DNA of 64,000 bases from Nesterenkonia muleiensis (GTDB lineage: Bacteria > Actinomycetota > Actinomycetes > Actinomycetales > Micrococcaceae), in the NCBI RefSeq assembly GCF_003600155.1, contig NZ_QWLD01000035.1, forward strand, positions 1 to 64,000, written 5' to 3'. Below, piece after piece: positions 1 to 64,000 of the stretch. The notes below the pieces were generated by a model that was not told the DNA's origin, searched no databases, and saw only the letters and a program-made list of their open reading frames with translations. The translations under genes were made by a program, and so were the position numbers. Numbering within the stretch: position 1 is the first letter of the stretch; the number at the start of each line of letters is the position of its first letter.

Positions 1-3000
1 ATCCTGGAGACCATCGTTATTCGCATCGACCCAGACATAATCACCGATCGCATACGTCGGATCGGGTGGGACCGCGTTGTACGGGTCCTCATCCTCAACC
101 GGGATACCGGTACCAGCACCGGCAGCATTCACCGAGGCCACGTTGGTGTGCAGCTCACCACCAGCAGGCAGCGTCAGAGTCGCCACACCAGTGATGACAT
201 CATCAACCACCCAGACCGCTGCATCCTCATCCTCAGGATCCAGGAACGTCGCATCCCACTGAGCAATCCAGGTCAGAGTCGCCTCATCGAAGGAAGCCTC
301 CACCGAAGAACCATCCGGGAAGAACCACTCAAGATCCTCAATCGCGGCATCACCAGCAATGGTCTGATCAGTCAGCTCAACCTCAACCAGATCCTCCGGA
401 CCGGTGTTCACCACCTCGATCAGAATATCGCGGGGCTCACCAGCCTCATACTGGACGGCCTCTTCCTCAGTGTTGGCGTCATTGATGACACCATCCTCAG
501 TATTACCGTCACCCTTGATGATCGACACCGAAGGCTCTTCAGGCTCAGGCTCGGCAAAATTGGTCAGAGTGATCTTCTTGGTTGAATCCTTGCCCGTGCC
601 GATCTCAAAAGAGTCACTGCTGAACTCTGGGTCACCCCAGACGACACCATCAATGTCAGGGAAATTGACTTCCTCCAGGGTAACCACGGTGCCAACTGGA
701 AGTTGCTCCGACCGGAACCACACGCCACCGTTGATCACCTCAAACGAAAGCGTTTCTTCTTCGCCGTCTAGCTCAAAGGTGTACTCAACCGTGAACGGGT
801 GCTCAGGCCAGCTAATATCTTCAAGCAGCTCGTCCGAACCCTCAACGTTCTTCTTGACTTTAAAGTCACCGGTCGGAGCAGGCAGTGTGTAGCCTGCATC
901 GATCGTGTGATCGTTGTGACCTGGTCCATTGACCGTCACGTCAGCCCTGCCCGTATCTGGATCAGGGTTCGAATCGATTGCGGTATTGTCGCCAGATTCC
1001 TGCAGGGTCAGTTCCAGGTCGGCCCAGTTGACCTCACCGATCTCCCCGCCGAGGTCAATAGTTCCCTCGTCAGGACGCTCGAAGACGACTGTGTAGTCGC
1101 CGCGAGTGTAGAAATCGTCAATCTCATTGGTACGGAAGTAGTACTCACCGTTTTCATCAGTGACGGTATCGGCAATTTGCTCGCCATTGTCGTCCAGCAG
1201 ACGCACTGTCACACCGGGCAGGCCAGGCTCATCTGCGCCCTGGATACCATCGCGATCAGCGTCGAACCAGACCCGGTTGCCGATCTCCACCGGTGCTTCC
1301 TCGGTCAGCAGAGACACTCCGCCTAAGCCGCCACCTTTCTGGAAGTTGGCACTATTATTGCCATCCCCTGTATCGCGGACGTGGTTGTAGCCCCGGGCGA
1401 GATTGCCGTCCGCGCTGTTGAACCAGGTCAGTCCGGTGACGCGCACGTCCTCCAGCGGATCCATGGCGGTGGAGGCGATCTCGGACGCACCAGGCACCGC
1501 GATCACCGCGCCGAGCCCGACCTCAAGGTGATTGGTGTTGACCCGTTCAGGATTTGTGGCGTCCTGGCGATCGAAGTAGAACTCGTCTCCGCCTGGGCCC
1601 TCACCGCCGTCGGCCAAGGATGGGCTGATCGGGGTGCGCCCTTCGGTGACGGCGCTGCGTGAGTCACCGGTGATCTCGTTCGACACCACTCCACCGGACT
1701 CCGTCACGAACGTGCCGTCTTCGCCCGGCCCTGCAATCAGCAAATCCCCGGAGGCTACCGTTTGGAAGTACAGCGCATTTTGCCCTGTCCCTAGTGACGA
1801 GCCGTCGGCCGCCCGGTTGCGGTTGCCGCCCTGAATCGAGGTGCGGTCCTGGAAACCGAGTGTCAGGTATCCGCCTGAGTCGAAGGCCAGTGAGGAAAGC
1901 ACAGGCTGCGGGTAGACGTGTGTGTTGCCCCAACCCGAGGTGAAGGCTACAGAGTTATCGCCAGCGCTCCACACATCTGTCCAGGTGTTCCACTGGATCA
2001 CCTGGGGGTTGCTGTCCGCAACCTGAGTACCGCTGGTCCCACCCCAGCGGTACACCGGGTCGCCCTTGGAGTAGCCGAGGTTACCACCGTCAAGCACGGT
2101 CTCAAAGCCCGCATCTAGGTCAGCCAAGTCAGCCTTGGCAACGTGATACTGCAGTCCTGCGTCAGCTGCGGACTGGAAACCTTCAGTGCCGGTGTCGTTC
2201 CAGCCGACGTAGAGCTCACCGTGATGGATCTGCAGCGCCCATGCCTGCTGGTTCGCGCCAGTAGGGATCGCCCAGGAACCAGCCAGTTCCCCAGAGGCGA
2301 TTTCGACACCGTAGACAGTATTGTCGAAGAGGTTCACGAAGTAGAGCCTCTCGCCCGCTTCATCAATGGCAATGTCGCCGATTCCCACCTTGGCCGCATT
2401 GGCGAACGCGTTCGGATCCTCGTTGTCATCACCAGGAGCGTCGAGCCCCCGCTCATCGTTTGTCAGTGCCCTGTTCTCGTCACCATCTTCGAGGGACTGC
2501 CCGACGTCGATACCCAGGGAGGTGACATCAAGCCATTCCACCAGGGTTCCAGTCTGAACCTCACCGTCAGCGTCCAAAGCACCTTGGATCTGGTAGATCC
2601 CACCCAGGCCCTGCGGACCGAGGCCCGACATGCGCTTATAGGTAGCAGCGACAAAGAGGTCGCCCTGCGAACGGTCAAATGCCGAGCCCCACACTGAGCC
2701 AACCTGACCATAGGTAGCATGAACAGTGCGGTCCGGGAATACCATACTCCCGCCCCCACCACTGTTTTCCTCCACGCTCCACGGAGTGCTGACCACTGCG
2801 GGCTCGTCATTGACACCGGAGTGCTCCGGGTCTCCGGCCGAGTGGATCAGTGTTGAGACCGATGGCTCACCCTCGGCAACGGTGAAATCAGCAGGGACAT
2901 TGAGCGCAAAGTCCACATCCGTGACAGGGTCATCGCCGAGCTGAACGAACTGCACGCTGGTGCCGTTGGTACCACCGGTAGAAGTGCCGGACGGCTGGTA

Positions 3001-3384
3001 CTGATCAGGCCAATCGCTGAACTCAATCCGAAGATCTTCGGTCTCAGCATCCGAGACGCTCAGGGTGTAGGAGCCGTCGGAGTCGCTGACAGTGTTGCCG
3101 ACCTGCTCCCCTGTGCTGTCGTAGGCGGCGACGGTCACGCCGCCGAGACCCTCATCGCTGACAGTACCTCCGGTGTCGAAGACGCCGTTCTGGTTAAAGT
3201 CGCGGAAGACAGTGCCAGTCACCTCCCCGTCCGCTGCATAGGCCGCCGGCATCGCCACGATGCTGCCGCCCAGGGCCAGCGCGCCTGTGAGCGCGGCTGC
3301 CGCTCCTCTGCGCACCTGCGCCATAGAAGGCTGCGGTGTGAGCTTTCGCCGTTGTCGACGACTGCGTGACACACGTTCGTCCAT
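1..3384 (-). CDS. Large secreted SdrD-B / DUF11-type surface protein (C-terminus cut by window edge)
   Basis: The frame is open from an ATG at 3384 to the left edge, giving 1128 residues without a stop. A GAGGAG ribosome site lies 9-10 bases upstream of the ATG. Residues 1-50 form a long signal peptide with an arginine-rich n-region, a hydrophobic stretch and an AYA-AD cleavage site. An SdrD-B-like domain follows (about 53-165), then a region of about 500 residues that resembles a beta-propeller or PQQ-like surface fold (about 190-690), a second SdrD-B domain (about 699-830; [13 protein letters not shown]), a DUF5979-like domain (about 835-940), a DUF11-like domain (about 945-1100), and the start of a third SdrD-B domain at the edge ([13 protein letters not shown]). 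Such proteins are exported and usually wall-anchored by sortase. The anchor, if present, lies outside the window. It is transcribed divergently from the lipoprotein-peroxidase operon. An adhesive or structural role is inferred from the family only. Confidence 0.85.
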
Positions 3385-3563
3385 TGAATGTGCTCCTCAA
3401 AGTGAGTGCGAGTTTCTCAGGTGCGGAACCAACTGTGATGCCGCCTAGCCCCCAAGCACACAGATCACCTGTGTGCGCGCCTGAACATATGGGTATTTCT
3501 GAGGCTCAAGTCTGGCCTTGGGAAAACCTGTTGACAACCTGAACAGAGGCCAGAGGTTGTTTT

Positions 3564-3606
3564 TCACCCTCGCATTCACCCTCAGGGTCCGAGGGTGATC
3601 ACCCTC
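3564..3606. promoter_or_regulatory. Repeated TCACCCTC operator-like array
   Basis: The octamer TCACCCTC occurs at 3564-3571, 3576-3583 and 3599-3606, with an inverted copy GAGGGTGA at 3591-3598. The last two form a perfect 16-base palindrome, GAGGGTGATCACCCTC (3591-3606), that overlaps the expected -35 position of the 3634 gene. It lies between divergent genes, so it may control one or both. The binding protein is unknown. The two LAL regulators at 7.2-12.5 kb and the small XRE regulator at 12650 are local candidates. Confidence 0.6.
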
Positions 3607-3620
3607 TTATGGAGCAGTGT

Positions 3621-3634
3621 TAGATTGAAGCCTA
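3621..3634 (+). promoter_or_regulatory. Probable -10 element of a leaderless promoter
   Basis: TAGATT (3621-3626) resembles a -10 hexamer. The expected transcription start 7-8 bases further on falls on the ATG at 3634, and there is no ribosome-binding sequence before that ATG. A leaderless mRNA, common in actinobacteria, is the simplest reading. The -35 position coincides with the palindrome at 3591-3606. Confidence 0.45.
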
Positions 3635-5010
3635 TGTCTTGGGGAGGTACCCGTTCAGCAGTGCGCACACTGACAGCGATCGTCGGGGTCACTGCGCTCA
3701 CTGCACTCTCAAGTTGCTCGGCAGATCCGGACACCGGAGACAATGAAGGTGGGCCCCAGGATGACAGTGCCCGCGCCGACGCCACAGTCTACGTCCCCCA
3801 GGACGCGGAGACCATCAACGACGCCGTGGACCTCGTTGAGCCCGGAGGTCTGATCGTCATTGGTCCGGGAACTTATGAGGAATCCGTGCTCATAGATGTC
3901 GAGGATGTCACCGTTCGCGGCGAGGACCGCAACGAGGTGGTGATCGACGGCGGAGGGGTCCGCCCCTTCGGCATCTCCGCCATCGCCGACGGGGTCAGCG
4001 TGGAGAACCTCACCGTCACCGACCATACCTTCTACGGCGTGCTGGTGACCGGACTGCACGATGAGAACGGTCCGGCCGCCCACGGAGGAGACGGCTACTC
4101 CACCTTCGATCCGGAGGACTTCCCACCGGTCCAGCGGTTCCGCTTCGACCACATCACCGCCTACAACAACGGACTCTACGGGCTCTACGCCTTCAACGCC
4201 CAGCAGGGCACCATCACTGAGTCCTACGCCTCGGGCCATGCCGACTCTGGCATCTATGTGGGCCAGTGCCAGGAATGCTGGATCGACGTATCCCATAATG
4301 TCGCAGAGAACAACGCGGTCGGCTTCGAGAACGCCAATGCCTCCGAACTCGCGGGGGTCCGCGAAAACCGGTTCACCCACAACCGGGTGGGCATGACCTT
4401 CTTGTCCAACTACCGCGAGGCCTTCCATCCGCAGCAGGCCAATACTGTTCACGGCAACCTAGTAGGTGAGAATGCCGAGCCGCACTCCCCCGCACAGGCC
4501 GAAGGTGCCTTCGGCGTCGGGATCGGCATCGGAGCCGGCACGCTCAACCGTTTTGTGAACAACCGCATCGAGAACAACCCCTCCAGCGGCGTCACCCTCT
4601 CCTCCGAGGAGGACCTCGCCCCAGTCGGCAACCGCATCGCCGGAAATGCCTTCAGCACCAACGGGGTCGATATCGCCAACATTGCCGGGGCACGGGCGCC
4701 TGCAGCCGACAACTGCAACACTGACGCACCCAGCACCGAGCCAGATACCGACGACGACGCCACCCTGCTCCCCGAAGACCTCTTCTCCTCTTGTTCGGGC
4801 ACACAGCCGGCCATTGACCCCGCAGAGCTGCCCCAGGTGGAGGTGCCGTCCGGAGTCAGCTTCCGGCAGATCGACCCCCCACCGGCACAGCCGACCATGC
4901 AGGATGAGCCCGCTGCCCGGGAACTGGGCGAGATCGCCGTCACCGACGACGTCGCTGAGGTTCCGGGCTCGGATTATCTCGCCGAGCGCTCCCGCCACGG
5001 AGTCCCGTGA
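3634..5010 (+). CDS. Right-handed beta-helix lipoprotein
   Basis: Encodes 458 residues from the ATG at 3634. An in-frame GTG/ATC-region start at 3595 would add residues that spoil the signal peptide. Residues 1-28 form a lipoprotein signal ending in lipobox LSSC, with Cys28 the predicted lipidated residue. From about residue 50 the sequence reads like NosD/DUF1565 proteins, with successive short turns (INDAVDLVEPGG, IGPGTYEES, VTVRGEDRNEVVIDGGG) followed by Asn-rich rungs (NNGLYG, ENNAVGFENANAS, NNRIENNPSSG) typical of a parallel right-handed beta-helix. The tail (about 370-458) is acidic and Pro-rich. It should be anchored outside the membrane. Many helices of this kind bind or cleave polysaccharide, but no catalytic residues can be assigned here. 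First gene of a three-gene operon, overlapping the next by 4 bases. Confidence 0.8.
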   Translation: MSWGGTRSAVRTLTAIVGVTALTALSSCSADPDTGDNEGGPQDDSARADATVYVPQDAETINDAVDLVEPGGLIVIGPGTYEESVLIDVEDVTVRGEDRNEVVIDGGGVRPFGISAIADGVSVENLTVTDHTFYGVLVTGLHDENGPAAHGGDGYSTFDPEDFPPVQRFRFDHITAYNNGLYGLYAFNAQQGTITESYASGHADSGIYVGQCQECWIDVSHNVAENNAVGFENANASELAGVRENRFTHNRVGMTFLSNYREAFHPQQANTVHGNLVGENAEPHSPAQAEGAFGVGIGIGAGTLNRFVNNRIENNPSSGVTLSSEEDLAPVGNRIAGNAFSTNGVDIANIAGARAPAADNCNTDAPSTEPDTDDDATLLPEDLFSSCSGTQPAIDPAELPQVEVPSGVSFRQIDPPPAQPTMQDEPAARELGEIAVTDDVAEVPGSDYLAERSRHGVP

Positions 5011-5846
5011 AGCGCATCTCGAGGACCACTCAGCTGGCAGCGGTGCTCAGTCTCACCGCTGTGACCGCCTGCGGCAGCAGCGACCCCGAACCGCGGCCGC
5101 TGACCAATGAGGAAGCCGAGCTGCTGGCGATCAGCCGGTTCAACAATTTCGACGCCGGCACCCGCGGTGTGCAGTTCAGCCTGAACGATTTCGGAGACCG
5201 TTACAGCTTTGAAGGCTGGTTCGACTACATCACCGGCACCGGCTACGGCGAGCTGAGCCTTCTTGACAATGATGGAGCGGTCCAGGAGTCCAGTCTGATG
5301 CTCTGGAACGAGCAGGTGGTCGGCTACTACGCGGCCGGCGAGCCGTGGAACGAGATCCCCGAAGACTCCGACGCCGAAGACACCGAATCCCAGGCCCCAC
5401 TGCCGATCCCGGGCACCGACGAGCTGGACGCAGCATGGGATGGGGGGCCCTTAGATCCGAGTGCATCGCGAATCCACACGCTCTTCGCGGTCGTCGGTTC
5501 GCTGGGCTCCGAACGTCCGGACAATCCCCTGCTGCTCCAGCAGGGCGGGGCGCTCTGGCTCTCGGAGAATGCGGAGGGGTCCGGCACCTTCACCCTGTTC
5601 GGCGGACCGGCGGCCGAAGAGGAGGTCACCGCCGGGGAGGAGATCGACCCCGATGAGATCACCACACGGTTCCTCATCGACGAGGCCGGTGTCATGTCCG
5701 AGGCAGAGGTACTGCTGAGCGGGGACGAAGAGTGGACCACGATTGTCCTCAGCGAGGCCGGGGACGTTGACCTCGGCGACCCCTTCGGCGAGGCAGAGAC
5801 CACCGGCCAGGGTAACTCCGACGACGACCGGGACGCTGGGCAATGA
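5007..5846 (+). CDS. Lipoprotein of unknown function
   Basis: Starts with GTG at 5007, in a GTGA overlap with the preceding stop, and encodes 279 residues. Residues 1-22 are a lipoprotein signal (VTAC lipobox, Cys22). The mature part is acidic and contains alternating beta-like stretches (YSFEGWFDYITGTGYGEL around 70-88; LLSGDEEWTTIVLSEAG near 240), loosely recalling the LolA/LppX fold, which is only a suggestion. A Pro/Glu/Asp-rich linker occurs around 112-135. It is translationally coupled on both sides, to the beta-helix lipoprotein and to the Tat-exported Dyp peroxidase (4-base overlap), so the three products probably act together at the outer face of the membrane. I do not recognise a characterised family. 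Confidence 0.75.
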   Translation: MKRISRTTQLAAVLSLTAVTACGSSDPEPRPLTNEEAELLAISRFNNFDAGTRGVQFSLNDFGDRYSFEGWFDYITGTGYGELSLLDNDGAVQESSLMLWNEQVVGYYAAGEPWNEIPEDSDAEDTESQAPLPIPGTDELDAAWDGGPLDPSASRIHTLFAVVGSLGSERPDNPLLLQQGGALWLSENAEGSGTFTLFGGPAAEEEVTAGEEIDPDEITTRFLIDEAGVMSEAEVLLSGDEEWTTIVLSEAGDVDLGDPFGEAETTGQGNSDDDRDAGQ

Positions 5847-7069
5847 CCACCGGCGACAGCGAAACAGGCCCGCAACAACAGCGCCCCCAGGAGAAGCGAC
5901 CGGCGCCGGGAGTCAGCCGCCGCGGCTTTCTGCTCGGCTCGGGAGCAGGGGTCGGCGTCGGGGCGGCGGCGTCTGCAGTGCTGTGGAGGCCCTGGGTCAC
6001 AGGCGACCCCACCGCTGAGAGCCCTGGTCGCGCATCGGGCTCCGCCGAAGCTGGACGCCCTGTGGACTCCCGGGGACGACACCAAGCTGGTGTGGACCGT
6101 CCCCAGACCCCGCAGGCGAATGCGCTGTTTGTGATTGCCGATGTCCCGAAGACCTCCTCCACGGAGGTCTTCGAGATGCTGGCCAACCTCGGCGAAGGCA
6201 TCGACTCACTGACCGATCCGAAGGGTCATCTCACTGAGGTGCTGCCTGACGATCCTGGGGATCTTGTCATCACCGTAGGAATCGGTCCGCAGCTGGTGAG
6301 TCTCATAGACCCCGACCTACCCGGGGCAGAGCCCTTGCCGGAATTCGGCTCAGACACTGAGCTCGAAATCAGTGGAGGCGATGTGCTTCTGGCGCTCTAC
6401 GCCACCGATGTCACCGTCCTCCATTCTGCCGCCATGCATCTGCTGGACCTCGTGCCCGACGCCTCGGTGCGCTGGGTTCAGGCGGGACATCGCGGGCCCG
6501 GTGAAGGAACCGTCGCGCGCAACCCGTTCGGCTACCACGATGGTGTGGTGGTGCCCAGGACTGATGAGGAACTGGCGGAGAACGTGTGGATCCAAGGCGG
6601 TCCGGCTGCCGGAGGCACCGTCTGTGTGCTGCGCCGGATGAGTCTGGACGTTTCCGCCTTCCGCGCCCTCGGGCCCGGGGCGCAGGACGCCGTCTTCGGC
6701 CGGCACCGCGACGACGGCAGGCCGATGTCAGGCGGCTCCCCCACCGATGAGGTCGACCTCACTGCACGGACGGAGACCGGGGATCTGACGATCCCGCTGC
6801 GCGCCCATGCCCGGGCCGCCCATCCCAGCTTCACCGGTAGCCCGCTGATGCTGCGCCGCAGCTATGGCTTCGCCGAACCAGACACGCTGGAAGAGGGCAT
6901 GGTCTTCGTCTGCTTCCAGAATGACCTGGAGGCATTCGTGCGCACTCAGCACCGGATGGATGAAACCGATGATCTGATGAACTTTGTGACCACCACCGCC
7001 TCGGCGTCGTTCCTGATACTCCCCGGACGCACCGGGGACCAGCCCCTGGGCAGCTCATTACGGTCCTGA
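5843..7069 (+). CDS. Tat-exported Dyp-type heme peroxidase
   Basis: Encodes 408 residues beginning with a Tat signal: SRRGFLLG at residues 25-32, then an Ala/Gly-rich hydrophobic stretch. The Dyp-family GxxDG motif is present as GYHDG (230-234, with Asp233 the distal acid). The proximal heme ligand is most likely His322 in HARAAHP, and an Arg-Arg pair follows in LMLRRSYGF. The C-terminus (FVCFQNDLEAFVRTQHRM) is also typical. The family binds heme and uses hydrogen peroxide to oxidise dyes, phenolics, lignin models or porphyrins. Tat export of a folded heme enzyme places it outside the membrane. Related EfeB proteins work in iron uptake with EfeO and EfeU, but neither is adjacent. Here it is instead the last gene of an operon with two lipoproteins. 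Confidence 0.88.
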   Translation: MTTGDSETGPQQQRPQEKRPAPGVSRRGFLLGSGAGVGVGAAASAVLWRPWVTGDPTAESPGRASGSAEAGRPVDSRGRHQAGVDRPQTPQANALFVIADVPKTSSTEVFEMLANLGEGIDSLTDPKGHLTEVLPDDPGDLVITVGIGPQLVSLIDPDLPGAEPLPEFGSDTELEISGGDVLLALYATDVTVLHSAAMHLLDLVPDASVRWVQAGHRGPGEGTVARNPFGYHDGVVVPRTDEELAENVWIQGGPAAGGTVCVLRRMSLDVSAFRALGPGAQDAVFGRHRDDGRPMSGGSPTDEVDLTARTETGDLTIPLRAHARAAHPSFTGSPLMLRRSYGFAEPDTLEEGMVFVCFQNDLEAFVRTQHRMDETDDLMNFVTTTASASFLILPGRTGDQPLGSSLRS

Positions 7070-7123
7070 ACTTCGTTAAGCAACGCTTGGGCCCCGGCAG
7101 TTCATCCTTTGATCTGGTCTACC

Positions 7124-7139
7124 GGGGTGGAGCCACCCC
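7124..7139. terminator. Hairpin between convergent genes
   Basis: GGGGTGG-AG-CCACCCC can pair over 6-7 bases. It lies between the peroxidase stop (7069) and the LAL gene stop (7219), which converge. The following T-tract is weak on either strand, so a bidirectional terminator is likely but not certain. Confidence 0.4.
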
Positions 7140-7218
7140 CTGTTGACAGCTCCGCACAATGGATGCTGGTCCGCATCCTCAGCCACTGCCAACGCGTCAG
7201 ACCCTTCACCAAGTACCG

Positions 7219-9945
7219 CTAGGACGAGAGGAACAATCCGCTGGCATAGGCACGCTCAAGCGCCTCAGCACGCGAGCGCACGCCCAATTTGCGGTAGATC
7301 CTCCGCAGGTGTGTCTTGACCGTGTTCTCAGAGATGGCAAGTCTGCGGGCGATGACCGCACGAGACTCGGCCTGGGCGAGCTCTTCAAGCACACGATGTT
7401 CGCTGTCGGTCAGCTGCACCTCCTGGCGCCCCTCCGGGGAGGAAGACTCAGCATCGCCGTGCATCGCCTCAGCGAGATCATGACGGTCCGGCGCATACTC
7501 CTTCAGCAACCCGGTCAACCACCGCGGCGAGATGATCATGACATCGTACGGCGAGCCGCACTCATCCGCCAGGGCAAGCGCAGCCATGAAATGCCGTCCA
7601 GCAGTTGTGCTGTCAGCATCGGGGAACCCTTCTTCGACGAGACCAAGTTCTGCCTGCACCCAACAGAGTCTCATGCTGATCTCCTCCCGCAGGGTGATCG
7701 AGGTGTTTTCCAGGATGTCAGACGCAATGTCCCGTGCTTTCAGCCAGTCCTCTTCGTAGAGAGCGAGCACCGCAACGGCTCTCTCAATGCTCACCCCGGG
7801 CCGTCCCGGGTAGTCCGCGTCCCGAGCCTGGTCAAGATACCTGGAGGCAGTGGTCAGTGTGCCCGCGGAGAAAGCGACCGCCGCGGCCCGGGTGAGCAGC
7901 TGAACCTGCATGTACGGGCTGGTGGGCGGCCGATCACCGCGGGCAGCAAGCTCCGCAGCGACATAGCTCACCATGCCCGGTTCCTCGAAGTAGGCGGTGA
8001 TGCGTGCGCGAGCATCGAGGATATGCGCCCAATACTCTGTGCCGCCCTGGTGATGCTTGAGGCGGTCAAGCTCTGCCGTAGCAGTCTGCGGCCGCCGGTC
8101 AGCCAGAGAGACGTAAGCGGAAGCAATGCAGGCAGGAGCGCCGAAATAGCTTTCGTCCCATGCCGGCGGCAGTTCGAAGGAGTGAATCCAGCTGAGCGTC
8201 CGGCGGGCGGCATTGATGTTTCCTGACGCCGCATGGATCAGGGCCTTGATGCCGGCACTGTGAAGATTGCGCCAGCTGAAGCCCCCTTGCTCGTCGGTCA
8301 ATGAGTAAACGATCGGCTCGATCAGACTCAATGCGTCAGTGTAGTGCCCCAGAAGCAGTTTGGTGTTGGCCGCAAACTGCCGCATCGCCGTGACCACCCA
8401 GCCTTGGGCCGCCGTCAGCACGAACCGCTGGTCCGGCGGAACCTCCACGCTCTCCCCCTGCACGGCGAGCCCCTCGACCCGGGGAAGCAGGTCAGCGATG
8501 ATCTCCTCGGCATGGTGAAAGTCGCCGAGCATATAGTGATATGCGAATGTGATCGTCTGGTTGATCAGTCGATGCAGTCCCCGGGCGTCTGGATCCAACA
8601 TCGACAGCGTGTGGTCTCCCACGGCAGTCAAGGCAGCCACGGTGGTCTCCGGACGGCCGGCCAGCAGCACCAGACGGAACCAGCCCAGGTACGGCCGTTG
8701 CCGAATCAGTTCGGGGGTGGCCCGGTCAAGGATGCTGCTGAGCTCTTCTCTGGCGACATGCTGGAGCTCGTTGAAGTGCAGCAGTGTCAGTGTAGCGATC
8801 TGCTCCCAGGATTCCGCGCGGACAGCGAACTGCAGGGCCTGCCGAATGTGCCCCTTGTGCTCACACCACACAGATATGGTCACATAGACACGGCGCAGCT
8901 CGGCGGGTTCGATCCGCTCCAGTGCGAGTTCCCGCAGCCCTTCCACCAGAGCCGGGTCCAGATAAAAAGTGCCCTCCTCGTGGAACTCTCCGTGCCCGGC
9001 ATCGCGCAAGCGCCGCAGGACCCTCCGGGCTCCGGAGCCATCCATGCCAAGCAGGTCGGCGGTGAGCTGCTCATCGAGCATAGGGGGAAAGGCCAGCCGC
9101 AGCAGGAGCCTCTGGTCCTGCGCAGGAGTGTTCTCTGCCAGCAGCCGCCGCACTAGTCTCAGGTTCAGCTGATGCCGCACATTCCGCGCAGTCTCAGCGG
9201 TAATGACCGAATCCCGCTGCTCGCGAGCACGGTACACCATCGCCTGCAACATCAGTGGCGAGGAAATCCCACGGATCACCTCCGCATCAGTCATGGTCAG
9301 ACCGGCAAGCTCTAAGGAGCTTAGGATCTCCGCCTCGGTCAGCTGCAGATCTGCGTCGCCGATCCTTGGCGCGTGGAAAACGTCCTGCGCCTCGAAGATG
9401 AAATCCTCGTCCAACCACAGAGCCAGCAGAAGGAAGCGCAACGTCCCGCGATGCGCCAACCTCGTGATGAGGTCCAAAGCCTCCTCCGTCAGCCGATGGG
9501 CCCGCTCCACCACGACCACCGCCTCTGTCCCACAGCGCTGCAGCTGCCGGGAAAGAACCGTTCCCATCCGGCGCAGCGGGCGCGGGGCCCCTGCGCCGCC
9601 AAGGTTCTTCTCGTCCTCGCCCAAGAGCTCCGCAGCATCCAGCTCGTCTACGAGATCGACGTAGAAGTCCCACCCGTTGCCGCCGGAGTCCTCGGCATTG
9701 AGCCAGATCACTGGCCGCTGCGTGTGCTGTCTGCCCCACTGGGCGGCCACCGTGGTTTTGCCGGTGCCCTCGGAGGCGACCATCAGCACCAGACCACTGC
9801 TGGCGACACTGTCCTCGAGGAGACGCACCAGTCGGGGACGCTCCGGCACGTCCTGGGGCACCGCCGGCAGCCGAGGGGAGAAGTACTGTGGCTGCGTTGA
9901 ACCTGAGTGCTGGGCTGCAGCTCCCGCCTCGAAGCCGGGCATCAT
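7219..9945 (-). CDS. LAL-family (MalT-like) LuxR transcriptional regulator 1
   Basis: Encodes 908 residues with the layout of large ATP-binding LuxR regulators. An N-terminal NTPase has a Walker A motif (ASEGTGKTT, about 57-65) and a Walker B-like strand that reads VVVVERAH, with Glu where Asp is usual. A long alpha-helical, TPR-like middle (about 300-820) follows, and a C-terminal LuxR helix-turn-helix (LTDSEHRVLEELA through SENTVKTHLRRIYRKLGV, about 845-905). LAL proteins typically activate transcription when a small inducer and ATP are bound. Its start overlaps the stop of the next regulator upstream by 4 bases, so the two are co-transcribed. It converges on the peroxidase operon. Regulation of that operon is inferred from position only. 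Confidence 0.88.
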   Translation of the reverse strand: MMPGFEAGAAAQHSGSTQPQYFSPRLPAVPQDVPERPRLVRLLEDSVASSGLVLMVASEGTGKTTVAAQWGRQHTQRPVIWLNAEDSGGNGWDFYVDLVDELDAAELLGEDEKNLGGAGAPRPLRRMGTVLSRQLQRCGTEAVVVVERAHRLTEEALDLITRLAHRGTLRFLLLALWLDEDFIFEAQDVFHAPRIGDADLQLTEAEILSSLELAGLTMTDAEVIRGISSPLMLQAMVYRAREQRDSVITAETARNVRHQLNLRLVRRLLAENTPAQDQRLLLRLAFPPMLDEQLTADLLGMDGSGARRVLRRLRDAGHGEFHEEGTFYLDPALVEGLRELALERIEPAELRRVYVTISVWCEHKGHIRQALQFAVRAESWEQIATLTLLHFNELQHVAREELSSILDRATPELIRQRPYLGWFRLVLLAGRPETTVAALTAVGDHTLSMLDPDARGLHRLINQTITFAYHYMLGDFHHAEEIIADLLPRVEGLAVQGESVEVPPDQRFVLTAAQGWVVTAMRQFAANTKLLLGHYTDALSLIEPIVYSLTDEQGGFSWRNLHSAGIKALIHAASGNINAARRTLSWIHSFELPPAWDESYFGAPACIASAYVSLADRRPQTATAELDRLKHHQGGTEYWAHILDARARITAYFEEPGMVSYVAAELAARGDRPPTSPYMQVQLLTRAAAVAFSAGTLTTASRYLDQARDADYPGRPGVSIERAVAVLALYEEDWLKARDIASDILENTSITLREEISMRLCWVQAELGLVEEGFPDADSTTAGRHFMAALALADECGSPYDVMIISPRWLTGLLKEYAPDRHDLAEAMHGDAESSSPEGRQEVQLTDSEHRVLEELAQAESRAVIARRLAISENTVKTHLRRIYRKLGVRSRAEALERAYASGLFLSS

Positions 9946-12554
9946 CGCAGCACCCCCTGGTGACCCTGAAACAAACCGTGAACACGAGCCGCCGCCAGTG
10001 CCTGTTCCCTGCTGATGACACCCAGCTTTCGGTACAGAGAGCGCAACTGGCTCTTGACCGTGTTGCGGGAGACCACCAGCGCATCAGCGATCCCTGCCAC
10101 CTCGGAATGCTGGGCAAGAGCGTGCAGGATCACGTGCTCCCGCTGGGTCAGGTCAGGCACCAGCATGCTGAGGGGCATCACACTGGGCACACCTTGCCCG
10201 CCGAGGAGCTCGGCGTTGGCAAACCCAGAACTGACCGCCAGGTCATGGAGATCTTCCAACTCTTGCCGCGGTAGCAGCAGCAAATGGGAACGCAGCCCAC
10301 TTTCCATCATGACGGCCAACAGATGGTGCACATGGCGTGACGCCGTCTCGACCTCACCGTGCCTGCCTGCCGCTGCGGCCCAGATCAGATGCGCCGAGGC
10401 GACCTGACGTGCAGACGCCCCGGCCAGGTCCGCACCCATCAGCAGATTGATCGCTTCGCGGTCATGGGCCAGATGCCCTGTCAACGTTCCCAAGAGCCTG
10501 CCCAAGGAAAAACCTGGGCCGGCCGGCAGTCGTTCGAGCACCGCACGGGCTTGTACGCCCTGACCTTCGGCCAAGTGCAGAATGACCTGCACCGGCGCAA
10601 GGGTCTCCGACTCATCGGCGATGGTCCTGCTGCGCCGCTGGCTGCGCAGGTAGGCATCGATGCGCTGCAGTCCGCGGGGCGACTGCCCAGAGACCAGGTC
10701 CGCGAGCGCTTCAAGGGCCAGGAACTGGGCACGGAACTCCATGGTTTCCCGATGAAGGGCCAGAGCCTGCACCTCAGCACGCACTGCACGGGTGTCGAAC
10801 GATTCCAGAGCGATGAGTCCCCGGGCCAGGCGGTAGAGCGCCCCCTGATGACTGTGGAGCACGTGTGCTGGCACCTCAAGCTGGACCGCCGCCTCAAGAG
10901 CCCTGCCGGCTGCGGGGAGATCGCCGGCTGCGGTGTGCAGGTAGGCGGCAGCACCCAGGGTCTGAAACGCCACCACAGGCAGCAGGGCCTCCAAGGCGGC
11001 GACGTTCTCGTCGAGGGCTTCCCAGGCCTCCGCGACGTGGTCGGCGGCGATCAGGCTCAGGGCGTTCTCCAGCCGCAGCCAGCCGGTCTGGTCATTGAGC
11101 CGAGAAAGGTCGCTGTGCGGTTCCCGGAGGAGCTCCAGTGCCTGACGCGCTGGAGCGGCACCCTGGGACGCCTTCCCGCTGAGTCTCAGCGAGATCGCCT
11201 CTGCAGTCCACAGCACAGCTGTCTCGGACTCGTCCCCACGGCCGGCCAGCAGCCTGGACCCTGCCACGGTGGCGTCGAAGTAGTCCTGCGCGATGAGCCG
11301 GCGGCTGCGCCGCACATAACAGCCCATGGCGATGGCGAAGGCGAGCAACGGGTATCGTGCCACCTCCTTCGGCTTCAGGTGGGCGCAGGCGTCGAACACG
11401 CTGCCCTGGACAATCAGCTGCATACCATCTGCCAGCAGGGCTTCGGAGGCAAGATCGTAGGCTTCCGCGGCCACCGCGTACTTCACAGCATCCTGGTGCC
11501 TGCCGTGCTCCAGGCACCAGCGCGCGGTGATGCGCCGGGCAGCACGCTGAGCAGCGGGCTCGGCAGCGTGCTCCATCAGTCCTTGCCGAATGACGGCGTG
11601 GTAGTGCCACAGCGGATCATCACAGCGCTCGACGCGAGTGATAACCCCCTCTCTCTCCAGCGCCTCCAGGATCTTCTGCGGATCGTCGTTCTCGGACAGT
11701 TCACTGGCCAGCTGAAGGTCGAACTCCTCGGGCACACAGGTGCTGAGCATGAAGCTGCGGCACTGAGAATCCATACCGCGCAGCACATCACCGGCCACTC
11801 TGACAGCGACCTGTGCCACAGTCTCTCCCGGTGCACGGTCCTGTATGCCCACGATCATGGCGCGCAGCAGCAGCGGGTGTCCGCCGCATGCTTCGTGCAG
11901 AGTATCGCCGACGCCGTGATTACCGAGGCTTGCGGCGATCAGCCGGGACGATTCAGCCGGAGTCAACAGCAGGGCCGAGGGGCTGATGATGGTCCTGCCG
12001 ATTCTTGCACCCACCAGACCGCCCTCCAGATAACCTCGGGTGCGAGTGGTGACGATGATCCGCAGTCTCGGACAGGTCCGCAGCAGATGGAAGACATCTT
12101 CGGCAACATGCTCGGCATCTTCGCAGCGGTCCAGATCGTCAATGACCAGCAGTTCTGTCTCAGCGCTGATGAAGAGCTGCACCAAGGCAGCTCGCATATC
12201 AGGGGCCTTCCCCAGCGCCTCGGCAAAGTCAGCTGCACGTGGGGATCGTCCAGCGACGATGTGGGCAGCAGTTACCCACAGACTGCGCCGGGTGGATGCC
12301 GGGCAGCCTGCAGAGAGCCACACGCCCAAAGCAGGGTTTGTCTGCACATACTGAGCCACCAATGTGGTCTTTCCGCTGCCGGCCGGCCCGCGGCACACGG
12401 TGAGCGGCGATTCAGCCGCCAGGGCGGACAGCAGGCGATCCCGGAGAATGAGGTCCTCCGGCAAACGCGGCACTCCGGTCATAGACTCTGTTGTTTCGCT
12501 CAAGGAACTCCAGGAATACTCTTCATAGGAGCTGGAAGATCGGCCTGACTTCAT
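9942..12554 (-). CDS. LAL-family (MalT-like) LuxR transcriptional regulator 2
   Basis: Encodes 870 residues. It has a canonical Walker A motif (GPAGSGKTT, about 56-64), a clear Walker B (ELLVIDDLDR), helical repeats through the middle and a C-terminal LuxR helix-turn-helix (LTQREHVILHALA, then SRNTVKSQLRSLYRKLGV). It is the first gene of a two-gene operon with the 908-residue paralogue and the two presumably arose by duplication, though the sequences have diverged. The N-terminal 25 residues are Ser/Tyr-rich, and MTGVPRLPEDL from residue 25 is an alternative start. The gene is divergent from the XRE regulator at 12650 across a 95-base AT-rich gap that must hold both promoters. Confidence 0.87.
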   Translation of the reverse strand: MKSGRSSSSYEEYSWSSLSETTESMTGVPRLPEDLILRDRLLSALAAESPLTVCRGPAGSGKTTLVAQYVQTNPALGVWLSAGCPASTRRSLWVTAAHIVAGRSPRAADFAEALGKAPDMRAALVQLFISAETELLVIDDLDRCEDAEHVAEDVFHLLRTCPRLRIIVTTRTRGYLEGGLVGARIGRTIISPSALLLTPAESSRLIAASLGNHGVGDTLHEACGGHPLLLRAMIVGIQDRAPGETVAQVAVRVAGDVLRGMDSQCRSFMLSTCVPEEFDLQLASELSENDDPQKILEALEREGVITRVERCDDPLWHYHAVIRQGLMEHAAEPAAQRAARRITARWCLEHGRHQDAVKYAVAAEAYDLASEALLADGMQLIVQGSVFDACAHLKPKEVARYPLLAFAIAMGCYVRRSRRLIAQDYFDATVAGSRLLAGRGDESETAVLWTAEAISLRLSGKASQGAAPARQALELLREPHSDLSRLNDQTGWLRLENALSLIAADHVAEAWEALDENVAALEALLPVVAFQTLGAAAYLHTAAGDLPAAGRALEAAVQLEVPAHVLHSHQGALYRLARGLIALESFDTRAVRAEVQALALHRETMEFRAQFLALEALADLVSGQSPRGLQRIDAYLRSQRRSRTIADESETLAPVQVILHLAEGQGVQARAVLERLPAGPGFSLGRLLGTLTGHLAHDREAINLLMGADLAGASARQVASAHLIWAAAAGRHGEVETASRHVHHLLAVMMESGLRSHLLLLPRQELEDLHDLAVSSGFANAELLGGQGVPSVMPLSMLVPDLTQREHVILHALAQHSEVAGIADALVVSRNTVKSQLRSLYRKLGVISREQALAAARVHGLFQGHQGVLR

Positions 12555-12649
12555 GATATACCCACCTCATCATCGACCCCTTTCCACACACCACAGTATT
12601 TAATCTATACATTGAAGACAAGATGGCGCTCTTCACGTGAAGTAAGGGG

Positions 12650-12958
12650 GTGTCCCAGCCCCATCCCACGCCCCAGCAAGCCCGCCTACTCGGTGTCCGT
12701 CTTCGCGCAGCGAGGTCTGAGCTCGGCTGGTCCCAAGAGAAGGTAGCCCTGCAGGCAGGAATATCCCTGCAGCACCTGAGCCTGCTGGAGCGCGGACTCA
12801 GCGACGGGCGCACCCGGTCCCCGGCGAACCCCCGCCTGGGCGTCCTGCTCAACCTGGCGGGGGCGCTGAGCGTCGACATCGGACACCTGATCGAACCGCT
12901 GCAGGTGGACTACTCAATCTTCCCAGAGCACCCGGAGCACCCGGGTCAGGGCGCCTGA
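12650..12958 (+). CDS. Small XRE-family helix-turn-helix regulator
   Basis: Encodes 102 residues from a GTG at 12650. An in-frame ATG at 12623 is closed by a TGA, so it cannot be the start. Residues 10-70 make one XRE/Cro-type DNA-binding domain (LGVRLRAARSELGWSQEKVA, then GISLQHLSLLERG, then LLNLAGALSVDIGHLIEPL). There is no effector domain. The tail is short and His/Pro/Glu-containing. The purine-rich stretch AAGTAAGGGG directly before the GTG is too close for an ordinary ribosome site, so the exact start is uncertain. It lies divergent from the LAL operon and could regulate it. Confidence 0.75.
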   Translation: MSQPHPTPQQARLLGVRLRAARSELGWSQEKVALQAGISLQHLSLLERGLSDGRTRSPANPRLGVLLNLAGALSVDIGHLIEPLQVDYSIFPEHPEHPGQGA

Positions 12959-12977
12959 AGCCAGGCTTTCGCGTGAT

Positions 12978-14255
12978 CTAAGGCGTTGTTTCGCGCCCGG
13001 GATTCATCGCAGCCAGGTGGGCGGCATCGTCGTCGGCAATCCGGTTGCCGCGGAGCAGGGCCGCGGTGAGCCGAGCCGCCAGCGGGGCCAGCAGGATCCC
13101 GTGCCGGTGGAAGCCGGTAGAGACCACGACGGCGCCGTCGTCAGTCAGCGGCCCCAGGTACGGACGGTCATCCGGGGTGCCCGGCCGGGCGCGGGTGGTG
13201 ATCTGCGCCAGCTCCATCTCCCGCACCGCTGGCAGCACCGCAACAGCGTCCTCCAGCAGCTGGGCCACACTTCCAGCGTGGGTCCCGGCCAGCCCGTCCT
13301 CACGCGAGGAGGCCCCCACCACGAGCCCGCGCGGCTCCAACGGGTCATCTGGCGCACGCGGAACCATATACACCGAGCGGCCGGCCACCCTGGCCCGGAT
13401 GGTTGCGGCAATGATGTGCTTATCCCCCGGGCCCAGCTGCGCGCCACGTACTCGCAGACGGATCACATCACCGTACACCGGGCGCAGCGGCAGCCGGTGA
13501 CGCTGAGGAAGCCCCGTGATCTGGCCGTATCCGAGCCCGGGAACCACCACGGCCCGGTCGAAGACCCCCGCGGCGGCGTGCTCTGAAGCGGCTGCAGGAG
13601 CGCCGTTGTCCCGAGAACCGGCGCGGCGCGGTGGTGCGCATTCGAGGCGGACGCCGCCTCCGCTGTCCTGTTCCACATGGGTGACCCGGGCGGCCACCCA
13701 CTGCGCCGCCGGCCCAGCCCCGGGAAAGTGGCCGGCATCCAGCCGGGCGTTCAAGGCTTCGGTGACGCAGCGGACCAGCTGCCGGGGATTGACCTGGTGG
13801 TCACCCGGGATCTCCCAGGCCTTGGCCAGACCGGGGCTCAACGCGGGTTCTCTTCGGCGCATCACAGCGCTGGTCAGCGGGTTGACTCTCATTCCGTGGC
13901 TCTGCTGCACCGCAACCAGGTCAGCGACCGCCGCCCGGTCCCCGGGGTCAACGGCAATCTGCAGGGTCCCGTTCTCCCGGTAGCCAGCAGGTTCACTGGT
14001 GGCTCGCTCCAGCTGCGCAATCATCTCCGGATACTGCGCACCGGCGGCAGTCATCAGCTCCCAGAGCTGCTGCTGGCCGTACTGGACCTCACTGATGGGG
14101 GCCAGCATTCCCGCAGCCGCATACGAAGCATCCCCGCCGGGGGCGGGATCGAAGATGGTCACCGCATGCCCACCCAGCCGCAGCTGCCATGCGGTGAGAA
14201 GCCCGACGACGCCGCCTCCGACCACTGCGGTTCTCGGCTCAGCTGATTGCCCCAT
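12978..14255 (-). CDS. thiO: Glycine oxidase ThiO-like FAD oxidoreductase
   Basis: Encodes 425 residues. The N-terminus has the FAD/NAD Rossmann motif VVGGGVVGLLTAWQL (about 11-25) followed by the acidic strand end (IFDP), and SYAAAGMLAP matches the DAO-family glycine oxidase segment. The C-terminus has the DAO-type RPGTPDDRPYLGP and GFHRHGILLAP segments. ThiO oxidises glycine to iminoglycine for the thiazole ring of thiamine. No thiG, thiS or thiE is adjacent and I found no TPP-riboswitch upstream, so a more general amino-acid oxidase role is possible. It follows lldD on the same strand after a 156-base gap. Confidence 0.75.
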   Translation of the reverse strand: MGQSAEPRTAVVGGGVVGLLTAWQLRLGGHAVTIFDPAPGGDASYAAAGMLAPISEVQYGQQQLWELMTAAGAQYPEMIAQLERATSEPAGYRENGTLQIAVDPGDRAAVADLVAVQQSHGMRVNPLTSAVMRRREPALSPGLAKAWEIPGDHQVNPRQLVRCVTEALNARLDAGHFPGAGPAAQWVAARVTHVEQDSGGGVRLECAPPRRAGSRDNGAPAAASEHAAAGVFDRAVVVPGLGYGQITGLPQRHRLPLRPVYGDVIRLRVRGAQLGPGDKHIIAATIRARVAGRSVYMVPRAPDDPLEPRGLVVGASSREDGLAGTHAGSVAQLLEDAVAVLPAVREMELAQITTRARPGTPDDRPYLGPLTDDGAVVVSTGFHRHGILLAPLAARLTAALLRGNRIADDDAAHLAAMNPGRETTP

Positions 14256-14411
14256 AGCTCTCAGCCTACGTGGGCACCGGCAGGCCGCCAGCGCCTACCT
14301 CCCCGGACGTGCCAGTGCCCGTCATGGAGAACTGGCCACCTTTGACAAAGGAGCAGCGTCCACTGCCTCAGCAATGTCGCGGTCGTCGTCCGCGCCAAGG
14401 ATGTCTGAACG

Positions 14412-15707
14412 CTACCGGCGCGGCACCAGCCGCTGCAGCTGGGTCACGTGCTTGGGCTCCAGCTCGTCCAGGGTGCTGACTTCCAACAGCTTCATGGTCC
14501 GTACGAGCTGGTCGGTGAGGATCTGGATCATCCGGTCCACACCGGGCCGCCCGCCGGCCATCAGTCCATACAGATAGGCCCGCCCCACGAAGGTGAACTT
14601 CGCCCCCAGAGCGATGGAGGAGACAATGTCAGCACCGTTCATAATGCCGGTGTCCACCGTGACCTCCAGGTCATCACCGACTTCGCGGACCACCTCCGGC
14701 AGCAGGTGGAACGGCACCGGGGCGCGGTCCAGCTGGCGGCCGCCGTGATTGGACAGCACAATGCCGTCGACCCCGAGACCGGCCAGCTTCGTGGCATCCT
14801 CCACCGTCTGGACGCCCTTGACCACCAGTTTGCCGTCAAACAGCTCACGGATGGTCTTGAGATCCTCGAAATTGATCGAGGGGTCCATCGCGTTGTCCAG
14901 CAGCTCACCGACAGTGCCCCCGGTGGAGCTCAGGGAGGCGAACTCCAGCGGCGGGGTGGTCAGGAAGTCATACCACCACCAGGGGCGCGGGACCGCGTTG
15001 GCGATGGTTCTCACCGTCAGCGCCGGCGGGATGGAGAACCCGTTGCGCTTATCCCGCAGCCGCGCGCCGGCCACCGGGGTGTCCACGGTGAACAGCAGCG
15101 TGTCGAACCCTGCTGCTGCGGCGCGCTCGGTCAGATCGTAAGAGATCTGCCGGTCCTTCATCACATAGAGCTGGAAGAAGTTCCGACCGTGCGGATTCGC
15201 CGCCCTGACATCCTCGATGCTGGTGGTGCCTAAGGTAGAGAGGCTGAACGGGATCCCGGCCGCAGCTGCCGCGGTGGCCCCGGCGACCTCGCCCTCGGTC
15301 TGCATCAACCGGGTGAACCCCGTCGGAGCAATACCGAAGGGCAGTGCCGAGGGCCCGCCGAAGATCTCGCAACTGGTGTCCACCTCCGAGACATCGCGCA
15401 GGATGGCCGGGTGGAACTCGACATCCTTGAACGCCTGCCGGGCACGGGCCAGAGACAGCTCACCCTCAGCGGCACCCTCGGTGTAGTCGAAGGCGGCCCT
15501 CGGGGTCCTGCGCTTGGCGATCCTCCGCAGGTCCTCAATGGTCAGCGCCGCGGCAAGCCGCCTGCGCGAGGCGCTGAGGTCGATCTTCTTGAACTGCATC
15601 AACGGCGCCAGATCCGCAGGCTTGGGCACCCGCCGCTGCACCCGCCGTCGTGCCGGGTTCTCCGCGTTCTGAGAACTCACGCTGTGCTGACCGGGACGGT
15701 TAAACAT
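14412..15707 (-). CDS. lldD: FMN-dependent L-lactate dehydrogenase / alpha-hydroxyacid oxidase
   Basis: Encodes 431 residues of the alpha-hydroxyacid dehydrogenase TIM-barrel family. The catalytic segment SNHGGRQLD puts the active-site histidine at His321 and the substrate-binding arginine at Arg324. Lys297 (VVKGV) and the GIAPTGF flavin segment (125-131) are present. The family oxidises L-lactate to pyruvate with FMN. Its place right after rhaB in a rhamnose operon makes sense because rhamnulose-1-phosphate cleavage gives lactaldehyde, which is oxidised to L-lactate. There is a 34-base gap to rhaB and an AGGAGAGTCC-like ribosome site before the ATG. A plant-type glycolate oxidase activity is a less likely alternative. 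Confidence 0.85.
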
Positions 15708-15741
15708 GGACTCTCCTCATGACGATGACACGGGCGTCACA

Positions 15742-17214
15742 TCAGTAGCGGTCGGGGCCCGACCGTGGACGGTAGGTGATCAAGTTGTGGGTCCGGGCGA
15801 TGAGACTGCGCACCTCCGCAAGCTCACCGGTCAGTGTTCCGGCGGTGCGGGCCTGGATGAGGAGGTTGCCGATGGCGGTGGCCTCCACGGGACCCGCAAT
15901 CACAGGGTACCCCGAACGGTCAGCGGTCGCCTGGCAGAGCAGGGCGTTGAGGCTTCCTCCGCCGACCATATGCACCACCTCGATGCTGCGCCCGGCGAGC
16001 CGGGAGGCATCAGCGAGCGCACGGGCGAATCTCTGGGCGATGGACTCCACGATGCTGCGGACCATCTCCGGCTTGGTCTGAGGCGCCGGCTGATCCTGTT
16101 CGCCGCACAGCTCGGCGATGCGTTGGGGCATATCGCCTGGAGGTATGAACCGGGGGTCCTGGACGTCGAAGACGGCCACGCGTGACTCCGGGAGGTCTGC
16201 GGCGGCCTCCAGAAGTGCGGACAGGCTGTCCTCCTCGCCGGAACGACGGCGCCAGGTCGCCAGGGTTTCGGAGAGCAGCCAGGTGCCCATCACATTGGTC
16301 AAGAACCGGGTGCGGCCGTCCACCCCGCCTTCGTTGGTGAAGTTGGCCTCACGGGAGGCTTCGGTGACCACCGGGGCCTCGAGCTCCAGGCCGACCAGTC
16401 CCCAGGTGCCGCAGGAGATATAGGCGGCGTTGGGGCTGGACAGCGGGGTCCCGACCACCGCAGAGGCGGTGTCATGGGAGCCGACCAGGGTCACCGGCAG
16501 CGCCTCGGCGCCGAGGATGCCGGCGAGCTCTGGACGGGTGGTGCCCAAGGAGGTGCCGGGCGCGGCCACCGGGGCGAAGAGGTCCGGGGACAGGCCCAGG
16601 GTGCGCATCAGTTCGGTGTCCCATCCCTTGCTGCGCACCTCCAGCAGCCCGGTGGTGGAGGCGTTGGTCTGCTCAGCGAGCATCTCCCCGGTGAGCCAGT
16701 AGCCGAGCATGTCCGGGATGAGCAGCAGCTTGTCCGCAGTGCCGAGCAGGTCTTCGGCGGCAAGCTGGTAGAGGGTGTTGAACGGCAGGTGCTGCAGGCC
16801 GTTGCGCCGGTAGAGGTCGCTGAACGGTATCTGCCGGTGTGTGCGGTCCACTCCCCGGGCGGTGCGCTGATCCCGGTAGTGGTAGGGGGTGCCCAGCAGG
16901 CTCATCCGGGTGGGCTCTGCGCCGGTGAGCAGCCCGTAGTCCACCGCCCAGGAGTCAATGCCGACGGAGGTGAGCCCGCCGTCGTCGTGGCTTTCCCGGA
17001 CAGCTTCGGCGAGGCCGTTCAGCGTGTGCTGGTAGAGGCCGATGATGTCCCAGTGCAGCCCGTCAGGCAGGTTGACCGCAGTGTTGGGGAAGCGAGCGGC
17101 CTGGGTGAGCTCCAGGGTGTCGGGGCCGATGCGGCCGAGCATGACCCGGCCTGAGGAGGCGCCGAGGTCCACGGCCGCGTGGGTGGTGACGGTAGGGGGC
17201 GTCGTCGTGCTCAT
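15742..17214 (-). CDS. rhaB: L-rhamnulokinase
   Basis: Encodes 490 residues of the FGGY sugar-kinase family. The N-terminal phosphate-binding motif is AAVDLGASSGRVMLG (about 13-27), the ASW-type segment SVGIDSWAVDYGLL (about 83-96) is typical of rhamnulokinases, and GGGSLNALLCQ forms the second nucleotide-binding loop. It phosphorylates L-rhamnulose to rhamnulose-1-phosphate in the cytoplasm. It sits between the aldolase-dehydrogenase gene (9-base gap) and lldD in the rha operon, which fixes its substrate with good confidence. Confidence 0.92.
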   Translation of the reverse strand: MSTTTPPTVTTHAAVDLGASSGRVMLGRIGPDTLELTQAARFPNTAVNLPDGLHWDIIGLYQHTLNGLAEAVRESHDDGGLTSVGIDSWAVDYGLLTGAEPTRMSLLGTPYHYRDQRTARGVDRTHRQIPFSDLYRRNGLQHLPFNTLYQLAAEDLLGTADKLLLIPDMLGYWLTGEMLAEQTNASTTGLLEVRSKGWDTELMRTLGLSPDLFAPVAAPGTSLGTTRPELAGILGAEALPVTLVGSHDTASAVVGTPLSSPNAAYISCGTWGLVGLELEAPVVTEASREANFTNEGGVDGRTRFLTNVMGTWLLSETLATWRRRSGEEDSLSALLEAAADLPESRVAVFDVQDPRFIPPGDMPQRIAELCGEQDQPAPQTKPEMVRSIVESIAQRFARALADASRLAGRSIEVVHMVGGGSLNALLCQATADRSGYPVIAGPVEATAIGNLLIQARTAGTLTGELAEVRSLIARTHNLITYRPRSGPDRY

Positions 17215-17223
17215 CCCAGCCTT

Positions 17224-19260
17224 TCAGCGCAGGAAGGCGGCGGCGACGCCGGCGTCGACCGGCACGTGCAGCCCGGTGGTGTGGGAGAGGTCGGAGCTGA
17301 GCAGGGCGAAGGCGGCATTGGCCACATTCTCCGGAAGCACCTCGCGCTTGAGGATGGTGCGCTGGGCGTAGAAGGCGCCCAGGTCCTTCTCCTCGATGCC
17401 GTAGGTCTTGGCGCGGTTGGCGCCCCAGCCGGAGGCGAAGATGCCGGAACCGGCGACGACGCCGTCGGGGTTGATGCCGTTGACCCGGATCTGGTGCTCA
17501 CCGAGTTCGGCGGCCAGCAGCCGCACCTGGTGGGCCTGGTCGGCTTTGGTGGCGGAGTAGGCGATGTTGTTGGGGCCGGCGAAGACGCTGTTCTTGGAGG
17601 AGATGTAGATGATGTCCCCGCCCAGGTCCTGGTCGATGAGCACTGCGGCGGCTGCTTTGGAGACCAGAAAGGAGCCCTTGGCCATCACGTTGTGCTGCAG
17701 GTCCCAGTCTTTCTCGGTGGTCTCCAGCAGGGACTTCGAGAGACTCAGGCCCGCGTTGTTGACCACGATGTCGAGTCCGCCGAAGGCCAGCAAGGTGTCG
17801 TTGATCGCCTGCTGGACAGCGCTTTCGTCGGAGACATCCACGGCCACCCCGACGGCTTTGTCCGGTCCGCCGATCTCTGCGGCGGCCTGGCGGGCCTTCT
17901 CCAGGCTGAGATCGGCGATGGCGACCACGGCGCCCTCGGCGGCCAGTCGCTTGGCGATGGCTTTGCCGATGCCGGAGGCTGCTCCGGTGACCAGCGCGAT
18001 GCGGGTGGCCAGCTCCTTCGGCTGGGGCATCCGGGCCAGTTTGGCCTCCTCCAGGGCCCAGTACTCGATGCGGAACTTCTCGCGCTCATCGATGGGGGTG
18101 TAGGTGGAGAGTCCCTCTGCTCCGCGCATCACGTTGATGGCGTTAAGGTAGAACTCTCCGGCCACCCGTGCGGTCTGCTTGTCCTTGCCGAAGCTGAACA
18201 TGCCCACCCCGGGCACCAGCACAATGGCCGGGTCGGCGCCGCGGATGGCCGGGGAGTCGGTCTCAGCATGCCGGTCGTAGTAGGCCTGGTAGTCCTTCCG
18301 GTAGGTCTCATGCAGCTCTTTGAGCCTGCTGATGGAGTCCTCCACGGAGGCCTCGGCGGGCAGGTCGAGCACCAGGGGCTTGACCTTGGTGCGTAGGAAG
18401 TGGTCGGGGCAGGAGGTGCCCAGTTCGGCCAGCCGGGGGTGTTCGGCATGGGCGAGGAAGTCCAGGACGGCGGCGTCGTCGTTGTAGTGACCCACCTGGG
18501 GCTTATCGGAGCTGGCGATGGCGCGGATAGTCGGGATCAGCGCGGCGGCCTTGGCGCGCCGCTCCGGTTCGGGGAGCGGGCCGTAGCCCTCCAGCGCCGC
18601 GCCGAAGGGCTCGGGCGTGGAATGCTCGGCGATGTAGTGGGCGGCCGTGTCGATGATCCACAGCGAGTTCTGCTCGGACTCCTCCGAAGTGTCTCCCCAG
18701 GCGGTGATGCCGTGGCCGCCGAGGATGCAGCCGATGGCTTGGGGGTTCTGCTCCTTGATCTCGGCGATGTCCAGGCCGAGCTGGAAGCCTGGCCGGCGCC
18801 AGGGAACCCAGACCACCTTCTCGCCGAAGATCTTCTGGGTCAGCTCCGGGCCGTCGGCCGCACAGGCGATGGCAATCCCGGAATCCGGATGCAGGTGGTC
18901 CACATGGGCGGCGTCGACCAGTCCGTGCATGGCGGTGTCGATGCTGGGGGCTGCCCCGCCTTTGCCGTGGGCGCAGTAGTCGAAGGCGGCGACCATCTCG
19001 TCCTCGCGCTCCACCCCGGGGTAGGTGCCGGCCATCGCGCGCATGCGGTCCAGGCGGAGGGTGGCCAGGCCGGACTCTTTGAGAGTGCCGAGGTCACCGC
19101 CGGAGCCCTTGACCCAGAGCAGCTCGACGTCCTCCCCGGTGACCGGATCGCGCTCAGTGCCCTTGGCGGAGGTGTTGCCCCCGGCGTAGTTGGTGTTCTT
19201 CGGATCTGCGCCGAGCCGGTTGGACCGGTCGATGAGTGCTTCGACTGTTGGATGCGTCAT
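17224..19260 (-). CDS. rhaEW: Bifunctional rhamnulose-1-phosphate aldolase / lactaldehyde dehydrogenase
   Basis: I chose the ATG at 19260, which has a GGAGAG ribosome site, giving 678 residues. Upstream in-frame codons to 19317 are probably not translated. The N-terminal half (to about residue 400) is a class II aldolase of the AraD/FucA type. The C-terminal part is a short-chain dehydrogenase: VTGAASGIGKAIAKRL begins the Rossmann fold, NNAG follows, then IIYISSK and the catalytic YSATKADQ. The fusion splits rhamnulose-1-phosphate into DHAP and L-lactaldehyde and oxidises the latter to L-lactate. This arrangement is known from Bacillus and many actinobacteria. It lies between rhaI and rhaB. 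Confidence 0.92.
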   Translation of the reverse strand: MTHPTVEALIDRSNRLGADPKNTNYAGGNTSAKGTERDPVTGEDVELLWVKGSGGDLGTLKESGLATLRLDRMRAMAGTYPGVEREDEMVAAFDYCAHGKGGAAPSIDTAMHGLVDAAHVDHLHPDSGIAIACAADGPELTQKIFGEKVVWVPWRRPGFQLGLDIAEIKEQNPQAIGCILGGHGITAWGDTSEESEQNSLWIIDTAAHYIAEHSTPEPFGAALEGYGPLPEPERRAKAAALIPTIRAIASSDKPQVGHYNDDAAVLDFLAHAEHPRLAELGTSCPDHFLRTKVKPLVLDLPAEASVEDSISRLKELHETYRKDYQAYYDRHAETDSPAIRGADPAIVLVPGVGMFSFGKDKQTARVAGEFYLNAINVMRGAEGLSTYTPIDEREKFRIEYWALEEAKLARMPQPKELATRIALVTGAASGIGKAIAKRLAAEGAVVAIADLSLEKARQAAAEIGGPDKAVGVAVDVSDESAVQQAINDTLLAFGGLDIVVNNAGLSLSKSLLETTEKDWDLQHNVMAKGSFLVSKAAAAVLIDQDLGGDIIYISSKNSVFAGPNNIAYSATKADQAHQVRLLAAELGEHQIRVNGINPDGVVAGSGIFASGWGANRAKTYGIEEKDLGAFYAQRTILKREVLPENVANAAFALLSSDLSHTTGLHVPVDAGVAAAFLR

Positions 19261-19356
19261 CTTTTCTCTCCTACCGCGAACGATTGAGCTGAGTGGGGCG
19301 AAAGCCTGCTTCCGCACCCGAGACGATTGAGTGGAGGGCGAATCTGCGCAGCAGAC

Positions 19357-20517
19357 TCACCAGCTCATTTGGGTTCCACCGACGCGGTCGGCTTCGATCT
19401 TTTCCTGGTATCCGGACGCTGCGTAGGCGGCCATGGGGTCGCCGGGCAGCCCGCGTGACTCACGCCATGAAGCCAAATCTGCGCGGACATCGGTATAGAA
19501 GGCGTCCATGAAGACCTGGTGGGCCCCAAGGACGTCACCGGCCTGTTGCGCAGCCGCGAGCTCCTCCCGGTCCACCAGCAGGGCCCGGGCGGTCATCTCC
19601 TGGACGTTGAGCACACTGCGGATCTGGCCGGGGATCTTCTTCTCGATGTTGTGGCACTGATCCAGCATGAAGGCCACCTCTGAGTCCGGCCCGTAACCGC
19701 CGCCGCGGATGACCTCGAAAAGGATGCGGAACAGCTGGAAGGGATCTGCCGAACCGACGATGAGATCGTCGTCGGCGTAGTTGCGGGAATTGAAGTCGAA
19801 GGATCCGAGCTTGCCCAGGCGCAGCAGCTGGGCGACGATGAATTCCACATTGGTGCTGGGCGCGTGGTGCCCGGTGTCCAAGCATACCGTGGCGTTGGCC
19901 CCCAGGGCCTGCACGTGTGCCAGGGCGGTGCCCCAATCCGGCACATCGGTGTGGTAGAACGCCGGTTCGAAGATCTTGTACTCCAGCACCAGGCGCTGCT
20001 GGTCACCTATGGCCTGGTAGATGGTGGCCAGGGACTCGGCCAAGCGGTCCTGCCGGGCCCGGATGTCTGCCTGACCCGGGTAGTTGGAGCCATCGGCCAG
20101 CCAGATCTTGAGGTCCCTGGAGCCGGTGACGCCCATGATCTCGATGCACTGCAGATGGTGGTCGATGGCCTTCTGACGCACGGCGGGGTCGTGGTGGGTG
20201 AGTCCGCCGAGCTTGTAGTCCTCGTCCTGGAAGGTGTTGGAGTTGATGGTCCCGATCTCGATGCCCTGATCGGTGGCGTAGCGGGTCAGTCCGCCGAAGT
20301 CCTCCACCATGTCCCAGGGAATGTGCAGCGCCACCGTCGGAGCCAGCCTGGTGAACCGGTGGACAGTGGCAGCGTCGTCGATCTTCTCCTCCACGCTGCG
20401 GGGCGTCCCAGGCGAGCCGAAGACCTTGAACCGGGTGCCGGAGTTCCCGTAGGCCCAGGAGGGAACTTCGATGGCCTGGTGCTCCAGGTCTGGAGCGATC
20501 TCTGCGAACGTTGTCAT
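19357..20517 (-). CDS. rhaI: L-rhamnose isomerase (RhaI type)
   Basis: Encodes 386 residues of the xylose-isomerase-like TIM-barrel family and resembles the Pseudomonas/actinobacterial RhaI rather than enterobacterial RhaA. Metal-ligand segments are visible: LEYKIFEPAF with its glutamate, CLDTGHHAP with the Asp-His pair, and SFDFNSRNY. It interconverts L-rhamnose and L-rhamnulose. It is preceded by rhaM with a 9-base gap and followed by rhaEW. The two short gaps and same strand show one transcript. Confidence 0.92.
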   Translation of the reverse strand: MTTFAEIAPDLEHQAIEVPSWAYGNSGTRFKVFGSPGTPRSVEEKIDDAATVHRFTRLAPTVALHIPWDMVEDFGGLTRYATDQGIEIGTINSNTFQDEDYKLGGLTHHDPAVRQKAIDHHLQCIEIMGVTGSRDLKIWLADGSNYPGQADIRARQDRLAESLATIYQAIGDQQRLVLEYKIFEPAFYHTDVPDWGTALAHVQALGANATVCLDTGHHAPSTNVEFIVAQLLRLGKLGSFDFNSRNYADDDLIVGSADPFQLFRILFEVIRGGGYGPDSEVAFMLDQCHNIEKKIPGQIRSVLNVQEMTARALLVDREELAAAQQAGDVLGAHQVFMDAFYTDVRADLASWRESRGLPGDPMAAYAASGYQEKIEADRVGGTQMSW

Positions 20518-20526
20518 ATATCCTCT

Positions 20527-20874
20527 TCAGTTCCCTTCCAGGGCTGCCAGTTGATCCTCAAGGTGGAAGACTTCCTCCAGCTCCCCGAAGCCGGTGTCCG
20601 GGCGGGCGCCGTCGAGCTCCACGAAATACTCGGCCATCTCTGCCTGCCAGCGGGCGTTGACCTCTTCACGCTCCATCGCCGCCTGCGCGGCCTCCAGCGA
20701 CTCGGTCTCCAGGTAGCCGATGAGCAGTCCATCGTGACCCAGGAAGAGCGAATAGTTGTTCCAGCCCGCACGCTTCAGCGCCCGGAGCATATCCGGCCAC
20801 ACGCTGCGGTGCCGCTGCTTGTACTCCTCCAGCCGGTCAGGCTTGACCTGCAGCTGGAAGCAGACTCGTCGCAT
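20527..20874 (-). CDS. rhaM: L-rhamnose mutarotase
   Basis: Encodes 115 residues from the ATG at 20874, where an AGGGGTG ribosome site precedes it. In-frame codons up to 20928 look untranslated. The sequence MRRVCFQLQVKPDRLEEY, the RHxxVWPDML segment and GWNNYSLFL are those of the RhaM family, which equilibrates alpha and beta anomers of L-rhamnose. It is the first gene of the rha operon, just downstream of the operator and promoter. Confidence 0.92.
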   Translation of the reverse strand: MRRVCFQLQVKPDRLEEYKQRHRSVWPDMLRALKRAGWNNYSLFLGHDGLLIGYLETESLEAAQAAMEREEVNARWQAEMAEYFVELDGARPDTGFGELEEVFHLEDQLAALEGN

Positions 20875-20982
20875 GGTGACACCCCTAAAACTCTTCGTAT
20901 TCTGGTGGCAACTTCTCACGGCCATCACGTACTCTCGTGCACTGCTCAGTGAATGAGGTACTACGACGAAGACCAGCTAGCT

Positions 20983-20996
20983 TTGAAACGATTCAA
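20983..20996. promoter_or_regulatory. LacI-type operator of the rhamnose operon
   Basis: TTGAAACGATTCAA is a palindrome centred on CG with one mismatched pair, the usual form of a LacI-family operator. It lies downstream of the predicted rhaM promoter, where a repressor would block transcription. The LacI protein at 21518-22537 is the likely ligand. A near-identical site occurs at 54770-54783. Confidence 0.65.
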
Positions 20997-21010
20997 TATA
21001 TCCATCTCAC

Positions 21011-21038
21011 AGTATGATGCACCTCACAGGGCTGTCAA
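21011..21038 (-). promoter_or_regulatory. Predicted promoter of the rha operon
   Basis: On the minus strand TTGACA (21038-21033) is followed after 16 bases by CATACT (21016-21011), a good -35/-10 pair. The LacI-type palindrome at 20983-20996 follows at about +10 to +25. Confidence 0.5.
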
Positions 21039-21098
21039 CACTGCTCCCATTCCGCTAGACACCGCACGGAACGTGCTCAGTATGAGAGTGTGATTCCT

Positions 21099-21521
21099 AT
21101 GACCGAGACACCTCCGCCTCCTGGGTTCGGCCGCCGCACTACCTACTGCCTCTTGGCAGGCATGGTGTTGGGCCTGGGCTTCGCTGCAGTGGCGCTTGTG
21201 CTGAACCTTTATGACCTGAACGTCGGGGCTCAACCGAGGATGGCTGAACTGGTCCTGCCCCTGCTAGGCGAAAGCACCGCAGCAGGATTGATCGGTGGTC
21301 TCATGGCCGCGGCCTCCCGGTGGCTCTGGGCCACTGGAGTCACCGGCACCGCCGTCACAGCTGGGGTTGGAGCGTGCGGCATCGGGGCCATCATCACCTT
21401 TGGACTCTTGGCAGCCACTCTCACACCGGTGGCACAGGTGCTATGGATTTTGCTTCTGGGTCCAGTCATCGGTGCAGCGAGCATGGGTGCTGACCGCCAC
21501 CTCGCGCTGCATCAGGCCTAG
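21099..21521 (+). CDS. Small multi-spanning membrane protein, unknown function
   Basis: The ATG at 21099 gives 140 residues. A GTG at 21090 would add three. It has four hydrophobic segments (about 13-37, 52-72, 77-105, 108-130) separated by short loops, with charged ends, so it should be an integral membrane protein. A TATGAG hexamer (21081-21086) may be a -10 element close to the start. It converges with the LacI gene, overlapping its stop by 4 bases. No family is recognised, and nothing ties it to rhamnose use except position. Confidence 0.6.
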   Translation: MTETPPPPGFGRRTTYCLLAGMVLGLGFAAVALVLNLYDLNVGAQPRMAELVLPLLGESTAAGLIGGLMAAASRWLWATGVTGTAVTAGVGACGIGAIITFGLLAATLTPVAQVLWILLLGPVIGAASMGADRHLALHQA

Positions 21522-22537
21522 GCCGAATCCGAGAGGCCAAGTGTGGACTGGCGAGCCACCAGCTCCGGGGTGAATACAGGATGCTGGACCGGCGCATCGG
21601 GGCGCTCCAGCGCGCTCAGGAGCAACCGTGCAGCACTGCGACCCATCTCCTCCGCGGGCTGGCTGATAGAGCTGATGGGCACTGTCGCCGATCCGGCGAA
21701 CTCAATATCGTCGTAGCCGATCAGCGCCATGTCTTCAGGCACCGCCATTCCAGCTCTGACCAGTTCCTGGAGGACACCGAGGGCCACAAGGTCATTGGCT
21801 GCGAAGACAGCGTCGGGCCGAGACTCTGGCGGCCGCGCCAAAAACTCACGCGCTGCTACCCGCCCGGCCTCGGCGTCCATCCCACCGGTGCCGACATATT
21901 CCACTGTGACGCCGTCGCGCTCATCACGGATGCTCCGGGCACCAGCCAGCCGGTCAGCCACCTGGCGGATCGACGCCGGCCCTCCCACCACGGCGATATG
22001 CCTTCGCCCCAAGGACACCAAATGCTCCGCTGCGGCCCGACCGCCATGGTGGTCATTGGCAGAGACAGAGGAGAACTCCTTGGCACCAGCTTTGCGGTCC
22101 ACGATCACCACAGCAGTACCACGCTGTTTGATCCGTCGCAGCTTGGAGAGGATGTTTCCCACCGGAGTAACCAGGATGCCGGCCACCCGCTGCTCTTCGA
22201 AGAGGCTGAGATACTTGAGTTCTTGAGGCTCCTGCTGCGCAGAGTTCCCCAGCAGTAGCGGACGGTTATTCTCCGCCAGGTCCAGCTCTGCGCCACGGGC
22301 CACCCCGGCGAAGAACGGATTGCCCACATCCAAGAGGATCATTCCCACGGCGCGGTTGCCGCGCTGCCTCAGCTGCCGCGCTGCGTCGTTACGCACATAA
22401 CCGAGCTCGTCGATCGCCGTGCGCACTCGTTCCCGAGTCAGCGGAGACACCTTTTCCGGGTGGTTCAGCGCATTAGAGACGGTAGCCGGGGAGACGCCGG
22501 CGCGCTTCGCCACATCCCTCACCTGCGCAATCGCCAT
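21518..22537 (-). CDS. LacI-family transcriptional repressor, probable rhamnose regulator
   Basis: I chose the ATG at 22537, giving 339 residues that begin right at the helix-turn-helix (IAQVRDVAKRAGVSPATVSNALNHPEKVS). The frame extends 90 bases upstream without LacI-like sequence. The hinge (GYVRNDAARQLRQ) is followed by the periplasmic-binding-protein-like effector domain (AVGMILLDVGNPFFAGV; FAANDLVALGVLQEL; IGYDDIEFAG). Position next to the rha operon and the LacI-type operator at 20983 make it the likely rhamnose-responsive repressor. Which sugar releases it cannot be read from the sequence. It is divergent from the galactarate dehydratase gene, so a role there is an alternative. Confidence 0.85.
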   Translation of the reverse strand: MAIAQVRDVAKRAGVSPATVSNALNHPEKVSPLTRERVRTAIDELGYVRNDAARQLRQRGNRAVGMILLDVGNPFFAGVARGAELDLAENNRPLLLGNSAQQEPQELKYLSLFEEQRVAGILVTPVGNILSKLRRIKQRGTAVVIVDRKAGAKEFSSVSANDHHGGRAAAEHLVSLGRRHIAVVGGPASIRQVADRLAGARSIRDERDGVTVEYVGTGGMDAEAGRVAAREFLARPPESRPDAVFAANDLVALGVLQELVRAGMAVPEDMALIGYDDIEFAGSATVPISSISQPAEEMGRSAARLLLSALERPDAPVQHPVFTPELVARQSTLGLSDSA

Positions 22538-22644
22538 GAACAAGAGAATACATCCGAAAGCAGGCCGCCCCCTGGCTCGAGAAGGATCATGCGATACCAA
22601 AAGAGCACTTATTCTACAAGCAGTCAACCTGTACGATAACCTTC

Positions 22645-23775
22645 ATGACTCGCCACTCTGACGCCATTCGCCAGGTACGCCTCTCCACTGCTACTCTCCC
22701 CCTGACCACCGCCATTTCCGATGCGAAGGTCTTCACCGGCCGCCAGAAGCCCATGACCGAAGTCGTCTTTCTCTTTGCAGAGATCACCACTATGCAAGGC
22801 CACGAGGGGCTGGGGTTCTCCTACTCCAAGCGCGCCGGAGGACCGGCCCAGTACGCTCACGCCAAAGAGGTGGGCGAAGGTCTCCTCCTTGAGGACCCCA
22901 GTGATATCGGCAAGATCTACGATAAGCTTCTATGGGCAGGTGCTTCTGTGGGGCGTTCGGGTGTGGCCACCCAAGCACTGGCCGCCATCGACGTGGCCCT
23001 GTGGGACCTTAAGGCCAAGCGGGCAGGCTTGCCGCTAGCCAAACTGCTGGGTGCACACCGGAACTCCGTACGCACCTATAACACCTCCGGCGGGTTTCTT
23101 CACGCCTCTATCGACGAGGTCAAAGACCGCGCCACCGAGTCCCTGGCCGCTGGCATCGAAGGCATCAAGATCAAGGTCGGCCTGCCGGACTCGGCGGAGG
23201 ATCTCCGCCGGGTGCGGGCCATGCGGGAGCATCTGGGGCCGGAGGTTCCGCTGATGGTGGACGCCAACCAGCAATGGGACCGCGCCACCGGACTGCGCAT
23301 GGGCCGGGCTCTGGAGGAGTTCGAGCTGACCTGGATCGAGGAGCCGCTGGACGCCTACGACGCCGAGGGTCACGCAGCCTTGGCCGCCACGCTGGATACG
23401 CCTATCGCCACTGGTGAGATGCTGGCCTCAGTGGCAGAGCACGAACGCCTGATCGCCACGCGTGCTTGTGACATCATCCAGCCCGATGCGCCACGGGTCG
23501 GCGGCATCACCCAGTTCCTCCGGCTTGCGACATTGGCTCACACCGCTGGACTGGACGTGGCGCCGCACTTCGCCATGGAGATTCACCTTCACCTCACCGC
23601 CGCCTACCCGCGCGAACCCTGGGTGGAGCACTTCGACTGGCTGGATCCGCTCTTCAATGAACGGCTCGAGATCGCTGATGGCCGCATGCACCTCTCTGAC
23701 CGGCCGGGTCTAGGGATTTCCCTCAGTGAGCAGGCGCGCACCTGGACCACCGACTCCATAGAGTTGACGGGGTGA
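22645..23775 (+). CDS. L-talarate / galactarate dehydratase (enolase superfamily)
   Basis: Encodes 376 residues of the mandelate-racemase branch. The catalytic lysine pair is IKIKV (Lys175, Lys177). Metal ligands are Asp206 and Asn208 (VDANQQW), Glu232 or 233 (IEEPL) and Glu258 (TGEML). The His-Asp dyad is His308 (APHFAMEIHLHL) with Asp281 (IIQPDAPRVGG). The PHFAMEIHLHL to AYPREPWVEH stretch closely recalls the Salmonella talarate/galactarate dehydratase. It would dehydrate galactarate to 5-dehydro-4-deoxyglucarate, the substrate of the enzyme encoded at 25587. It overlaps the GntR gene by a GTGA junction. Confidence 0.85.
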   Translation: MTRHSDAIRQVRLSTATLPLTTAISDAKVFTGRQKPMTEVVFLFAEITTMQGHEGLGFSYSKRAGGPAQYAHAKEVGEGLLLEDPSDIGKIYDKLLWAGASVGRSGVATQALAAIDVALWDLKAKRAGLPLAKLLGAHRNSVRTYNTSGGFLHASIDEVKDRATESLAAGIEGIKIKVGLPDSAEDLRRVRAMREHLGPEVPLMVDANQQWDRATGLRMGRALEEFELTWIEEPLDAYDAEGHAALAATLDTPIATGEMLASVAEHERLIATRACDIIQPDAPRVGGITQFLRLATLAHTAGLDVAPHFAMEIHLHLTAAYPREPWVEHFDWLDPLFNERLEIADGRMHLSDRPGLGISLSEQARTWTTDSIELTG

Positions 23776-24479
23776 GAACACCGCGCCGCAGCGACGCCCT
23801 GGCAGAGCACCTCCGTGAGAAGATCGCCTCCGCGCGCATTCCGGCAGGAGAGAAGCTGCCCAGTGAATCAGCGCTCATGGCCGAGCACCGCGTCAGCCGG
23901 ACGGTAGTGCGCGAGGCCCTGGGCAGGCTCCACGCCGAGGGTCTCATCAGCACGCGCCGGGGCCTGGGCAGCTTCGCCCTCACTCCTCCCAGGACGACGG
24001 CGCCGCGGGGAGCCCGGCCGATACGCACTCTAAATGACCGACTGGATCTTCTGCAGTACCGCCTCGCGCTAGAACCGGAGGCAGCGGCTCTGGCCGCACT
24101 GGCTGTGAGCTCCGGTGCGGTCACAACCCAGCAGCAGGCGGCATTGGAAGCCGAATGTGAAGCCTTCTCCGCAGCCGTCACGAACCCGGCATCTGCTATG
24201 CGCCACGATTTCGCCTTTCACCGCAGTGTCGCCGCAGCCTGCGGCAACACCTATCTGCTCGACGCAGTGGAGACCCTGGGCCCGGTCATGATCGCCATGC
24301 CCAGCCCCCGCCTCCGCACAGACAACAGTGACGCGGCCGCGCGGCACCATGAGATGGCCACACAGGAGCACCGCGACATCCTCTCAGCGGTCACCGAAGC
24401 AGACTCCGCCGGGGCTGCTGCCGCCGCCCGAGTCCACCTCACCAACTCTCGGCGTCGAATGCTCTCCGATCACCTCTAA
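23772..24479 (+). CDS. GntR/FadR-family (FCD) transcriptional regulator
   Basis: Encodes 235 residues starting with GTG in a 4-base overlap with the dehydratase gene. Residues 5-70 form a winged helix typical of GntR (ALAEHLREKIASARIPAGEKLPSE is the region; VSRTVVREALGRLHAEGLI the recognition helix). Residues 90-230 are all-helical, as in FCD ligand domains, with the metal-type motifs RHDFAFH and HREI-like EHRDIL. FadR-type repressors of this kind often sense sugar acids or their breakdown products. Autoregulation with the dehydratase is inferred from the translational coupling. Confidence 0.85.
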   Translation: MRTPRRSDALAEHLREKIASARIPAGEKLPSESALMAEHRVSRTVVREALGRLHAEGLISTRRGLGSFALTPPRTTAPRGARPIRTLNDRLDLLQYRLALEPEAAALAALAVSSGAVTTQQQAALEAECEAFSAAVTNPASAMRHDFAFHRSVAAACGNTYLLDAVETLGPVMIAMPSPRLRTDNSDAAARHHEMATQEHRDILSAVTEADSAGAAAAARVHLTNSRRRMLSDHL

Positions 24480-24554
24480 ATCATGTGATGAGAGACACTC
24501 CAAGCTAGGATGCATAAAAACCCGCCCTTTGCCCCTCACTGATGCCCGGAGTGC

Positions 24555-25460
24555 ATGATGTTTACCCTGGACCAGATTCGCAGTTTCATTGCCGTGGCCG
24601 AGGAGCTCCATTTCGGGCGCGCCGCGCAGCGGCTGAATATGACGCAGCCACCCCTGAGCCGCCAGATACAGAAACTAGAGAAAGCCGTGGGCGTAAGGCT
24701 CTTCGAACGGGACAACCGGAAGGTCGTCCTGACCATCGCCGGCACCGCCTTCCTCGAAGACGCTCGCAGCCTCCTGGGCTCAGCGGAACAGGCCCCCATC
24801 ACTGCTCGTCGCGTGGCGAGGGGGCAGGCAGGCCTGCTGCGCATCGGATTCACCGCAGCCTCGGGATTCAGCATTCTGGGTCAGTTACTGGCGGTGGTGG
24901 AAGACGCTTTGCCTGACGTCGACATCGACCTACGGGAAATGGTCACTCGCGAGCAGCTGGCTGCACTCAGCGCCGGGGAACTCGACATTGCCCTGGCGCG
25001 CCCTCCGGTGGATCATAAGCACTTCTCCTCGCGGCTGCTGCAGACTGAAGCCCTGCGCCTGGTGGCTCCGGAGAGGCACCCCTTGACCGAACTCGAGCGG
25101 CCCATCGAGGGCAAGGATCTTTCCGGCATGCCGCTGATCATGTACTCCCCGCTGAGCGCACGCTACTTTTATGACCTGGCGATCCGTCATGCACCCATCC
25201 AACACGGCAACGTGGCTCATACCGTCAGCCAGATCGTCACCACGGTGTCCCTGGTGGCCGCCGGCCGTGGCGTTGCCTTTGTCCCCGAATCAGCTTCCCG
25301 GCTGGGCATCGAAGGGGTCCGTCACCTCCAGCTGCCAGCATCCGCGGACCACGCTGTGGAACTCCACGCGATCTGGCGCCGGGGGCAGCGGAATCCCGCG
25401 GTGCACGTATTACTCGATGCCGTCGCCAAGAACTCCACATTCGATGCACCAAAAGCATAA
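24555..25460 (+). CDS. LysR-family transcriptional regulator
   Basis: Encodes 301 residues (ATG at 24555, with a second ATG one codon on). The N-terminal winged helix-turn-helix is classical (LDQIRSFIAVAEELHFGRAA, then MTQPPLSRQIQKLEKAVG), followed by a substrate-binding domain of two alpha/beta lobes (LRIGFTAASGF; GELDIALARPPV; TVSLVAAGRGVAFVPES). It lies on the same strand between the GntR gene and the dehydratase-lyase gene, so it probably activates the latter in response to a sugar acid. It is unusual for a five-gene pathway to carry both GntR and LysR regulators. Confidence 0.87.
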   Translation: MMFTLDQIRSFIAVAEELHFGRAAQRLNMTQPPLSRQIQKLEKAVGVRLFERDNRKVVLTIAGTAFLEDARSLLGSAEQAPITARRVARGQAGLLRIGFTAASGFSILGQLLAVVEDALPDVDIDLREMVTREQLAALSAGELDIALARPPVDHKHFSSRLLQTEALRLVAPERHPLTELERPIEGKDLSGMPLIMYSPLSARYFYDLAIRHAPIQHGNVAHTVSQIVTTVSLVAAGRGVAFVPESASRLGIEGVRHLQLPASADHAVELHAIWRRGQRNPAVHVLLDAVAKNSTFDAPKA

Positions 25461-25586
25461 ATGAATCCAAAGAATGGCTTGGACAGGCATCATTCGTCCC
25501 CTTTAGAGTGATGACGACCACGCGCGGCAGCGCGGAGACCCTCGCTGTGAACCGCAGTGATCAGACCCCATAGTCAGGATGCCCCG

Positions 25587-26540
25587 GTGCCTCAGTACAC
25601 GCCTCAAGAACTTGCCACCCATCTGAAGGATGGTCTGCTCTCCTTTCCCGTGACTGCCTTCACTGCAGACCTACGCGTGGACGAACAGGCTTACCGAGAG
25701 CATCTGCACTGGCAGGCCCGTCAGGGCGCAGCCGGTCTGTTCGCTGCCGGTGGTACCGGCGAGGGTTTCAGCTTGAGCCCGGAGGAGAATACCCAGGTCA
25801 TCACCATGGCAGTGCAGGAGGCCAGCGGTGTGATTCCCGTCCTAGGCTCAGCCGGAGGATCCACCCATCAGGCCGTGCAGAACGCCAAGGCCGCAGAGGC
25901 CGCCGGCTGCGAGGGCTTGCTGCTGCTGCCGCCCTACCTCACCGAATGTGACCAAACGGGACTGATGGCACATGTGGACGCCGTCTGCTCAGCCACCAGC
26001 ATCGGTGTCATCGTCTACAACCGGGGTAACGCCATCTACTCTGCGGAGACGGTAGCCCGGCTGGCTGAGAAGCATCCGAACTTCATCGGGTTCAAAGACG
26101 CCACCGGAGACATCGAAGCGGTGACCCGTGTTGTGGCCACCGCGGGGGATCGGCTGTTCTACTTGGGTGGGCTGCCCACTGCGGAGACCTTCGCCCTACC
26201 TATGCTGCAGCTGGGCATGAGCACCTATTCCTCGGCGATGTACAACTTCGTTCCGGAGTTCGCCCTGGAGTTCTACGCGGATGTGCGCCGCCTGGACCGC
26301 ACCGCGGTCACAGAGAAGCTCAACCGGTTCGTCCTGCCCTACCTGGAGATCAGGGATAGAGTGAAAGGCTACGGCGTCTCGATCGTCAAGGGCGGGCTGA
26401 AAGCCGTAGGCCGTGACGCGGGCCCTGTGCGCCCGCCCCTACAGGATCTTACCGCTGTAGACATCCAGGATCTCAGCGCTCTGATCGACGCGGCCGGCAT
26501 CCGTCCGCGCGCAGAGTCCGCCGCACCCGCCGCCGTCTGA
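25587..26540 (+). CDS. kdgD: 5-dehydro-4-deoxyglucarate dehydratase
   Basis: I favour the GTG at 25587, 7 bases after an AGGA sequence, giving 317 residues. A GTG at 25557 would add ten. It belongs to the DapA/NAL class I aldolase family: GGTGEGFSLSPEE is the pyruvate-carboxylate-binding segment, the conserved tyrosine is in IVYNRGNA, and the Schiff-base lysine is in FIGFKDATGD. The family member converts 5-dehydro-4-deoxy-D-glucarate to 2-oxoglutarate semialdehyde with loss of water and CO2. It is the second step of the galactarate route after the 22645 enzyme, and the aldehyde dehydrogenase follows after 39 bases. Confidence 0.88.
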   Translation: MPQYTPQELATHLKDGLLSFPVTAFTADLRVDEQAYREHLHWQARQGAAGLFAAGGTGEGFSLSPEENTQVITMAVQEASGVIPVLGSAGGSTHQAVQNAKAAEAAGCEGLLLLPPYLTECDQTGLMAHVDAVCSATSIGVIVYNRGNAIYSAETVARLAEKHPNFIGFKDATGDIEAVTRVVATAGDRLFYLGGLPTAETFALPMLQLGMSTYSSAMYNFVPEFALEFYADVRRLDRTAVTEKLNRFVLPYLEIRDRVKGYGVSIVKGGLKAVGRDAGPVRPPLQDLTAVDIQDLSALIDAAGIRPRAESAAPAAV

Positions 26541-26579
26541 ATCTCTGAGCAGGCACCGACTATCACCAAGGAGCCGAAC

Positions 26580-28196
26580 ATGACCCCGCAGACCTCTACA
26601 GCACTGCACCTTTCAGGGCATTCGATCATTGCCGGAGAGCAGGTCACCGGTACAGGCCGGACCGTCAACGGATGGAATCCTGCTAGCGACGAACCACTGG
26701 AGCCTGCCTATACCTTGATCGATGAGGCGCAGCTGAAACAGGCCACCACAGCTGCCGCAGAGGCCGCGGCCTCCTTCGCCGCTCTGGACCCACAGACCCA
26801 TGCGGCGCTTCTGGAGTCGATCGCGGAGAATATAGAGGCTGCCGGTGAAGAGCTCAGCAACCGTGTCCAGGCTGAGACCGGCCTCCCGGAGGCACGTGTG
26901 ACCATGGAGCGGGGCCGTACCGCCAACCAGCTGAGGCTCTTCGCCTCCGTGGTCCGGGCCGGTGACCACCGGGGTGTGCGCATCGACCCGGCTCAGCCGG
27001 ACCGCAAGCCCATGCCGCGCCCGGATGTGCGCCAACGAAAGATTCCCGTGGGTCCGGTAGCCGTCTTTGGCGCCTCCAACTTTCCGCTGGCATTCTCTGT
27101 CGCTGGTGGGGATACCGCCTCTGCCCTCGCAGCCGGCTGTCCGGTGGTCTTCAAGGCCCACAACGCTCATCCCGGCACCTCGGAGATCGTGGGGAAAGCC
27201 ATCACCAATGCTGTGGGTCAGGTCGGCCTGCACCCTGGAGTGTTCAGCCTGATCTACGGGCCCGGCGCTTCCATCGGCCAGGCGCTGGCCACTGACCCAG
27301 CCATCAAGGCTGTCGGATTCACCGGCTCCCGCATGGCGGGCACCTCCCTGATGGTCGCCGCAGCAGCGCGCACCGCCCCGATCCCGGTCTATGCGGAGAT
27401 GAGCTCGATCAACCCGGTGTTCCTCCTGGACGGAGCCCTGGATATCGATGAGAGCGGGCTCTCCGACCTCGCCGCAGCCTACGTGGCCTCAGTCACCGGA
27501 TCCTCCGGCCAACTGTGCACAGCGCCGGGCCTGGCCTTCGTGCCCCGCGGCGCCCAGGGTGACGAGTTCCTCGCGAAGGTGTCCGAGACGGTCTCTGCCA
27601 CCATTGGGCAGACCATGCTGACCCGGTCCATCGCCGATTCCTGGAATGCCGGAGTGGAGCAGTTGTCCGCTCAGACTGGCGTGGAAGTGGTAGGACGCGG
27701 TGCACCAGGCAGCACCCGCAATGCTCCTGCCCCTGTCATCCTGCAGGCGGAGCTGCATCATTTCACCGGCAACCCGGTACTCCATGAAGAGGTCTTCGGC
27801 GCGGCGTCGCTGGTGATTCGCTACGAATCCCTCAGCGACCTGACCGAAGCTGTCTCCCACCTGGAGGGCCAGCTGACGGCGACCATCCATTGCACGCCGG
27901 AGGACCACAGCAAAGCTGCAGCCCTGATTCCCCAATTAGAGGAAAAAGTGGGGCGCATTCTCTTCAATGGCTGGCCCACCGGCGTGGAGGTCAACCACGC
28001 CATGGTTCACGGCGGGCCATTCCCGGCCACCTCAGACGTCCGCACCACCAGCGTCGGCGCCCTGGCGATAGAGCGCTTCCTCCGCCCGGTGGCATACCAG
28101 AATGCGCCTGAAGGCCTTCTTCCCCAGGCTCTGCAGCCGGAGAACCCATGGCAGCTGAACCGACGCGTGAACGGGGTTCTGGACTCTCAAGGCTGA
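26580..28196 (+). CDS. 2,5-dioxovalerate (2-oxoglutarate semialdehyde) dehydrogenase
   Basis: Encodes 538 residues of the aldehyde dehydrogenase superfamily with the length usual for the sugar-acid type. The nucleotide-binding stretch GPVAVFGASNFPLAF and GFTGSRMAG are visible, the general base is in AEMSSINPVF, and the catalytic cysteine is in SSGQLCTAPG. It would oxidise 2-oxoglutarate semialdehyde to 2-oxoglutarate, feeding the TCA cycle. A GGAG ribosome site precedes the ATG. It is the last gene of the galactarate cluster. Confidence 0.88.
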   Translation: MTPQTSTALHLSGHSIIAGEQVTGTGRTVNGWNPASDEPLEPAYTLIDEAQLKQATTAAAEAAASFAALDPQTHAALLESIAENIEAAGEELSNRVQAETGLPEARVTMERGRTANQLRLFASVVRAGDHRGVRIDPAQPDRKPMPRPDVRQRKIPVGPVAVFGASNFPLAFSVAGGDTASALAAGCPVVFKAHNAHPGTSEIVGKAITNAVGQVGLHPGVFSLIYGPGASIGQALATDPAIKAVGFTGSRMAGTSLMVAAAARTAPIPVYAEMSSINPVFLLDGALDIDESGLSDLAAAYVASVTGSSGQLCTAPGLAFVPRGAQGDEFLAKVSETVSATIGQTMLTRSIADSWNAGVEQLSAQTGVEVVGRGAPGSTRNAPAPVILQAELHHFTGNPVLHEEVFGAASLVIRYESLSDLTEAVSHLEGQLTATIHCTPEDHSKAAALIPQLEEKVGRILFNGWPTGVEVNHAMVHGGPFPATSDVRTTSVGALAIERFLRPVAYQNAPEGLLPQALQPENPWQLNRRVNGVLDSQG

Positions 28197-28245
28197 CGCC
28201 CCGGCCGTTCTGTCGCGGGCAATGAAACGCCGGTGTGGGTGTCTG

Positions 28246-28262
28246 ACACGCCTTAGGCGTGT
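28246..28262. terminator. Hairpin at the junction of convergent operons
   Basis: ACACGCC-TTA-GGCGTGT is a perfect 7-base stem with a 3-base loop. The loop contains the stop codon of the GH42 gene, and the galactarate operon ends just upstream at 28196. It can serve both strands. No strong T-tract follows. Confidence 0.5.
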
Positions 28263-30283
28263 TCGCGCACCACGGCCACCTCGCCCGCCGCAAGGGTCAG
28301 CTGGCCGGTCACAGCGCGATCGCTCAACAGCTCCCGCCCAGAAGCCTCCACCTCCACCTCAGCCTCAGTGTGGTTCAGCACGAATAGGAAGGTCACCTCC
28401 GAACCCGTTGAGCTGGCCCCGCGGCGCCGCACCACCTCCACGCCCCGTGGCGCTGAGGGCAGTTCGGCGCTGATACCCGCCTCAAGAAGAAGCTTCTCCA
28501 TGAGTGAGGAGGTCGCGGCATCGTCGAGCTGAGTGCCGACGTACCAGCCGGCTCCGCGCCCCACAGTGCGGCGGGTAACCGCCGGGCTTCCGGTCAGCGG
28601 ACCTTCGGCATAGCTGGTGACAACCTGCGCAGCCTCACCCTCCCCTGAATCTGGCACCTGGGTCTTCTCGCTCCAGCACCGAGCCACGCTGCCGTCGTCG
28701 AGCCTGCACTCCTCCCCGCGCTGCAGAGGCCAGAACTCCTCGCTGCGCACCCCCAGCAACTGCGTGAAAGCACCGGGGTACCCACCGAGCCGCACCTGAT
28801 CATCTACGTCCACGATGCCGCTGAAATAGCTCACTAGCACCGAGGCGCCCTGTTCGGCAACAGCGTGGATGGCTGCGGCATCGTGATCGGTCACCATATA
28901 AAGGCACGGCACGACCACGGCGCGGTACCCGCTGAGGACGGTGCCGGGGTGTACGACGTCGACCGTGACTCCAGCCTTCCACAACGCTCGGTACCAACGC
29001 ATCACCTCATCGGGATAAGACAGCTCATTGACCGGGTGAGAATCCAGTTCGGCGGCCCACCACGCCTGGTAGTCGAACAGCAACGCCACCGGCGAGCTCA
29101 CCCTGCTGCCACGCACCGGGGCGAGCTGCTGCAGCATTTCACCGAGCCGGACCGTGGTGCGCCACACCTCGGAGTCGGTGCCTGCGTGGGGCACCATGGC
29201 CGAGTGGTACTTCTCGGCCCCCGCCTGGGCTTGCCGCCACTGGAAAAACATGACGGCGTCGGCGCCGCGAGCCACATGGGCCAGGGAGTCGCGAATCATC
29301 TCCGCAGGACTCTTGGACCGGTTGCGCAACTGCCAATTCACCGCGGAGGTGGAGTGCTCCATCAGCATCCAGGGCTCCCCTGCGGCAACACCTCTAGTCA
29401 GGTCAGCGCTGAAGGACAGCTCTATATGGCGCAGCGGATCATCGGCGATCGTGTAGTGGTCTGTGGCGATGACATCCATCTCCGGGGCCCAAGCGAAGTA
29501 GTCCATGTTCTTGGACCGAGTGGTACACATCAAGTTAGTGGTGACCGGAACATCCGGTGTGATCTCCCGGAGGGTCGCTTTTATCTCCAGGAAATAGGAG
29601 AGCAACTCGTCCGAGGAGTACCGGTGGAAGTCCAGCTGCTGGGTCGGGTTGACGAACATCGGTGCCGCGCGCGGGGGCAGGATCTGTTCGAAGCTGCTGT
29701 AACGCTGGGACCAAAAGGCCGTTCCCCACGCCCGGTTGAGTTCCTCCACGGATCCGTACCGTTTCTCCAGCCAGCGCCGGAAGGCACGCGCGGCGTCGTC
29801 GCTGAAGTCGTGGCTATTGTGGCAGCCGATCTCGTTGTCCACATGCCACAGCGCCAGTGCCGAGTGACCGGCATACCGTTCAGCCACCGCCTGTGTCATT
29901 CTCAGCGCATAGTCCCTGAACACCCGGGAGGAGACCGAGTATGCCTGCCGCGACCCCGGCCACAGTGTGGTCCCCTCGGCTGTCTGAGGGAGGATCTCGG
30001 GATGCTTGTGCGTGAGCCAGGGCGGGGGCGAGGCAGTCGCTGTGGCCAGGGCGACCTGAACCTGATGGGCATGGAGGCGGTCCATGGTCTGGTCCAACCA
30101 GGACCAGTCATATTCCCCCTCCCGGGGTTCGAGCATGGCCCAGGAGAAGATTCCCACGCTGACCAGGTTCACCCCGGCCTCGCGCATCAGACGCGCGTCT
30201 TCTTCGCGTGTGGCCTGTGGCCACTGTTCGGGGTTGTAGTCCCCGCCGTATGCGAGACCGGGAACCTGGTGGGGCCACTGCAT
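28253..30283 (-). CDS. GH42 beta-galactosidase
   Basis: Encodes 676 residues of glycoside hydrolase family 42. The N-terminal segment YGGDYNPEQWP is a family hallmark. The acid/base is Glu151 (WHVDNEIG) and the nucleophile Glu309 (LMEHS). A central trimerisation-type domain and a small C-terminal beta domain follow. There is no signal peptide, so it acts in the cytoplasm on imported beta-galactosides or arabinosides. Its ATG overlaps the stop of the binding-protein gene by one base (TGATG), so the imported ligand of that transporter is probably a galactoside. Released galactose can go to galK and galT nearby. Confidence 0.92.
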   Translation of the reverse strand: MQWPHQVPGLAYGGDYNPEQWPQATREEDARLMREAGVNLVSVGIFSWAMLEPREGEYDWSWLDQTMDRLHAHQVQVALATATASPPPWLTHKHPEILPQTAEGTTLWPGSRQAYSVSSRVFRDYALRMTQAVAERYAGHSALALWHVDNEIGCHNSHDFSDDAARAFRRWLEKRYGSVEELNRAWGTAFWSQRYSSFEQILPPRAAPMFVNPTQQLDFHRYSSDELLSYFLEIKATLREITPDVPVTTNLMCTTRSKNMDYFAWAPEMDVIATDHYTIADDPLRHIELSFSADLTRGVAAGEPWMLMEHSTSAVNWQLRNRSKSPAEMIRDSLAHVARGADAVMFFQWRQAQAGAEKYHSAMVPHAGTDSEVWRTTVRLGEMLQQLAPVRGSRVSSPVALLFDYQAWWAAELDSHPVNELSYPDEVMRWYRALWKAGVTVDVVHPGTVLSGYRAVVVPCLYMVTDHDAAAIHAVAEQGASVLVSYFSGIVDVDDQVRLGGYPGAFTQLLGVRSEEFWPLQRGEECRLDDGSVARCWSEKTQVPDSGEGEAAQVVTSYAEGPLTGSPAVTRRTVGRGAGWYVGTQLDDAATSSLMEKLLLEAGISAELPSAPRGVEVVRRRGASSTGSEVTFLFVLNHTEAEVEVEASGRELLSDRAVTGQLTLAAGEVAVVREHA

Positions 30284-31566
30284 CAGGGCGCCTCGAGCTC
30301 CTGCTCCATCTCTGCGACCATGCGTTCTGCCGCCTCTGCTGGGCTGAGGTCACCGAAGAATACCTGCAACTCGTAGCGCTGGAGAATCTCTTGCATCGCG
30401 GAGAAGCCCATGGCGGGCACCGGCTCAATGGGCTGGGCTGCGATCTCCGGTTCGATCTCTTCGATGAATTCTGAGGCTGTCAGGTCCGGACCTTCCAGCT
30501 GGTCGAACACGGCGTCGCGCACCTCGGGGTTGGAGGGCAGTCCGCGGTCAGTACCGTTGAGCAGCCCCGTCTCCTCTGAGTTGACCATGAAATCGATGAA
30601 CTGCTGGGCCTCTTCGGGGTGTTCGGTCTGCGAGCTGACCGACAACAACATGGTGGATTTGTACCACATGCCGTTCTCCTCGGCGCTGCCTGAATGAGAT
30701 GGCATACGAAGCGGAACGGTCTCAGTTCCCGATGCCCCGGAGATCGCCGGCAGCTGGTTGGTCCACCACATGCCCATGGCGACCTCGTTAGAACCGGTCA
30801 TCGATTCATCCGGACCCGGCGTCTGATCCTCGGCAATCACCGACGCGGACGGGTATCCGCCTGATTCCATCAGGTGATATAGATGCTCGAGGTATTCCTC
30901 GGCGTCACGGACCTCAAAACCCAGTTCGCTGTCCTGGGTGGTGAGGTGCTTGCCTTGCTGACGCAGCCAAATCTGTAGATCGGCCGGGGCGGCGGGTCCG
31001 GTCGCGCCATAAACCCCCTCCACATCGTCACTGATCTGAGTAGTGATCTCCCGGTAGTCCTCCCAGGTCCAGGTGGTGTCGTCGGGCAGTTCGAGGCCGG
31101 CTTCTTCGAAAATGTCCGGGTTGGCCATCATCACCATCGCGTTGACACCGGTGGTGATGCCCACCAGTCCCTCATTCTCGGTGCGGCCATTCTCCACTGA
31201 CTCCTCGTCCAGAGCTGAGACATCGACGTCGGTGAGTTCCAGCAGCGCCCCGCGCTGAGAATATTCGCGGAGATAATTGTCATCCATCTGAATGATGTCC
31301 GGCGGGGTGCCGCCGGCGGTCTGGGTGGCCAGCTGGTCCCAGTAACTGTCCCAGTCGCTGTAGGAGGGCTCGATGGTGATGCCGGGGTTCTCCTCCTCGA
31401 AGAGCTCGATGATCTCCTCTGTGGCCTGATGCCGAGTGTCGGAGCCCCACCAGGTGAAGCTCAGCGTCACCTGGCCATCGTCGGCATCTGCTCCTCCACA
31501 GGCGGACAGTGCCAAAGCGCCGACACAGGTGAATGCCACCATCGAGATAAATCGTTTCAATTTCAT
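30283..31566 (-). CDS. ABC sugar-binding lipoprotein 1
   Basis: I chose the ATG at 31566 (427 residues), which begins a clean lipoprotein signal with lipobox LSAC. The track upstream lacks signal-like sequence. It belongs to the family 1 extracellular solute-binding proteins: a LSFTWWGSDTRHQAT start, WDSYWDQLATQ, IIQMDDNYLREY, and the mid-domain WYKSTMLLSVSSQTEHPEEAQQFIDF. It is a close paralogue of the proteins at 35420, 39719 and 41014. It is translationally coupled to GH42. No permease or ATPase is adjacent, so it probably docks with the permeases at 52.7-54.6 kb. A GTTTAGGC sequence without a ribosome site precedes the ATG, so it may be leaderless. Confidence 0.88.
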   Translation of the reverse strand: MKLKRFISMVAFTCVGALALSACGGADADDGQVTLSFTWWGSDTRHQATEEIIELFEEENPGITIEPSYSDWDSYWDQLATQTAGGTPPDIIQMDDNYLREYSQRGALLELTDVDVSALDEESVENGRTENEGLVGITTGVNAMVMMANPDIFEEAGLELPDDTTWTWEDYREITTQISDDVEGVYGATGPAAPADLQIWLRQQGKHLTTQDSELGFEVRDAEEYLEHLYHLMESGGYPSASVIAEDQTPGPDESMTGSNEVAMGMWWTNQLPAISGASGTETVPLRMPSHSGSAEENGMWYKSTMLLSVSSQTEHPEEAQQFIDFMVNSEETGLLNGTDRGLPSNPEVRDAVFDQLEGPDLTASEFIEEIEPEIAAQPIEPVPAMGFSAMQEILQRYELQVFFGDLSPAEAAERMVAEMEQELEAP

Positions 31567-31574
31567 GCCTAAAC

Positions 31575-31588
31575 GGTAAGCGCATTCC
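31575..31588. promoter_or_regulatory. LacI-type operator before the GH42 operon
   Basis: GGTAAGCGCATTCC is a 14-base imperfect palindrome centred on CG (10 of 14 positions symmetric). On the minus strand a TTGACA (31600-31595 region) precedes it, so it covers the likely -10. It matches the sites at 43777-43790 and 54658-54671. Confidence 0.55.
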
Positions 31589-31703
31589 GGCACACGTGTC
31601 AAGAATCACACCTACTGACATTCGGCGGGGGCATTGCAGAGCTCGCACAGGCCCAGATCACCGGCAACACAGTCACACAGGGCTCGCACTGCGGTAAATC
31701 AGC

Positions 31704-31964
31704 TCAGACGTAGCCGTCCAGATCACTGGCGTTATCGCTGCGGCGCTGAGCCTTCTTCACACTGCGCATGGTTGTGCGGCTCATCGCGGGCTGGAAATCC
31801 TGCGGCACCGCGGGACGCTTCCGACGCTCCTCGCGGTTACGCAACCACTTACCCATCACATATGCCACTCCAGCGAGCACGGCCAGGCTCAGGACCCACA
31901 TCACTCCCACCAACACCATACTGACGGCATCAGCGACCATCCCATCGGCTGCCCCAAAGGTCAT
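31704..31964 (-). CDS. Small single-span membrane protein
   Basis: Encodes 86 residues with one hydrophobic segment (about 12-38) followed by a basic tail rich in Arg and Lys, so the C-terminus should be cytoplasmic. No family is recognised. It lies downstream of galK on the same strand, 102 bases away. Codon use is normal for the window, which supports it being real, but homologues are needed. Confidence 0.5.
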   Translation of the reverse strand: MTFGAADGMVADAVSMVLVGVMWVLSLAVLAGVAYVMGKWLRNREERRKRPAVPQDFQPAMSRTTMRSVKKAQRRSDNASDLDGYV

Positions 31965-32066
31965 CTTTTCCTCAATCCTCCTGCGTCCCCTTCACCGGGC
32001 TGACAGCTTCCCACTGCTGCGAACCTCGATGAGGCATTCGCCATCTCGCCCGCCACTGCCATGATC

Positions 32067-33257
32067 TCACCTGACTCTACATGCCCCCTGAGCCGGCACT
32101 GCGGTGAACGCAGATGGTCGCCGGAACCCCGCCTCCGCAAAGGCTCGCCCAAGCTCCTGAGCTAGACGCTCTGCCTCTGGCTCAGGAACCAGCCCGATCA
32201 CACACCCTCCGAATCCTGCACCGGTGATGCGAGCGCCATAGGCTCCGCCATCGGCCAGGACCTGCTGGGCAAGTTCGGTCTCCTCCACAGTCACCTCGTA
32301 GTCCTCGCGTAGTGAAGCATGAGAAGCGTTCATGTGTTCTCCCACAGAGCGCAGATTCCCCCGGGCCAGCGCCTCAGCGACGGCGACCACCCGTTGGTTC
32401 TCCGTTGCGACGTGCCGGGCACGACGGCGCAGCACCACGTCATCCAGCGAGCCCAGCAGCTCAGGAAGCCGGGGGCCGGCATCCTGAAGCTCACGAAGAC
32501 TGCTTACTCCCAGCGCGTGGGCGGCGGCTTTACACTGCTGCCGGCGTGCGGCATATTCACCGTCTACTAGGCGGTGAGGAGCCTGGGTGTCAACCACCAG
32601 AATCGCCGCGTCTTGAGCACGGAAGGGCACCAAGGTGGCCCGGCGTGCACGCACATCGAACTGCACCACATGGTTCTTCTTCCCCAGCATGGACACCATC
32701 TGGTCCATCACGCCGCAGGGCATTCCCACATAGGCGTTCTCAGCATGCTGAGCGATCTCCGCCAGCTCCAGCGGGTCCACAGCATGGCCGAAGAGCTCGG
32801 TCAACGCCACCGCCACCGCGCACTCAAGCGCAGCGGAGGAGGATAGCCCCGCGCCTTGGGGCACCGTGCTCTCCAGCACTAGATCGGCTCCGCCGACCGA
32901 ATATCCGGCCTGACCCAAGGACCACACCACGGCAGCGGGATAGGCCGCCCATCCGGTGACCGATCCCGGGGCCAGCCCCCTCAGCGGAACCTCCACAGTC
33001 TGTCCCAGATTCACCGAGTGCACCCGCACCCGGTCCGTTGTGGAGCTGGCGGCGGCCACCATGGCCGAATGCGGCAGGGCGAAGGGCATCACCAGACCGT
33101 CGTTGTAGTCGGTGTGCTCTCCGATGAGGTTCACCCGCCCCGGTGCTACCCAGATCCCCTGTGGTTGCCGGCCGAACCTCTGCACATAATCATCAGAGAG
33201 ACTTTGGGCCCTTTTCTGCTCTACGTCTCCGGCTGCGGAGAGGTCTGGCGTGCGCAT
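32067..33257 (-). CDS. galK: Galactokinase
   Basis: I chose the ATG at 33257, which overlaps the galT stop by one base, giving 396 residues. Longer in-frame starts run back into galT. The galactokinase signature is exact (GRVNLIGEHTDYNDG, about 40-54). The GHMP ATP-binding loop is PQGAGLSSSAALE and the C-terminal motif is GARITGAGFGGCVIGL. It phosphorylates galactose to galactose-1-phosphate. It is the last of a DeoR-galT-galK operon. Confidence 0.93.
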   Translation of the reverse strand: MRTPDLSAAGDVEQKRAQSLSDDYVQRFGRQPQGIWVAPGRVNLIGEHTDYNDGLVMPFALPHSAMVAAASSTTDRVRVHSVNLGQTVEVPLRGLAPGSVTGWAAYPAAVVWSLGQAGYSVGGADLVLESTVPQGAGLSSSAALECAVAVALTELFGHAVDPLELAEIAQHAENAYVGMPCGVMDQMVSMLGKKNHVVQFDVRARRATLVPFRAQDAAILVVDTQAPHRLVDGEYAARRQQCKAAAHALGVSSLRELQDAGPRLPELLGSLDDVVLRRRARHVATENQRVVAVAEALARGNLRSVGEHMNASHASLREDYEVTVEETELAQQVLADGGAYGARITGAGFGGCVIGLVPEPEAERLAQELGRAFAEAGFRRPSAFTAVPAQGACRVR

Positions 33258-34360
33258 CAGGCCTCCCGCAGCCGCTGGGCCATCTGCTCCGGCGGGATGT
33301 CGTTGATGAACACACCCATGCCGGACTCCGAGCCGGCCAGGTATTTGAGCTTGTTCTCGGCCCTGCGGATGGAGAACAGCTGTAAGTGCAGCCGGAAATC
33401 GGTGCCCTCGGCGGAAGCCGGTGCCTGCTGCCAGCCGGAGATATAGGGAAGGTTCATGGCGAAGACCCGGTCCCCTTTGCCCAAAAGCTCCAAGTAGAGA
33501 GCAGCAAAGTCGCCGCGCTCGGCATCGGTGAGCTCCGGTAAGACTCGCACCCCGCGGTGCGGGTAGACACAGATTTCCACAGGCCAGCGCGCCCATTCTG
33601 GCACGAAAGCCGTCCAGTGCTCCGTGCTGGCAACGATGCGCTCCTGTGCTGCGCGTTCCGCCTCGAGAATGTCCTCGAACAGATCCGCCCCCTGCCGAGA
33701 CCGGTAAGCGGCGGAGGAAGAGAGCATCCGGCTGGTCCGTGGAGTGACGAAGGGATAACCATAGATTTGGCCGTGGGGATGATGCAGCGTCACACCGATC
33801 TCTTCACCACGGTTCTCAAAGCAGTAGACCTGGTCGACATCCCCTGAGGCCATCAGCGCCTCAGTGCGGTCGGCCCAGGCATCGATCACCGTGCGCATCC
33901 TGCGAGGGGTCTGCTGCGCCAGGGAGCTGACATGATCTGCGGCGAAGCAGACCACCTCACACCGTCCAGCGCCCTCACGCCTAACGCCACCCATGCCGCC
34001 GGGTTCAGCACTGGTGAGCTGCACAATGTCCTCAGCCGGTTCGGGGAGACCGCCACCACCGGAAAAGGAGGGGAAGCGGTTCTCAAAGACCACCACGTCA
34101 TAGTCTGGCTGCGGAATCTCAGTGGCACGGCCATCACTGGAGGGGCACAGCGGACACTTGTCAGCGCTCGGGAGGTGGGTGCGCTGCTGCCGGCCAGAGG
34201 CCACAGCTACCCATTCGCGCAGCAGCGGGTCGAAGCGCAGCTGCGTGTCTCCGGGCTGCCGCGCAATCTCCCGCTGATCACTTACCTGGCGCGTGCGTGG
34301 CTCGTCGTCGTAGAAGAATATCTCGCGACCATCAGCCAACTGCGCCCTGGTTCTGTTCAC
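33257..34360 (-). CDS. galT: Galactose-1-phosphate uridylyltransferase
   Basis: Encodes 367 residues of the HIT superfamily. The active-site motif HHPHGQIYGYPF places the nucleophilic histidine at His196. CPLC (69-72) with a downstream histidine forms the usual zinc site. ENRFPSFSGGG and FENRGEEIGVT are also typical. It swaps UMP between UDP-glucose and galactose-1-phosphate. It overlaps the DeoR-type regulator gene upstream by 4 bases and galK downstream by one base. No galE is adjacent, although the SDR at 50370 is of a related fold. Confidence 0.93.
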   Translation of the reverse strand: MNRTRAQLADGREIFFYDDEPRTRQVSDQREIARQPGDTQLRFDPLLREWVAVASGRQQRTHLPSADKCPLCPSSDGRATEIPQPDYDVVVFENRFPSFSGGGGLPEPAEDIVQLTSAEPGGMGGVRREGAGRCEVVCFAADHVSSLAQQTPRRMRTVIDAWADRTEALMASGDVDQVYCFENRGEEIGVTLHHPHGQIYGYPFVTPRTSRMLSSSAAYRSRQGADLFEDILEAERAAQERIVASTEHWTAFVPEWARWPVEICVYPHRGVRVLPELTDAERGDFAALYLELLGKGDRVFAMNLPYISGWQQAPASAEGTDFRLHLQLFSIRRAENKLKYLAGSESGMGVFINDIPPEQMAQRLREA

Positions 34361-35223
34361 ACTCTCTTCCTTTCGGAGGGCGGCTCGGTTGCCCTCCCGG
34401 ACTGGTGGACTTCCCCGCCACTGTCAGTAGAGGCCTCAGCTACGGGTGGGCAGTCCACCATCTGCAGCCTTCCGACCCGGTCATTGAGTTCACGCTGGGC
34501 ATGTGAGGGGAGTCCGCTGTCGATGATCAGAGCGTCGATCTCTTCCAGATCTGCGAACCCGACGACGCCGACCACCCCCCACTTGCTGCTGTCGGAGACC
34601 ACGGCAGTCTTCTCTGCCACAGCCATCAGCGCCCGGTTGGTGGAAGCTTCCAGCACTTGAGGCGTGGTGCATCCGGCATGCTCGGAGATCCCGTGGGCGC
34701 CGATGAAGGCTATGTCGGTGTGCAGGTTCCGCAATGCGGCCTCGGCCACCGGGCCCACCAGCGCATCAGAGGGGGTACGGATGCCACCGGTGAGGATGAC
34801 GGTACGGTCCGGTCGAGGGTGGCTTTGAAACTGATCGGAGACCCGCACCGAGTTGGTGACCACAGTCAACTGCGGTACCGACAGGAGCATCTCTGCCACA
34901 GCTGCGGCAGTGGTACCCCCAGATAGCCCGACGGACATCCGCGGCTGGACCATGACGGCTGCCGCCGTGGCCACCGCCAGCTTTTGGGCACGCATCTGCG
35001 CGAGTTTCGCGTCGAAACCCGGCTCCGCCGCACGGCGCCCGGCCGGGACGATCGCACCTCCATGGACCTTCACCGCCGTCCCCTCTGCGGCCAGGGCGTC
35101 CAGATCCCGGCGAATGGTCATATCGGAGACCCCGAAGAGGGCGACCAGGTCGGAGACGCTGGCAGCACCGTGAGCGCTAATGTGCTCAGTGATGCGCGCG
35201 CGGCGCTCGACGGCGATCATCAT
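34357..35223 (-). CDS. DeoR-family repressor of the gal operon
   Basis: I favour the ATG at 35223 (288 residues). An ATG at 35244 falls inside the putative operator. The N-terminal winged helix is typical (RRARITEHISAHGAASVSDLVALFGVSDMTIRRDLDALAAEG is the region), and the C-terminal domain is the isomerase-like sugar-phosphate sensor (VGLSGGTTAAAVAEML; IAFIGAHGIS; SKWGVVGVVGFADL). It heads the galT-galK operon with a 4-base overlap, so it probably represses its own operon and responds to a galactose-derived phosphate. Confidence 0.85.
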   Translation of the reverse strand: MMIAVERRARITEHISAHGAASVSDLVALFGVSDMTIRRDLDALAAEGTAVKVHGGAIVPAGRRAAEPGFDAKLAQMRAQKLAVATAAAVMVQPRMSVGLSGGTTAAAVAEMLLSVPQLTVVTNSVRVSDQFQSHPRPDRTVILTGGIRTPSDALVGPVAEAALRNLHTDIAFIGAHGISEHAGCTTPQVLEASTNRALMAVAEKTAVVSDSSKWGVVGVVGFADLEEIDALIIDSGLPSHAQRELNDRVGRLQMVDCPPVAEASTDSGGEVHQSGRATEPPSERKRV

Positions 35224-35237
35224 TTTTTTCACAGAAT

Positions 35238-35253
35238 TCAACATATATCAACA
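35238..35253 (-). promoter_or_regulatory. DeoR-type direct-repeat operator
   Basis: On the minus strand TGTTGA occurs twice with starts 10 bases apart (35253-35248 and 35243-35238), one helical turn, in an AT-rich stretch just upstream of the DeoR gene. Spaced TGTT-type repeats are common DeoR-family sites. Autoregulation is inferred. Confidence 0.45.
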
Positions 35254-35341
35254 AATACACACGCTAGCTAATTCTCATCATGCGTGTCCATCGAGCCGTA
35301 TTGTGCGGCCATGCATACCGGCGCGTCCCGCAGCAGCACAA

Positions 35342-35378
35342 AGCGGGGCACCCCTGATCTCTCAGGTGACGCCCCGCT
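35342..35378 (-). terminator. Rho-independent-type terminator after binding protein 2
   Basis: AGCGGGGC (35342-35349) pairs with GCCCCGCT (35371-35378), and an inner CACC..CTGA/TCAG..GTG stem extends it. On the minus strand a short T-run follows. It lies 41 bases after the stop of the 35420 gene and before the DeoR operon, so it separates the two transcripts. Confidence 0.7.
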
Positions 35379-35419
35379 GATGCAGCCTGCGCTGTCAGAC
35401 GCTCATGCACTGGAGGTAG

Positions 35420-36718
35420 CTATTGGATTTCGCTCTCCATTTCGCTGATCATACGCTCAGCGGCGTCCTCCGGAGTCTGGTTCTCGAAGAAGACGTCGAT
35501 CTCATAGCGGTAGAGGATCTCCTGCAGAGCGGAGAAGCCCAGTGCTGGAACCGGCTCAGCAGCCTGTGCGCCGACCTCGGCCTCGATCTCGGCGATGAAT
35601 TCCGCCACCCGCTCATCAGCCGGCTCCAGATCTGAGCTGATCGACTCACGGACGGAGTTGTTGCCGGGAAGGCCGCGGTCCATCTGGTTGATCTGGCCAG
35701 CCTCCTCGGAGTTGACGAACCAGTCGATGAAGGTCTGAACCTCTTCCGGATGGTCCGTTCCCGCTGAGGCGGAGAGCAGCATGGAGGATTTGTACCACAT
35801 GCCGTTCTCCTCAGCGTTGCCGGAAACGCTGGGGAACCTCAGCAGCTCAAGCTCTTCGCCTGAGGCGGCGCTTAGGCCCGGCAGCTGGTTGGTCCACCAC
35901 GGCGCGAGTGCCACCTGACCGGTACCCATCAGAGACTGGTCGGGACCTGCGCTCTGATTCTCAGAAATCTGCGAAGCAGTGGGCATGCCATCGCCCATCA
36001 GATCGAGGTAGTACTCGAAGTACTCCACGGCGTCGTCGACGTCAAAGCCGAGCTCACCCTCATCGGTGGTGAAGTGCTTGCCCTGCTGACGCAACCAGAT
36101 CTGGAATCCGCCGGGCTCATTCGGATCATTGGTACCGAAGGCAGAATCGTGGTTTGCACTGATCTCGATGGTGAGCTCGGCGAACTCGTCCCAGGTCCAG
36201 GTGGTGTCGTCGGGCATCTCTACCCCGGCTTCATCGAAGATCGCGGGGTTTGCGACCAGTGCGAGGGCGTTGATCCCGGTCGTGACGCCGAACAAGCCCT
36301 CTTCGGTGCGGCCATTGTCCACCGAATCCTCGTCGAACTCGGAGACGTCAACGTCACTGAGTTCCAGCAGGGCTCCGCGATCGGCATATTCACGCAGGTA
36401 CTTGTCATCCATCTGGATGATGTCAGGGGCACCGCCGCCGGCGGCCTGGGTCGCCAGCTGGTCCCAGTAACCGTCCCAGTCACCATATTCGGGGGAGACC
36501 GAAATGTTGGGGTGTTCTTCCTCGAAGGCATCGATGATCTCTTGGGTCGCCTGGTGGCGGGCGTCGGAGCCCCACCAGGAGAAGCGCAGGTCGACCTGGC
36601 TGTTGCCGTTCGCGTCGTCAGTCTCGGAGCCAGCATCTGCGCCACCGCCGCAGCTGGTCAGCAAGAGCGCTCCTGCCATCGTCGCGGCGGAGAGCGTCGT
36701 GAGTCGTTTGGCATTCAT
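35420..36718 (-). CDS. ABC sugar-binding lipoprotein 2
   Basis: The ATG at 36718 gives 432 residues with a lipoprotein signal (lipobox LTSC) followed by a Gly/Asp/Asn-rich linker. The body matches its three paralogues throughout, for example LRFSWWGSDARHQAT, GYWDQLATQAAGG, PDIIQMDDKYLREY and WYKSSMLLSASAGTDHPEE. It is closest by eye to binding protein 1. It stands alone between a promoter region with two palindromes (36719-36949) and its own terminator. Shared use of the permeases at 52.7-54.6 kb is inferred. Confidence 0.88.
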   Translation of the reverse strand: MNAKRLTTLSAATMAGALLLTSCGGGADAGSETDDANGNSQVDLRFSWWGSDARHQATQEIIDAFEEEHPNISVSPEYGDWDGYWDQLATQAAGGGAPDIIQMDDKYLREYADRGALLELSDVDVSEFDEDSVDNGRTEEGLFGVTTGINALALVANPAIFDEAGVEMPDDTTWTWDEFAELTIEISANHDSAFGTNDPNEPGGFQIWLRQQGKHFTTDEGELGFDVDDAVEYFEYYLDLMGDGMPTASQISENQSAGPDQSLMGTGQVALAPWWTNQLPGLSAASGEELELLRFPSVSGNAEENGMWYKSSMLLSASAGTDHPEEVQTFIDWFVNSEEAGQINQMDRGLPGNNSVRESISSDLEPADERVAEFIAEIEAEVGAQAAEPVPALGFSALQEILYRYEIDVFFENQTPEDAAERMISEMESEIQ

Positions 36719-36832
36719 CAAGGGTCCTCTTCTTTGAGCGAGTGGTGCAAACCACATCAAGGGCGGGGGCGACCTGCTCCAAAAGTCAGCTGGTGTGACT
36801 CAGTTCACTCTGGAGCAATGACCCTGACTCTA

Positions 36833-36846
36833 TTGAGCTAACTCAA
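36833..36846. promoter_or_regulatory. Palindrome TTGAGCTAACTCAA before binding protein 2
   Basis: A 14-base palindrome (TTGAG-N4-CTCAA) upstream of the 36718 start. It shares the TTGA-N6-TCAA frame with the rhamnose-type operator at 20983, but the core differs. Regulator unknown. Confidence 0.4.
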
Positions 36847-36885
36847 GCCTGGTCAATGAAAAAACCGCCATTTCCCGGTGTCACT

Positions 36886-36899
36886 TCAACATGCGTTGA
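36886..36899. promoter_or_regulatory. Palindrome TCAAC-N4-GTTGA between GH106 and binding protein 2
   Basis: TCAACATGCGTTGA lies in the 231-base gap between the GH106 stop and the binding-protein start, 40 bases from the palindrome at 36833. Together they suggest independent control of the 35420 gene rather than read-through from GH106. Confidence 0.35.
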
Positions 36900-36949
36900 T
36901 ACCCTAGAGGCATTACCTATCCCTGAGCGATACCCAAATATGGGTCTGA

Positions 36950-39655
36950 TCACCGATTCTCCTGCTCACCCCTGGTCATCCAGCGCAGCTGCGGAACTGC
37001 CAGCAATCCGGAGGCCACATCCGCCATCGCCAACTCCACGGCCTGAATCCCGAACCTGCGCCCGAAGGCCGCTTCGGCCTCAGCCACCATTTGTGGAATC
37101 CCTTGGTCCACCGCCAGTCGGTGACTGGTCACGTTCGCCACGGTAAGTCGCAGCACATGATCCCTTCCTTGGGCCACCCAGTCGGTGAGGTCGATCCGGT
37201 ACGGGGTCTTCCACAGGAACCCGATCTGCTGACCGTCCACTTCCACACCTGCCACAGAACCCACCGGGGTGCGCACCGCGGCACTGAAGGATGCCTCCAT
37301 GAGACCCACAGCCTGCGGGTCCTCCGGCTGATGCGGCTCCACGACCCCCAGGTCCAGCTCCACGGAGCGGGCCCCTGACGGCACACGGAAGGCAACCGTA
37401 TAGACCGCTTCTCCGGAATAGTGACCTCGGCCCGGTTCGTTCTCCCACTGATGCGGCAGTGCCACTGGGCGCGGCGCGGATTCATCCGGGAATTGCACCG
37501 TCCAGCCTTCAAGCGCGTTCACCTCGGCATCGGAGGCGCTCCCGGCAGGCGCTTCGTAGCGGGCCGCAGCAGGTCGATCATCCTTGTCCCACCCCCGTGC
37601 GTGTGTGTCAGCGCGTTCCACCAGCACTGCGGCTTCATAGGCGTCCAAAGTCACGGTCATCTCGGGTCCGGTCACCGCGCCTAGCAACCTTCCGGACTCA
37701 GCGTCCCAGCGCTCCAGAACTACCGGGTGCATCCCGCCGGACCGTCCCGGAACCCCCAGCAGCACCTGAGTCGAAGCGTCCTGAGTGTTGGCTACAAAGT
37801 GAACACGCACCACGTCGTCCCCAGGGTCTTCCCTCACCTCTCGGGAGGTGACCGCCACGCCCTGATTCGGCCGTTGTTCGCCCGTGTGGGGATCGAAGGT
37901 AGTCAGCTGTATTCCGGCGTTGCCGGGAAGATGGCCGGTCACCGCCGTGGGATCATTCAGCGCACTGCCGATCTGCGCACTGGCTCCCAAGTCCAGTACC
38001 TCGCCGCCTGCATCGATCACCTCTACCAGCCACTCACGGGTACGTTGCGGCAGGTCCTGTGCCCATGGAATCACCACCACGGGAAACCGCCGTGGATCGA
38101 GTGCGCAGACGGCGTCGTCGTCGAAAAGGTCGAAGTCATAGCCGGCAGTCCGCACCGCACGGGGCAGCTCTTCACCGATGTACTGCTTGAACTCTTTGAA
38201 CAGGTCATGGCGTCCGGCACCGACGAACCCTGCATACACATCTCGCGCCGGTACATAGATCCCCACCTGGGAGAGCCGGTGCCCCTGCCTCATGATCCAA
38301 CAGAGCCGGTGCAGAGTGCCCCAGAGTGAGGGAGCCGCAGCCCACCACGCATTGCGGTCGTCCAGGGCCCCGGAGGCATAGAAGATCCGGCCCAGTTCGG
38401 TAGGGCTGCCCCCATCCTGCTCAACGGGCCGCGCCGAGGCCGGCCATCCGTGTCCTACGAAGTGGTTGACGCCCATCAGCAGGTGGTCATGCGCCTCACC
38501 CAGAATATCCAGGGGCGTGGCACGGAACGACGGCGAATGTACCCACGTCCAAGTCTCGGAGGAGACGACCTGCTCACCGTAGATCTGCGCGGCCGAACTG
38601 GCCCACCGGCAGGCCGTCACCGTATCCCACCCCCAGCCCTCCCCCTCGAACGCGTGTGCGTGCCGGTAGGAGCTGATAGTGGCCGGTGGCTCCCCATAGC
38701 CCTGTATGCGCAACCGCAGGCCTTTCGCACGGGCCCATTGCGCCACCACGGTAATGAAGTTTTCCTCCAGCAGTTCCGTCAGGGTGCGGTAGTAATCAGC
38801 CCTGACGCCGCTGCCGGCCGCATCGGCGCGGGTGAGCTTCCACAGCTGCGGAATGACGTCATAGCCCCGTCGCGCGGCGAACTCTTCGGCCATACCGGGG
38901 GTCCAGTCGGCGTCGTAGACCTCAAGGCTGTCGCAGAACACAGTGCCGATTCGGTCACCTCCTGCGGCTTCCACCAGAGGTTCGGCCACCGCAGCCAGGT
39001 GGGCCTCGGTGGCGGCGCGGCTAAAGTGATCCAGAACCCACCCCTCGGCTCCTGCTGCCGCTCTTTTCACGGTCTGTCCAGTGGGCCGGGAGACCGCAAT
39101 GAGCATCAGCCGGGGTCCTCTGCCCTGTGGGATGAGGATGTGACGGACGCCATCGACGAATTCTGTCTGTAGCTCGCAGAACTCCTGGGGCACATCGGCG
39201 CGTGTGCCCTCACCGATGTATGCGGCGATGAACTCATCATACGGCCAAGCCTTCGGCAAGGGCATACGCTGTGGGCCGATCAGCACCTCCTCTGTTTCCC
39301 AGTGAATGCGGCGGGAGGCGGTAGTGGCGTCAATGTGTGGCCCGCCGTAGGGCCAGCCGGAGCCCAGGGTCACATCGAAGCGCAGATCACGGTCCTGGGC
39401 GGCTTGGGCGGCGAACCGGAGGTCGGCTAGGAAGGCGTCTGAGAGGAACCGGTCGCTGTCAGCGCTCATCGGATAGACAAAAGCGCATTCCACACCTCCA
39501 ATACCGACCTGGACCATCCTGTCGAGGTCACGGACCAGGTCATCCCGGTGCACTTGCGGGCCGAACCACCACCAACGCATCAGCACCCGCGCCGAGGGGT
39601 CCGGGTGCTGGAAACCCGCGCGTAGCCGGTTGAGGATGCTTTCGGTCTTCGGCAT
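36950..39655 (-). CDS. GH106 alpha-L-rhamnosidase-like glycoside hydrolase
   Basis: The ATG at 39655, preceded by GGAAGGACCCCG, gives 901 residues. The N-terminal segment VLMRWWWFGPQVHRDDLVRDLDRMVQVGIGG followed by EC and YPM is characteristic of family GH106 (quoted in parts; residues about 25-60). A TIM-barrel-like catalytic part is followed by a galactose-binding-like beta domain near the C-terminus (SVELDLGVVEPHQ; VLRLTVANVTSHRL). There is no signal peptide, so it should act on imported rhamnosides. Characterised family members cleave alpha-L-rhamnose from pectin or flavonoid glycosides. The released sugar would enter the rha operon. It follows binding proteins 4 and 3 on the same strand after 63 bases, implying an operon. 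Confidence 0.8.
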   Translation of the reverse strand: MPKTESILNRLRAGFQHPDPSARVLMRWWWFGPQVHRDDLVRDLDRMVQVGIGGVECAFVYPMSADSDRFLSDAFLADLRFAAQAAQDRDLRFDVTLGSGWPYGGPHIDATTASRRIHWETEEVLIGPQRMPLPKAWPYDEFIAAYIGEGTRADVPQEFCELQTEFVDGVRHILIPQGRGPRLMLIAVSRPTGQTVKRAAAGAEGWVLDHFSRAATEAHLAAVAEPLVEAAGGDRIGTVFCDSLEVYDADWTPGMAEEFAARRGYDVIPQLWKLTRADAAGSGVRADYYRTLTELLEENFITVVAQWARAKGLRLRIQGYGEPPATISSYRHAHAFEGEGWGWDTVTACRWASSAAQIYGEQVVSSETWTWVHSPSFRATPLDILGEAHDHLLMGVNHFVGHGWPASARPVEQDGGSPTELGRIFYASGALDDRNAWWAAAPSLWGTLHRLCWIMRQGHRLSQVGIYVPARDVYAGFVGAGRHDLFKEFKQYIGEELPRAVRTAGYDFDLFDDDAVCALDPRRFPVVVIPWAQDLPQRTREWLVEVIDAGGEVLDLGASAQIGSALNDPTAVTGHLPGNAGIQLTTFDPHTGEQRPNQGVAVTSREVREDPGDDVVRVHFVANTQDASTQVLLGVPGRSGGMHPVVLERWDAESGRLLGAVTGPEMTVTLDAYEAAVLVERADTHARGWDKDDRPAAARYEAPAGSASDAEVNALEGWTVQFPDESAPRPVALPHQWENEPGRGHYSGEAVYTVAFRVPSGARSVELDLGVVEPHQPEDPQAVGLMEASFSAAVRTPVGSVAGVEVDGQQIGFLWKTPYRIDLTDWVAQGRDHVLRLTVANVTSHRLAVDQGIPQMVAEAEAAFGRRFGIQAVELAMADVASGLLAVPQLRWMTRGEQENR

Positions 39656-39718
39656 CGGGGTCCTTCCGCTATCTCGTGTCACTGTCCTCGATTCATACCG
39701 GCCCGCCGGGTCGGCCCC

Positions 39719-41002
39719 TCAACCTCCGATTTCGCTCTCCAGCTCGGGGTACGCCGCCTCAGCGGCGTCCTGCGGACTCAACTGCTCGAAGAGGATCTGC
39801 TGTTGGTACCGCCCCATGATGTCAGCCACGTTGCCGAACCCTGTGGCCGGAACGGGCTCAGGCGGCCCCAGTTCGCTCTCGATGGTGGTGATGAAGTCTG
39901 CTGCTTCCTGGTTGGCCTCATCCATCTCCTCCATCAGCGTGCCGCGGATCTCTGTGTTGGCGGAGAGACCCCTGTCTGTCATGTTGATCAACGCGGAGCG
40001 TTCATCATTAACGAAAAAGTCCAAGAATGTGGTGACTTCCTCAGGATGCTCAGTAGCCGAGGACGCCGCGACCATCCCGGTGTTGTACCACTGTTGGGCA
40101 TCCTCCGCGGTGCCGGTGGAGCTGGGTAAGCGCAATAGAGTCAGGTCCTCCCCGCCGGCATCAGTCAGTGCGCCCAGCAGGTTCGTCCAGGTGAAGGCCA
40201 TAGCCGCCTGGCCAGTGGCCTCCAGGGACTGGTCTTGGCTGGCTGATTCCTCTTCGACCATGACCGCTGCCGGAGGGATGACACCGTCGGCGTGAAGTTC
40301 ATCCACCCATTCGAAGAACTCCTCAAGATCCTCCTGGCCGAATCCCAGCTGTCCCTGGTCATCGTTGAAGAACAGTCCTTGCTGGCGCAACCATGCCTGG
40401 ATCAACTGCGGCTGCTGAATACCGCTGGAGCCGTAGACGCCGTCAAGCTCCTCGGCGATCTCCAGGGCCGTTTGCGCCCAGTCATCCCAGGTCCAGGTAG
40501 TGTCATCGGGCATCTCCACCCCGGCCTCGTCGAAAAGCCGCGGGTTGGCCACCACAGCAACGGCGTTCACCCCGGAGGCCAGACCGTAGTACTCACCGTC
40601 GATGGTTCCTGATTCCACGATCTCTTCGGGAATATGAGCGAGGTCTACGCCCGAGAGGTCGAGCAGCGAGCCCCGTTCCCCGTATTCGCGCAGGTAGGGG
40701 GCATCCATCTGGAAGATATCCGGCGGAGTTCCCCCGGCGATCTGAGTGTTGAGCTGGTCCCAGAACCCGCCCCAGTCACTGTATTCGATTTCGACGTCGA
40801 TGTCCGGGTGTTCGGTATTGAACTCGTCGATAATCCGTTGCGTGTTCTGCACCCGGGTGTCAGACCCCCAGAAGGCAAAGCGCAGCTCCACCGGCTCCTG
40901 GGTTGATGCCTCCTGCTGGCCTGCTCCTCCGCAGGCAGTAAGCACTAGACTCGCCGCGGCTGCAGCGGAAATGATCGCCTTCCTTCTGAGGGCTCTGTTC
41001 AT
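39719..41002 (-). CDS. ABC sugar-binding lipoprotein 3
   Basis: The ATG at 41002 has an AGGAGAAGACCC ribosome site and gives 427 residues with lipobox LTAC. It is the most diverged of the four paralogues: LRFAFWGSDTRVQNT has Phe where others have Trp, and WYNTGMVAASSATEHPEE replaces the WYKST type. The overall family 1 binding-protein layout is kept. It starts 11 bases after the stop of binding protein 4 and precedes GH106, so these three are probably one operon importing rhamnosides. Confidence 0.87.
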   Translation of the reverse strand: MNRALRRKAIISAAAAASLVLTACGGAGQQEASTQEPVELRFAFWGSDTRVQNTQRIIDEFNTEHPDIDVEIEYSDWGGFWDQLNTQIAGGTPPDIFQMDAPYLREYGERGSLLDLSGVDLAHIPEEIVESGTIDGEYYGLASGVNAVAVVANPRLFDEAGVEMPDDTTWTWDDWAQTALEIAEELDGVYGSSGIQQPQLIQAWLRQQGLFFNDDQGQLGFGQEDLEEFFEWVDELHADGVIPPAAVMVEEESASQDQSLEATGQAAMAFTWTNLLGALTDAGGEDLTLLRLPSSTGTAEDAQQWYNTGMVAASSATEHPEEVTTFLDFFVNDERSALINMTDRGLSANTEIRGTLMEEMDEANQEAADFITTIESELGPPEPVPATGFGNVADIMGRYQQQILFEQLSPQDAAEAAYPELESEIGG

Positions 41003-41013
41003 GGGTCTTCTCC

Positions 41014-42294
41014 TCAATTGCTGAGAATGGATTCGATCTCCTGGATCAAGGCCTCTGCCGCTTCGGTGGGCGTAGCCCTATCAAAGAACACATCCTGGCT
41101 TCTCCGACTGACAGCGTCTGATATGCCAGTGAATCCGACCGGCAGCATGGGTTCAGCCTCGGTGATCTCTCCGTCCAAGTCCTCGATCAGTTCGGCAGCC
41201 ACCAGGTCCTGGCCCTCCACTTCGGCGACCACCGCGTCGCGGACTTCCGCGTTGGAAGGCAGTCCACGGTCCATCATGTTCTCCAGGCCGGCCTCCTCGG
41301 AATTGATCATGAAGTCGATGAAAAGCTGAGCCTCTTCCGGGTGGTCTGTCTGGGCGGTGGCGCCGACCAGCATGGTGTTCTTAAACCACAGTCCGTTGTC
41401 CTCTGCCTGGCCGGTGTGGCTGGGGAACCGCAGGGGTACCAGCTCTACGCCGGAGGCTTCGGTGAGGGCGGGCAGCTGGTTTGTCCATGACATGCCCATT
41501 GCCGCGCGACCGGTGCCGATCAGGGAGTCCTCCATGGCGGCGGACTCCTCTTCGGCCATCTCTGATGGGCTGGGCAGGGCCCCGACCTCGATTAGATCCA
41601 TGAGGAACTCCAAGTACTCCTCAGCGTCCTGTTCATCCATGCCCAGTTCACCCTCTTCGGTGAAAAGGTGCTTGTCATGCTGGCGCAACCACACCATCAG
41701 AGTCTGGGTGATCGGATTATTTGTCCCGTAGGCTCCGGTCTGTTCGTGAATAGATTCGCCGATTTCAGAGAAGTCATCCCAAGTCCACGTGGTGTCATCG
41801 GGCAGGTCCACGCCGGCCTCGTCGAACAGCTCCGGGTTGGCCATCATGACCAGTGCATTGACTCCGGTGGGCACGCCATACTGCACGCCTTCGGCCTGAC
41901 CGCCTTCCACAATGGTCTCGTCGACGCCTGAGAGGTCCACATCGGTGAGTTCCAGCAGCGCCCCGCGGTCTGCATATTCGCGAATGAACTCATCGTCTAG
42001 CTGCACGATGTCCGGGGCGTCCCGGGAAGCCACCTGGGTGGCGAGCTGATCCTGGTAACCGTTCCAGTCAGCCCATTCACCAGAGACGGTGATGTGTGAA
42101 TGCTCAGCTTCGAAAGCTTCGATAATGGCCTCAGTGTTAGCGCTGCGATGGTCAGAACCCCACCAGGCGAAACGCAGCTCCACAGGGTTCTCCTCCGTGG
42201 CCTCTGACTGTTGTTCACCCCCGCATGCTGTGACCAGCAGCCCCACGCTGACGACGGCGCTGATCGCTGCCCCATTTCTGCCTATTCTTTTCAT
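41014..42294 (-). CDS. ABC sugar-binding lipoprotein 4
   Basis: Encodes 426 residues with a lipoprotein signal (lipobox VTAC) and a GAGGGAG ribosome site. It shares LRFAWWGSDHRSANT, DQLATQVA, IVQLDDEFIREYADRGALLEL and WFKNTMLVGATAQTDHPEE with its paralogues. It is the first gene of the set followed by binding protein 3 and GH106. The upstream region holds two palindromes (42356 and 42397). No transporter partner is adjacent. Confidence 0.88.
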   Translation of the reverse strand: MKRIGRNGAAISAVVSVGLLVTACGGEQQSEATEENPVELRFAWWGSDHRSANTEAIIEAFEAEHSHITVSGEWADWNGYQDQLATQVASRDAPDIVQLDDEFIREYADRGALLELTDVDLSGVDETIVEGGQAEGVQYGVPTGVNALVMMANPELFDEAGVDLPDDTTWTWDDFSEIGESIHEQTGAYGTNNPITQTLMVWLRQHDKHLFTEEGELGMDEQDAEEYLEFLMDLIEVGALPSPSEMAEEESAAMEDSLIGTGRAAMGMSWTNQLPALTEASGVELVPLRFPSHTGQAEDNGLWFKNTMLVGATAQTDHPEEAQLFIDFMINSEEAGLENMMDRGLPSNAEVRDAVVAEVEGQDLVAAELIEDLDGEITEAEPMLPVGFTGISDAVSRRSQDVFFDRATPTEAAEALIQEIESILSN

Positions 42295-42355
42295 CGCGAC
42301 TCCCTCGGTACTAGTGATAGCCGGTGCAGACGTGATTCATCGCGCCCACCTGACT

Positions 42356-42369
42356 GTGACACGTATCAC
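42356..42369. promoter_or_regulatory. Palindrome GTGACACGTATCAC before binding protein 4
   Basis: A 14-base palindrome with a single mismatched pair, 62-75 bases upstream of the 42294 start. Its GTGA..TCAC arms differ from both LacI-type sites in the window, so a different regulator is likely. Confidence 0.4.
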
Positions 42370-42396
42370 GCTACGCCAGCATCGTGGTCCAGTAAA

Positions 42397-42408
42397 TAAA
42401 TCGATTCA
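42397..42408. promoter_or_regulatory. LacI-type palindrome TAAATCGATTCA before binding protein 4
   Basis: A palindrome centred on CG with one mismatched pair. The right half, CGATTCA, is identical to that of the rhamnose operator at 20983-20996. Since this operon carries a GH106 rhamnosidase-like gene, control by the rhamnose LacI protein is plausible. Confidence 0.35.
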
Positions 42409-42697
42409 CTTCTGTGATGCCAACGTGCTATCGCTTGATACCCAGACCCCATCTCCCCTAATCAGGCAGGAGCGTGGGCAACACACTTCCCCGGCCACAT
42501 GAACCATTGCGCGGACCGCTCGACGCCCTAGTCCTGCGCTTCTTGGGGCGCACCGACAACACGGGCTCAGCAGAGCGAGCATTCCCAGCACTGCCCTTGA
42601 TCGAGGTGGCCGTCAGAGCCAGCGGCGGGGATGCGCTACCGAGGACAGCAAGCACCTGAGCCCTCAACACCACCCGGTGTCAGAACCTGCTGTACCG

Positions 42698-43708
42698 TCA
42701 GCTCAGCCGCGTGCTCTGACGCAGAACAACGGCTCCCTCCACCACCACACGGTGGCTGGCGTCGCTGTTACCAAGCATCATTTCCACACTCATCCGGCCG
42801 ATCTCTTCCAGTGGAAGCCTCACAGTGGAAATGGTGGGGTACTGATCCGCCAGCGTAGGGATGTCGTCGAATCCGGCCAGCGCCACGTCCTCCGGAACAC
42901 TAAGCCCGGCTTCACGCAGGGCCGCCAACGCGCCCAAAGCCATGACATCATTGACACAGAACACGCAGAGCTTCCGCTCCTCGCCGCTCACACCTGAGGC
43001 CAGCAGGTCGACCATCATCCGGTAGCCGCCTTCACGAGTAAAAGCGCCCTGGCTCACCACCTCAGGCATCACGCCTGCGCTCTTGAGCGTGGCCAGGAAT
43101 CCCGCAGCCCGTTGAGAGGCGGTCTGCAACTCGGGCTCCCCCGAGAGCACAGCGAACCGGCGGTGACCGAGTCTCAACAGTTCATCGGCCAGAGCCGCGG
43201 CACTACCTTCGTTGTCGATCTGCACCCCGCCCGCACTGGCCAGGGGCTGACCGATCATGGCCACCCGCCCACCGTTGCCCCGATAGGCCTGCAGGAGCCT
43301 CTCCAAGAGGACGTCGTCGCCGAATCCCCTGGACCCAGCAAGGAGTATGGCGTCTGTCCTATATGACATGAACGAGCGGACCGCCTCCACTTCAGCCTCC
43401 GCGGCTCGCTCTGTCGAGGCCAGCATGAGCTGAATACCCGAGCCGGCCAATCCGCGCTGTGCACCGCGAGCGATGGAGGAGAAGTAGGGGTCGGCGATAT
43501 CATGAACCACTAGACCGATCAGTCGCGCACTGGCGCGCACCAGCGCCTGGGCTTGGGCATTGGGAACGTATCCCAGACGTTCCGCAGCGGCGCGCACCTT
43601 GTCTGCCACCTCTGGCGCGGGACGCCGGTTCGAGCCGTTGAGCACACGGGAGGCCGTCGCCTGAGAGACCCCCGCAGCCTCGGCCACCTCTGCCAGCCTG
43701 ACAGCCAT
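42698..43708 (-). CDS. LacI-family transcriptional regulator
   Basis: The ATG at 43708 has a strong ribosome site (GGAGGTG) and gives 336 residues. The helix-turn-helix is at the N-terminus (VRLAEVAEAAGVSQATASRVLNGSNRR is the region), followed by the hinge GYVPNAQAQALVR and a ligand-binding domain (LIGLVVHDIADPYFSSIA; FCVNDVMALGALAALREAG; AGFDDIPTLADQYP). It is divergent from the 43815 operon, and a LacI-type palindrome lies in the shared gap. The same palindrome type occurs before the GH42 and permease operons, so it may govern all three. Confidence 0.88.
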   Translation of the reverse strand: MAVRLAEVAEAAGVSQATASRVLNGSNRRPAPEVADKVRAAAERLGYVPNAQAQALVRASARLIGLVVHDIADPYFSSIARGAQRGLAGSGIQLMLASTERAAEAEVEAVRSFMSYRTDAILLAGSRGFGDDVLLERLLQAYRGNGGRVAMIGQPLASAGGVQIDNEGSAAALADELLRLGHRRFAVLSGEPELQTASQRAAGFLATLKSAGVMPEVVSQGAFTREGGYRMMVDLLASGVSGEERKLCVFCVNDVMALGALAALREAGLSVPEDVALAGFDDIPTLADQYPTISTVRLPLEEIGRMSVEMMLGNSDASHRVVVEGAVVLRQSTRLS

Positions 43709-43746
43709 GACACCTCCGTTTTCTACTGATCCCGCCACTGTGACAG

Positions 43747-43790
43747 TTGACACAGCGTTTCGCCTAATATTAGCGTGGAAAGCGTATTCC
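43747..43790 (+). promoter_or_regulatory. Promoter and LacI-type operator of the 43815 operon
   Basis: TTGACA at 43747-43752 is a good -35. Below it CTAATATTAG (43764-43773) is a perfect 10-base palindrome holding the -10 candidates TAATAT or TATTAG. GGAAAGCGTATTCC at 43777-43790 is a LacI-type palindrome just after, positioned to block initiation. An AAGGAG ribosome site precedes the ATG at 43815. Confidence 0.6.
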
Positions 43791-43814
43791 CGCTGACTTC
43801 CACAAGGAGACCCA

Positions 43815-44981
43815 ATGTCTGAGTCCCGCACTCTGCGCATCGCCATGAACGGCATCACCGGCCGCATGGGATACCGCCAACACCTGCTGCGCTCCATTCT
43901 TCCCATCCGTGACCAGGGAGGCATCACCCTTCCCGACGGGTCCAAGGTCACCGTGGAGCCAGTGCTCATCGGCCGCAACGAGGCCAAGATCAAGGAACTC
44001 GCAGCCAAGCACGACGTCGAGCACTACACCACTGATCTGGAAGGTCAGCTCAATGATCCGGGAATCGACATCGTCTTCGACGCCTCCATGACCTCCCTGC
44101 GCTACCAGACCCTCTCCAAGGCGATCGCCTCAGGAAAGCACGTCTTCACCGAGAAGCCCACTGCTGAAACCCTGCAGGAGGCCGTTGACCTTGCACGTCA
44201 GGCCAAGAACGTCGGGATCACCGCCGGAGTAGTCCATGACAAGCTCTATCTTCCCGGCCTGGTCAAGCTGCGCCGCCTAGTGGACGAAGGCTTCTTCGGG
44301 CGCATCCTCTCGCTGCGCGGCGAGTTCGGCTACTGGGTCTTCGAGGGCGAGGTCCAGCCGGCCCAACGCCCCTCCTGGAACTACCGCCTCGCCGACGGCG
44401 GCTCTATGACCACGGATATGTACTGCCACTGGAACTATGTCCTGGAAGGCATCATCGGCAAGGTCAAAACCGTGACCTCCCGGACCGCCACCCACATCCC
44501 GAAGCGCTGGGATGAGAATGGCAAGCCCTATGCTGCCGACGCCGATGACGCCGCATACGGCATCTTTGACCTGGAGACCCCCGAGGGTGACGATGTCGTG
44601 GCTCAGATCAACTCCTCCTGGGCGGTGCGCGTCTACCGCGACGAGCTGGTCGAGTTCCAGATTGACGGGACCCACGGCTCCGCGGTGGCCGGACTGAACA
44701 AGTGTGTGGCTCAGCAGCGCGCCCACACACCTAAGCCGGTGTGGAACCCGGACCTTCCGGTCACCGAGTCCTTCCGCGATCAGTGGAGCGAGGTGCCGGC
44801 CAACGCTGAGCTGGACAACGGGTTCAAGCTGCAGTGGGAGGAGTTCCTCGCCGACGTCGTCGCCGGGCGTGAGCACCGGTTCGGGCTGCTCTCCGCCGCA
44901 CGCGGTGTGCAGCTGGCCGAACTCGGCCTGCAGTCGGCCGCCGAGCGCCGCACCCTAGATATCCCCGAAATCACCCTCTAG
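43815..44981 (+). CDS. Gfo/Idh/MocA-family NAD(P) oxidoreductase
   Basis: Encodes 388 residues. The N-terminal Rossmann domain uses GITGRMG (about 13-19) for the dinucleotide, and the family EKP motif is present (VFTEKPTAE, about 113-121). The C-terminal alpha/beta domain carries the conserved WNYRLADGGSMTTDMYCHW stretch, with a histidine in the position that usually serves catalysis. Such enzymes oxidise hydroxyls of sugars, inositols or glycosides. First gene of a five-gene operon whose members match oxidative breakdown of a sugar. It is distinct from the two other Gfo/Idh proteins here (47139, 51260). Confidence 0.88.
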   Translation: MSESRTLRIAMNGITGRMGYRQHLLRSILPIRDQGGITLPDGSKVTVEPVLIGRNEAKIKELAAKHDVEHYTTDLEGQLNDPGIDIVFDASMTSLRYQTLSKAIASGKHVFTEKPTAETLQEAVDLARQAKNVGITAGVVHDKLYLPGLVKLRRLVDEGFFGRILSLRGEFGYWVFEGEVQPAQRPSWNYRLADGGSMTTDMYCHWNYVLEGIIGKVKTVTSRTATHIPKRWDENGKPYAADADDAAYGIFDLETPEGDDVVAQINSSWAVRVYRDELVEFQIDGTHGSAVAGLNKCVAQQRAHTPKPVWNPDLPVTESFRDQWSEVPANAELDNGFKLQWEEFLADVVAGREHRFGLLSAARGVQLAELGLQSAAERRTLDIPEITL

Positions 44982-44992
44982 AGAGGCCGCCG

Positions 44993-46231
44993 ATGTCATC
45001 CTCACTCACTGTGACGCTGCCGACCCTCTCCGGGGGCAGCATTGACTACACCCTGCAGGGTCAGACCAACCCTGACCTGGGTGAATTCACCCGTCCCGGT
45101 GCGCCCATCACCTCCCGGAAGGTCTACGCCGCCGCGCATGTAGTCCCGGTGATGAACGCCGACAACACCCCGGGGGCTCCGGCTGAGCTGGATTGGGTGG
45201 CCACCTTGGCCTACCGGCATGAACTGTGGTCCTACGGGCTCGGTGTGGCCGACGCCATGGACACCGCCCAGCGCGGGATGGGTCTTGACTATGCGGCCAC
45301 CAAAGCGCTGATCCGCCGTTCCGCCGCCGAGGCCGAGCGAGTCCTCACAGAGCAGACCTACCCCGCCCTGGCTGGGCGTACCGTCCGGGATCTCATCGCC
45401 TGCGGCGCGGGCACAGACCAGGTGGACCCCGCCGCGGTGGCTCCCGGTGACACTGGCCTGCAGACGGTGCGCAACGCCTACCTGGAGCAGCTGGAGGTGG
45501 TGGAGTCCTCCGGTGCGAAGGTGATTCTCATGGCCTCCCGCGCCCTCGCCAAGGTGGCTCAGGATCCCGCGGACTACCTCGCCATCTACTCGGAGTTGCT
45601 GCAGACTGCTCAGCAGCCGGTGATCCTGCACTGGCTGGGCCCCATGTTCGACCCTGCTCTGGCAGGTTACTGGGGCTCCGACGACGTTGCGGCAGCCACG
45701 GAGACCTTCCTGCAGCTGATCCGGGAGAATGCGGAGAAGGTCGACGGCGTGAAGGTCTCTCTGCTGGATGCCGATCATGAGAAGCAACTGCGAGCGCAGC
45801 TGCCTGAGGAAGTGCGCCTCTACACCGGTGACGATTTCAACTACCCAGAGCTGATCCACGGTGACGAGTCGGTCTATTCCGACGCGTTGCTGGGCATCTT
45901 CGCCGCCATCTATCCCGCAGCCTCGACTGCCCTGCAGGCCTACGACGCCGGCGATGCCGACCGTGCACGGGCGATCCTGGACTCCACCCGTGAATTGGGC
46001 AAGCACATCTTCGCCGCGCCCACTCTGTACTACAAGACCGGGATTGCGTTCCTCTCCTGGCTCAACGGTCACCAGAGGGGGTTCCAACTGGTGGGCGGGC
46101 TCCACGCTGGGCGTTCGCTGCCGCATCTGGCCCACACTTTGGTGCTGGCCGACCAGGCCGGCCTATTGGCCAAACCTGAGTTGGCGGCAGAACGGATGCG
46201 TCTGCTGCTGAAGAGCGGAGGGCTGAGATGA
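44993..46231 (+). CDS. DUF993 family protein (dihydrodipicolinate synthase-like)
   Basis: Encodes 412 residues. I recognise it as DUF993, a distant relative of the DapA-type TIM-barrel lyases, from KVYAAAHVVPVMNADN, DWVATLAYRHELWSYGLGVADAMDTAQRGMGL (in parts), and LHWLGPMFDPALAGYWG. Its Schiff-base lysine is probably in the VDGVKVSLLD segment, by analogy with DapA proteins. The biochemical role is unproven. In this operon, 11 bases after an oxidoreductase and 4 bases overlapping a TIM-barrel isomerase, a retro-aldol or dehydratase step on an oxidised sugar is the simplest idea. Confidence 0.82.
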   Translation: MSSSLTVTLPTLSGGSIDYTLQGQTNPDLGEFTRPGAPITSRKVYAAAHVVPVMNADNTPGAPAELDWVATLAYRHELWSYGLGVADAMDTAQRGMGLDYAATKALIRRSAAEAERVLTEQTYPALAGRTVRDLIACGAGTDQVDPAAVAPGDTGLQTVRNAYLEQLEVVESSGAKVILMASRALAKVAQDPADYLAIYSELLQTAQQPVILHWLGPMFDPALAGYWGSDDVAAATETFLQLIRENAEKVDGVKVSLLDADHEKQLRAQLPEEVRLYTGDDFNYPELIHGDESVYSDALLGIFAAIYPAASTALQAYDAGDADRARAILDSTRELGKHIFAAPTLYYKTGIAFLSWLNGHQRGFQLVGGLHAGRSLPHLAHTLVLADQAGLLAKPELAAERMRLLLKSGGLR

Positions 46232-47139
46232 CCCATCCGGGCAGCCGCGCGGACCGGTTCGCGCTCTCCTTGAACACCGGCACCACCCCGCACCTTTCGC
46301 TGCAGGAAGCATGCGCTGCCACGACCCAGGCCGGGCTGGACCACATCGGCCCGTGGCGGCACCTACTGGAGCAGGCCGGTGGGGCCGAGGCCTCCCGCAC
46401 CATCCTTGCTGATCACGGCCTGACCGCCACCACGCTCTGCCGAGGCGGTTTCCTCACAGTCTCTGGACAGCAGCCCCGGTCCGAGGCCCTGGAATCCAAT
46501 CGGGCGGCCATCCGGGAGGCGGCCACCATTGGCACCAAAGAACTGATCATGGTGGTCGGAGGCCTTCCAGCTGCGGCTCACCTGCTGGGCGGCAGCTCCC
46601 ATGGCGGCTCCACGAAGGACAAGGACGTCGTCGCTGCCCGCCAGAGGGTTGCCGAAGGCATCGCTGAGTTGCAGCCCTACGCCGCCGAACATGATGTCCG
46701 TCTGGTGCTGGAGCCCCTGCATCCGATGTATGCGGCGGACCGTGCAGTGCTCTCCACCCTGGGTGAGGCTCTAGATCTGGCCGCACCGTTCTCTTCGGAG
46801 ACCGTGGGCGTGGTGGTCGACACCTTCCACGTGTGGTGGGATCCGCAGTTGAAGGCGCAGATCGAACGCGCCGGGCGCGAGCACCGGATCGCCAGCTATC
46901 AGGTCTGTGACTTCAACCTGCCGATCGCCGCCGACGCCCTGAAGTCCCGGGGCATGATGGGCGATGGCTATGTGGACTTCCCCACCATCAGCCAGTGGGT
47001 CGCCCAGGCGGGCTATACCGGCCCGGTCGAGGTGGAGATCTTCAATGAGCAGATCAACTCCCAGGATGCCTCGGTCACTCTACAGACCATGACGGCCCGG
47101 TACGAAGATCTGGTTCTTCCCTTCCTCAAAGGAGAGTAA
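46228..47139 (+). CDS. Sugar phosphate isomerase/epimerase-like TIM-barrel protein
   Basis: Encodes 303 residues of the xylose-isomerase-like AP endonuclease 2 superfamily. Metal-ligand segments are present: LVLEPLHPM with its glutamate, VVVDTFHVWWDP with the Asp-His pair, and VEVEIFNEQI with the terminal glutamate. Such proteins include isomerases, epimerases, dehydratases and the deglycosidases of 3-keto glycosides. It overlaps the DUF993 gene (ATGA) and the fusion gene (TAATG), so it is tightly coupled to both. Confidence 0.85.
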   Translation: MTHPGSRADRFALSLNTGTTPHLSLQEACAATTQAGLDHIGPWRHLLEQAGGAEASRTILADHGLTATTLCRGGFLTVSGQQPRSEALESNRAAIREAATIGTKELIMVVGGLPAAAHLLGGSSHGGSTKDKDVVAARQRVAEGIAELQPYAAEHDVRLVLEPLHPMYAADRAVLSTLGEALDLAAPFSSETVGVVVDTFHVWWDPQLKAQIERAGREHRIASYQVCDFNLPIAADALKSRGMMGDGYVDFPTISQWVAQAGYTGPVEVEIFNEQINSQDASVTLQTMTARYEDLVLPFLKGE

Positions 47140-49199
47140 TGGCATTCACCGCTGCGGCCGCGCCCGTCCGCACCCCTGAGGTGATACTGATCGGGCTGGA
47201 CGGCTTCGGCCGCCAGCATCTGCGTAACATTGCACGCCTGACCGCATTGCAGAAGGTTAGGTTGATCGCCGGTGTCGGCTTCTCCGATCCTGGCCCAGAG
47301 GTCAGAGGTGAGATCCCGGTCTACCGCACCCTCGCTGAGGCTTGCGGCGCAGGCCACCGTCCGGACATCATCATCGTCTCCACCCCCATCAACACACATT
47401 TCGACTTGGCCATCGAAGCACTACGTATGGGCGCTGACGTGCTGGTAGAAAAGCCTCCCACCGCCACCCTTGAGCAGTTCCAGAGGTTGCTGACCGTGGC
47501 GGAGAATTGCGGACGACATGTGCAGGTGGGCTTCCAGTCGATCGGCTCCCACACCCTGCCCGCGATCGAGCAGCTACTGTCATCCGGTGAGATCGGTCAA
47601 CTGCGTGCTGTAGGCGCCACGGGACTGTGGCTGCGGACCGAGTCCTACTACGCCCGTGCACCGTGGGCCGGGCGGCGCACCCTTGAAGGTGTACAGGTGG
47701 TGGACGGAGTGGTCACTAATCCGCTGGCCCATGCGGTGAAGACCGCCCTGCACATCGCCGGGGCCAAACACTTAAGTGATGTGGCTGACCTGCACACCGA
47801 GCTCCACCATGCGCACCGCATCGAAGCAGACGACACGTCGATCGTCCAGCTGCGCACCACTGCAGGCATCCCGGTCACTGCCGCGCTGACTTTGTGCGCA
47901 GCCGAACAGCAGGACCCGTGGATCACGATCTCCGGCACCGAGGGGGAGGCGATCCTGTATTACACCCGGGACGAGTTGGTCATCACCCCTAATCCGCAGC
48001 GACCGGGTGCGACGGAGGCGCAGTCCCTGACCTTCCAGCGCACCGATCTGCTGGAGAACCTGATCGAGGTACAAGCCGGGCTCACCAGCAGGCTGCTCTC
48101 CCCCTTGGAAGACCACGGGGCATTCATGGCCGTATTGGAAAGTGTGCGCACTGCGCCGAAACCGGCCGCCATAGGTGCCGAGCATCTGCTTTACGGCGGA
48201 AAAGGCACCGAACGTCACCCCATCATCCCCCACGTGGAGAATTATCTTGCCCGTGCGGTCAAGGCAGCACCGTCCTCGTTCTCCTCACTTGGTGCCCCTT
48301 GGGCGGCCGAGCCGTCCACCAGCGGTAGCCTGAGCGCCGGAACCGGTGCGCGCACCGCGATGGTGGCCCAGCTGCGCACCGGTGAGGACATCTCCCCCAC
48401 CGATTCGCCCCGCCCCTTCTTGGATGCGGTGACCACCTTGGGCGGCGTCGTGGTCACTGATCAGCAACCGCTGGATCATACCTGGCACCTTGGCGTGGGC
48501 ACCGCACTGCAGGATGTCAACGGCCACAACTTCTGGGGTGGACGGACCTACACCCGTGACGCCGGGCGCTACGTCTGGCGCGGCGACCACGGCCGTATCA
48601 CTACCGTGTCGCAGAGCATCAGCGACCACGCTCATGGCCAGCAGCTGAACCAACAGCTGGACTGGAATGCCGCTGACGGCGCTGCGATCCTCACCGAGAA
48701 GCGCACCGTGAGCACCTACTCAGTCTCACCGGAGCACTGGACGCTCAGCTACAGCTATGAACTCACCCCCGCAGGTAGGGAGCCGGTGAGCCTGGGTAGC
48801 CCAGGAGCCAATGGTCGAGAAGAGGGCGGCTACGGCGGATTCTTCTGGCGGCTGCCGATGCTAGAGGACGCCTCCATCTTCACCGCCGAAGCCGAGGGTG
48901 AGGAGGAGGCCCACGGCAGCATGACGGAATGGTTGGCGATCACCGGCCACTACGCGCCACTGCCCAGCCGTTACGGAAGCAGCGGGCCAGCCACTCTGCT
49001 ACTGAAACGCCAGGAAGGGAACCCTGATCCGTGGTTCGTGCGCCACCGCTCCTATCCCGGCGTGGGTATGTCCCTAGCCTGGGAACAGCCGGTGGTGCTG
49101 CAACCAGGTGAGACCGCAGCCCGGCAAGTGCAGGTGCTGGTGGTCGATGGAGTCCTCACACCCCAGCATGCCGCTGAGCTGATAGGAACCAGCCTGTGA
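47139..49199 (+). CDS. Fused Gfo/Idh oxidoreductase and PmoA-like (DUF6807) protein
   Basis: Encodes 686 residues in two parts. Residues about 10-365 are a Gfo/Idh/MocA oxidoreductase: the dinucleotide loop GLDGFGRQH, the PDIIIVSTPINTHFDLA strand and the VEKPP motif are visible, with the C-terminal sheet (VVDGVVTNPLAHAVKTALH). Residues about 400-686 match the PmoA-like DUF6807 family: DQQPLDHTWHLGVGTA, VNGHNFWGGRTYT and YGGFFWRLP, a beta-sandwich related to aldose-epimerase folds. The two domains are separate proteins in many bacteria. Fusion suggests they act in succession on the same sugar. It overlaps both neighbours. Confidence 0.82.
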   Translation: MAFTAAAAPVRTPEVILIGLDGFGRQHLRNIARLTALQKVRLIAGVGFSDPGPEVRGEIPVYRTLAEACGAGHRPDIIIVSTPINTHFDLAIEALRMGADVLVEKPPTATLEQFQRLLTVAENCGRHVQVGFQSIGSHTLPAIEQLLSSGEIGQLRAVGATGLWLRTESYYARAPWAGRRTLEGVQVVDGVVTNPLAHAVKTALHIAGAKHLSDVADLHTELHHAHRIEADDTSIVQLRTTAGIPVTAALTLCAAEQQDPWITISGTEGEAILYYTRDELVITPNPQRPGATEAQSLTFQRTDLLENLIEVQAGLTSRLLSPLEDHGAFMAVLESVRTAPKPAAIGAEHLLYGGKGTERHPIIPHVENYLARAVKAAPSSFSSLGAPWAAEPSTSGSLSAGTGARTAMVAQLRTGEDISPTDSPRPFLDAVTTLGGVVVTDQQPLDHTWHLGVGTALQDVNGHNFWGGRTYTRDAGRYVWRGDHGRITTVSQSISDHAHGQQLNQQLDWNAADGAAILTEKRTVSTYSVSPEHWTLSYSYELTPAGREPVSLGSPGANGREEGGYGGFFWRLPMLEDASIFTAEAEGEEEAHGSMTEWLAITGHYAPLPSRYGSSGPATLLLKRQEGNPDPWFVRHRSYPGVGMSLAWEQPVVLQPGETAARQVQVLVVDGVLTPQHAAELIGTSL

Positions 49200-50341
49200 G
49201 CAGCACCCAGGCGACCCACAGTGGCCTCGCTGTGACAGAGGAGTTCGCGCAGAAGCATCAAAGGCTTATCCGTGTGCTGGACCAGACCGGCGCAGACGGC
49301 GTAGTCCTCTCCTCCGCCGGAGCGCTGTCCTGGCTATTAGGTGGAGCCCGGGTCCATGTCAGCCTCACCGGCCCCCCTGTTGTCCGCGCGGTGGCCCACC
49401 GTGACGGAGTCGAACTGGCAGTGTTCTCCAATGAATCCGAGCGTTTGCAGACCGAGGAAGTCAGTGCTCTGCTGGAGGCCTCCAGACTGCGCATTCGCCA
49501 GCTGGCCTGGCACCAGAACATCGACGACACCGGCTCCTGGCTGGCTGCTCCGCCGACCCAGCTGGTGGACGAAAGCACCGCCGCACTGCCACTGCGGGCT
49601 GCGCGGGCACCGCTGCTGGGGCCCGAGTTGAGCCGCTACCGTTCACTATGCCGCGATGCCGCAGCTGCTCTTACCGCCGTGTGGGGATCGGTCACACCAC
49701 AGACCACCGAACGCGAGGCCTGCTCCGCTCTGGGCCGGGAACTGATCAGTGCGGGGGCTGATCCGCTCGTCGTCCTGGCCGCCGGCGACTCCCGAGCACG
49801 GCACCGGCACCCGCTGCCCACCAACGCGCCTTTGGGACGCCGGGCCATGGCTGTGGTCTGCGCACGCCGCGATGGGCTGATCGCCAATGTCACCCGTTGG
49901 GTGTGTTTTAGTGATCCGGCTCCAGGAGAGCTTGAACTGGACCGCGCGATTCTGGAAGTAGAAGCGGATATCTTCGATGCTCTTATTCCAGGGACAGAGC
50001 TGGCCTCGGTGCTGGAGGTGGTCAAGGGCGCCTACCCACGGCATGGATTCGATGTCCACGAATGGACACGGCACCACCAGGGTGGTGCCGCCGGCTATCA
50101 AGGCCGCGACCCGCGGGCCGCCCCCGGCGTGCCGGACCTCATCCACCCTCAGCAGGCGTTCGCATGGAACCCCTCCGCTTTCAGCGAGCAGCTGGCAACT
50201 GGTGCCAAGGCGGAGGACACCGTAGTGCTGTCCGCTGAAGCCCATGGCGGAGAGGAATTCATCGAGATCCTCAGCGCAGATCCCTCATGGCCAAGCGCTT
50301 CCGTGCGGGGCCGGCAGCGTCCCCTTCCGCTCTACCGCTGA
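49196..50341 (+). CDS. M24 (creatinase/aminopeptidase-fold) protein lacking most metal ligands
   Basis: Starts with GTG in a GTGA overlap and encodes 381 residues. Residues about 15-140 resemble the creatinase N-terminal domain and 150-370 the pita-bread fold. Comparison with aminopeptidase P segments shows the two aspartate ligands replaced (Val220 and Asn231 in GLIANVTRWV) and the first glutamate replaced (Asn325 in AWNPSAF). A histidine pair (His293-His294 in HHQGGAAGY) and the last glutamate (KAEDTVVLS) remain. It is therefore unlikely to be a dinuclear metallopeptidase. Creatinase itself is a metal-free hydrolase in the same fold, so catalysis is possible. Its place at the end of a sugar operon suggests a non-peptide substrate. 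Confidence 0.75.
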   Translation: MSSTQATHSGLAVTEEFAQKHQRLIRVLDQTGADGVVLSSAGALSWLLGGARVHVSLTGPPVVRAVAHRDGVELAVFSNESERLQTEEVSALLEASRLRIRQLAWHQNIDDTGSWLAAPPTQLVDESTAALPLRAARAPLLGPELSRYRSLCRDAAAALTAVWGSVTPQTTEREACSALGRELISAGADPLVVLAAGDSRARHRHPLPTNAPLGRRAMAVVCARRDGLIANVTRWVCFSDPAPGELELDRAILEVEADIFDALIPGTELASVLEVVKGAYPRHGFDVHEWTRHHQGGAAGYQGRDPRAAPGVPDLIHPQQAFAWNPSAFSEQLATGAKAEDTVVLSAEAHGGEEFIEILSADPSWPSASVRGRQRPLPLYR

Positions 50342-50369
50342 GCAGCGGATGGCATGGAGCCGAACAACG

Positions 50370-51263
50370 CTATTCCACCAGTTCGGTCCGCCAGGACCGC
50401 TTCGGCTCCCAGCCCAGCACGTCCTTGGCCTTCTGCACCGAGAATGCCGGGGAGTCTCCGGTGAGCCCTTCGGCGAGGTGGCTCAGCTCGGGAAAGTACT
50501 CCGGGATCAGTTCGGACAACGGCTTCCTAGCCAGCGCGTCCTTCGCGCCGACGAAGAACACCGCACCATTACTCACCTGATCGCTACTGGCCAAGGCGGT
50601 GAGGAGGAAATCGGTCACGTCCCTGGCATCGACGTAGTTGAACAGCGCGACTGCAGAGAGTTCGGGACGGTCCAGGCGTTCAACCAATGTATGTCCCTGC
50701 TGCGTGGGACCGCCCTGCCATTCCTCCGGGGCGATGACGTAACACGGGCGGAAGCTAATGAACTTAACCCTTGAGGTCTGCTGGGCGAACATGGCCGCGA
50801 CCTGTTCAGCCGCATATTTGCTTAGCCCGTAGGCGTGCCAAGGATATGGTGTAACGTTCTCGTCCAAGGGCAGGCGGGGAGGAACCCACTCCACCGGGGA
50901 GCCGTAGCCCATGATAGAGGGACTGGAGGCGATGATGACGGTACGAGCCCCGGCAGCCACAGCTGCTGCCGTCACATTATGGGCTATCCCGACGTTGGTC
51001 TTTAGAATCACGTCCTCCGGGGCGGAGAATGGGACTGCTATGGCTGCCAGTGAGACAACGGAGTCCGGTCCGACCTCGGCGAACAGTTCCGCGGTGGCGA
51101 CTGCGTCGAGGAGGTCCGCCGCACGGTAGTCCACTCCTGACACCGGTGTCTCCGGCAACGTGCGGTCCATGCTGATCACCTGGTGACCTGCCGCAGAGAA
51201 TCCATCGACCACGCTACGGCCTAGACGCCCGGAACCGCCAGTGATGATCACCCGGTCGCTCAC
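50370..51263 (-). CDS. NAD-dependent epimerase/dehydratase-family (extended SDR) protein
   Basis: Encodes 297 residues. The extended-SDR nucleotide motif is ITGGSGRLG (about 7-15) and the catalytic Tyr-Lys pair is in YGLSKYAAEQ, with the serine in IASSPSIMGYG. The family includes UDP-glucose 4-epimerases, uronate dehydrogenases and sugar reductases. The short length and the terminal RSWR segment favour a monosaccharide or sugar-nucleotide reductase over GalE proper. It is the last gene of a minus-strand operon with the Gfo/Idh gene (4-base overlap) and the two permeases, and it converges on the M24-like gene. Confidence 0.83.
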   Translation of the reverse strand: MSDRVIITGGSGRLGRSVVDGFSAAGHQVISMDRTLPETPVSGVDYRAADLLDAVATAELFAEVGPDSVVSLAAIAVPFSAPEDVILKTNVGIAHNVTAAAVAAGARTVIIASSPSIMGYGSPVEWVPPRLPLDENVTPYPWHAYGLSKYAAEQVAAMFAQQTSRVKFISFRPCYVIAPEEWQGGPTQQGHTLVERLDRPELSAVALFNYVDARDVTDFLLTALASSDQVSNGAVFFVGAKDALARKPLSELIPEYFPELSHLAEGLTGDSPAFSVQKAKDVLGWEPKRSWRTELVE

Positions 51264-52633
51264 GCGCTAACCTCTGTGCGCAGCTGAGCACTAGACGAGG
51301 CAGACTCGAGGCCAAGATCTATCTCTTCAAGAATCACCGGAACCCCGTTGGTCAGGGACTCGTTACCCGCCACGCCCACGGCGATCGCGTGGATGCCGTC
51401 CACCAGACCAGCGGGACGGCGGTACGGGTCCTCACCGGCACCTTTGAAGATGTCTGCTAGTAGCAACTTGTCACCACCGCCGTGGGAACCTTCCCCATTG
51501 ATGATCTCGATCTCTTCGGCCTGTTCCCAGTGCTGTTGGAGAATCAAGCGTTCGCCCTTGGCCCTGAGCCGGTTGGACTGGCCGTCATCGCTGACGGAGG
51601 GGTCAACGGGGGACCCACCTTCCGCTGGAAGCACTGCGGCGCGCTCGACCACTTCCAATTCCAGCCGGCCCAAGGTCCCGTTAACAGCTACCCTGTAGCC
51701 CTCCCATGGGGAGTGGGCGTTGAGTGAGTAATTCAGTACCGCGCCGCGGGAGTAGTTCACGATCACCGCGAGGTTGTCCTCGATGGTGATACCCGGTGAG
51801 AAGACGTCCTGATCACGCCTGTATCCGTCGAAGTGCTCATTGTCCAGATACAGGCGTTTGAGCTTGTCGTCGGTGCGCAGATCCAAGGCGAAGGGATCCT
51901 CTTCCGATCCCTCACGAGTTCCGCGCTCCGCGGGAGTGATCCCGCGAGCCGAGGCGGCCTCCTCACCGTAGAACTTCAGCCCGCCGGAGGCGTAGATTTT
52001 CTCGGGGGTGTCGGCCAACCACCAGTTGACCAGATCGAAGTGATGGCTGGCCTTATGAATCAGCAGCCCGCCGGAGTTGTCCTTGATCCGGTGCCACCGA
52101 CGGAAATAATCCGCGCCGTGGACGGTGTCCAGCACCCAGGTAAAGTCAATGGAGGTGACCTCGCCGACCTTTCCCTCCTGGATCGCAGCCTTCAGTGCGG
52201 TATTACGCGGGGAGTACCGATAGTTGAAGGTCACGATCACTTCACGTCCGGTCTGTTCCACGGCCTCTGCGATGCGAGTGCTGGAAGACCCATTCACCGT
52301 CAGCGGCTTCTCCACCACCACGTCCGCTCCCGCATGGAGAGATTCTACAATCAGGTCGGCGTGAGTGTAGTCAGGAGTGGTGATAATGACCCTGTCCACC
52401 CGTTCCCGCTGAATGAAGTCAGCCAGCTTACGGGGGTCGAACACGGTGACATCAACATCATGCTGGTCCCGCACCCGCTGGGCGTAATATTCCACTCGCC
52501 CGGGATTGGTGTCCGCCAGTGCCACGAGCTCCGCCACATCGAAGTGGGTCTGCACGATGGCATCGATGTACATCGAGCACCGATTTCCCATCCCCAGTAT
52601 CGCGTACCTCGTTCTCGCCGTATTGTCACTCAT
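51260..52633 (-). CDS. Gfo/Idh/MocA-family oxidoreductase
   Basis: Encodes 457 residues, longer than the typical 340-390 because of extra C-terminal sequence. The Rossmann loop is ILGMGNRCSMY, the EKP motif is VVEKPLTVN (about 104-112), and IHKASHHFDLVNWWL provides the histidine-rich active-site helix. It is of the larger Gfo/Idh type that often acts on glycosides or uronates. It lies 24 bases downstream of the permease gene and is coupled to the SDR gene, so it probably oxidises or reduces the sugar those permeases import. Confidence 0.87.
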   Translation of the reverse strand: MSDNTARTRYAILGMGNRCSMYIDAIVQTHFDVAELVALADTNPGRVEYYAQRVRDQHDVDVTVFDPRKLADFIQRERVDRVIITTPDYTHADLIVESLHAGADVVVEKPLTVNGSSSTRIAEAVEQTGREVIVTFNYRYSPRNTALKAAIQEGKVGEVTSIDFTWVLDTVHGADYFRRWHRIKDNSGGLLIHKASHHFDLVNWWLADTPEKIYASGGLKFYGEEAASARGITPAERGTREGSEEDPFALDLRTDDKLKRLYLDNEHFDGYRRDQDVFSPGITIEDNLAVIVNYSRGAVLNYSLNAHSPWEGYRVAVNGTLGRLELEVVERAAVLPAEGGSPVDPSVSDDGQSNRLRAKGERLILQQHWEQAEEIEIINGEGSHGGGDKLLLADIFKGAGEDPYRRPAGLVDGIHAIAVGVAGNESLTNGVPVILEEIDLGLESASSSAQLRTEVSA

Positions 52634-52657
52634 AGGTGAGCCGCTCCTTCACGGGGA

Positions 52658-53644
52658 CTATTTAATACCGGTGGTGGCCATGCCCTTGATGAGGTAGCGC
52701 TGGCCGAACAGGAAGATGAGGAACAGGGGTATGACCGAGACGATCGACATGGCGAACATCGCACCCCAGTTGGACTGGCCGGTAGAGTCAATGAACGCGG
52801 CAAGCGCCAGTGGGACGGTATACATGTCCGGGCTGGTGAGGAAGATCAGCTGGCTGAACAGGTCATTCCACGTCCACATGAAGGTGAAGATGGTGGTGGT
52901 GGCCAGGGCCGGCACCATCAGCGGGAGCACCACTTGAAGGAAGATCCGGATATGACCGGCGCCGTCGATTCGTGCCGCTTCGTCCAAGTCCTTGGGGATG
53001 CCTCGGACGAACTGCACCATCAGGAAGATGAAGAAGGCATCGGTGGCCAATATCTTCGGAACGATCAGCGGTAAGAAGGTGTTGATCCATCCGAAGTTGG
53101 AAAACAGGATGTACTGCGGGATGATCACCACGTGCACCGGCAGCATGATGGTCAGCAGCATCATGGCAAACATTGGCACCTTGAACTTGAAGTCCAGCCG
53201 TGCGAAGGCGTAGGCAGCCATGGAACAGGCCACCAGATTTGCCAGGATCGAACCAAAGACCACGATCGCGGAATTGGTTAAAAAGTGACTGAAGGGGTGG
53301 CTCAGCGCGTTCCACCCACTGATGTAGTTTTCGAACTCCAAGGTGGTGAGCAGCAGGCCGGATTCCCGGAAGATGACCTCATTGGGCCGCAGCGAGGAGA
53401 CCAGCATCCACAGCAGCGGGTAGATCATGGCGAAGGAAGCGGCCACTAGCACAATGTGCTTGAGGGATGATTTGACCGCCTTGCCCACAGGCGTGCTTTG
53501 CTTCATCGCCTTCGGGCGGTTCGCCCCCAGGTCAGTGGGATCGTTGACCGGAACGGTGGCTCGGGGATGCCCAGCAGCTTGTCCGCGGGAGACTGCCGCC
53601 AGCGCGTTGTCGGGCTCGTGTCGGGTCCGCAGTGAATCAGTCAT
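52658..53644 (-). CDS. Carbohydrate ABC transporter permease (MalG type)
   Basis: Encodes 328 residues. After a long polar N-terminal tail (about 1-60) it has six membrane spans. The conserved cytoplasmic EAA loop is EAARIDGAGHIRIFLQVVLP, where an ATPase would dock. It overlaps the MalF-type gene by 8 bases. No ATPase gene is present anywhere in the window. The family imports oligosaccharides or sugar derivatives. Confidence 0.92.
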   Translation of the reverse strand: MTDSLRTRHEPDNALAAVSRGQAAGHPRATVPVNDPTDLGANRPKAMKQSTPVGKAVKSSLKHIVLVAASFAMIYPLLWMLVSSLRPNEVIFRESGLLLTTLEFENYISGWNALSHPFSHFLTNSAIVVFGSILANLVACSMAAYAFARLDFKFKVPMFAMMLLTIMLPVHVVIIPQYILFSNFGWINTFLPLIVPKILATDAFFIFLMVQFVRGIPKDLDEAARIDGAGHIRIFLQVVLPLMVPALATTTIFTFMWTWNDLFSQLIFLTSPDMYTVPLALAAFIDSTGQSNWGAMFAMSIVSVIPLFLIFLFGQRYLIKGMATTGIK

Positions 53645-54566
53645 CGTAGTGCACCCAATACTTAGCGAGGAAGAAGTTGATTGCGGTCAGTGAGGCGATG
53701 ATGAGCACCAGCAGCCATGCCATGGCTGCCGCATAGCCCATATCGAACCTCGCGAAACCCTGCTGATAGAGATACAGGGTGTAGAAGAGCGTTGAATCCG
53801 CCGGCCCTCCGGAGCCTCCGGAGACCACGAAGGCCTGGGTGAAGTTCTGGAAGGCGTTAATCAGCTGCATCACCAGGTTGAAGAAGATGATCGGAGTCAG
53901 CAGCGGGATGGTGATGGTGATGAACTGCTTGATCCGGGTTGCTCCGTCAATGGAGGCGGCCTCGTAGTACATGTCCGGGATCTGACGAAGACCGGCTAGG
54001 AAGATCACCATGGGGGCACCGAAAGTCCACACGTGGAGGATGATCAGCGTGCCCAGTGCGGTGTCCGGAGAGGAGACCCAGCCCTGTCCCTCGATGCCGA
54101 CCATGGCCAGCAGTTGGTTCACCAGGCCGGAGTGACCGAAGATTTGGCGCCAGAGCACCGCGATCGCGACCGAAGACCCGAGCATGGAAGGCAGGTAGAA
54201 CACCGAGCGGTAGAAGGCCAGCCCTCTCATGCCGCGGTCCAGTAGCAGTGCCACGGCCAGGGAGACCGCTAGCTGGAGTGGCACGCCCACAAAGACATAG
54301 GTGAAGGTCACTTGGAGCGAATTGTGGAGGCGCTCATCCCCGATCATGCGGGTAATATTGTCCAAGCCGGTCCATGTGGGGGCCTGCAGGAGATTGTAGT
54401 TGGTAAACGCCAGGTAGAGGGTCGCCAGCATAGGGAAGAGCGTGATGGCGAACAAACCCAGGGTCCATGGCGACAGGAACAAGTGCCCGGCCAGGTTGTC
54501 CTTGTGCTTCCGCTTGCCTTGTCCGCGCCCCTTCTTCAGGCGGCTGAGTTCTGCGACCACACTCAT
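53637..54566 (-). CDS. Carbohydrate ABC transporter permease (MalF/UgpA type)
   Basis: I chose the ATG at 54566, near a GGGGGG-rich ribosome site, giving 309 residues. Longer in-frame starts would run into the promoter. Six membrane spans and the EAA-type loop (YEAASIDGATRIKQF) identify the partner of the MalG-type protein. It heads the permease-Gfo/Idh-SDR operon, downstream of a LacI-type operator. Its binding protein is not adjacent. Four candidates lie at 30-42 kb. Confidence 0.92.
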   Translation of the reverse strand: MSVVAELSRLKKGRGQGKRKHKDNLAGHLFLSPWTLGLFAITLFPMLATLYLAFTNYNLLQAPTWTGLDNITRMIGDERLHNSLQVTFTYVFVGVPLQLAVSLAVALLLDRGMRGLAFYRSVFYLPSMLGSSVAIAVLWRQIFGHSGLVNQLLAMVGIEGQGWVSSPDTALGTLIILHVWTFGAPMVIFLAGLRQIPDMYYEAASIDGATRIKQFITITIPLLTPIIFFNLVMQLINAFQNFTQAFVVSGGSGGPADSTLFYTLYLYQQGFARFDMGYAAAMAWLLVLIIASLTAINFFLAKYWVHYDD

Positions 54567-54657
54567 GTGGTTACCCCCCTGCCACCGCGACGTCTTGGCG
54601 GGCGCAACCAGAGGGCGTATGCATATGGGACAGCATGGCTGCCTCCTCACAACTGGG

Positions 54658-54671
54658 GGAAATCGCTTTCC
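54658..54671. promoter_or_regulatory. LacI-type operator before the permease operon
   Basis: GGAAATCGCTTTCC is a 14-base palindrome centred on CG with one mismatched pair. It follows the predicted promoter at 54689-54717 on the minus strand. It belongs to the same class as 31575-31588 and 43777-43790. Confidence 0.6.
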
Positions 54672-54688
54672 GGTGAACTGTGAGGCAA

Positions 54689-54717
54689 CTGTAAGCACCA
54701 TCACATTAGAGGGTCAA
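54689..54717 (-). promoter_or_regulatory. Predicted promoter of the permease operon
   Basis: On the minus strand TTGACC (54717-54712) and TTACAG (54694-54689) are separated by 17 bases. The LacI-type palindrome at 54658 sits at about +10 to +25, consistent with repression. Confidence 0.45.
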
Positions 54718-54769
54718 GCGCGTACAGCAGTCTCTTTGGCCATATATGCCAGGTTGCCGCCCGAGAGGG

Positions 54770-54783
54770 TTGAATCGTTACAA
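54770..54783. promoter_or_regulatory. Rhamnose-type LacI operator copy upstream of the 54915 gene
   Basis: TTGAATCGTTACAA matches the reverse complement of the rha operator at 20983 (TTGAATCGTTTCAA) at 13 of 14 bases. It lies between the permease operon and the enolase-superfamily gene at 54915, which is divergent from the permeases. Confidence 0.5.
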
Positions 54784-54914
54784 GGCAAAAGGGCCTATTA
54801 CCGCGCAATAATGCGGATTACATTGCAAGGAAGGTCATGTTTATGCACTTTGAGTATCAATCTATGCCTATCCTGCCGTAGACGGACGGCTAAAGCCCTG
54901 ACTAAGCTCCATCT

Positions 54915-56066
54915 ATGCTCAGCCCACACCCCGTTGTCGCTCGAGTAGAACTGCTGCTGACCTCCATGCCGTTCTCTGCGGAACGCCGTCTCACGTCTGA
55001 TGAGAGCATTGATGAGTACAACGCGTCATCGCAGAGTTTCACCCACATGGAATCGTTAATGGTGAAGGTCCATGATTCTCAGGGCCGAGTCGGATGGGGT
55101 GAGGCCTTCGGCCACAGGAGCAATCCGGCCTCATGGGCTGCATTAGAAAGTACGGTGGGGCCCTTTGCCCTCGGCCGTAATACTGATCCCACGGCTTTTC
55201 GCCGTGAAGCCGAATACGCCTTCCATGCCTTCGGCCGTACCGGCCCAGTGCATTTTGCCCTCTCAGCTATGGACACCGCTCTGTGGGATCTTGCCGCTCA
55301 GGCACAAGGAAAACCATTGCGCCGGCTGATCGCCGAGGAACTGGAGACGGGGGCCGCTGACCGGATCAGCTGTTACGCATCACTGGTGCACTACGGCGAG
55401 GAACCTCAGGAAGTGGCTCATCACATCTGTCGCGCCCAGCAATCCGGCTTTGGATCGTTCAAGCTCCATGAGTCAACTCCGGAAGCTGTGGGCGCTGCGC
55501 GCCTACAGGCCGGGCCAGATGCCGCCCTCATGACTGACGTGAACTGCCACTGGGACGAGGCCGGCGCTGCACAGGCGCTCGAAGAATTCCTACCCTATGA
55601 TCTGCACTGGCTGGAGGAGCCTGTCTTCCCGCCCGATGACAGCTCTGCTCTGGTACGCCTCAATGTCTCATCCGGACGGATCGCCGCCGGGGAGAATGCA
55701 TCTGGCACGCTAGGCATGATCCACCAGATCGAATCCGGCGCAGTAAGCTTCGCTCAGCCCAGTGTCGGCAAAATCGGCGGAATTTCGGCGATGCTCGAAG
55801 TCATCCGGACAGCCCGGGCCCTCGACGTGCCCGTAGTGCCCCATTGCTTCTACTACGGACCGGCGCTGAACGCCTCCGCGGAGATCGTGGCGGCTCTAGG
55901 TCCGGAGGTGCAGTTGGAGGCCCCGTTCCTGACATGGCCTCAACGTCTGCACCAGCTACACGGCCCAGCCCCGGTCATCAAACTCAGTGATGGTCCCGGG
56001 CTGAACTTCGTAACCGACGAGATGGTGCTTGCCGAACACCTTGTCCGCAGCGCAACCATCGGCTGA
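54915..56066 (+). CDS. Enolase-superfamily (mandelate racemase / MLE-like) enzyme
   Basis: Encodes 383 residues. The capping domain and barrel are clear: metal ligands Asp208 and Asn210 (TDVNCHW), Glu234/235 (WLEEPV) and Glu260 (AGENAS). The second-strand motif reads Lys183-Leu-His185 rather than the usual KxK, the sixth strand has Lys286 (VGKIGG) with Ser283 where mandelate-racemase types have the dyad aspartate, and His310 (VVPHCFYYG) is on the seventh strand. The mixture leaves the reaction (dehydration or epimerisation) open. A rhamnose-type operator upstream hints at a deoxy-sugar acid such as rhamnonate, but rhamnonate dehydratase itself looks different. Confidence 0.8.
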   Translation: MLSPHPVVARVELLLTSMPFSAERRLTSDESIDEYNASSQSFTHMESLMVKVHDSQGRVGWGEAFGHRSNPASWAALESTVGPFALGRNTDPTAFRREAEYAFHAFGRTGPVHFALSAMDTALWDLAAQAQGKPLRRLIAEELETGAADRISCYASLVHYGEEPQEVAHHICRAQQSGFGSFKLHESTPEAVGAARLQAGPDAALMTDVNCHWDEAGAAQALEEFLPYDLHWLEEPVFPPDDSSALVRLNVSSGRIAAGENASGTLGMIHQIESGAVSFAQPSVGKIGGISAMLEVIRTARALDVPVVPHCFYYGPALNASAEIVAALGPEVQLEAPFLTWPQRLHQLHGPAPVIKLSDGPGLNFVTDEMVLAEHLVRSATIG

Positions 56067-56290
56067 TCGTTCGGCCCCACGCCTACCCTGACGGCTTCAC
56101 GCTCTGCCACAACCTCTACCGCGCCGCGCCGAAATCGACAATAAGCACCGGCGCGGAACGCATACTGCCAGTTTGAGCACGGCCATTTCTTGTTCTGCGA
56201 GATTCTGGCTCTTACCGACGACCAATTATCTCGCCTGCCGAACATCGCGACTCGTCTCACCCCATAGTGACATCTCGTAGCGGGTCGTCA

Positions 56291-56833
56291 TCAACCGTGG
56301 TCCGCAACGAACTCGGTGAAGGCTTCGATATAGGCCATCGCGCGTGTAGTGGTCTGCTCGTCCGCTGTGCCGTCGTCGCTGAAGGTCTCGCCGGTGACAT
56401 GGACCGCCAACAGCGGGGTTCCCATCAGCTTCACCCCTAGCGGCGGCAGGAACTGGCGCAGCTGCGACTGGCCATTGATGCTGCCGTAGCGCCCGGGCGA
56501 GGCACCCGCAATACCGAGCTTGAGCCCAGCCAGCTGGCCCTCCTTCGGCGGACGGGTGAGGACATCGATGGCGTTCTTCACGGGCGCCGGGAAGGACTGG
56601 TTGTGCTCGGGGGAAACCAGCAGCAGCCCGTCAACGGCTGCCACCTGATCCTTGAACTCGCGCAGCACCTGCGGAAAGTCGTCGTCCATATGCCGGTCAT
56701 AGAGCGGTAGGACCGTGATGTCTATCTCCACCAGCTCAGCGTGCTCCGGTGCCTGGTCCACGATCACCTGCGCGAGCTTCCGGTTGATGGAGTCCTGCGC
56801 GAAGCTTCCCACAATGTATCCGATTTTCACCAT
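56291..56833 (-). CDS. NAD(P)H-dependent FMN reductase / NADPH quinone reductase-like protein
   Basis: The ATG at 56833 gives 180 residues of the flavodoxin-like fold. GSFAQDSINRKLA (about 8-20) is the FMN phosphate loop and SPEHNQSFPAPVKNAIDVLTR (in parts, about 77-97) the isoalloxazine segment conserved in this family. It reduces flavin or quinones and is often linked to oxidative stress or azo-dye reduction. It is divergent from the acetyltransferase gene, with a 52-base gap. Confidence 0.85.
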   Translation of the reverse strand: MVKIGYIVGSFAQDSINRKLAQVIVDQAPEHAELVEIDITVLPLYDRHMDDDFPQVLREFKDQVAAVDGLLLVSPEHNQSFPAPVKNAIDVLTRPPKEGQLAGLKLGIAGASPGRYGSINGQSQLRQFLPPLGVKLMGTPLLAVHVTGETFSDDGTADEQTTTRAMAYIEAFTEFVADHG

Positions 56834-56885
56834 GGTCCTACCGTACCGGGCCATGGGCCCGTCTGAAGCTGAGTACCCTGGTTTC

Positions 56886-57602
56886 ATGACGGGACTCGAC
56901 GCCCACACCGAGCAGATCATCATGCTGGCCTGGTCACGCATCCTTGGTCTGGGCGACACCGCGCTCGATACCGCCTCACCTGATGAGCGGATCGAGGCAG
57001 GGCACAGCGACGTCAGGGCGGTCAGTCTGGTCCAGCTCTTCGGGCGCACCGCCCTGTACGGCCCGCCGGAGCTTTTGACCGCAGCACGGCGGATTCCGGA
57101 CGAAGAGCTTGCTCTGGAATCCCGGCTGCTGGAGATCGCCCGGGCCCACTATCCCGGGGCCCGAATACTGGGCGAGGCACACCTGCTGTACTGCGAGGAG
57201 CCCCCGGAGATCGAAGGCTCAGACCGGATCTCAGTCTCCTTCGAGGCAGAGCATGTCCGCCAGCTGATCAGCCGCGCCCCGGCCGACGACGTCGCCCGCT
57301 CCGGACTCGGAGACGCCGAATGGACCGCCGCGGTGGTGCGTGACAGTACCGGGGAGGTGCTGGCCGCCGCCGGACGCGAGGCATGGCAGGAGATCCTCGG
57401 GCACATCGGAATACTCACCCACCCGGATCACCGCGGCCTGGGCCTGGGCCGGTTCGCCGCCGCGGTGGCCACCGAGGAGGCGTTCGTGAACGGGCTGATT
57501 CCGCAGTGGCGGGCTGCCGGTGAGTCCCCGGGATCGCTGCGGATGGCCGTCAGCCTCGGATTCGCCCAGGCCGGTCACCAGACCACCGTGACCTTAGACT
57601 GA
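56886..57602 (+). CDS. GNAT-family N-acetyltransferase
   Basis: The ATG at 56886 gives 238 residues. The acetyl-CoA pyrophosphate loop is in HPDHRGLGLGRFAAA (about 180-195), followed by the C-terminal RMAVSLGFAQAG typical of GNAT proteins. The N-terminal part (1-100) is not obviously GNAT-like and may bind the substrate. The acceptor is unknown. It converges with the pirin gene, 7 bases away. Confidence 0.78.
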   Translation: MTGLDAHTEQIIMLAWSRILGLGDTALDTASPDERIEAGHSDVRAVSLVQLFGRTALYGPPELLTAARRIPDEELALESRLLEIARAHYPGARILGEAHLLYCEEPPEIEGSDRISVSFEAEHVRQLISRAPADDVARSGLGDAEWTAAVVRDSTGEVLAAAGREAWQEILGHIGILTHPDHRGLGLGRFAAAVATEEAFVNGLIPQWRAAGESPGSLRMAVSLGFAQAGHQTTVTLD

Positions 57603-57609
57603 ACACGCC

Positions 57610-58839
57610 TCAACCCCTCGGCTTCATCCGGGTGTTCGGCAGCGCCGGGGCAGGCAGTGGGGCGGGCTGGCCGGGAGGGAAGTCGCCGAACTGCGGGAAA
57701 TTCCGGCCGTCGTGGTACTGAGCATCGGCGAGCGCATCGCGCAGTTCCCCGCCGATGGGCTCCCCCAGGGCACCGGTCTCCACCTCGACCTCCTCCTGGG
57801 TGCCATCGGGCTGGGAGGCCCGCTCGGTGCGGGGACGGGACGACGACGCCGTATCCGCCAGTAGCTGCCGCAGCGGCGAGTCCCCTTGGGGTGCCTCAAA
57901 CCCCATCTCCGCCTGGTAGGCCATTCGGTAGGCGGCGATCTCCTCATGGGAGCGGCCGACGAAGTTCCACCACATCACGATCTGCTCATCCAGCGGCTGC
58001 CCGCCGATCAGCAGGGCGAGCACCGGGTCCTCGTGGGCCTGCAGCCGTAGCTGGTCGGCGCCGGTTTCGACCACTGCAAGGTGATCGGCCGGGATCTCAC
58101 AGCCGTTGAGCGCCACCGCTCCGGAGATGCGCAGCAGCCCGTGCTCGTGACCGGCGGGCACCTCGATGTCCAGCTGCTGGCCGGGCTCCAGGCGGATCTC
58201 GGCCCCGGTGAGCGGGATGTGGGTCTTCACCGGGGAACGGTATCCCAGCAGATCCCCGAGGAAGACCTTGGCCTCCCAACCCTCCCCGCGGACCGGCTCG
58301 GGCCGGTGGGTGTCCAGGCTGGGCTCGGTGAAACGGTGCTCATCGGGGAAGGCGTACCAGAGCTGGGCGCCGTGGAGGGTCTTGGTGTCAGCGGTGGAGT
58401 GCTCGGAGTGGCTGATCCCGCGCCCGGCGTTCATCAGGGCGACCTCGCCGGGACGGACGGTGGCCCAGTTCCCGGCGGAGTCGATGTGGTCGATCCGCCC
58501 GGAGAACAGCCAGGAGCAGGTGGCCAGCCCGGTGTGCGGATGGCGCGGCACGCGCATCGGCGTGGCCTCGGTGAGATCGTCGGGTCCGTAGAAGTCCAGG
58601 AAGCACCAGGCCCCGACCAGGGACCGGGCTCGCTGCGGCAGGGTCCGGCGCACGTGCATCGCCCGCGGTCCGCCCAGCGGCACCTCACGGGGCTCCAGCA
58701 GCTGGACCCCGCTGGAGGTGCTGACGAGGCCGGGACTGAGCTCGCCGCTTCTGGGCTGAGAGGGTCCTGGGGCGTCGTCGGGCGTGTAGGGCCCATTGAT
58801 GCACACCTGTTCTTGGGGCTGGGTTTCGGTGTTGCTCAT
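57610..58839 (-). CDS. Pirin-family protein
   Basis: Encodes 409 residues, longer than typical pirins (about 290) because of a Pro/Ser-rich N-terminal extension and a polar C-terminal tail. The bicupin metal site is visible: PRHPHTGLAT with its two histidines, the SHSEHS histidine pair, and HGAQLWYAFP. Pirins bind iron in one cupin domain and some degrade quercetin. The quinone- or flavonoid-related role would fit the neighbouring flavin reductase loosely. Confidence 0.88.
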   Translation of the reverse strand: MSNTETQPQEQVCINGPYTPDDAPGPSQPRSGELSPGLVSTSSGVQLLEPREVPLGGPRAMHVRRTLPQRARSLVGAWCFLDFYGPDDLTEATPMRVPRHPHTGLATCSWLFSGRIDHIDSAGNWATVRPGEVALMNAGRGISHSEHSTADTKTLHGAQLWYAFPDEHRFTEPSLDTHRPEPVRGEGWEAKVFLGDLLGYRSPVKTHIPLTGAEIRLEPGQQLDIEVPAGHEHGLLRISGAVALNGCEIPADHLAVVETGADQLRLQAHEDPVLALLIGGQPLDEQIVMWWNFVGRSHEEIAAYRMAYQAEMGFEAPQGDSPLRQLLADTASSSRPRTERASQPDGTQEEVEVETGALGEPIGGELRDALADAQYHDGRNFPQFGDFPPGQPAPLPAPALPNTRMKPRG

Positions 58840-59018
58840 CTGGGGTCTCCTGCCGGCGTCCTTGCGAGCTTGTGCGACCCCAGTCTTTCAAAGGTGAAAG
58901 AACACGCCAAGGCTCAGCGATTTCTGTTGACGCGGACTCTGCGGGGGTCAGCCGTGCGGGCACCGGTCAGTGCCTGGGGGCCTGGCGTCGTCTGAGCCTG
59001 ACGCTAGGCTTCTTCCCC

Positions 59019-60188
59019 ATAAGTGAGTACCAGTACTACGAGTTCCTCGCCATCGACCAGCCTCTGGACCAGGACCAGCTCTCCGACATCCGCACATTGT
59101 CCACCCGGGCGAGCATCACCGCCAACAGTTTCGTCAACGAGTACCACTGGGGCGACTTTCGCGGCGACGTCACCAGCCTGATGAGCCAGTTCTACGACGC
59201 GCACCTTTACTGGGCCAACTGGGGCACCCGGCGGGTCATGTTCCGCATCCCCCGCTCGGCATTGGACACCGAACTCATCGAGACGTTCTGTGTTGAGGAC
59301 CACGTGGAGGTCCAGGTCGCAGGAGAATGGTTGATCCTCGATATCACCAGTGAACAGGATGACGGGTACGACTATGACCCGGACAACTGGTTCACCCTCT
59401 CGTCCGTTGTTGGGATCCGGGAGGAGCTTCTCGCCGGTGACCTTCGCGGACTGTACCTGGCCTGGCTGGCTGCCCTCAGTCAGCGGGAGAGCGACGACGC
59501 CGGTGGCCCCGATGCGCTGGAACCCCCGCTGCCTCCGGGGCTGAATGAGTTGAGCCCGGCCCAACAGGTGCTGGCAGAGTTTCTTCAGCTGGACGAGGAC
59601 CTGTTCGGCGCTGCCCGTGAGGCAAGCCCGCCCCTGCACCGGGATGCTCAGGACTCTGCTGCCCGCACATGGGTGCAGCAGCTCCTCCCACAGGAGAAGG
59701 ACCGGATCATTCTGTCTCTGCTGGAGAAGCCCGCGGCGGCTCGCACGGAGCTGCTGGGCCGAATCCGGCAGCATTCCTCCTCCGAGACACCAGGTTCTGC
59801 GCGCCGGAGAGCCCGCCAGCTGCTGGACCTTGCCGAAGAGCGCAGAGTTCAACGTCAGGAGGCTCAAGCACAGCGGCGGGCCGAGCAGAGGGCCAAGCGT
59901 GAAGCAGCTGAGGCCACAGCACGCCAGGAGCGCTTGGCCCGGGTATCTGCCGATCAGCAGGCGGCCTGGTCAGAAGTAGATGCTGCTATCGGGCAGAAGA
60001 CCGCCGAAGGGTACACCCTCGCGGTCGAGGTCCTGAAGGATCTCAGAGAGATCGCCGAGCGGGAAGGGACCTTGCCGCAGTTTTCTGAACGCCTCAGCGC
60101 CATCAGGCAGGCGCACAGGCGCAAAGTGAGCCTTATGAGATGTCTGAACGAAGCCGAAGGGCTCGGACCAGATGTCAGACCTGCGTAG
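59019..60188 (+). CDS. Hypothetical protein of a SEYQYYEF-type actinobacterial family
   Basis: The frame is open from a GTG at 58872. In the family as I know it the protein starts directly before EYQYYEFLAIDQPL, which here is preceded by ATA AGT (59019-59024), so ATA may be the start codon. The alternative is the upstream GTG with about 49 extra residues lacking any pattern. From the ATA the product has 389 residues. The N-terminal half is conserved (SFVNEYHWGDFRGD; YWANWGTRRVMFRIP). The C-terminal half (about 260-340) is a long charged helix rich in Ala, Glu, Arg and Gln, probably a coiled coil. Function unknown. Confidence 0.7.
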   Translation: MSEYQYYEFLAIDQPLDQDQLSDIRTLSTRASITANSFVNEYHWGDFRGDVTSLMSQFYDAHLYWANWGTRRVMFRIPRSALDTELIETFCVEDHVEVQVAGEWLILDITSEQDDGYDYDPDNWFTLSSVVGIREELLAGDLRGLYLAWLAALSQRESDDAGGPDALEPPLPPGLNELSPAQQVLAEFLQLDEDLFGAAREASPPLHRDAQDSAARTWVQQLLPQEKDRIILSLLEKPAAARTELLGRIRQHSSSETPGSARRRARQLLDLAEERRVQRQEAQAQRRAEQRAKREAAEATARQERLARVSADQQAAWSEVDAAIGQKTAEGYTLAVEVLKDLREIAEREGTLPQFSERLSAIRQAHRRKVSLMRCLNEAEGLGPDVRPA

Positions 60189-60342
60189 ACTCAGCCGGAT
60201 GAGCGCTGATCACCTCATTCACAGCCCCCTCGGGGAACACGGCAGGGGCGCTGATTTTTACCCGGGGCCTCAGCATTCGCAGCAACGTCGCGGGGCTGCG
60301 CCTTCGAGCGGCCGGCATGATGGCGACCTGCTCTGCCGTCGG

Positions 60343-60498
60343 TCACCGCAGTAAGAGCCCCTTCTGCAGTGCTGACAGCAGCGCTTCTTCGCGCGCCTGC
60401 TCTGCCTCGCGGCGGGCGAGCTGGCGCAGCAGTGTCATTCCGGCAGTGTTCTTCTTCTGCTCAGTGCGGTGTGCCATGGGCCTGGCTTGGGGTGTCAT
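60343..60498 (-). CDS. Small charged 51-residue protein
   Basis: An ATG at 60498 with a good ribosome site (AGGAGAG) opens a 51-residue frame, stop at 60343. The product is basic at the start (HRTEQKK) and continues as a predicted amphipathic helix (LLRQLARREAEQAREEALL). Its promoter region (60545-60594) carries regularly spaced repeats. It may be a DNA-binding or antitoxin-like protein, but no family is recognised. Confidence 0.45.
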   Translation of the reverse strand: MTPQARPMAHRTEQKKNTAGMTLLRQLARREAEQAREEALLSALQKGLLLR

Positions 60499-60544
60499 TG
60501 TCCAGTCTCTCCTCTGCGGAAACGATCATCAATTACAAAGTTTT

Positions 60545-60594
60545 CTCTGCAACACTAACACTGCATAGTTAGCTCTGCAAATATTTCTCTGTAA
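60545..60594. repeat. Four iteron-like repeats with exact 14-base spacing
   Basis: CTCTGCAA (60545), CACTGCAT (60559), CTCTGCAA (60573) and CTCTGTAA (60587) start exactly 14 bases apart. Between the first and third lies the inverted repeat CTAAC-N8-GTTAG (60555-60572). The stretch is strikingly AT-rich relative to the window. It sits between the divergent 51-residue ORF and the toxin-antitoxin remnant, and looks like a multi-site operator or a plasmid-type iteron array. Confidence 0.6.
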
Positions 60595-60607
60595 TCAGCC
60601 TGGGTGG

Positions 60608-60826
60608 ATGGAGGAGCATCGCGATCCCTAGGCGGCGGTGTTCAACCCGGACTACGCCTCGGCGTCAGAAGCGTCGGTTCGCACGATCGGCTGGTCAGAC
60701 CGGGCCGAGTGAATCATCACTGTCATCACCGTTGGCGACGAAGACGGGCATCTCTGGGACGCGGCAGCGTTTCGGCCTCACTTGATCGGCGAACGTCACT
60801 ATTTGAGTGCACAGGAGGAGCAATGA
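60608..60826 (+). pseudogene. Broken toxin gene of a toxin-antitoxin pair
   Basis: Reading from 60608 in the frame ending with the TGA at 60824-60826 gives MEEHRDP, a stop, AAVFNPDYASASEASVRTI, GWSDRAE, a stop, IITVITVGDEDGHLWDAAA and so on. This resembles small actinobacterial toxins with the pattern of an AVFNPDYAS segment, a GWS segment and an IITVITV strand. The second stop (TGA before IITVITV) is what a single C-to-T change of CGA would make. The N-terminus is missing. The reading overlaps the antitoxin ATG as ATGA, as in intact pairs. The family assignment is from memory. Confidence 0.55.
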
Positions 60827-61137
60827 GCGACATTAACAAGATGCTCACCACCGCATCCGACGATGCCGAACAGAACCGGCGCCAGGAACCCCCTGAAGGC
60901 ATCCGCCCCCAGCGCCGCGCGGGCACAGGAAACCCCGCGGTGCTGTCCGCACGGCGGAGAGCGGAGCAGTACCTGCAGCTCGCGGAACTCGCCGCGCAGG
61001 CGGGGAAGCCGACCTCGGCCGCAACCCGTGACATCATCCTCCCCGGTCGTGGCGACAGTGAGGATGATCGTCTCGGCGCCAAGCTGGAAGAGGTGCTGCG
61101 CCGCACACTCTCGCCCCAGGTGCTGGCCGGAGCTTGA
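60823..61137 (+). CDS. Antitoxin-like protein left after toxin decay
   Basis: The ATG at 60823 has a strong ribosome site (AGGAGGAG) and gives 104 residues. A charged N-terminus (MSDINKMLTTA) is followed by a segment (about 40-62: VLSARRRAEQYLQLAELAA, then GKPTSAATRDIIL) that looks like a worn ribbon-helix-helix, with Ala-Arg-Arg where VRL would be expected in the beta strand. The C-terminus is helical. The ATGA overlap with the broken toxin frame supports an antitoxin origin. It appears to be retained after its partner was lost. Confidence 0.55.
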   Translation: MSDINKMLTTASDDAEQNRRQEPPEGIRPQRRAGTGNPAVLSARRRAEQYLQLAELAAQAGKPTSAATRDIILPGRGDSEDDRLGAKLEEVLRRTLSPQVLAGA

Positions 61138-61189
61138 TCCGCCCGCGCACAGACGAAGGCAAGCAGGCGCGATTCGCATGCCAAAACAA

Positions 61190-61248
61190 GCGACGCGTTG
61201 TGTGCACTGAGCGGCTCTCAGCCACCATCAGTGCAGACAACGCGTCGC
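61190..61248. repeat. Near-perfect 21-base inverted repeat
   Basis: GCGACGCGTTGTGTGCACTGA (61190-61210) pairs with the sequence at 61228-61248 at 20 of 21 positions, with a 17-base loop that has its own GGCT/AGCC stem. It lies between the convergent antitoxin and ohr genes. No T-tract follows, so it may be a strong bidirectional terminator, or part of a mobile element: an 8-base direct repeat CGATTCGC is found at 61170-61177 and 61249-61256. Confidence 0.7.
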
Positions 61249-61266
61249 CGATTCGCGGAACGGGGA

Positions 61267-61698
61267 TCAGTCGTCTACGACATTGACCTCCACCTCGATG
61301 TTGCCGCGGGTGGCCTTGGAGTAGGGGCAGAAGTCATGCGCCCTCTTGGCCAGGTCCTCAGCGGCCTCCTGGTCCAGGTTGGGCAGGACCACCTCGATAG
61401 TGGCGGTGAGGGCGACGCCGCCGTCAGTGTCGTCACCGCCGATGCCGACCTTCACGCCCACTGCTGAGTCCGTCACATCGGCGTCTGCTTCACCGGCGAC
61501 CCTGCGCAGAGCGCCGTGGAAGCAGGCTGCCCAGCCGGCGGCGAAGAGCTGCTCGGGGTTGTTGCCGTCCCCTGAGCCGCCCATCGCCTCAGGGGCGGCA
61601 AGCTTGAGGTCCAGCGCGCCGTCTGCGGTCTTGACCTGGCCATTGCGGCCGTCGCCGGTGGCCAGCGCTTCCGCGGTGTACTTCACATCTACTGCCAT
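61267..61698 (-). CDS. ohr: Organic hydroperoxide resistance protein (Ohr)
   Basis: Encodes 143 residues, the usual length. The two redox cysteines are Cys59 (AACFHGAL) and Cys124 (DFCPYSKATRGNI), with the conserved NPEQLFAAGWA stretch before the first. Ohr reduces organic hydroperoxides using dihydrolipoyl thiols in the cytoplasm. No OhrR regulator is adjacent. It is convergent with the antitoxin-like gene. Confidence 0.94.
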   Translation of the reverse strand: MAVDVKYTAEALATGDGRNGQVKTADGALDLKLAAPEAMGGSGDGNNPEQLFAAGWAACFHGALRRVAGEADADVTDSAVGVKVGIGGDDTDGGVALTATIEVVLPNLDQEAAEDLAKRAHDFCPYSKATRGNIEVEVNVVDD

Positions 61699-61849
61699 GG
61701 TGGGGCTCCTCCTGAAGTGGTCGTGTGACGAGCCGCTGCGGCGTCGTCGTTGCTTGCTGTACTAGACCACCACAGTCTTAGAGCGCTGGCTAGGGGGTTC
61801 GGTTCGGCTGTGCGCTGAGCGGGGCCTCGCAGTGGCAGAATTGGAGCCT

Positions 61850-63190
61850 ATGCGTGACCTCTCTGCCCGATGGCTGACGCCCGGGGATCCTCAATCCACC
61901 TCCGCGGCGTTGACCTCCCAGTTCCGGCAGATCTACGGCGCTGAGCCCTCGGGGCTGTTTTTCGCTCCGGGCCGGGCGAATCTCAACGGCGAGCACATCG
62001 ACTTCCACGGCGGGCGGTGCCTGCCCATGGCCCTGCCGCACGGGACCTATGTGGCCGCCGCGCCCAGGTTCGACGGCATGCTGCGGCTGCGCACCTTGGA
62101 CCCCGAGCTGGACACCGGGGTGGTGGAGATTCCCGATGCCGCGGCCCTTCCTGCACCGGTGACGGCACCTTCGTGGACCACCTATGTCTCCGGGGTGCTG
62201 TGGGCGCTTGTTCAGGCGGGCAACGAGTACCCTGAGCTTCACCTGGGGGAGGGTTTCGGGGCAGATCTGCTGATCTGCTCCACACTGCCGATCGGAGGCG
62301 GGCTGTCCTCTTCGGCGTCACTGGAGTGTGCGGCCGCCCTGGCCTTTGTGGGCATCGGATCCCCCTTGGGCGCTGAGCATGCCGGGGAGGGACTGACCCG
62401 CGCGCTGACTGATGAGCGCCGTGCGGTGTTGGCCAAGGTGTGCATCCGGGCCGAGGTCGAGGCTGTCGGCGCCGGCACTGGAGGGCTGGACCAGAACACC
62501 GCGCTGCGGGCTGAGGCCGGGAAGCTGGTCTCCTTGGACTGCCGCGATTTTTCACTCCAGCGCACGGACCTGACAGCATTGCTTGAGGACTACTGCTTCC
62601 TGGCCGTGGACACCGGCCAGCCCCATGAGCTGGTCGACGGCCAGTTCGCCGCCCGGCGGGCCGAGGCAGAGGCTGCGGCCGCCGTGCTGGGAGTCGAGCG
62701 GCTGCGCGATGCTCTGCCGGAGAGCCCCTCAGAGCACGACGTCGAGCTGGTGTTGGAGACTTTCGACCGTTCCGTGGCGCAGGGAGCCGAGATGGGCGGA
62801 CGGGATGCGGACGCCTGTCGCCGCCGCCTCAGGCATGCCCTGACCGAGATGCTGCGCAGCGGGCAGCTTCACCTGTTGTTCACAGCGTTGGCCAGCGGGA
62901 TCGCTGGGGTGGACCACACTGCCGAGGTGGTGGGGAGAATCATGAATGAGGGGCACGCCTCCATGCGGGACTACGCCGAGGTCAGCTTCACCCTGGCGGA
63001 CCAGGTGGTGGATACAGTGCTCTCTGCCGGGGCTCTGGGGGCGCGGCTGATCGGCGGCGGATTCGGCGGCTCAGTGCTGGTTCTGGCTCCGCGCCGCCAG
63101 GTGGAGAAGATCACGACGGCGGCCGCCCGCCTCTCTCCCCGCATCCGTTTTTTGGCGGCCATCCCGTCAGCGCCGGCGCGGGTGGTGTGA
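61850..63190 (+). CDS. Galactokinase-like GHMP kinase (second copy)
   Basis: I favour the ATG at 61850 with GGAG upstream (446 residues). A GTG at 61832 is possible. The family layout is intact: sugar-binding GRANLNGEHIDFHGG (about 41-55), ATP loop IGGGLSSSASLE, and GARLIGGGFGGSVLVL near the end. Compared with the canonical GRVNLIGEHTDYNDG of the copy at 32067, Ile, Thr, Tyr and Asn positions are changed, though the Glu-His-Asp sugar contacts remain. It stands alone, so its substrate may not be galactose. Confidence 0.85.
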   Translation: MRDLSARWLTPGDPQSTSAALTSQFRQIYGAEPSGLFFAPGRANLNGEHIDFHGGRCLPMALPHGTYVAAAPRFDGMLRLRTLDPELDTGVVEIPDAAALPAPVTAPSWTTYVSGVLWALVQAGNEYPELHLGEGFGADLLICSTLPIGGGLSSSASLECAAALAFVGIGSPLGAEHAGEGLTRALTDERRAVLAKVCIRAEVEAVGAGTGGLDQNTALRAEAGKLVSLDCRDFSLQRTDLTALLEDYCFLAVDTGQPHELVDGQFAARRAEAEAAAAVLGVERLRDALPESPSEHDVELVLETFDRSVAQGAEMGGRDADACRRRLRHALTEMLRSGQLHLLFTALASGIAGVDHTAEVVGRIMNEGHASMRDYAEVSFTLADQVVDTVLSAGALGARLIGGGFGGSVLVLAPRRQVEKITTAAARLSPRIRFLAAIPSAPARVV

Positions 63191-63229
63191 ATGCTCATCT
63201 AACATTTCGAGGCGATTCCCTGCATACTG

Positions 63230-63259
63230 GTCAGTGCTTGGATTGACCGAGATGAGCCG
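63230..63259 (+). repeat. Possible degenerate CRISPR repeat copy
   Basis: The stretch ends in GATGAGCC, the same octamer as in the repeat at 63291, and exactly 61 bases earlier, the usual repeat-plus-spacer distance for type I-E. The rest matches poorly (about half the positions), so this may be chance. Confidence 0.25.
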
Positions 63260-63290
63260 AGAGACGTTGTTTCTTGCAACACGGCCAATA

Positions 63291-63320
63291 AGTACTCCCC
63301 GCACCCGCGGGGATGAGCCC
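63291..63320 (+). CRISPR. Solitary type I-E-like CRISPR repeat
   Basis: AGTACTCCCCGCACCCGCGG followed by GGATGAGCCC closely resembles actinobacterial type I-E repeats, including the CCCCGC-GCGGGG hairpin and the GATGAGCCC end. There is no second good copy 60-61 bases downstream, and no cas genes are present. It is not a working array in this window. It could be a relic or an orphan repeat. Confidence 0.5.
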
Positions 63321-63508
63321 ACCAGGTTAGCTGCAACGCCTGAGTCAACCACAGCAACCCTCGAAGTCTTCACGAAGTGGGCACTCATGTGGTCTGCCGA
63401 GATACCTCGCCCGGAACTGCCTCATCGTCGGGGCTGAATACAGTGTTGGCACCCATCACCGGATGTCAGTCGGTAGGCTGGGAGAATTCAGGAATGGAGG
63501 TATGAGCT

Positions 63509-63727
63509 ATGGCTGATCTGAACAAGCTCTTCAAGCTCGGATGGCTGCTGATCGGCATCGCCGCGCTGGTGGCGCTGCTGGTGATCATCGGGGTCTTCAA
63601 CGGTTTGGGCTTCTGGGGCGCATTGTGGTCCTTCGTGTTCGTCGTGGCCCCGCTGGCGCTGGTCGGCTTCGCCTTCCTGGGCAAACGCTGGTTCAAGGTC
63701 TCCAAGCGCACCGGCCGCCGGCTCTAA
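63509..63727 (+). CDS. Small two-span membrane protein
   Basis: Encodes 72 residues after a strong GGAGG ribosome site. Two hydrophobic segments (about 10-28 and 33-56) are joined by a short Gly/Phe loop, and the C-terminus is basic (KRWFKVSKRTGRR), so both ends should lie in the cytoplasm. No family or function is recognised. It lies 3 bases upstream of the pyroglutamyl peptidase start. Confidence 0.65.
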   Translation: MADLNKLFKLGWLLIGIAALVALLVIIGVFNGLGFWGALWSFVFVVAPLALVGFAFLGKRWFKVSKRTGRRL

Positions 63728-63730
63728 ACC

Positions 63731-64000
63731 GTGTCCAACACTGCCTCATCCTGCGCCGGACGCGAGGGTCCGTCCCTCAGCCGCCGGCCGAGCGGCGCTT
63801 CCAGGCCGGGCAGCGAGCAGGATTCCCCTGCCGCCGGGGCCAGCAGCGTCCTGCTCTCGGCCTTTGAGCCCTTCGGAGGTGCCAACCACAATCCCTCACA
63901 GGATGTCGTAGAGGAACTTGCCCGCCGGGCAGACAGAGGTGAGCTCACCGCACAGTCAGAGCACCCCGGCGTCGTGATCATCCCGGTCCTGCTGCCGGTG
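63731..64000 (+). CDS. pcp: Pyroglutamyl-peptidase I (cut by the right edge)
   Basis: Starts with GTG at 63731 and stays open for 90 codons to the edge. After a Ser/Gly/Pro-rich extension of about 45 residues, the N-terminal family segment appears: VLLSAFEPFGGANHNPS (about 48-64), matching the GFEPFGG...NPS signature of the C15 cysteine peptidases. The catalytic Glu, Cys and His would be further along. These enzymes remove N-terminal pyroglutamate in the cytoplasm. The extension is unusual, and a later start around residue 45 cannot be excluded. Confidence 0.75.
   Translation, partial: MSNTASSCAGREGPSLSRRPSGASRPGSEQDSPAAGASSVLLSAFEPFGGANHNPSQDVVEELARRADRGELTAQSEHPGVVIIPVLLPV

Follow-up and report, generated by a model that had tools for sequence, protein, structure and literature searches.

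A composite, LacI-linked operon of Nesterenkonia muleiensis and its possible role in sugar acid catabolism

Introduction

Which pathway is specified by an operon of Nesterenkonia muleiensis that encodes, one behind the other, a Gfo/Idh/MocA dehydrogenase (GFO1), a DUF993 protein, a TIM-barrel protein (TIM), a second dehydrogenase fused to a DUF6807 domain (GFO2-DUF6807), and a relative of the M24 peptidases? The operon lies within the 64,000 nucleotides of contig NZ_QWLD01000035.1 analyzed here, which we call the window. We tentatively interpret it, at chances we put slightly below even, as part of a LacI-repressed unit for the non-phosphorylated catabolism of a plant-cell-wall sugar acid, probably of the pectic rhamnogalacturonan type. 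The locus thereby gives testable jobs to proteins of hitherto unassigned role.

Results

Structure of the operon

The five open reading frames are intact, lie on the plus strand, and are free of internal stops (Table 1). A sequence-only reading had joined them by overlaps or gaps of at most 11 bases, and the junctions are indeed, in gene order, a gap of 11 bases and overlaps of 4, 1, and 4 bases. The proteins matched the Pfam families DUF993 (565 bits; cut-off 24), AP_endonuc_2 (TIM, 111 bits), Gfo/Idh with DUF6807 (197 bits), and Peptidase_M24 (38 bits; cut-off 23). The fused domain, earlier labeled PmoA-like, is thus DUF6807. Inspection by eye revealed no -35/-10 pair of normal spacing upstream of GFO1.

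Table 1. Features of the window, with positions counted from its first base
Feature	Position	Strand	Remarks
L-talarate/galactarate dehydratase	22645..23775	+	672 bits (cut-off 500)
KdgD, 5-dehydro-4-deoxyglucarate dehydratase	25557..26540	+	378.6 bits (cut-off 373.95)
Aldehyde dehydrogenase	26580..28196	+	best NCBIfam match 2,5-dioxovalerate dehydrogenase, far below its cut-off
GH42 beta-galactosidase family protein	28253..30283	-	
ABC solute-binding protein (SBP)	30283..31602	-	codon-model start 31470
Putative operator GGTAAGCGCATTCC	31575..31588		1 mismatch; before SBP-GH42 unit
LacI-family repressor	42698..43708	-	divergent from operon
Putative LacI-type operator GGAAAGCGTATTCC	43777..43790		24 bases before GFO1 start codon
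GFO1, Gfo/Idh/MocA dehydrogenase	43815..44981	+	family of PDB 3oqb; Pfam GFO_IDH_MocA and C-terminal domains
DUF993, DHDPS-fold protein (predicted)	44993..46231	+	homologue of SMc04132, PDB 4dnh; K254 at Schiff-base position
TIM, AP_endonuc_2 isomerase/epimerase-type barrel	46228..47139	+	relatives 7vpf, 3qc0, 3ju2
GFO2-DUF6807, Gfo/Idh dehydrogenase fused to predicted galactose-mutarotase-fold domain	47139..49199	+	
M24-like pita-bread protein	49196..50341	+	4/5 metal-ligand positions replaced
SDR, NAD-dependent epimerase/dehydratase family	50370..51263	-	last gene of ABC-GFO3-SDR unit
GFO3, third Gfo/Idh/MocA dehydrogenase	51260..52633	-	
ABC importer permease ABCp1	52658..53644	-	
ABC importer permease ABCp2	53637..54704	-	codon-model start near 54560, downstream of operator
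Putative operator GGAAATCGCTTTCC	54658..54671		1 mismatch; between ABCp2 and ENO
ENO, MR_MLE acid-sugar dehydratase-like	54915..56066	+	

Two modules that are usually found apart

The core of GFO1, DUF993, and TIM genes is widespread, occurring in many Actinomycetota, some Proteobacteria, and one Chloroflexota genome. We examined the best 80 of 587 confirmed DUF993 candidates from genome contigs, a top-scoring choice that is skewed to the same locus type; the gene caller recognized DUF993 in 79 of them, and in 77 of these 79 it was flanked, on its own strand, by GFO1 immediately before and TIM immediately after it. Of 16 plasmid loci, 14 had a called DUF993, and 5 had both genes as its immediate neighbors. 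The codon-model gene caller missed DUF993 in L004, L109, and L115. Plasmid loci with DUF993 but no GFO1, found in Janthinobacterium, Paraburkholderia, Rhizobium, Octadecabacter, Sagittula, and Paracoccus kondratievae, carry acyl-CoA dehydrogenase, CoA-transferase, ketoacyl reductase, and enoyl-CoA hydratase in differing combinations, and these neighbors are left unexplained by a sugar acid model.

The core is joined to the M24-like and GFO2-DUF6807 genes in 13 other loci, so the five-gene set is not peculiar to this strain. In 17 of 20 regions with an M24-like gene, the core is missing; by best BLAST label, the neighbors in these 20 regions were SDR (18), ENO (16), GFO3 (15), and GFO2-DUF6807 (14), and further neighbors (n = 79) included DHDPS-family proteins (13) and aldehyde dehydrogenases (12). 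The caller overlooked the M24-like gene in L003, L004, and L150, where tblastn places it. As read from gene order, the operon is a composite in which two older enzyme modules have been joined under one repressor switch. The proposal of several consecutive steps on one substrate therefore needs revision, since modules mostly found apart do not form one ancient five-step pathway.

Broken active sites in the operon proteins can be ruled out by residue conservation. K114, D201, and H205 of GFO1 (111 sequences), E162, D198, D228, and E268 of TIM (112 sequences), and K254 of DUF993 (118 sequences) are each kept at no less than 98.5%.

A common operator extends the unit beyond the operon

The putative operator ahead of GFO1 recurs, in the 3.68 Mb genome, at three places in all when up to one mismatch is allowed, and all three are inside the window. 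Among 119 distinct GFO1 upstream regions, 53 held it exactly and 12 with one mismatch, a quality of match reached by none of 595 mononucleotide shuffles. At least three mismatches were found in 44 of the 119, and some core-bearing genomes therefore use another operator or none. Gene-order conservation together with the operator rules out chance adjacency of the operon genes.

Two related genomes, G275 and G295, carry the operator in front of the core operon, the ABC-GFO3-SDR and ENO-glycerate kinase units, and a gene for a PL11 rhamnogalacturonan lyase-esterase. In G033, where the core is apart from the M24-GFO2 module, each has operator sites, and the importer linked to the operator in Mycolicibacterium (L025) belongs to the NMT1 type. 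The relevant unit thus exceeds five genes and is a LacI regulon. The part of the earlier proposal that called for a sugar pathway gains from this arrangement, with redox enzymes under one repressor, sugar importers in the regulon, and PL11 in the two related genomes. The available part of PMC4052901 contains no match to this regulon.

Glycerate kinase is a recurring partner of the core

Beyond what the first reading had noted, glycerate kinase is a recurring partner of the core. It was encoded near DUF993 in 16 of 111 loci of at least 9 kb, 7 of these among the 16 plasmid loci, and was absent nearby in the other 95; none of 17 M24 loci without DUF993 had one. In L168 and L169, the ENO counterpart is followed directly by glycerate kinase. 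Because kinases of two Pfam families, PF02595 and DUF4147/MOFRL, lie near the core in these 16 loci, glycerate is the likely end product of the core pathway. The PF02595 glycerate kinase of N. muleiensis itself is on another contig, and no operator (up to one mismatch) occurs within the 12 kb examined there.

Predicted fold and lysine of DUF993

An AF2 model of DUF993 (pLDDT 92) matched 4dnh with Z 55.4 and DHDPS proteins with Z 28.4-29.5 (rmsd 2.4-2.6 Å over approximately 285 residues), from which we assign the modeled protein a DHDPS-type (beta/alpha)8 fold. In sequence comparisons, DUF993 was the sole Pfam family found, with no match to DHDPS PF00701 at E<=0.001; a PDB profile search gave DHDPS E-values of 0.06 to 0.18, insignificant alone; and hhalign against the KdgD of the window gave an uninformative probability of 0.2%. 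In the weak profile alignments, K254, on strand 6 (residues 250-256), was matched to the lysine of the "GiKeatgD" motif in 6p90 and 3qze. DUF993 thus shares the fold and the strand-6 lysine with the DHDPS/N-acetylneuraminate lyase superfamily, but is about 110 residues longer, has 11-19% identity, and appears to differ in its residues on strands 2 and 5. Pyruvate aldolases of the DHDPS type have a GTTGE carboxylate-binding motif on strand 2 and a Tyr on strand 5. Placed by strand order, the counterparts at the strand ends of DUF993 would be M89-R94 (MDTAQR) and H213-W214 (HW), so the protein may perform other imine chemistry or none. Fold and lysine together point to C-C cleavage as a candidate activity.

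Despite its solved relative 4dnh and its presence in several phyla, we found no paper naming DUF993 in the openly licensed literature and no DUF993 activity in print. Searches with PF06187, 4DNH, 3OQB, 3JU2, 3QC0, and 7VPF returned nothing relevant, and the accessible part of PMC12542648 merely tabulates SMc04132 and SMc04133 under PhaR-related expression. Among the papers listed for pAO1 and xylose, for Weimberg-type, Gfo/Idh, and lactonase systems, and for BT2158, none was pertinent.

The second module

A DUF6807 model built from 8 sequences (pLDDT 84.5) matched mutarotases, GH36 N-domains, PL26, and others with Z 14-16 over 192-240 residues. The domain is predicted to have the galactose-mutarotase-type supersandwich fold, with putative mutarotase activity. 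In the available part of PMC5342196, a PF14100 (DUF6807) protein adjoins an enolase-superfamily gene, and new beta-galactosidases are also noted; the available parts of PMC10971088 and PMC10291797 assign DUF6807/PF14100 no function in sugar metabolism.

Aligned to 5giu, the M24-like protein has V220, N231, G297, N325, and E340 at the metal-ligand positions and keeps one of the five. In M24 metallopeptidases the five ligands are D, D, H, E, and E. In a family of 36 sequences (L002 and L155, the same locus, both counted, with Thermus, a haloarchaeon, and Pantoea contributing a single sequence apiece), position 231 is variable, while H293, H294, Q295, G296, G297, R304, N325, P326, K338, E340, and T342 are identical in 36/36. 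These 11 residues rule out a decayed peptidase. The clade suggests that a peptidase fold has moved into sugar oxidation.

Discussion

Proposed pathway

The proposal draws on gene order, the common operator sequence, folds, and conserved residues. GFO1 would oxidize or reduce a sugar acid with NAD(P), TIM would isomerize or epimerize it at its metal site, and DUF993 would cleave the product via a Schiff base on Lys254 to a C3 compound at the level of hydroxypyruvate or glyceraldehyde, which would be converted to D-glycerate and phosphorylated by glycerate kinase. In the chemistry we favor, an aldonate would become a 2-ketoaldonate (GFO1), then its C3 epimer (TIM), then hydroxypyruvate and glyceraldehyde (DUF993). 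The second module may oxidize an aldose or uronate: GFO2 with its mutarotase-like domain would form a lactone, the M24-like protein, predicted to be metal-free, would open it, and the acid would enter enolase-superfamily, KdgD, and aldehyde dehydrogenase steps. The L-talarate/galactarate dehydratase, KdgD, and aldehyde dehydrogenase of the window (22645-28196), which have no operator shown for them, are possible functional partners. We give about an even chance to the architecture, the glycerate end product, and the pectin link; a lactone hydrolase role for the M24-like protein is doubtful, and the exact chemistry is improbable as drawn. The regulon, the glycerate kinase link, and the lysine nonetheless narrow the substrates of DUF993 to a short list.

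The pectin link and unsaturated uronates

In G275 and G295, the start codons of the PL11 genes lie 44 and 43 bases behind an operator copy that has one mismatch, and the gene products begin with signal-peptide-like N-termini; the codon-model caller starts these genes too late, and the signal-peptide starts emerged when each frame was followed further upstream. Against the pectin link, PL11 was found beside only 4 of the 13 other five-gene loci and was not found in the genome of N. muleiensis. The operator ahead of PL11 in G275 and G295 also suits an unlikely alternative, a non-phosphorylated route for the unsaturated uronates (4-deoxy-5-ketouronates) released by pectin lyases, with TIM in place of KduI, GFO1 in place of KduD, and DUF993 as a 2-keto-3-deoxygluconate aldolase yielding pyruvate and glyceraldehyde, and then glycerate. 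The glycerate kinase link and the DHDPS fold agree with such a route, as do the lack of any GH88/GH105 match in the 19 genomes tested and of a PF01081 aldolase in the genome of N. muleiensis. However, the pyruvate-binding motif of DHDPS-type enzymes is unrecognizable in DUF993, PL11 is missing from the examined stretch of most core loci, and PF04962 (KduI/IolB) is present in 10 of the 19 genomes, this one included. As a marker of KduI, PF04962 was dropped as non-discriminating, since the family also contains IolB. The absence of GH105 matches where a rhamnogalacturonan lyase is encoded poses a concrete question on actinobacterial pectin breakdown.

A bolder extension of the sugar acid proposal is quite unlikely: that bacteria with a signal-peptide-bearing PL11 and no GH88/GH105 match use the regulon for an oxidative, GH105-independent dismantling of rhamnogalacturonan-I fragments. 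DUF993 would then found a new class of Schiff-base lyases whose substrates are keto sugar acids rather than pyruvate, and the M24-like protein would be a metal-free sugar-lactone hydrolase.

Other oxidative routes

In oxidative deglycosylation, the route invoked by the first reading, the Gfo/Idh enzymes would oxidize a glycoside at C3, TIM would act on the 3-keto glycoside by elimination or hydration, and another Gfo/Idh enzyme would reduce the freed 3-keto sugar. The available parts of PMC10066097 and PMC7676230 describe such superfamilies in LgdA-LgdB1-LgdB2-LgdC of levoglucosan catabolism, where, as here, Gfo/Idh and AP_endonuc_2 enzymes occur in a sugar-importer cluster. One operator links the three Gfo/Idh enzymes of the window, and levoglucosan dehydrogenase is the best, if weak, match of GFO1. 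Against LgdA NF052479 (cut-off 650), however, GFO1, GFO3, and GFO2 scored 67.9, 63.8, and 29.1 bits; against the glycoside and disaccharide 3-dehydrogenases NF058561 and NF058563 (cut-offs 750 and 650), the best scores were 36.8 (GFO3) and 27.2 bits (GFO1), and GFO2 reached 30.9 bits with the glycoside 3-dehydrogenase (cut-off 750). Neither did any pass as inositol 2-dehydrogenase IolG TIGR04380 (cut-off 355; GFO3 97.9, GFO1 50.8, GFO2 50.1 bits), nor TIM as 5-keto-L-gluconate epimerase IolO NF041099 (42.3 bits; cut-off 300). Since no component reaches the curated cut-off of any oxidative deglycosylation enzyme tested, cleavage of a 3-keto glycoside is unsupported by the scores. The described levoglucosan route contains no DUF993, M24-like protein, or glycerate kinase, the deglycosylation scheme has no place for DUF993 or the kinase, and the NMT1-type importer of L025 would be unexpected for glycosides; we regard this scheme as unlikely.

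Among the nearest known counterparts of the operon is the pAO1 sugar cluster of Paenarthrobacter nicotinovorans, where, as here, adjacent GFO1 (82% identity) and DUF993 (69%) accompany a sugar ABC importer; the 19 kb stretch has no annotated TIM, GFO2-DUF6807, or M24 and encodes a GMC oxidoreductase, AldH, and glycerate kinase. In their pAO1 xylose study, Mihasan and co-workers reportedly proposed a Weimberg-type pathway for this cluster. Such pentose or hexose oxidation, with DUF993 as a 2-keto-3-deoxy acid dehydratase, is very unlikely here: the pAO1 GFO1-DUF993 pair does adjoin an aldehyde dehydrogenase whose annotation mentions D-xylose catabolism, and DHDPS-family proteins and aldehyde dehydrogenases do accompany the second module, but the glycerate kinase directly behind the pAO1 DUF993 is superfluous for a Weimberg route, and the window already has an ordinary KdgD. 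The related oxidative galactarate/glucarate (Weimberg-type) pathway runs through galactarate dehydratase, KdgD, and 2,5-dioxovalerate dehydrogenase. The first two enzymes pass their cut-offs in the window, with the aldehyde dehydrogenase next to them, and DHDPS-family proteins and aldehyde dehydrogenases also surround M24-like genes elsewhere; the M24-like, DUF6807, and Gfo/Idh proteins have no assigned role in this pathway.

A separate stretch of the window (14412-20517), in which the operator is absent at up to one mismatch, encodes an isomerase, an FGGY kinase, an aldolase-SDR fusion, and an FMN lactate dehydrogenase; this neighbor of the operon resembles the RhaEW rhamnose gene set in the available part of PMC3870299.

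Predicted operator and regulon

The five tightly packed genes named in the sequence-only reading are intact, and their families were matched by Pfam: a Gfo/Idh/MocA dehydrogenase (GFO1), DUF993, an AP_endonuc_2 barrel (TIM), a second dehydrogenase fused to DUF6807 (GFO2-DUF6807) and an M24-like protein. Among 119 distinct regions upstream of GFO1, the LacI-type operator GGAAAGCGYWTTCC was exact in 53, had one mismatch in 12 and two in 10, and differed by three or more in 44; among 595 mononucleotide shuffles of these regions, none came within one mismatch and three had two. The operator was found in all 30 genomes searched, which were picked for carrying the GFO1-DUF993-TIM core, at one or two places each, and a reversed control pattern in 2 of the 30. 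The 3.68-Mb source genome has the operator, to within one mismatch, at three places, all inside the window; shuffles of the window gave a mean count of 0.05 and a largest count of 1.

Operon, regulator gene and predicted operators in the window
Feature	Position	Strand	Context
Five intact ORFs	43815-50341	+	spacings 11, -4, -1, -4 bases
LacI-family gene	start at 43708	opposite	divergent to operon
Predicted operator	43777		before five-gene operon
Predicted operator	54658		ABC-GFO3-SDR one way, enolase-superfamily gene other way
Predicted operator	31575		before solute-binding protein and GH42

The site between the ABC genes and the enolase-superfamily gene is also present in loci L003, L004, L147, L168 and L169, and in L146 an operator precedes the ABC genes, where its stretch ends. 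L165 has the M24-GFO2 module and the core at separate places, with sites at each. In L123 and L124, one-mismatch operators lie 44 and 43 bases, respectively, 5' of the start codon of a long gene (about 1750 codons); its product has a signal-peptide-like N-terminus and, by Pfam on L123, rhamnogalacturonan lyase (PL11) and GDSL esterase domains. PL11 stands beside four of 13 five-gene loci (L002, L123, L124, L154), the copies of L002 and L154 having no upstream site with at most one mismatch in the stretch covered. Two-mismatch operator-like sites in the window (17814, 39478, 55211 and 24899) fall within predicted coding frames.

Two modules mostly found apart

A search for the five-gene order elsewhere had been proposed with the original reading, and the order is present in 13 other distinct loci: L002 (the same as L155), L003, L004, L010, L123, L124, L145-L148, L150, L154 and L161. 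Among 29 further genomes examined from the genus, 15 carry DUF993. Eight of the 15 have the five-gene form; four (L143, L144, L149, L151) have the core and then a glycerate kinase, three of these with a universal-stress-protein-type gene in between; and three have a diverged core (DUF993 50-53%), one ending at a contig end. A 142-residue gene of this stress-protein type lies 3' of M24 or TIM in L002, L144-L147, L149, L151, L154 and L155, and the window gave no tblastn match to it.

GFO1 lies directly 5' and TIM directly 3' of DUF993 on the same strand in 77 of 79 loci with DUF993 called, from 80 genome loci that are skewed to close relatives because they are the best-scoring of 587 confirmed candidates. 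The three genes are likewise directly adjacent on one strand in 20 of 21 loci of a second genome set, which overlaps the first, as L155 and L002 are apparently one contig. On plasmids, both genes flank DUF993 directly in 5 of 14 loci with DUF993 called (16 fetched). Core hosts include Micrococcaceae, Streptomyces, Nocardia, Mycolicibacterium and Thermosporothrix (Chloroflexota); plasmid carriers of DUF993 include Rhizobium, Sinorhizobium, Paracoccus, Erwinia and pAO1. The DUF993 of N. halophila (L002) is 77% identical to that of the window.

At E<=1e-40, 24 of 297 genomes in the order, the source genome included, carry M24-like genes, at 25 places. Of the 24 places that lie outside the source genome, 20 had their neighbourhoods fetched and named by best BLAST label, some below 35% identity, so that a label denotes any relative of the family. 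Of these 20, 18 have an SDR nearby, 16 an enolase-superfamily gene, 15 GFO3 (a third Gfo/Idh/MocA dehydrogenase), 14 GFO2 and/or DUF6807, and 3 the core. A further 79 neighbours (of 80 listed) include 13 members of the DHDPS family and 12 aldehyde dehydrogenases; the single DHDPS-family neighbour tested, in L126, scores 401 bits (cut-off 278) for the 5-dehydro-4-deoxyglucarate dehydratase subfamily. Sugar genes likewise surround more distant M24 relatives on plasmids, in three of the 37 records with a match: Thermus pVV8 (xylAB-M24-Gfo/Idh-SDR), a Halostagnicola plasmid (beside xylose dehydrogenase, arabinofuranosidase and pectate lyase) and a Pantoea plasmid (GMC-M24-SDR).

From these distributions the operon unites two kits that mostly occur separately. 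The five-gene operon is real, and its interpretation as one five-step pathway on a single substrate is replaced by that of a composite regulon.

Over the 13 five-gene loci, GFO1 (43815-44981; median 89%) is much more conserved than its four partners (DUF993 and TIM 77%, GFO2 63%, M24 58%). In genome G009 (L102, L103, L161), DUF993 and M24 are each broken into two reading frames, and this operon copy may be decaying or wrongly sequenced. Seven loci (L105, L108, L110, L113, L115, L117, L119) have DUF993, mostly with TIM, without GFO1 and with varying sets of acyl-CoA dehydrogenase, 3-ketoacyl reductase, CoA-transferase, enoyl-CoA hydratase and ETF genes, a context that our model leaves unexplained. 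In L112, L114 and L118, DUF993 adjoins proteins of 465-471 residues with enolase-superfamily NCBI names; those at L114:6306-7721 and L118:6335-7732 had no Pfam match within the limits applied.

Predicted chemistry

The AlphaFold model of DUF993 (pLDDT 92.3, 35 sequences) is closest to 4dnh (SMc04132; Z 55.4) and next, among the 50 matches listed, to DHDPS proteins (Z 28.4-29.5, rmsd 2.4-2.6 A). In an alignment by family profile, K254 falls on the GiKeatgD lysine of two DHDPS chains, at E values (0.06 and 0.075) that are weak alone. K254, D280, D281 and several arginines are at least 98.5% conserved in 118 DUF993 sequences. Pyruvate aldolases bind the carboxylate at a GTTGE motif. DUF993 shares the predicted fold and aligned lysine of the DHDPS proteins but, judged by strand order, has a conserved MDTAQR at the carboxylate-binding place and HW, not Tyr, on strand 5, which suggests imine chemistry with a different substrate.

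For the DUF6807 domain, the model (pLDDT 84.5, 8 sequences) shows a supersandwich fold like that of mutarotases, GH36 N-domains and PL26 (Z 14-16), from which we propose that GFO2 is an aldose dehydrogenase to which the fused domain would supply the anomer. A single one of the five metal ligands is retained in the M24-like family. The 25 commonest families around M24 (44 others are rarer) include no SMP-30 lactonase, so a lactone step would lack an assigned enzyme; our guess is that the M24-like protein might perform it.

Probable glycerate end product and pectin context

Glycerate is the likely end product; the substrate, the direction of GFO1 and the DUF993 reaction we infer. Of the 111 DUF993 loci with 9 kb or more, 16 have a glycerate kinase within the fetched stretch (one 12 kb off), seven of them among the 16 plasmid loci, as against none of 17 M24 loci without DUF993. 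The kinases come from two Pfam families, PF02595 and DUF4147/MOFRL, mutually without BLAST similarity. In L168 and L169 the shared operator precedes the enolase gene and then a kinase gene. The second operator of L025 (Mycolicibacterium) is directed towards genes for an importer's permease, NMT1-type binding protein and ATPase, and L021 (Nocardia) has three genes at the same positions, then a PF02595 kinase. Against glycerate count the 95 of 111 DUF993 loci without a kinase in the fetched stretch, and the PF02595 copy of the source genome (contig C13), for which the 12 kb fetched contain no operator to within one mismatch.

A rhamnose cluster at 14412-22627 (FMN lactate dehydrogenase, FGGY kinase, aldolase-SDR fusion, isomerase and LacI) is of the RhaEW type described in PMC3870299. 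The window also carries GH106, GH42, galactarate dehydratase and KdgD; the source genome has no match to PL11 or the PF01081 aldolase. None of the 19 genomes tested matched GH88/GH105 (PF07470, a model with matches in three control genomes); four of the 19 have PL11 next to the operon, and of these four G008 is only 65% complete. At the opposite end of the island, 5843-7069 and 7219-12554 hold a Dyp-type peroxidase and two large LuxR-type ATPase regulators.
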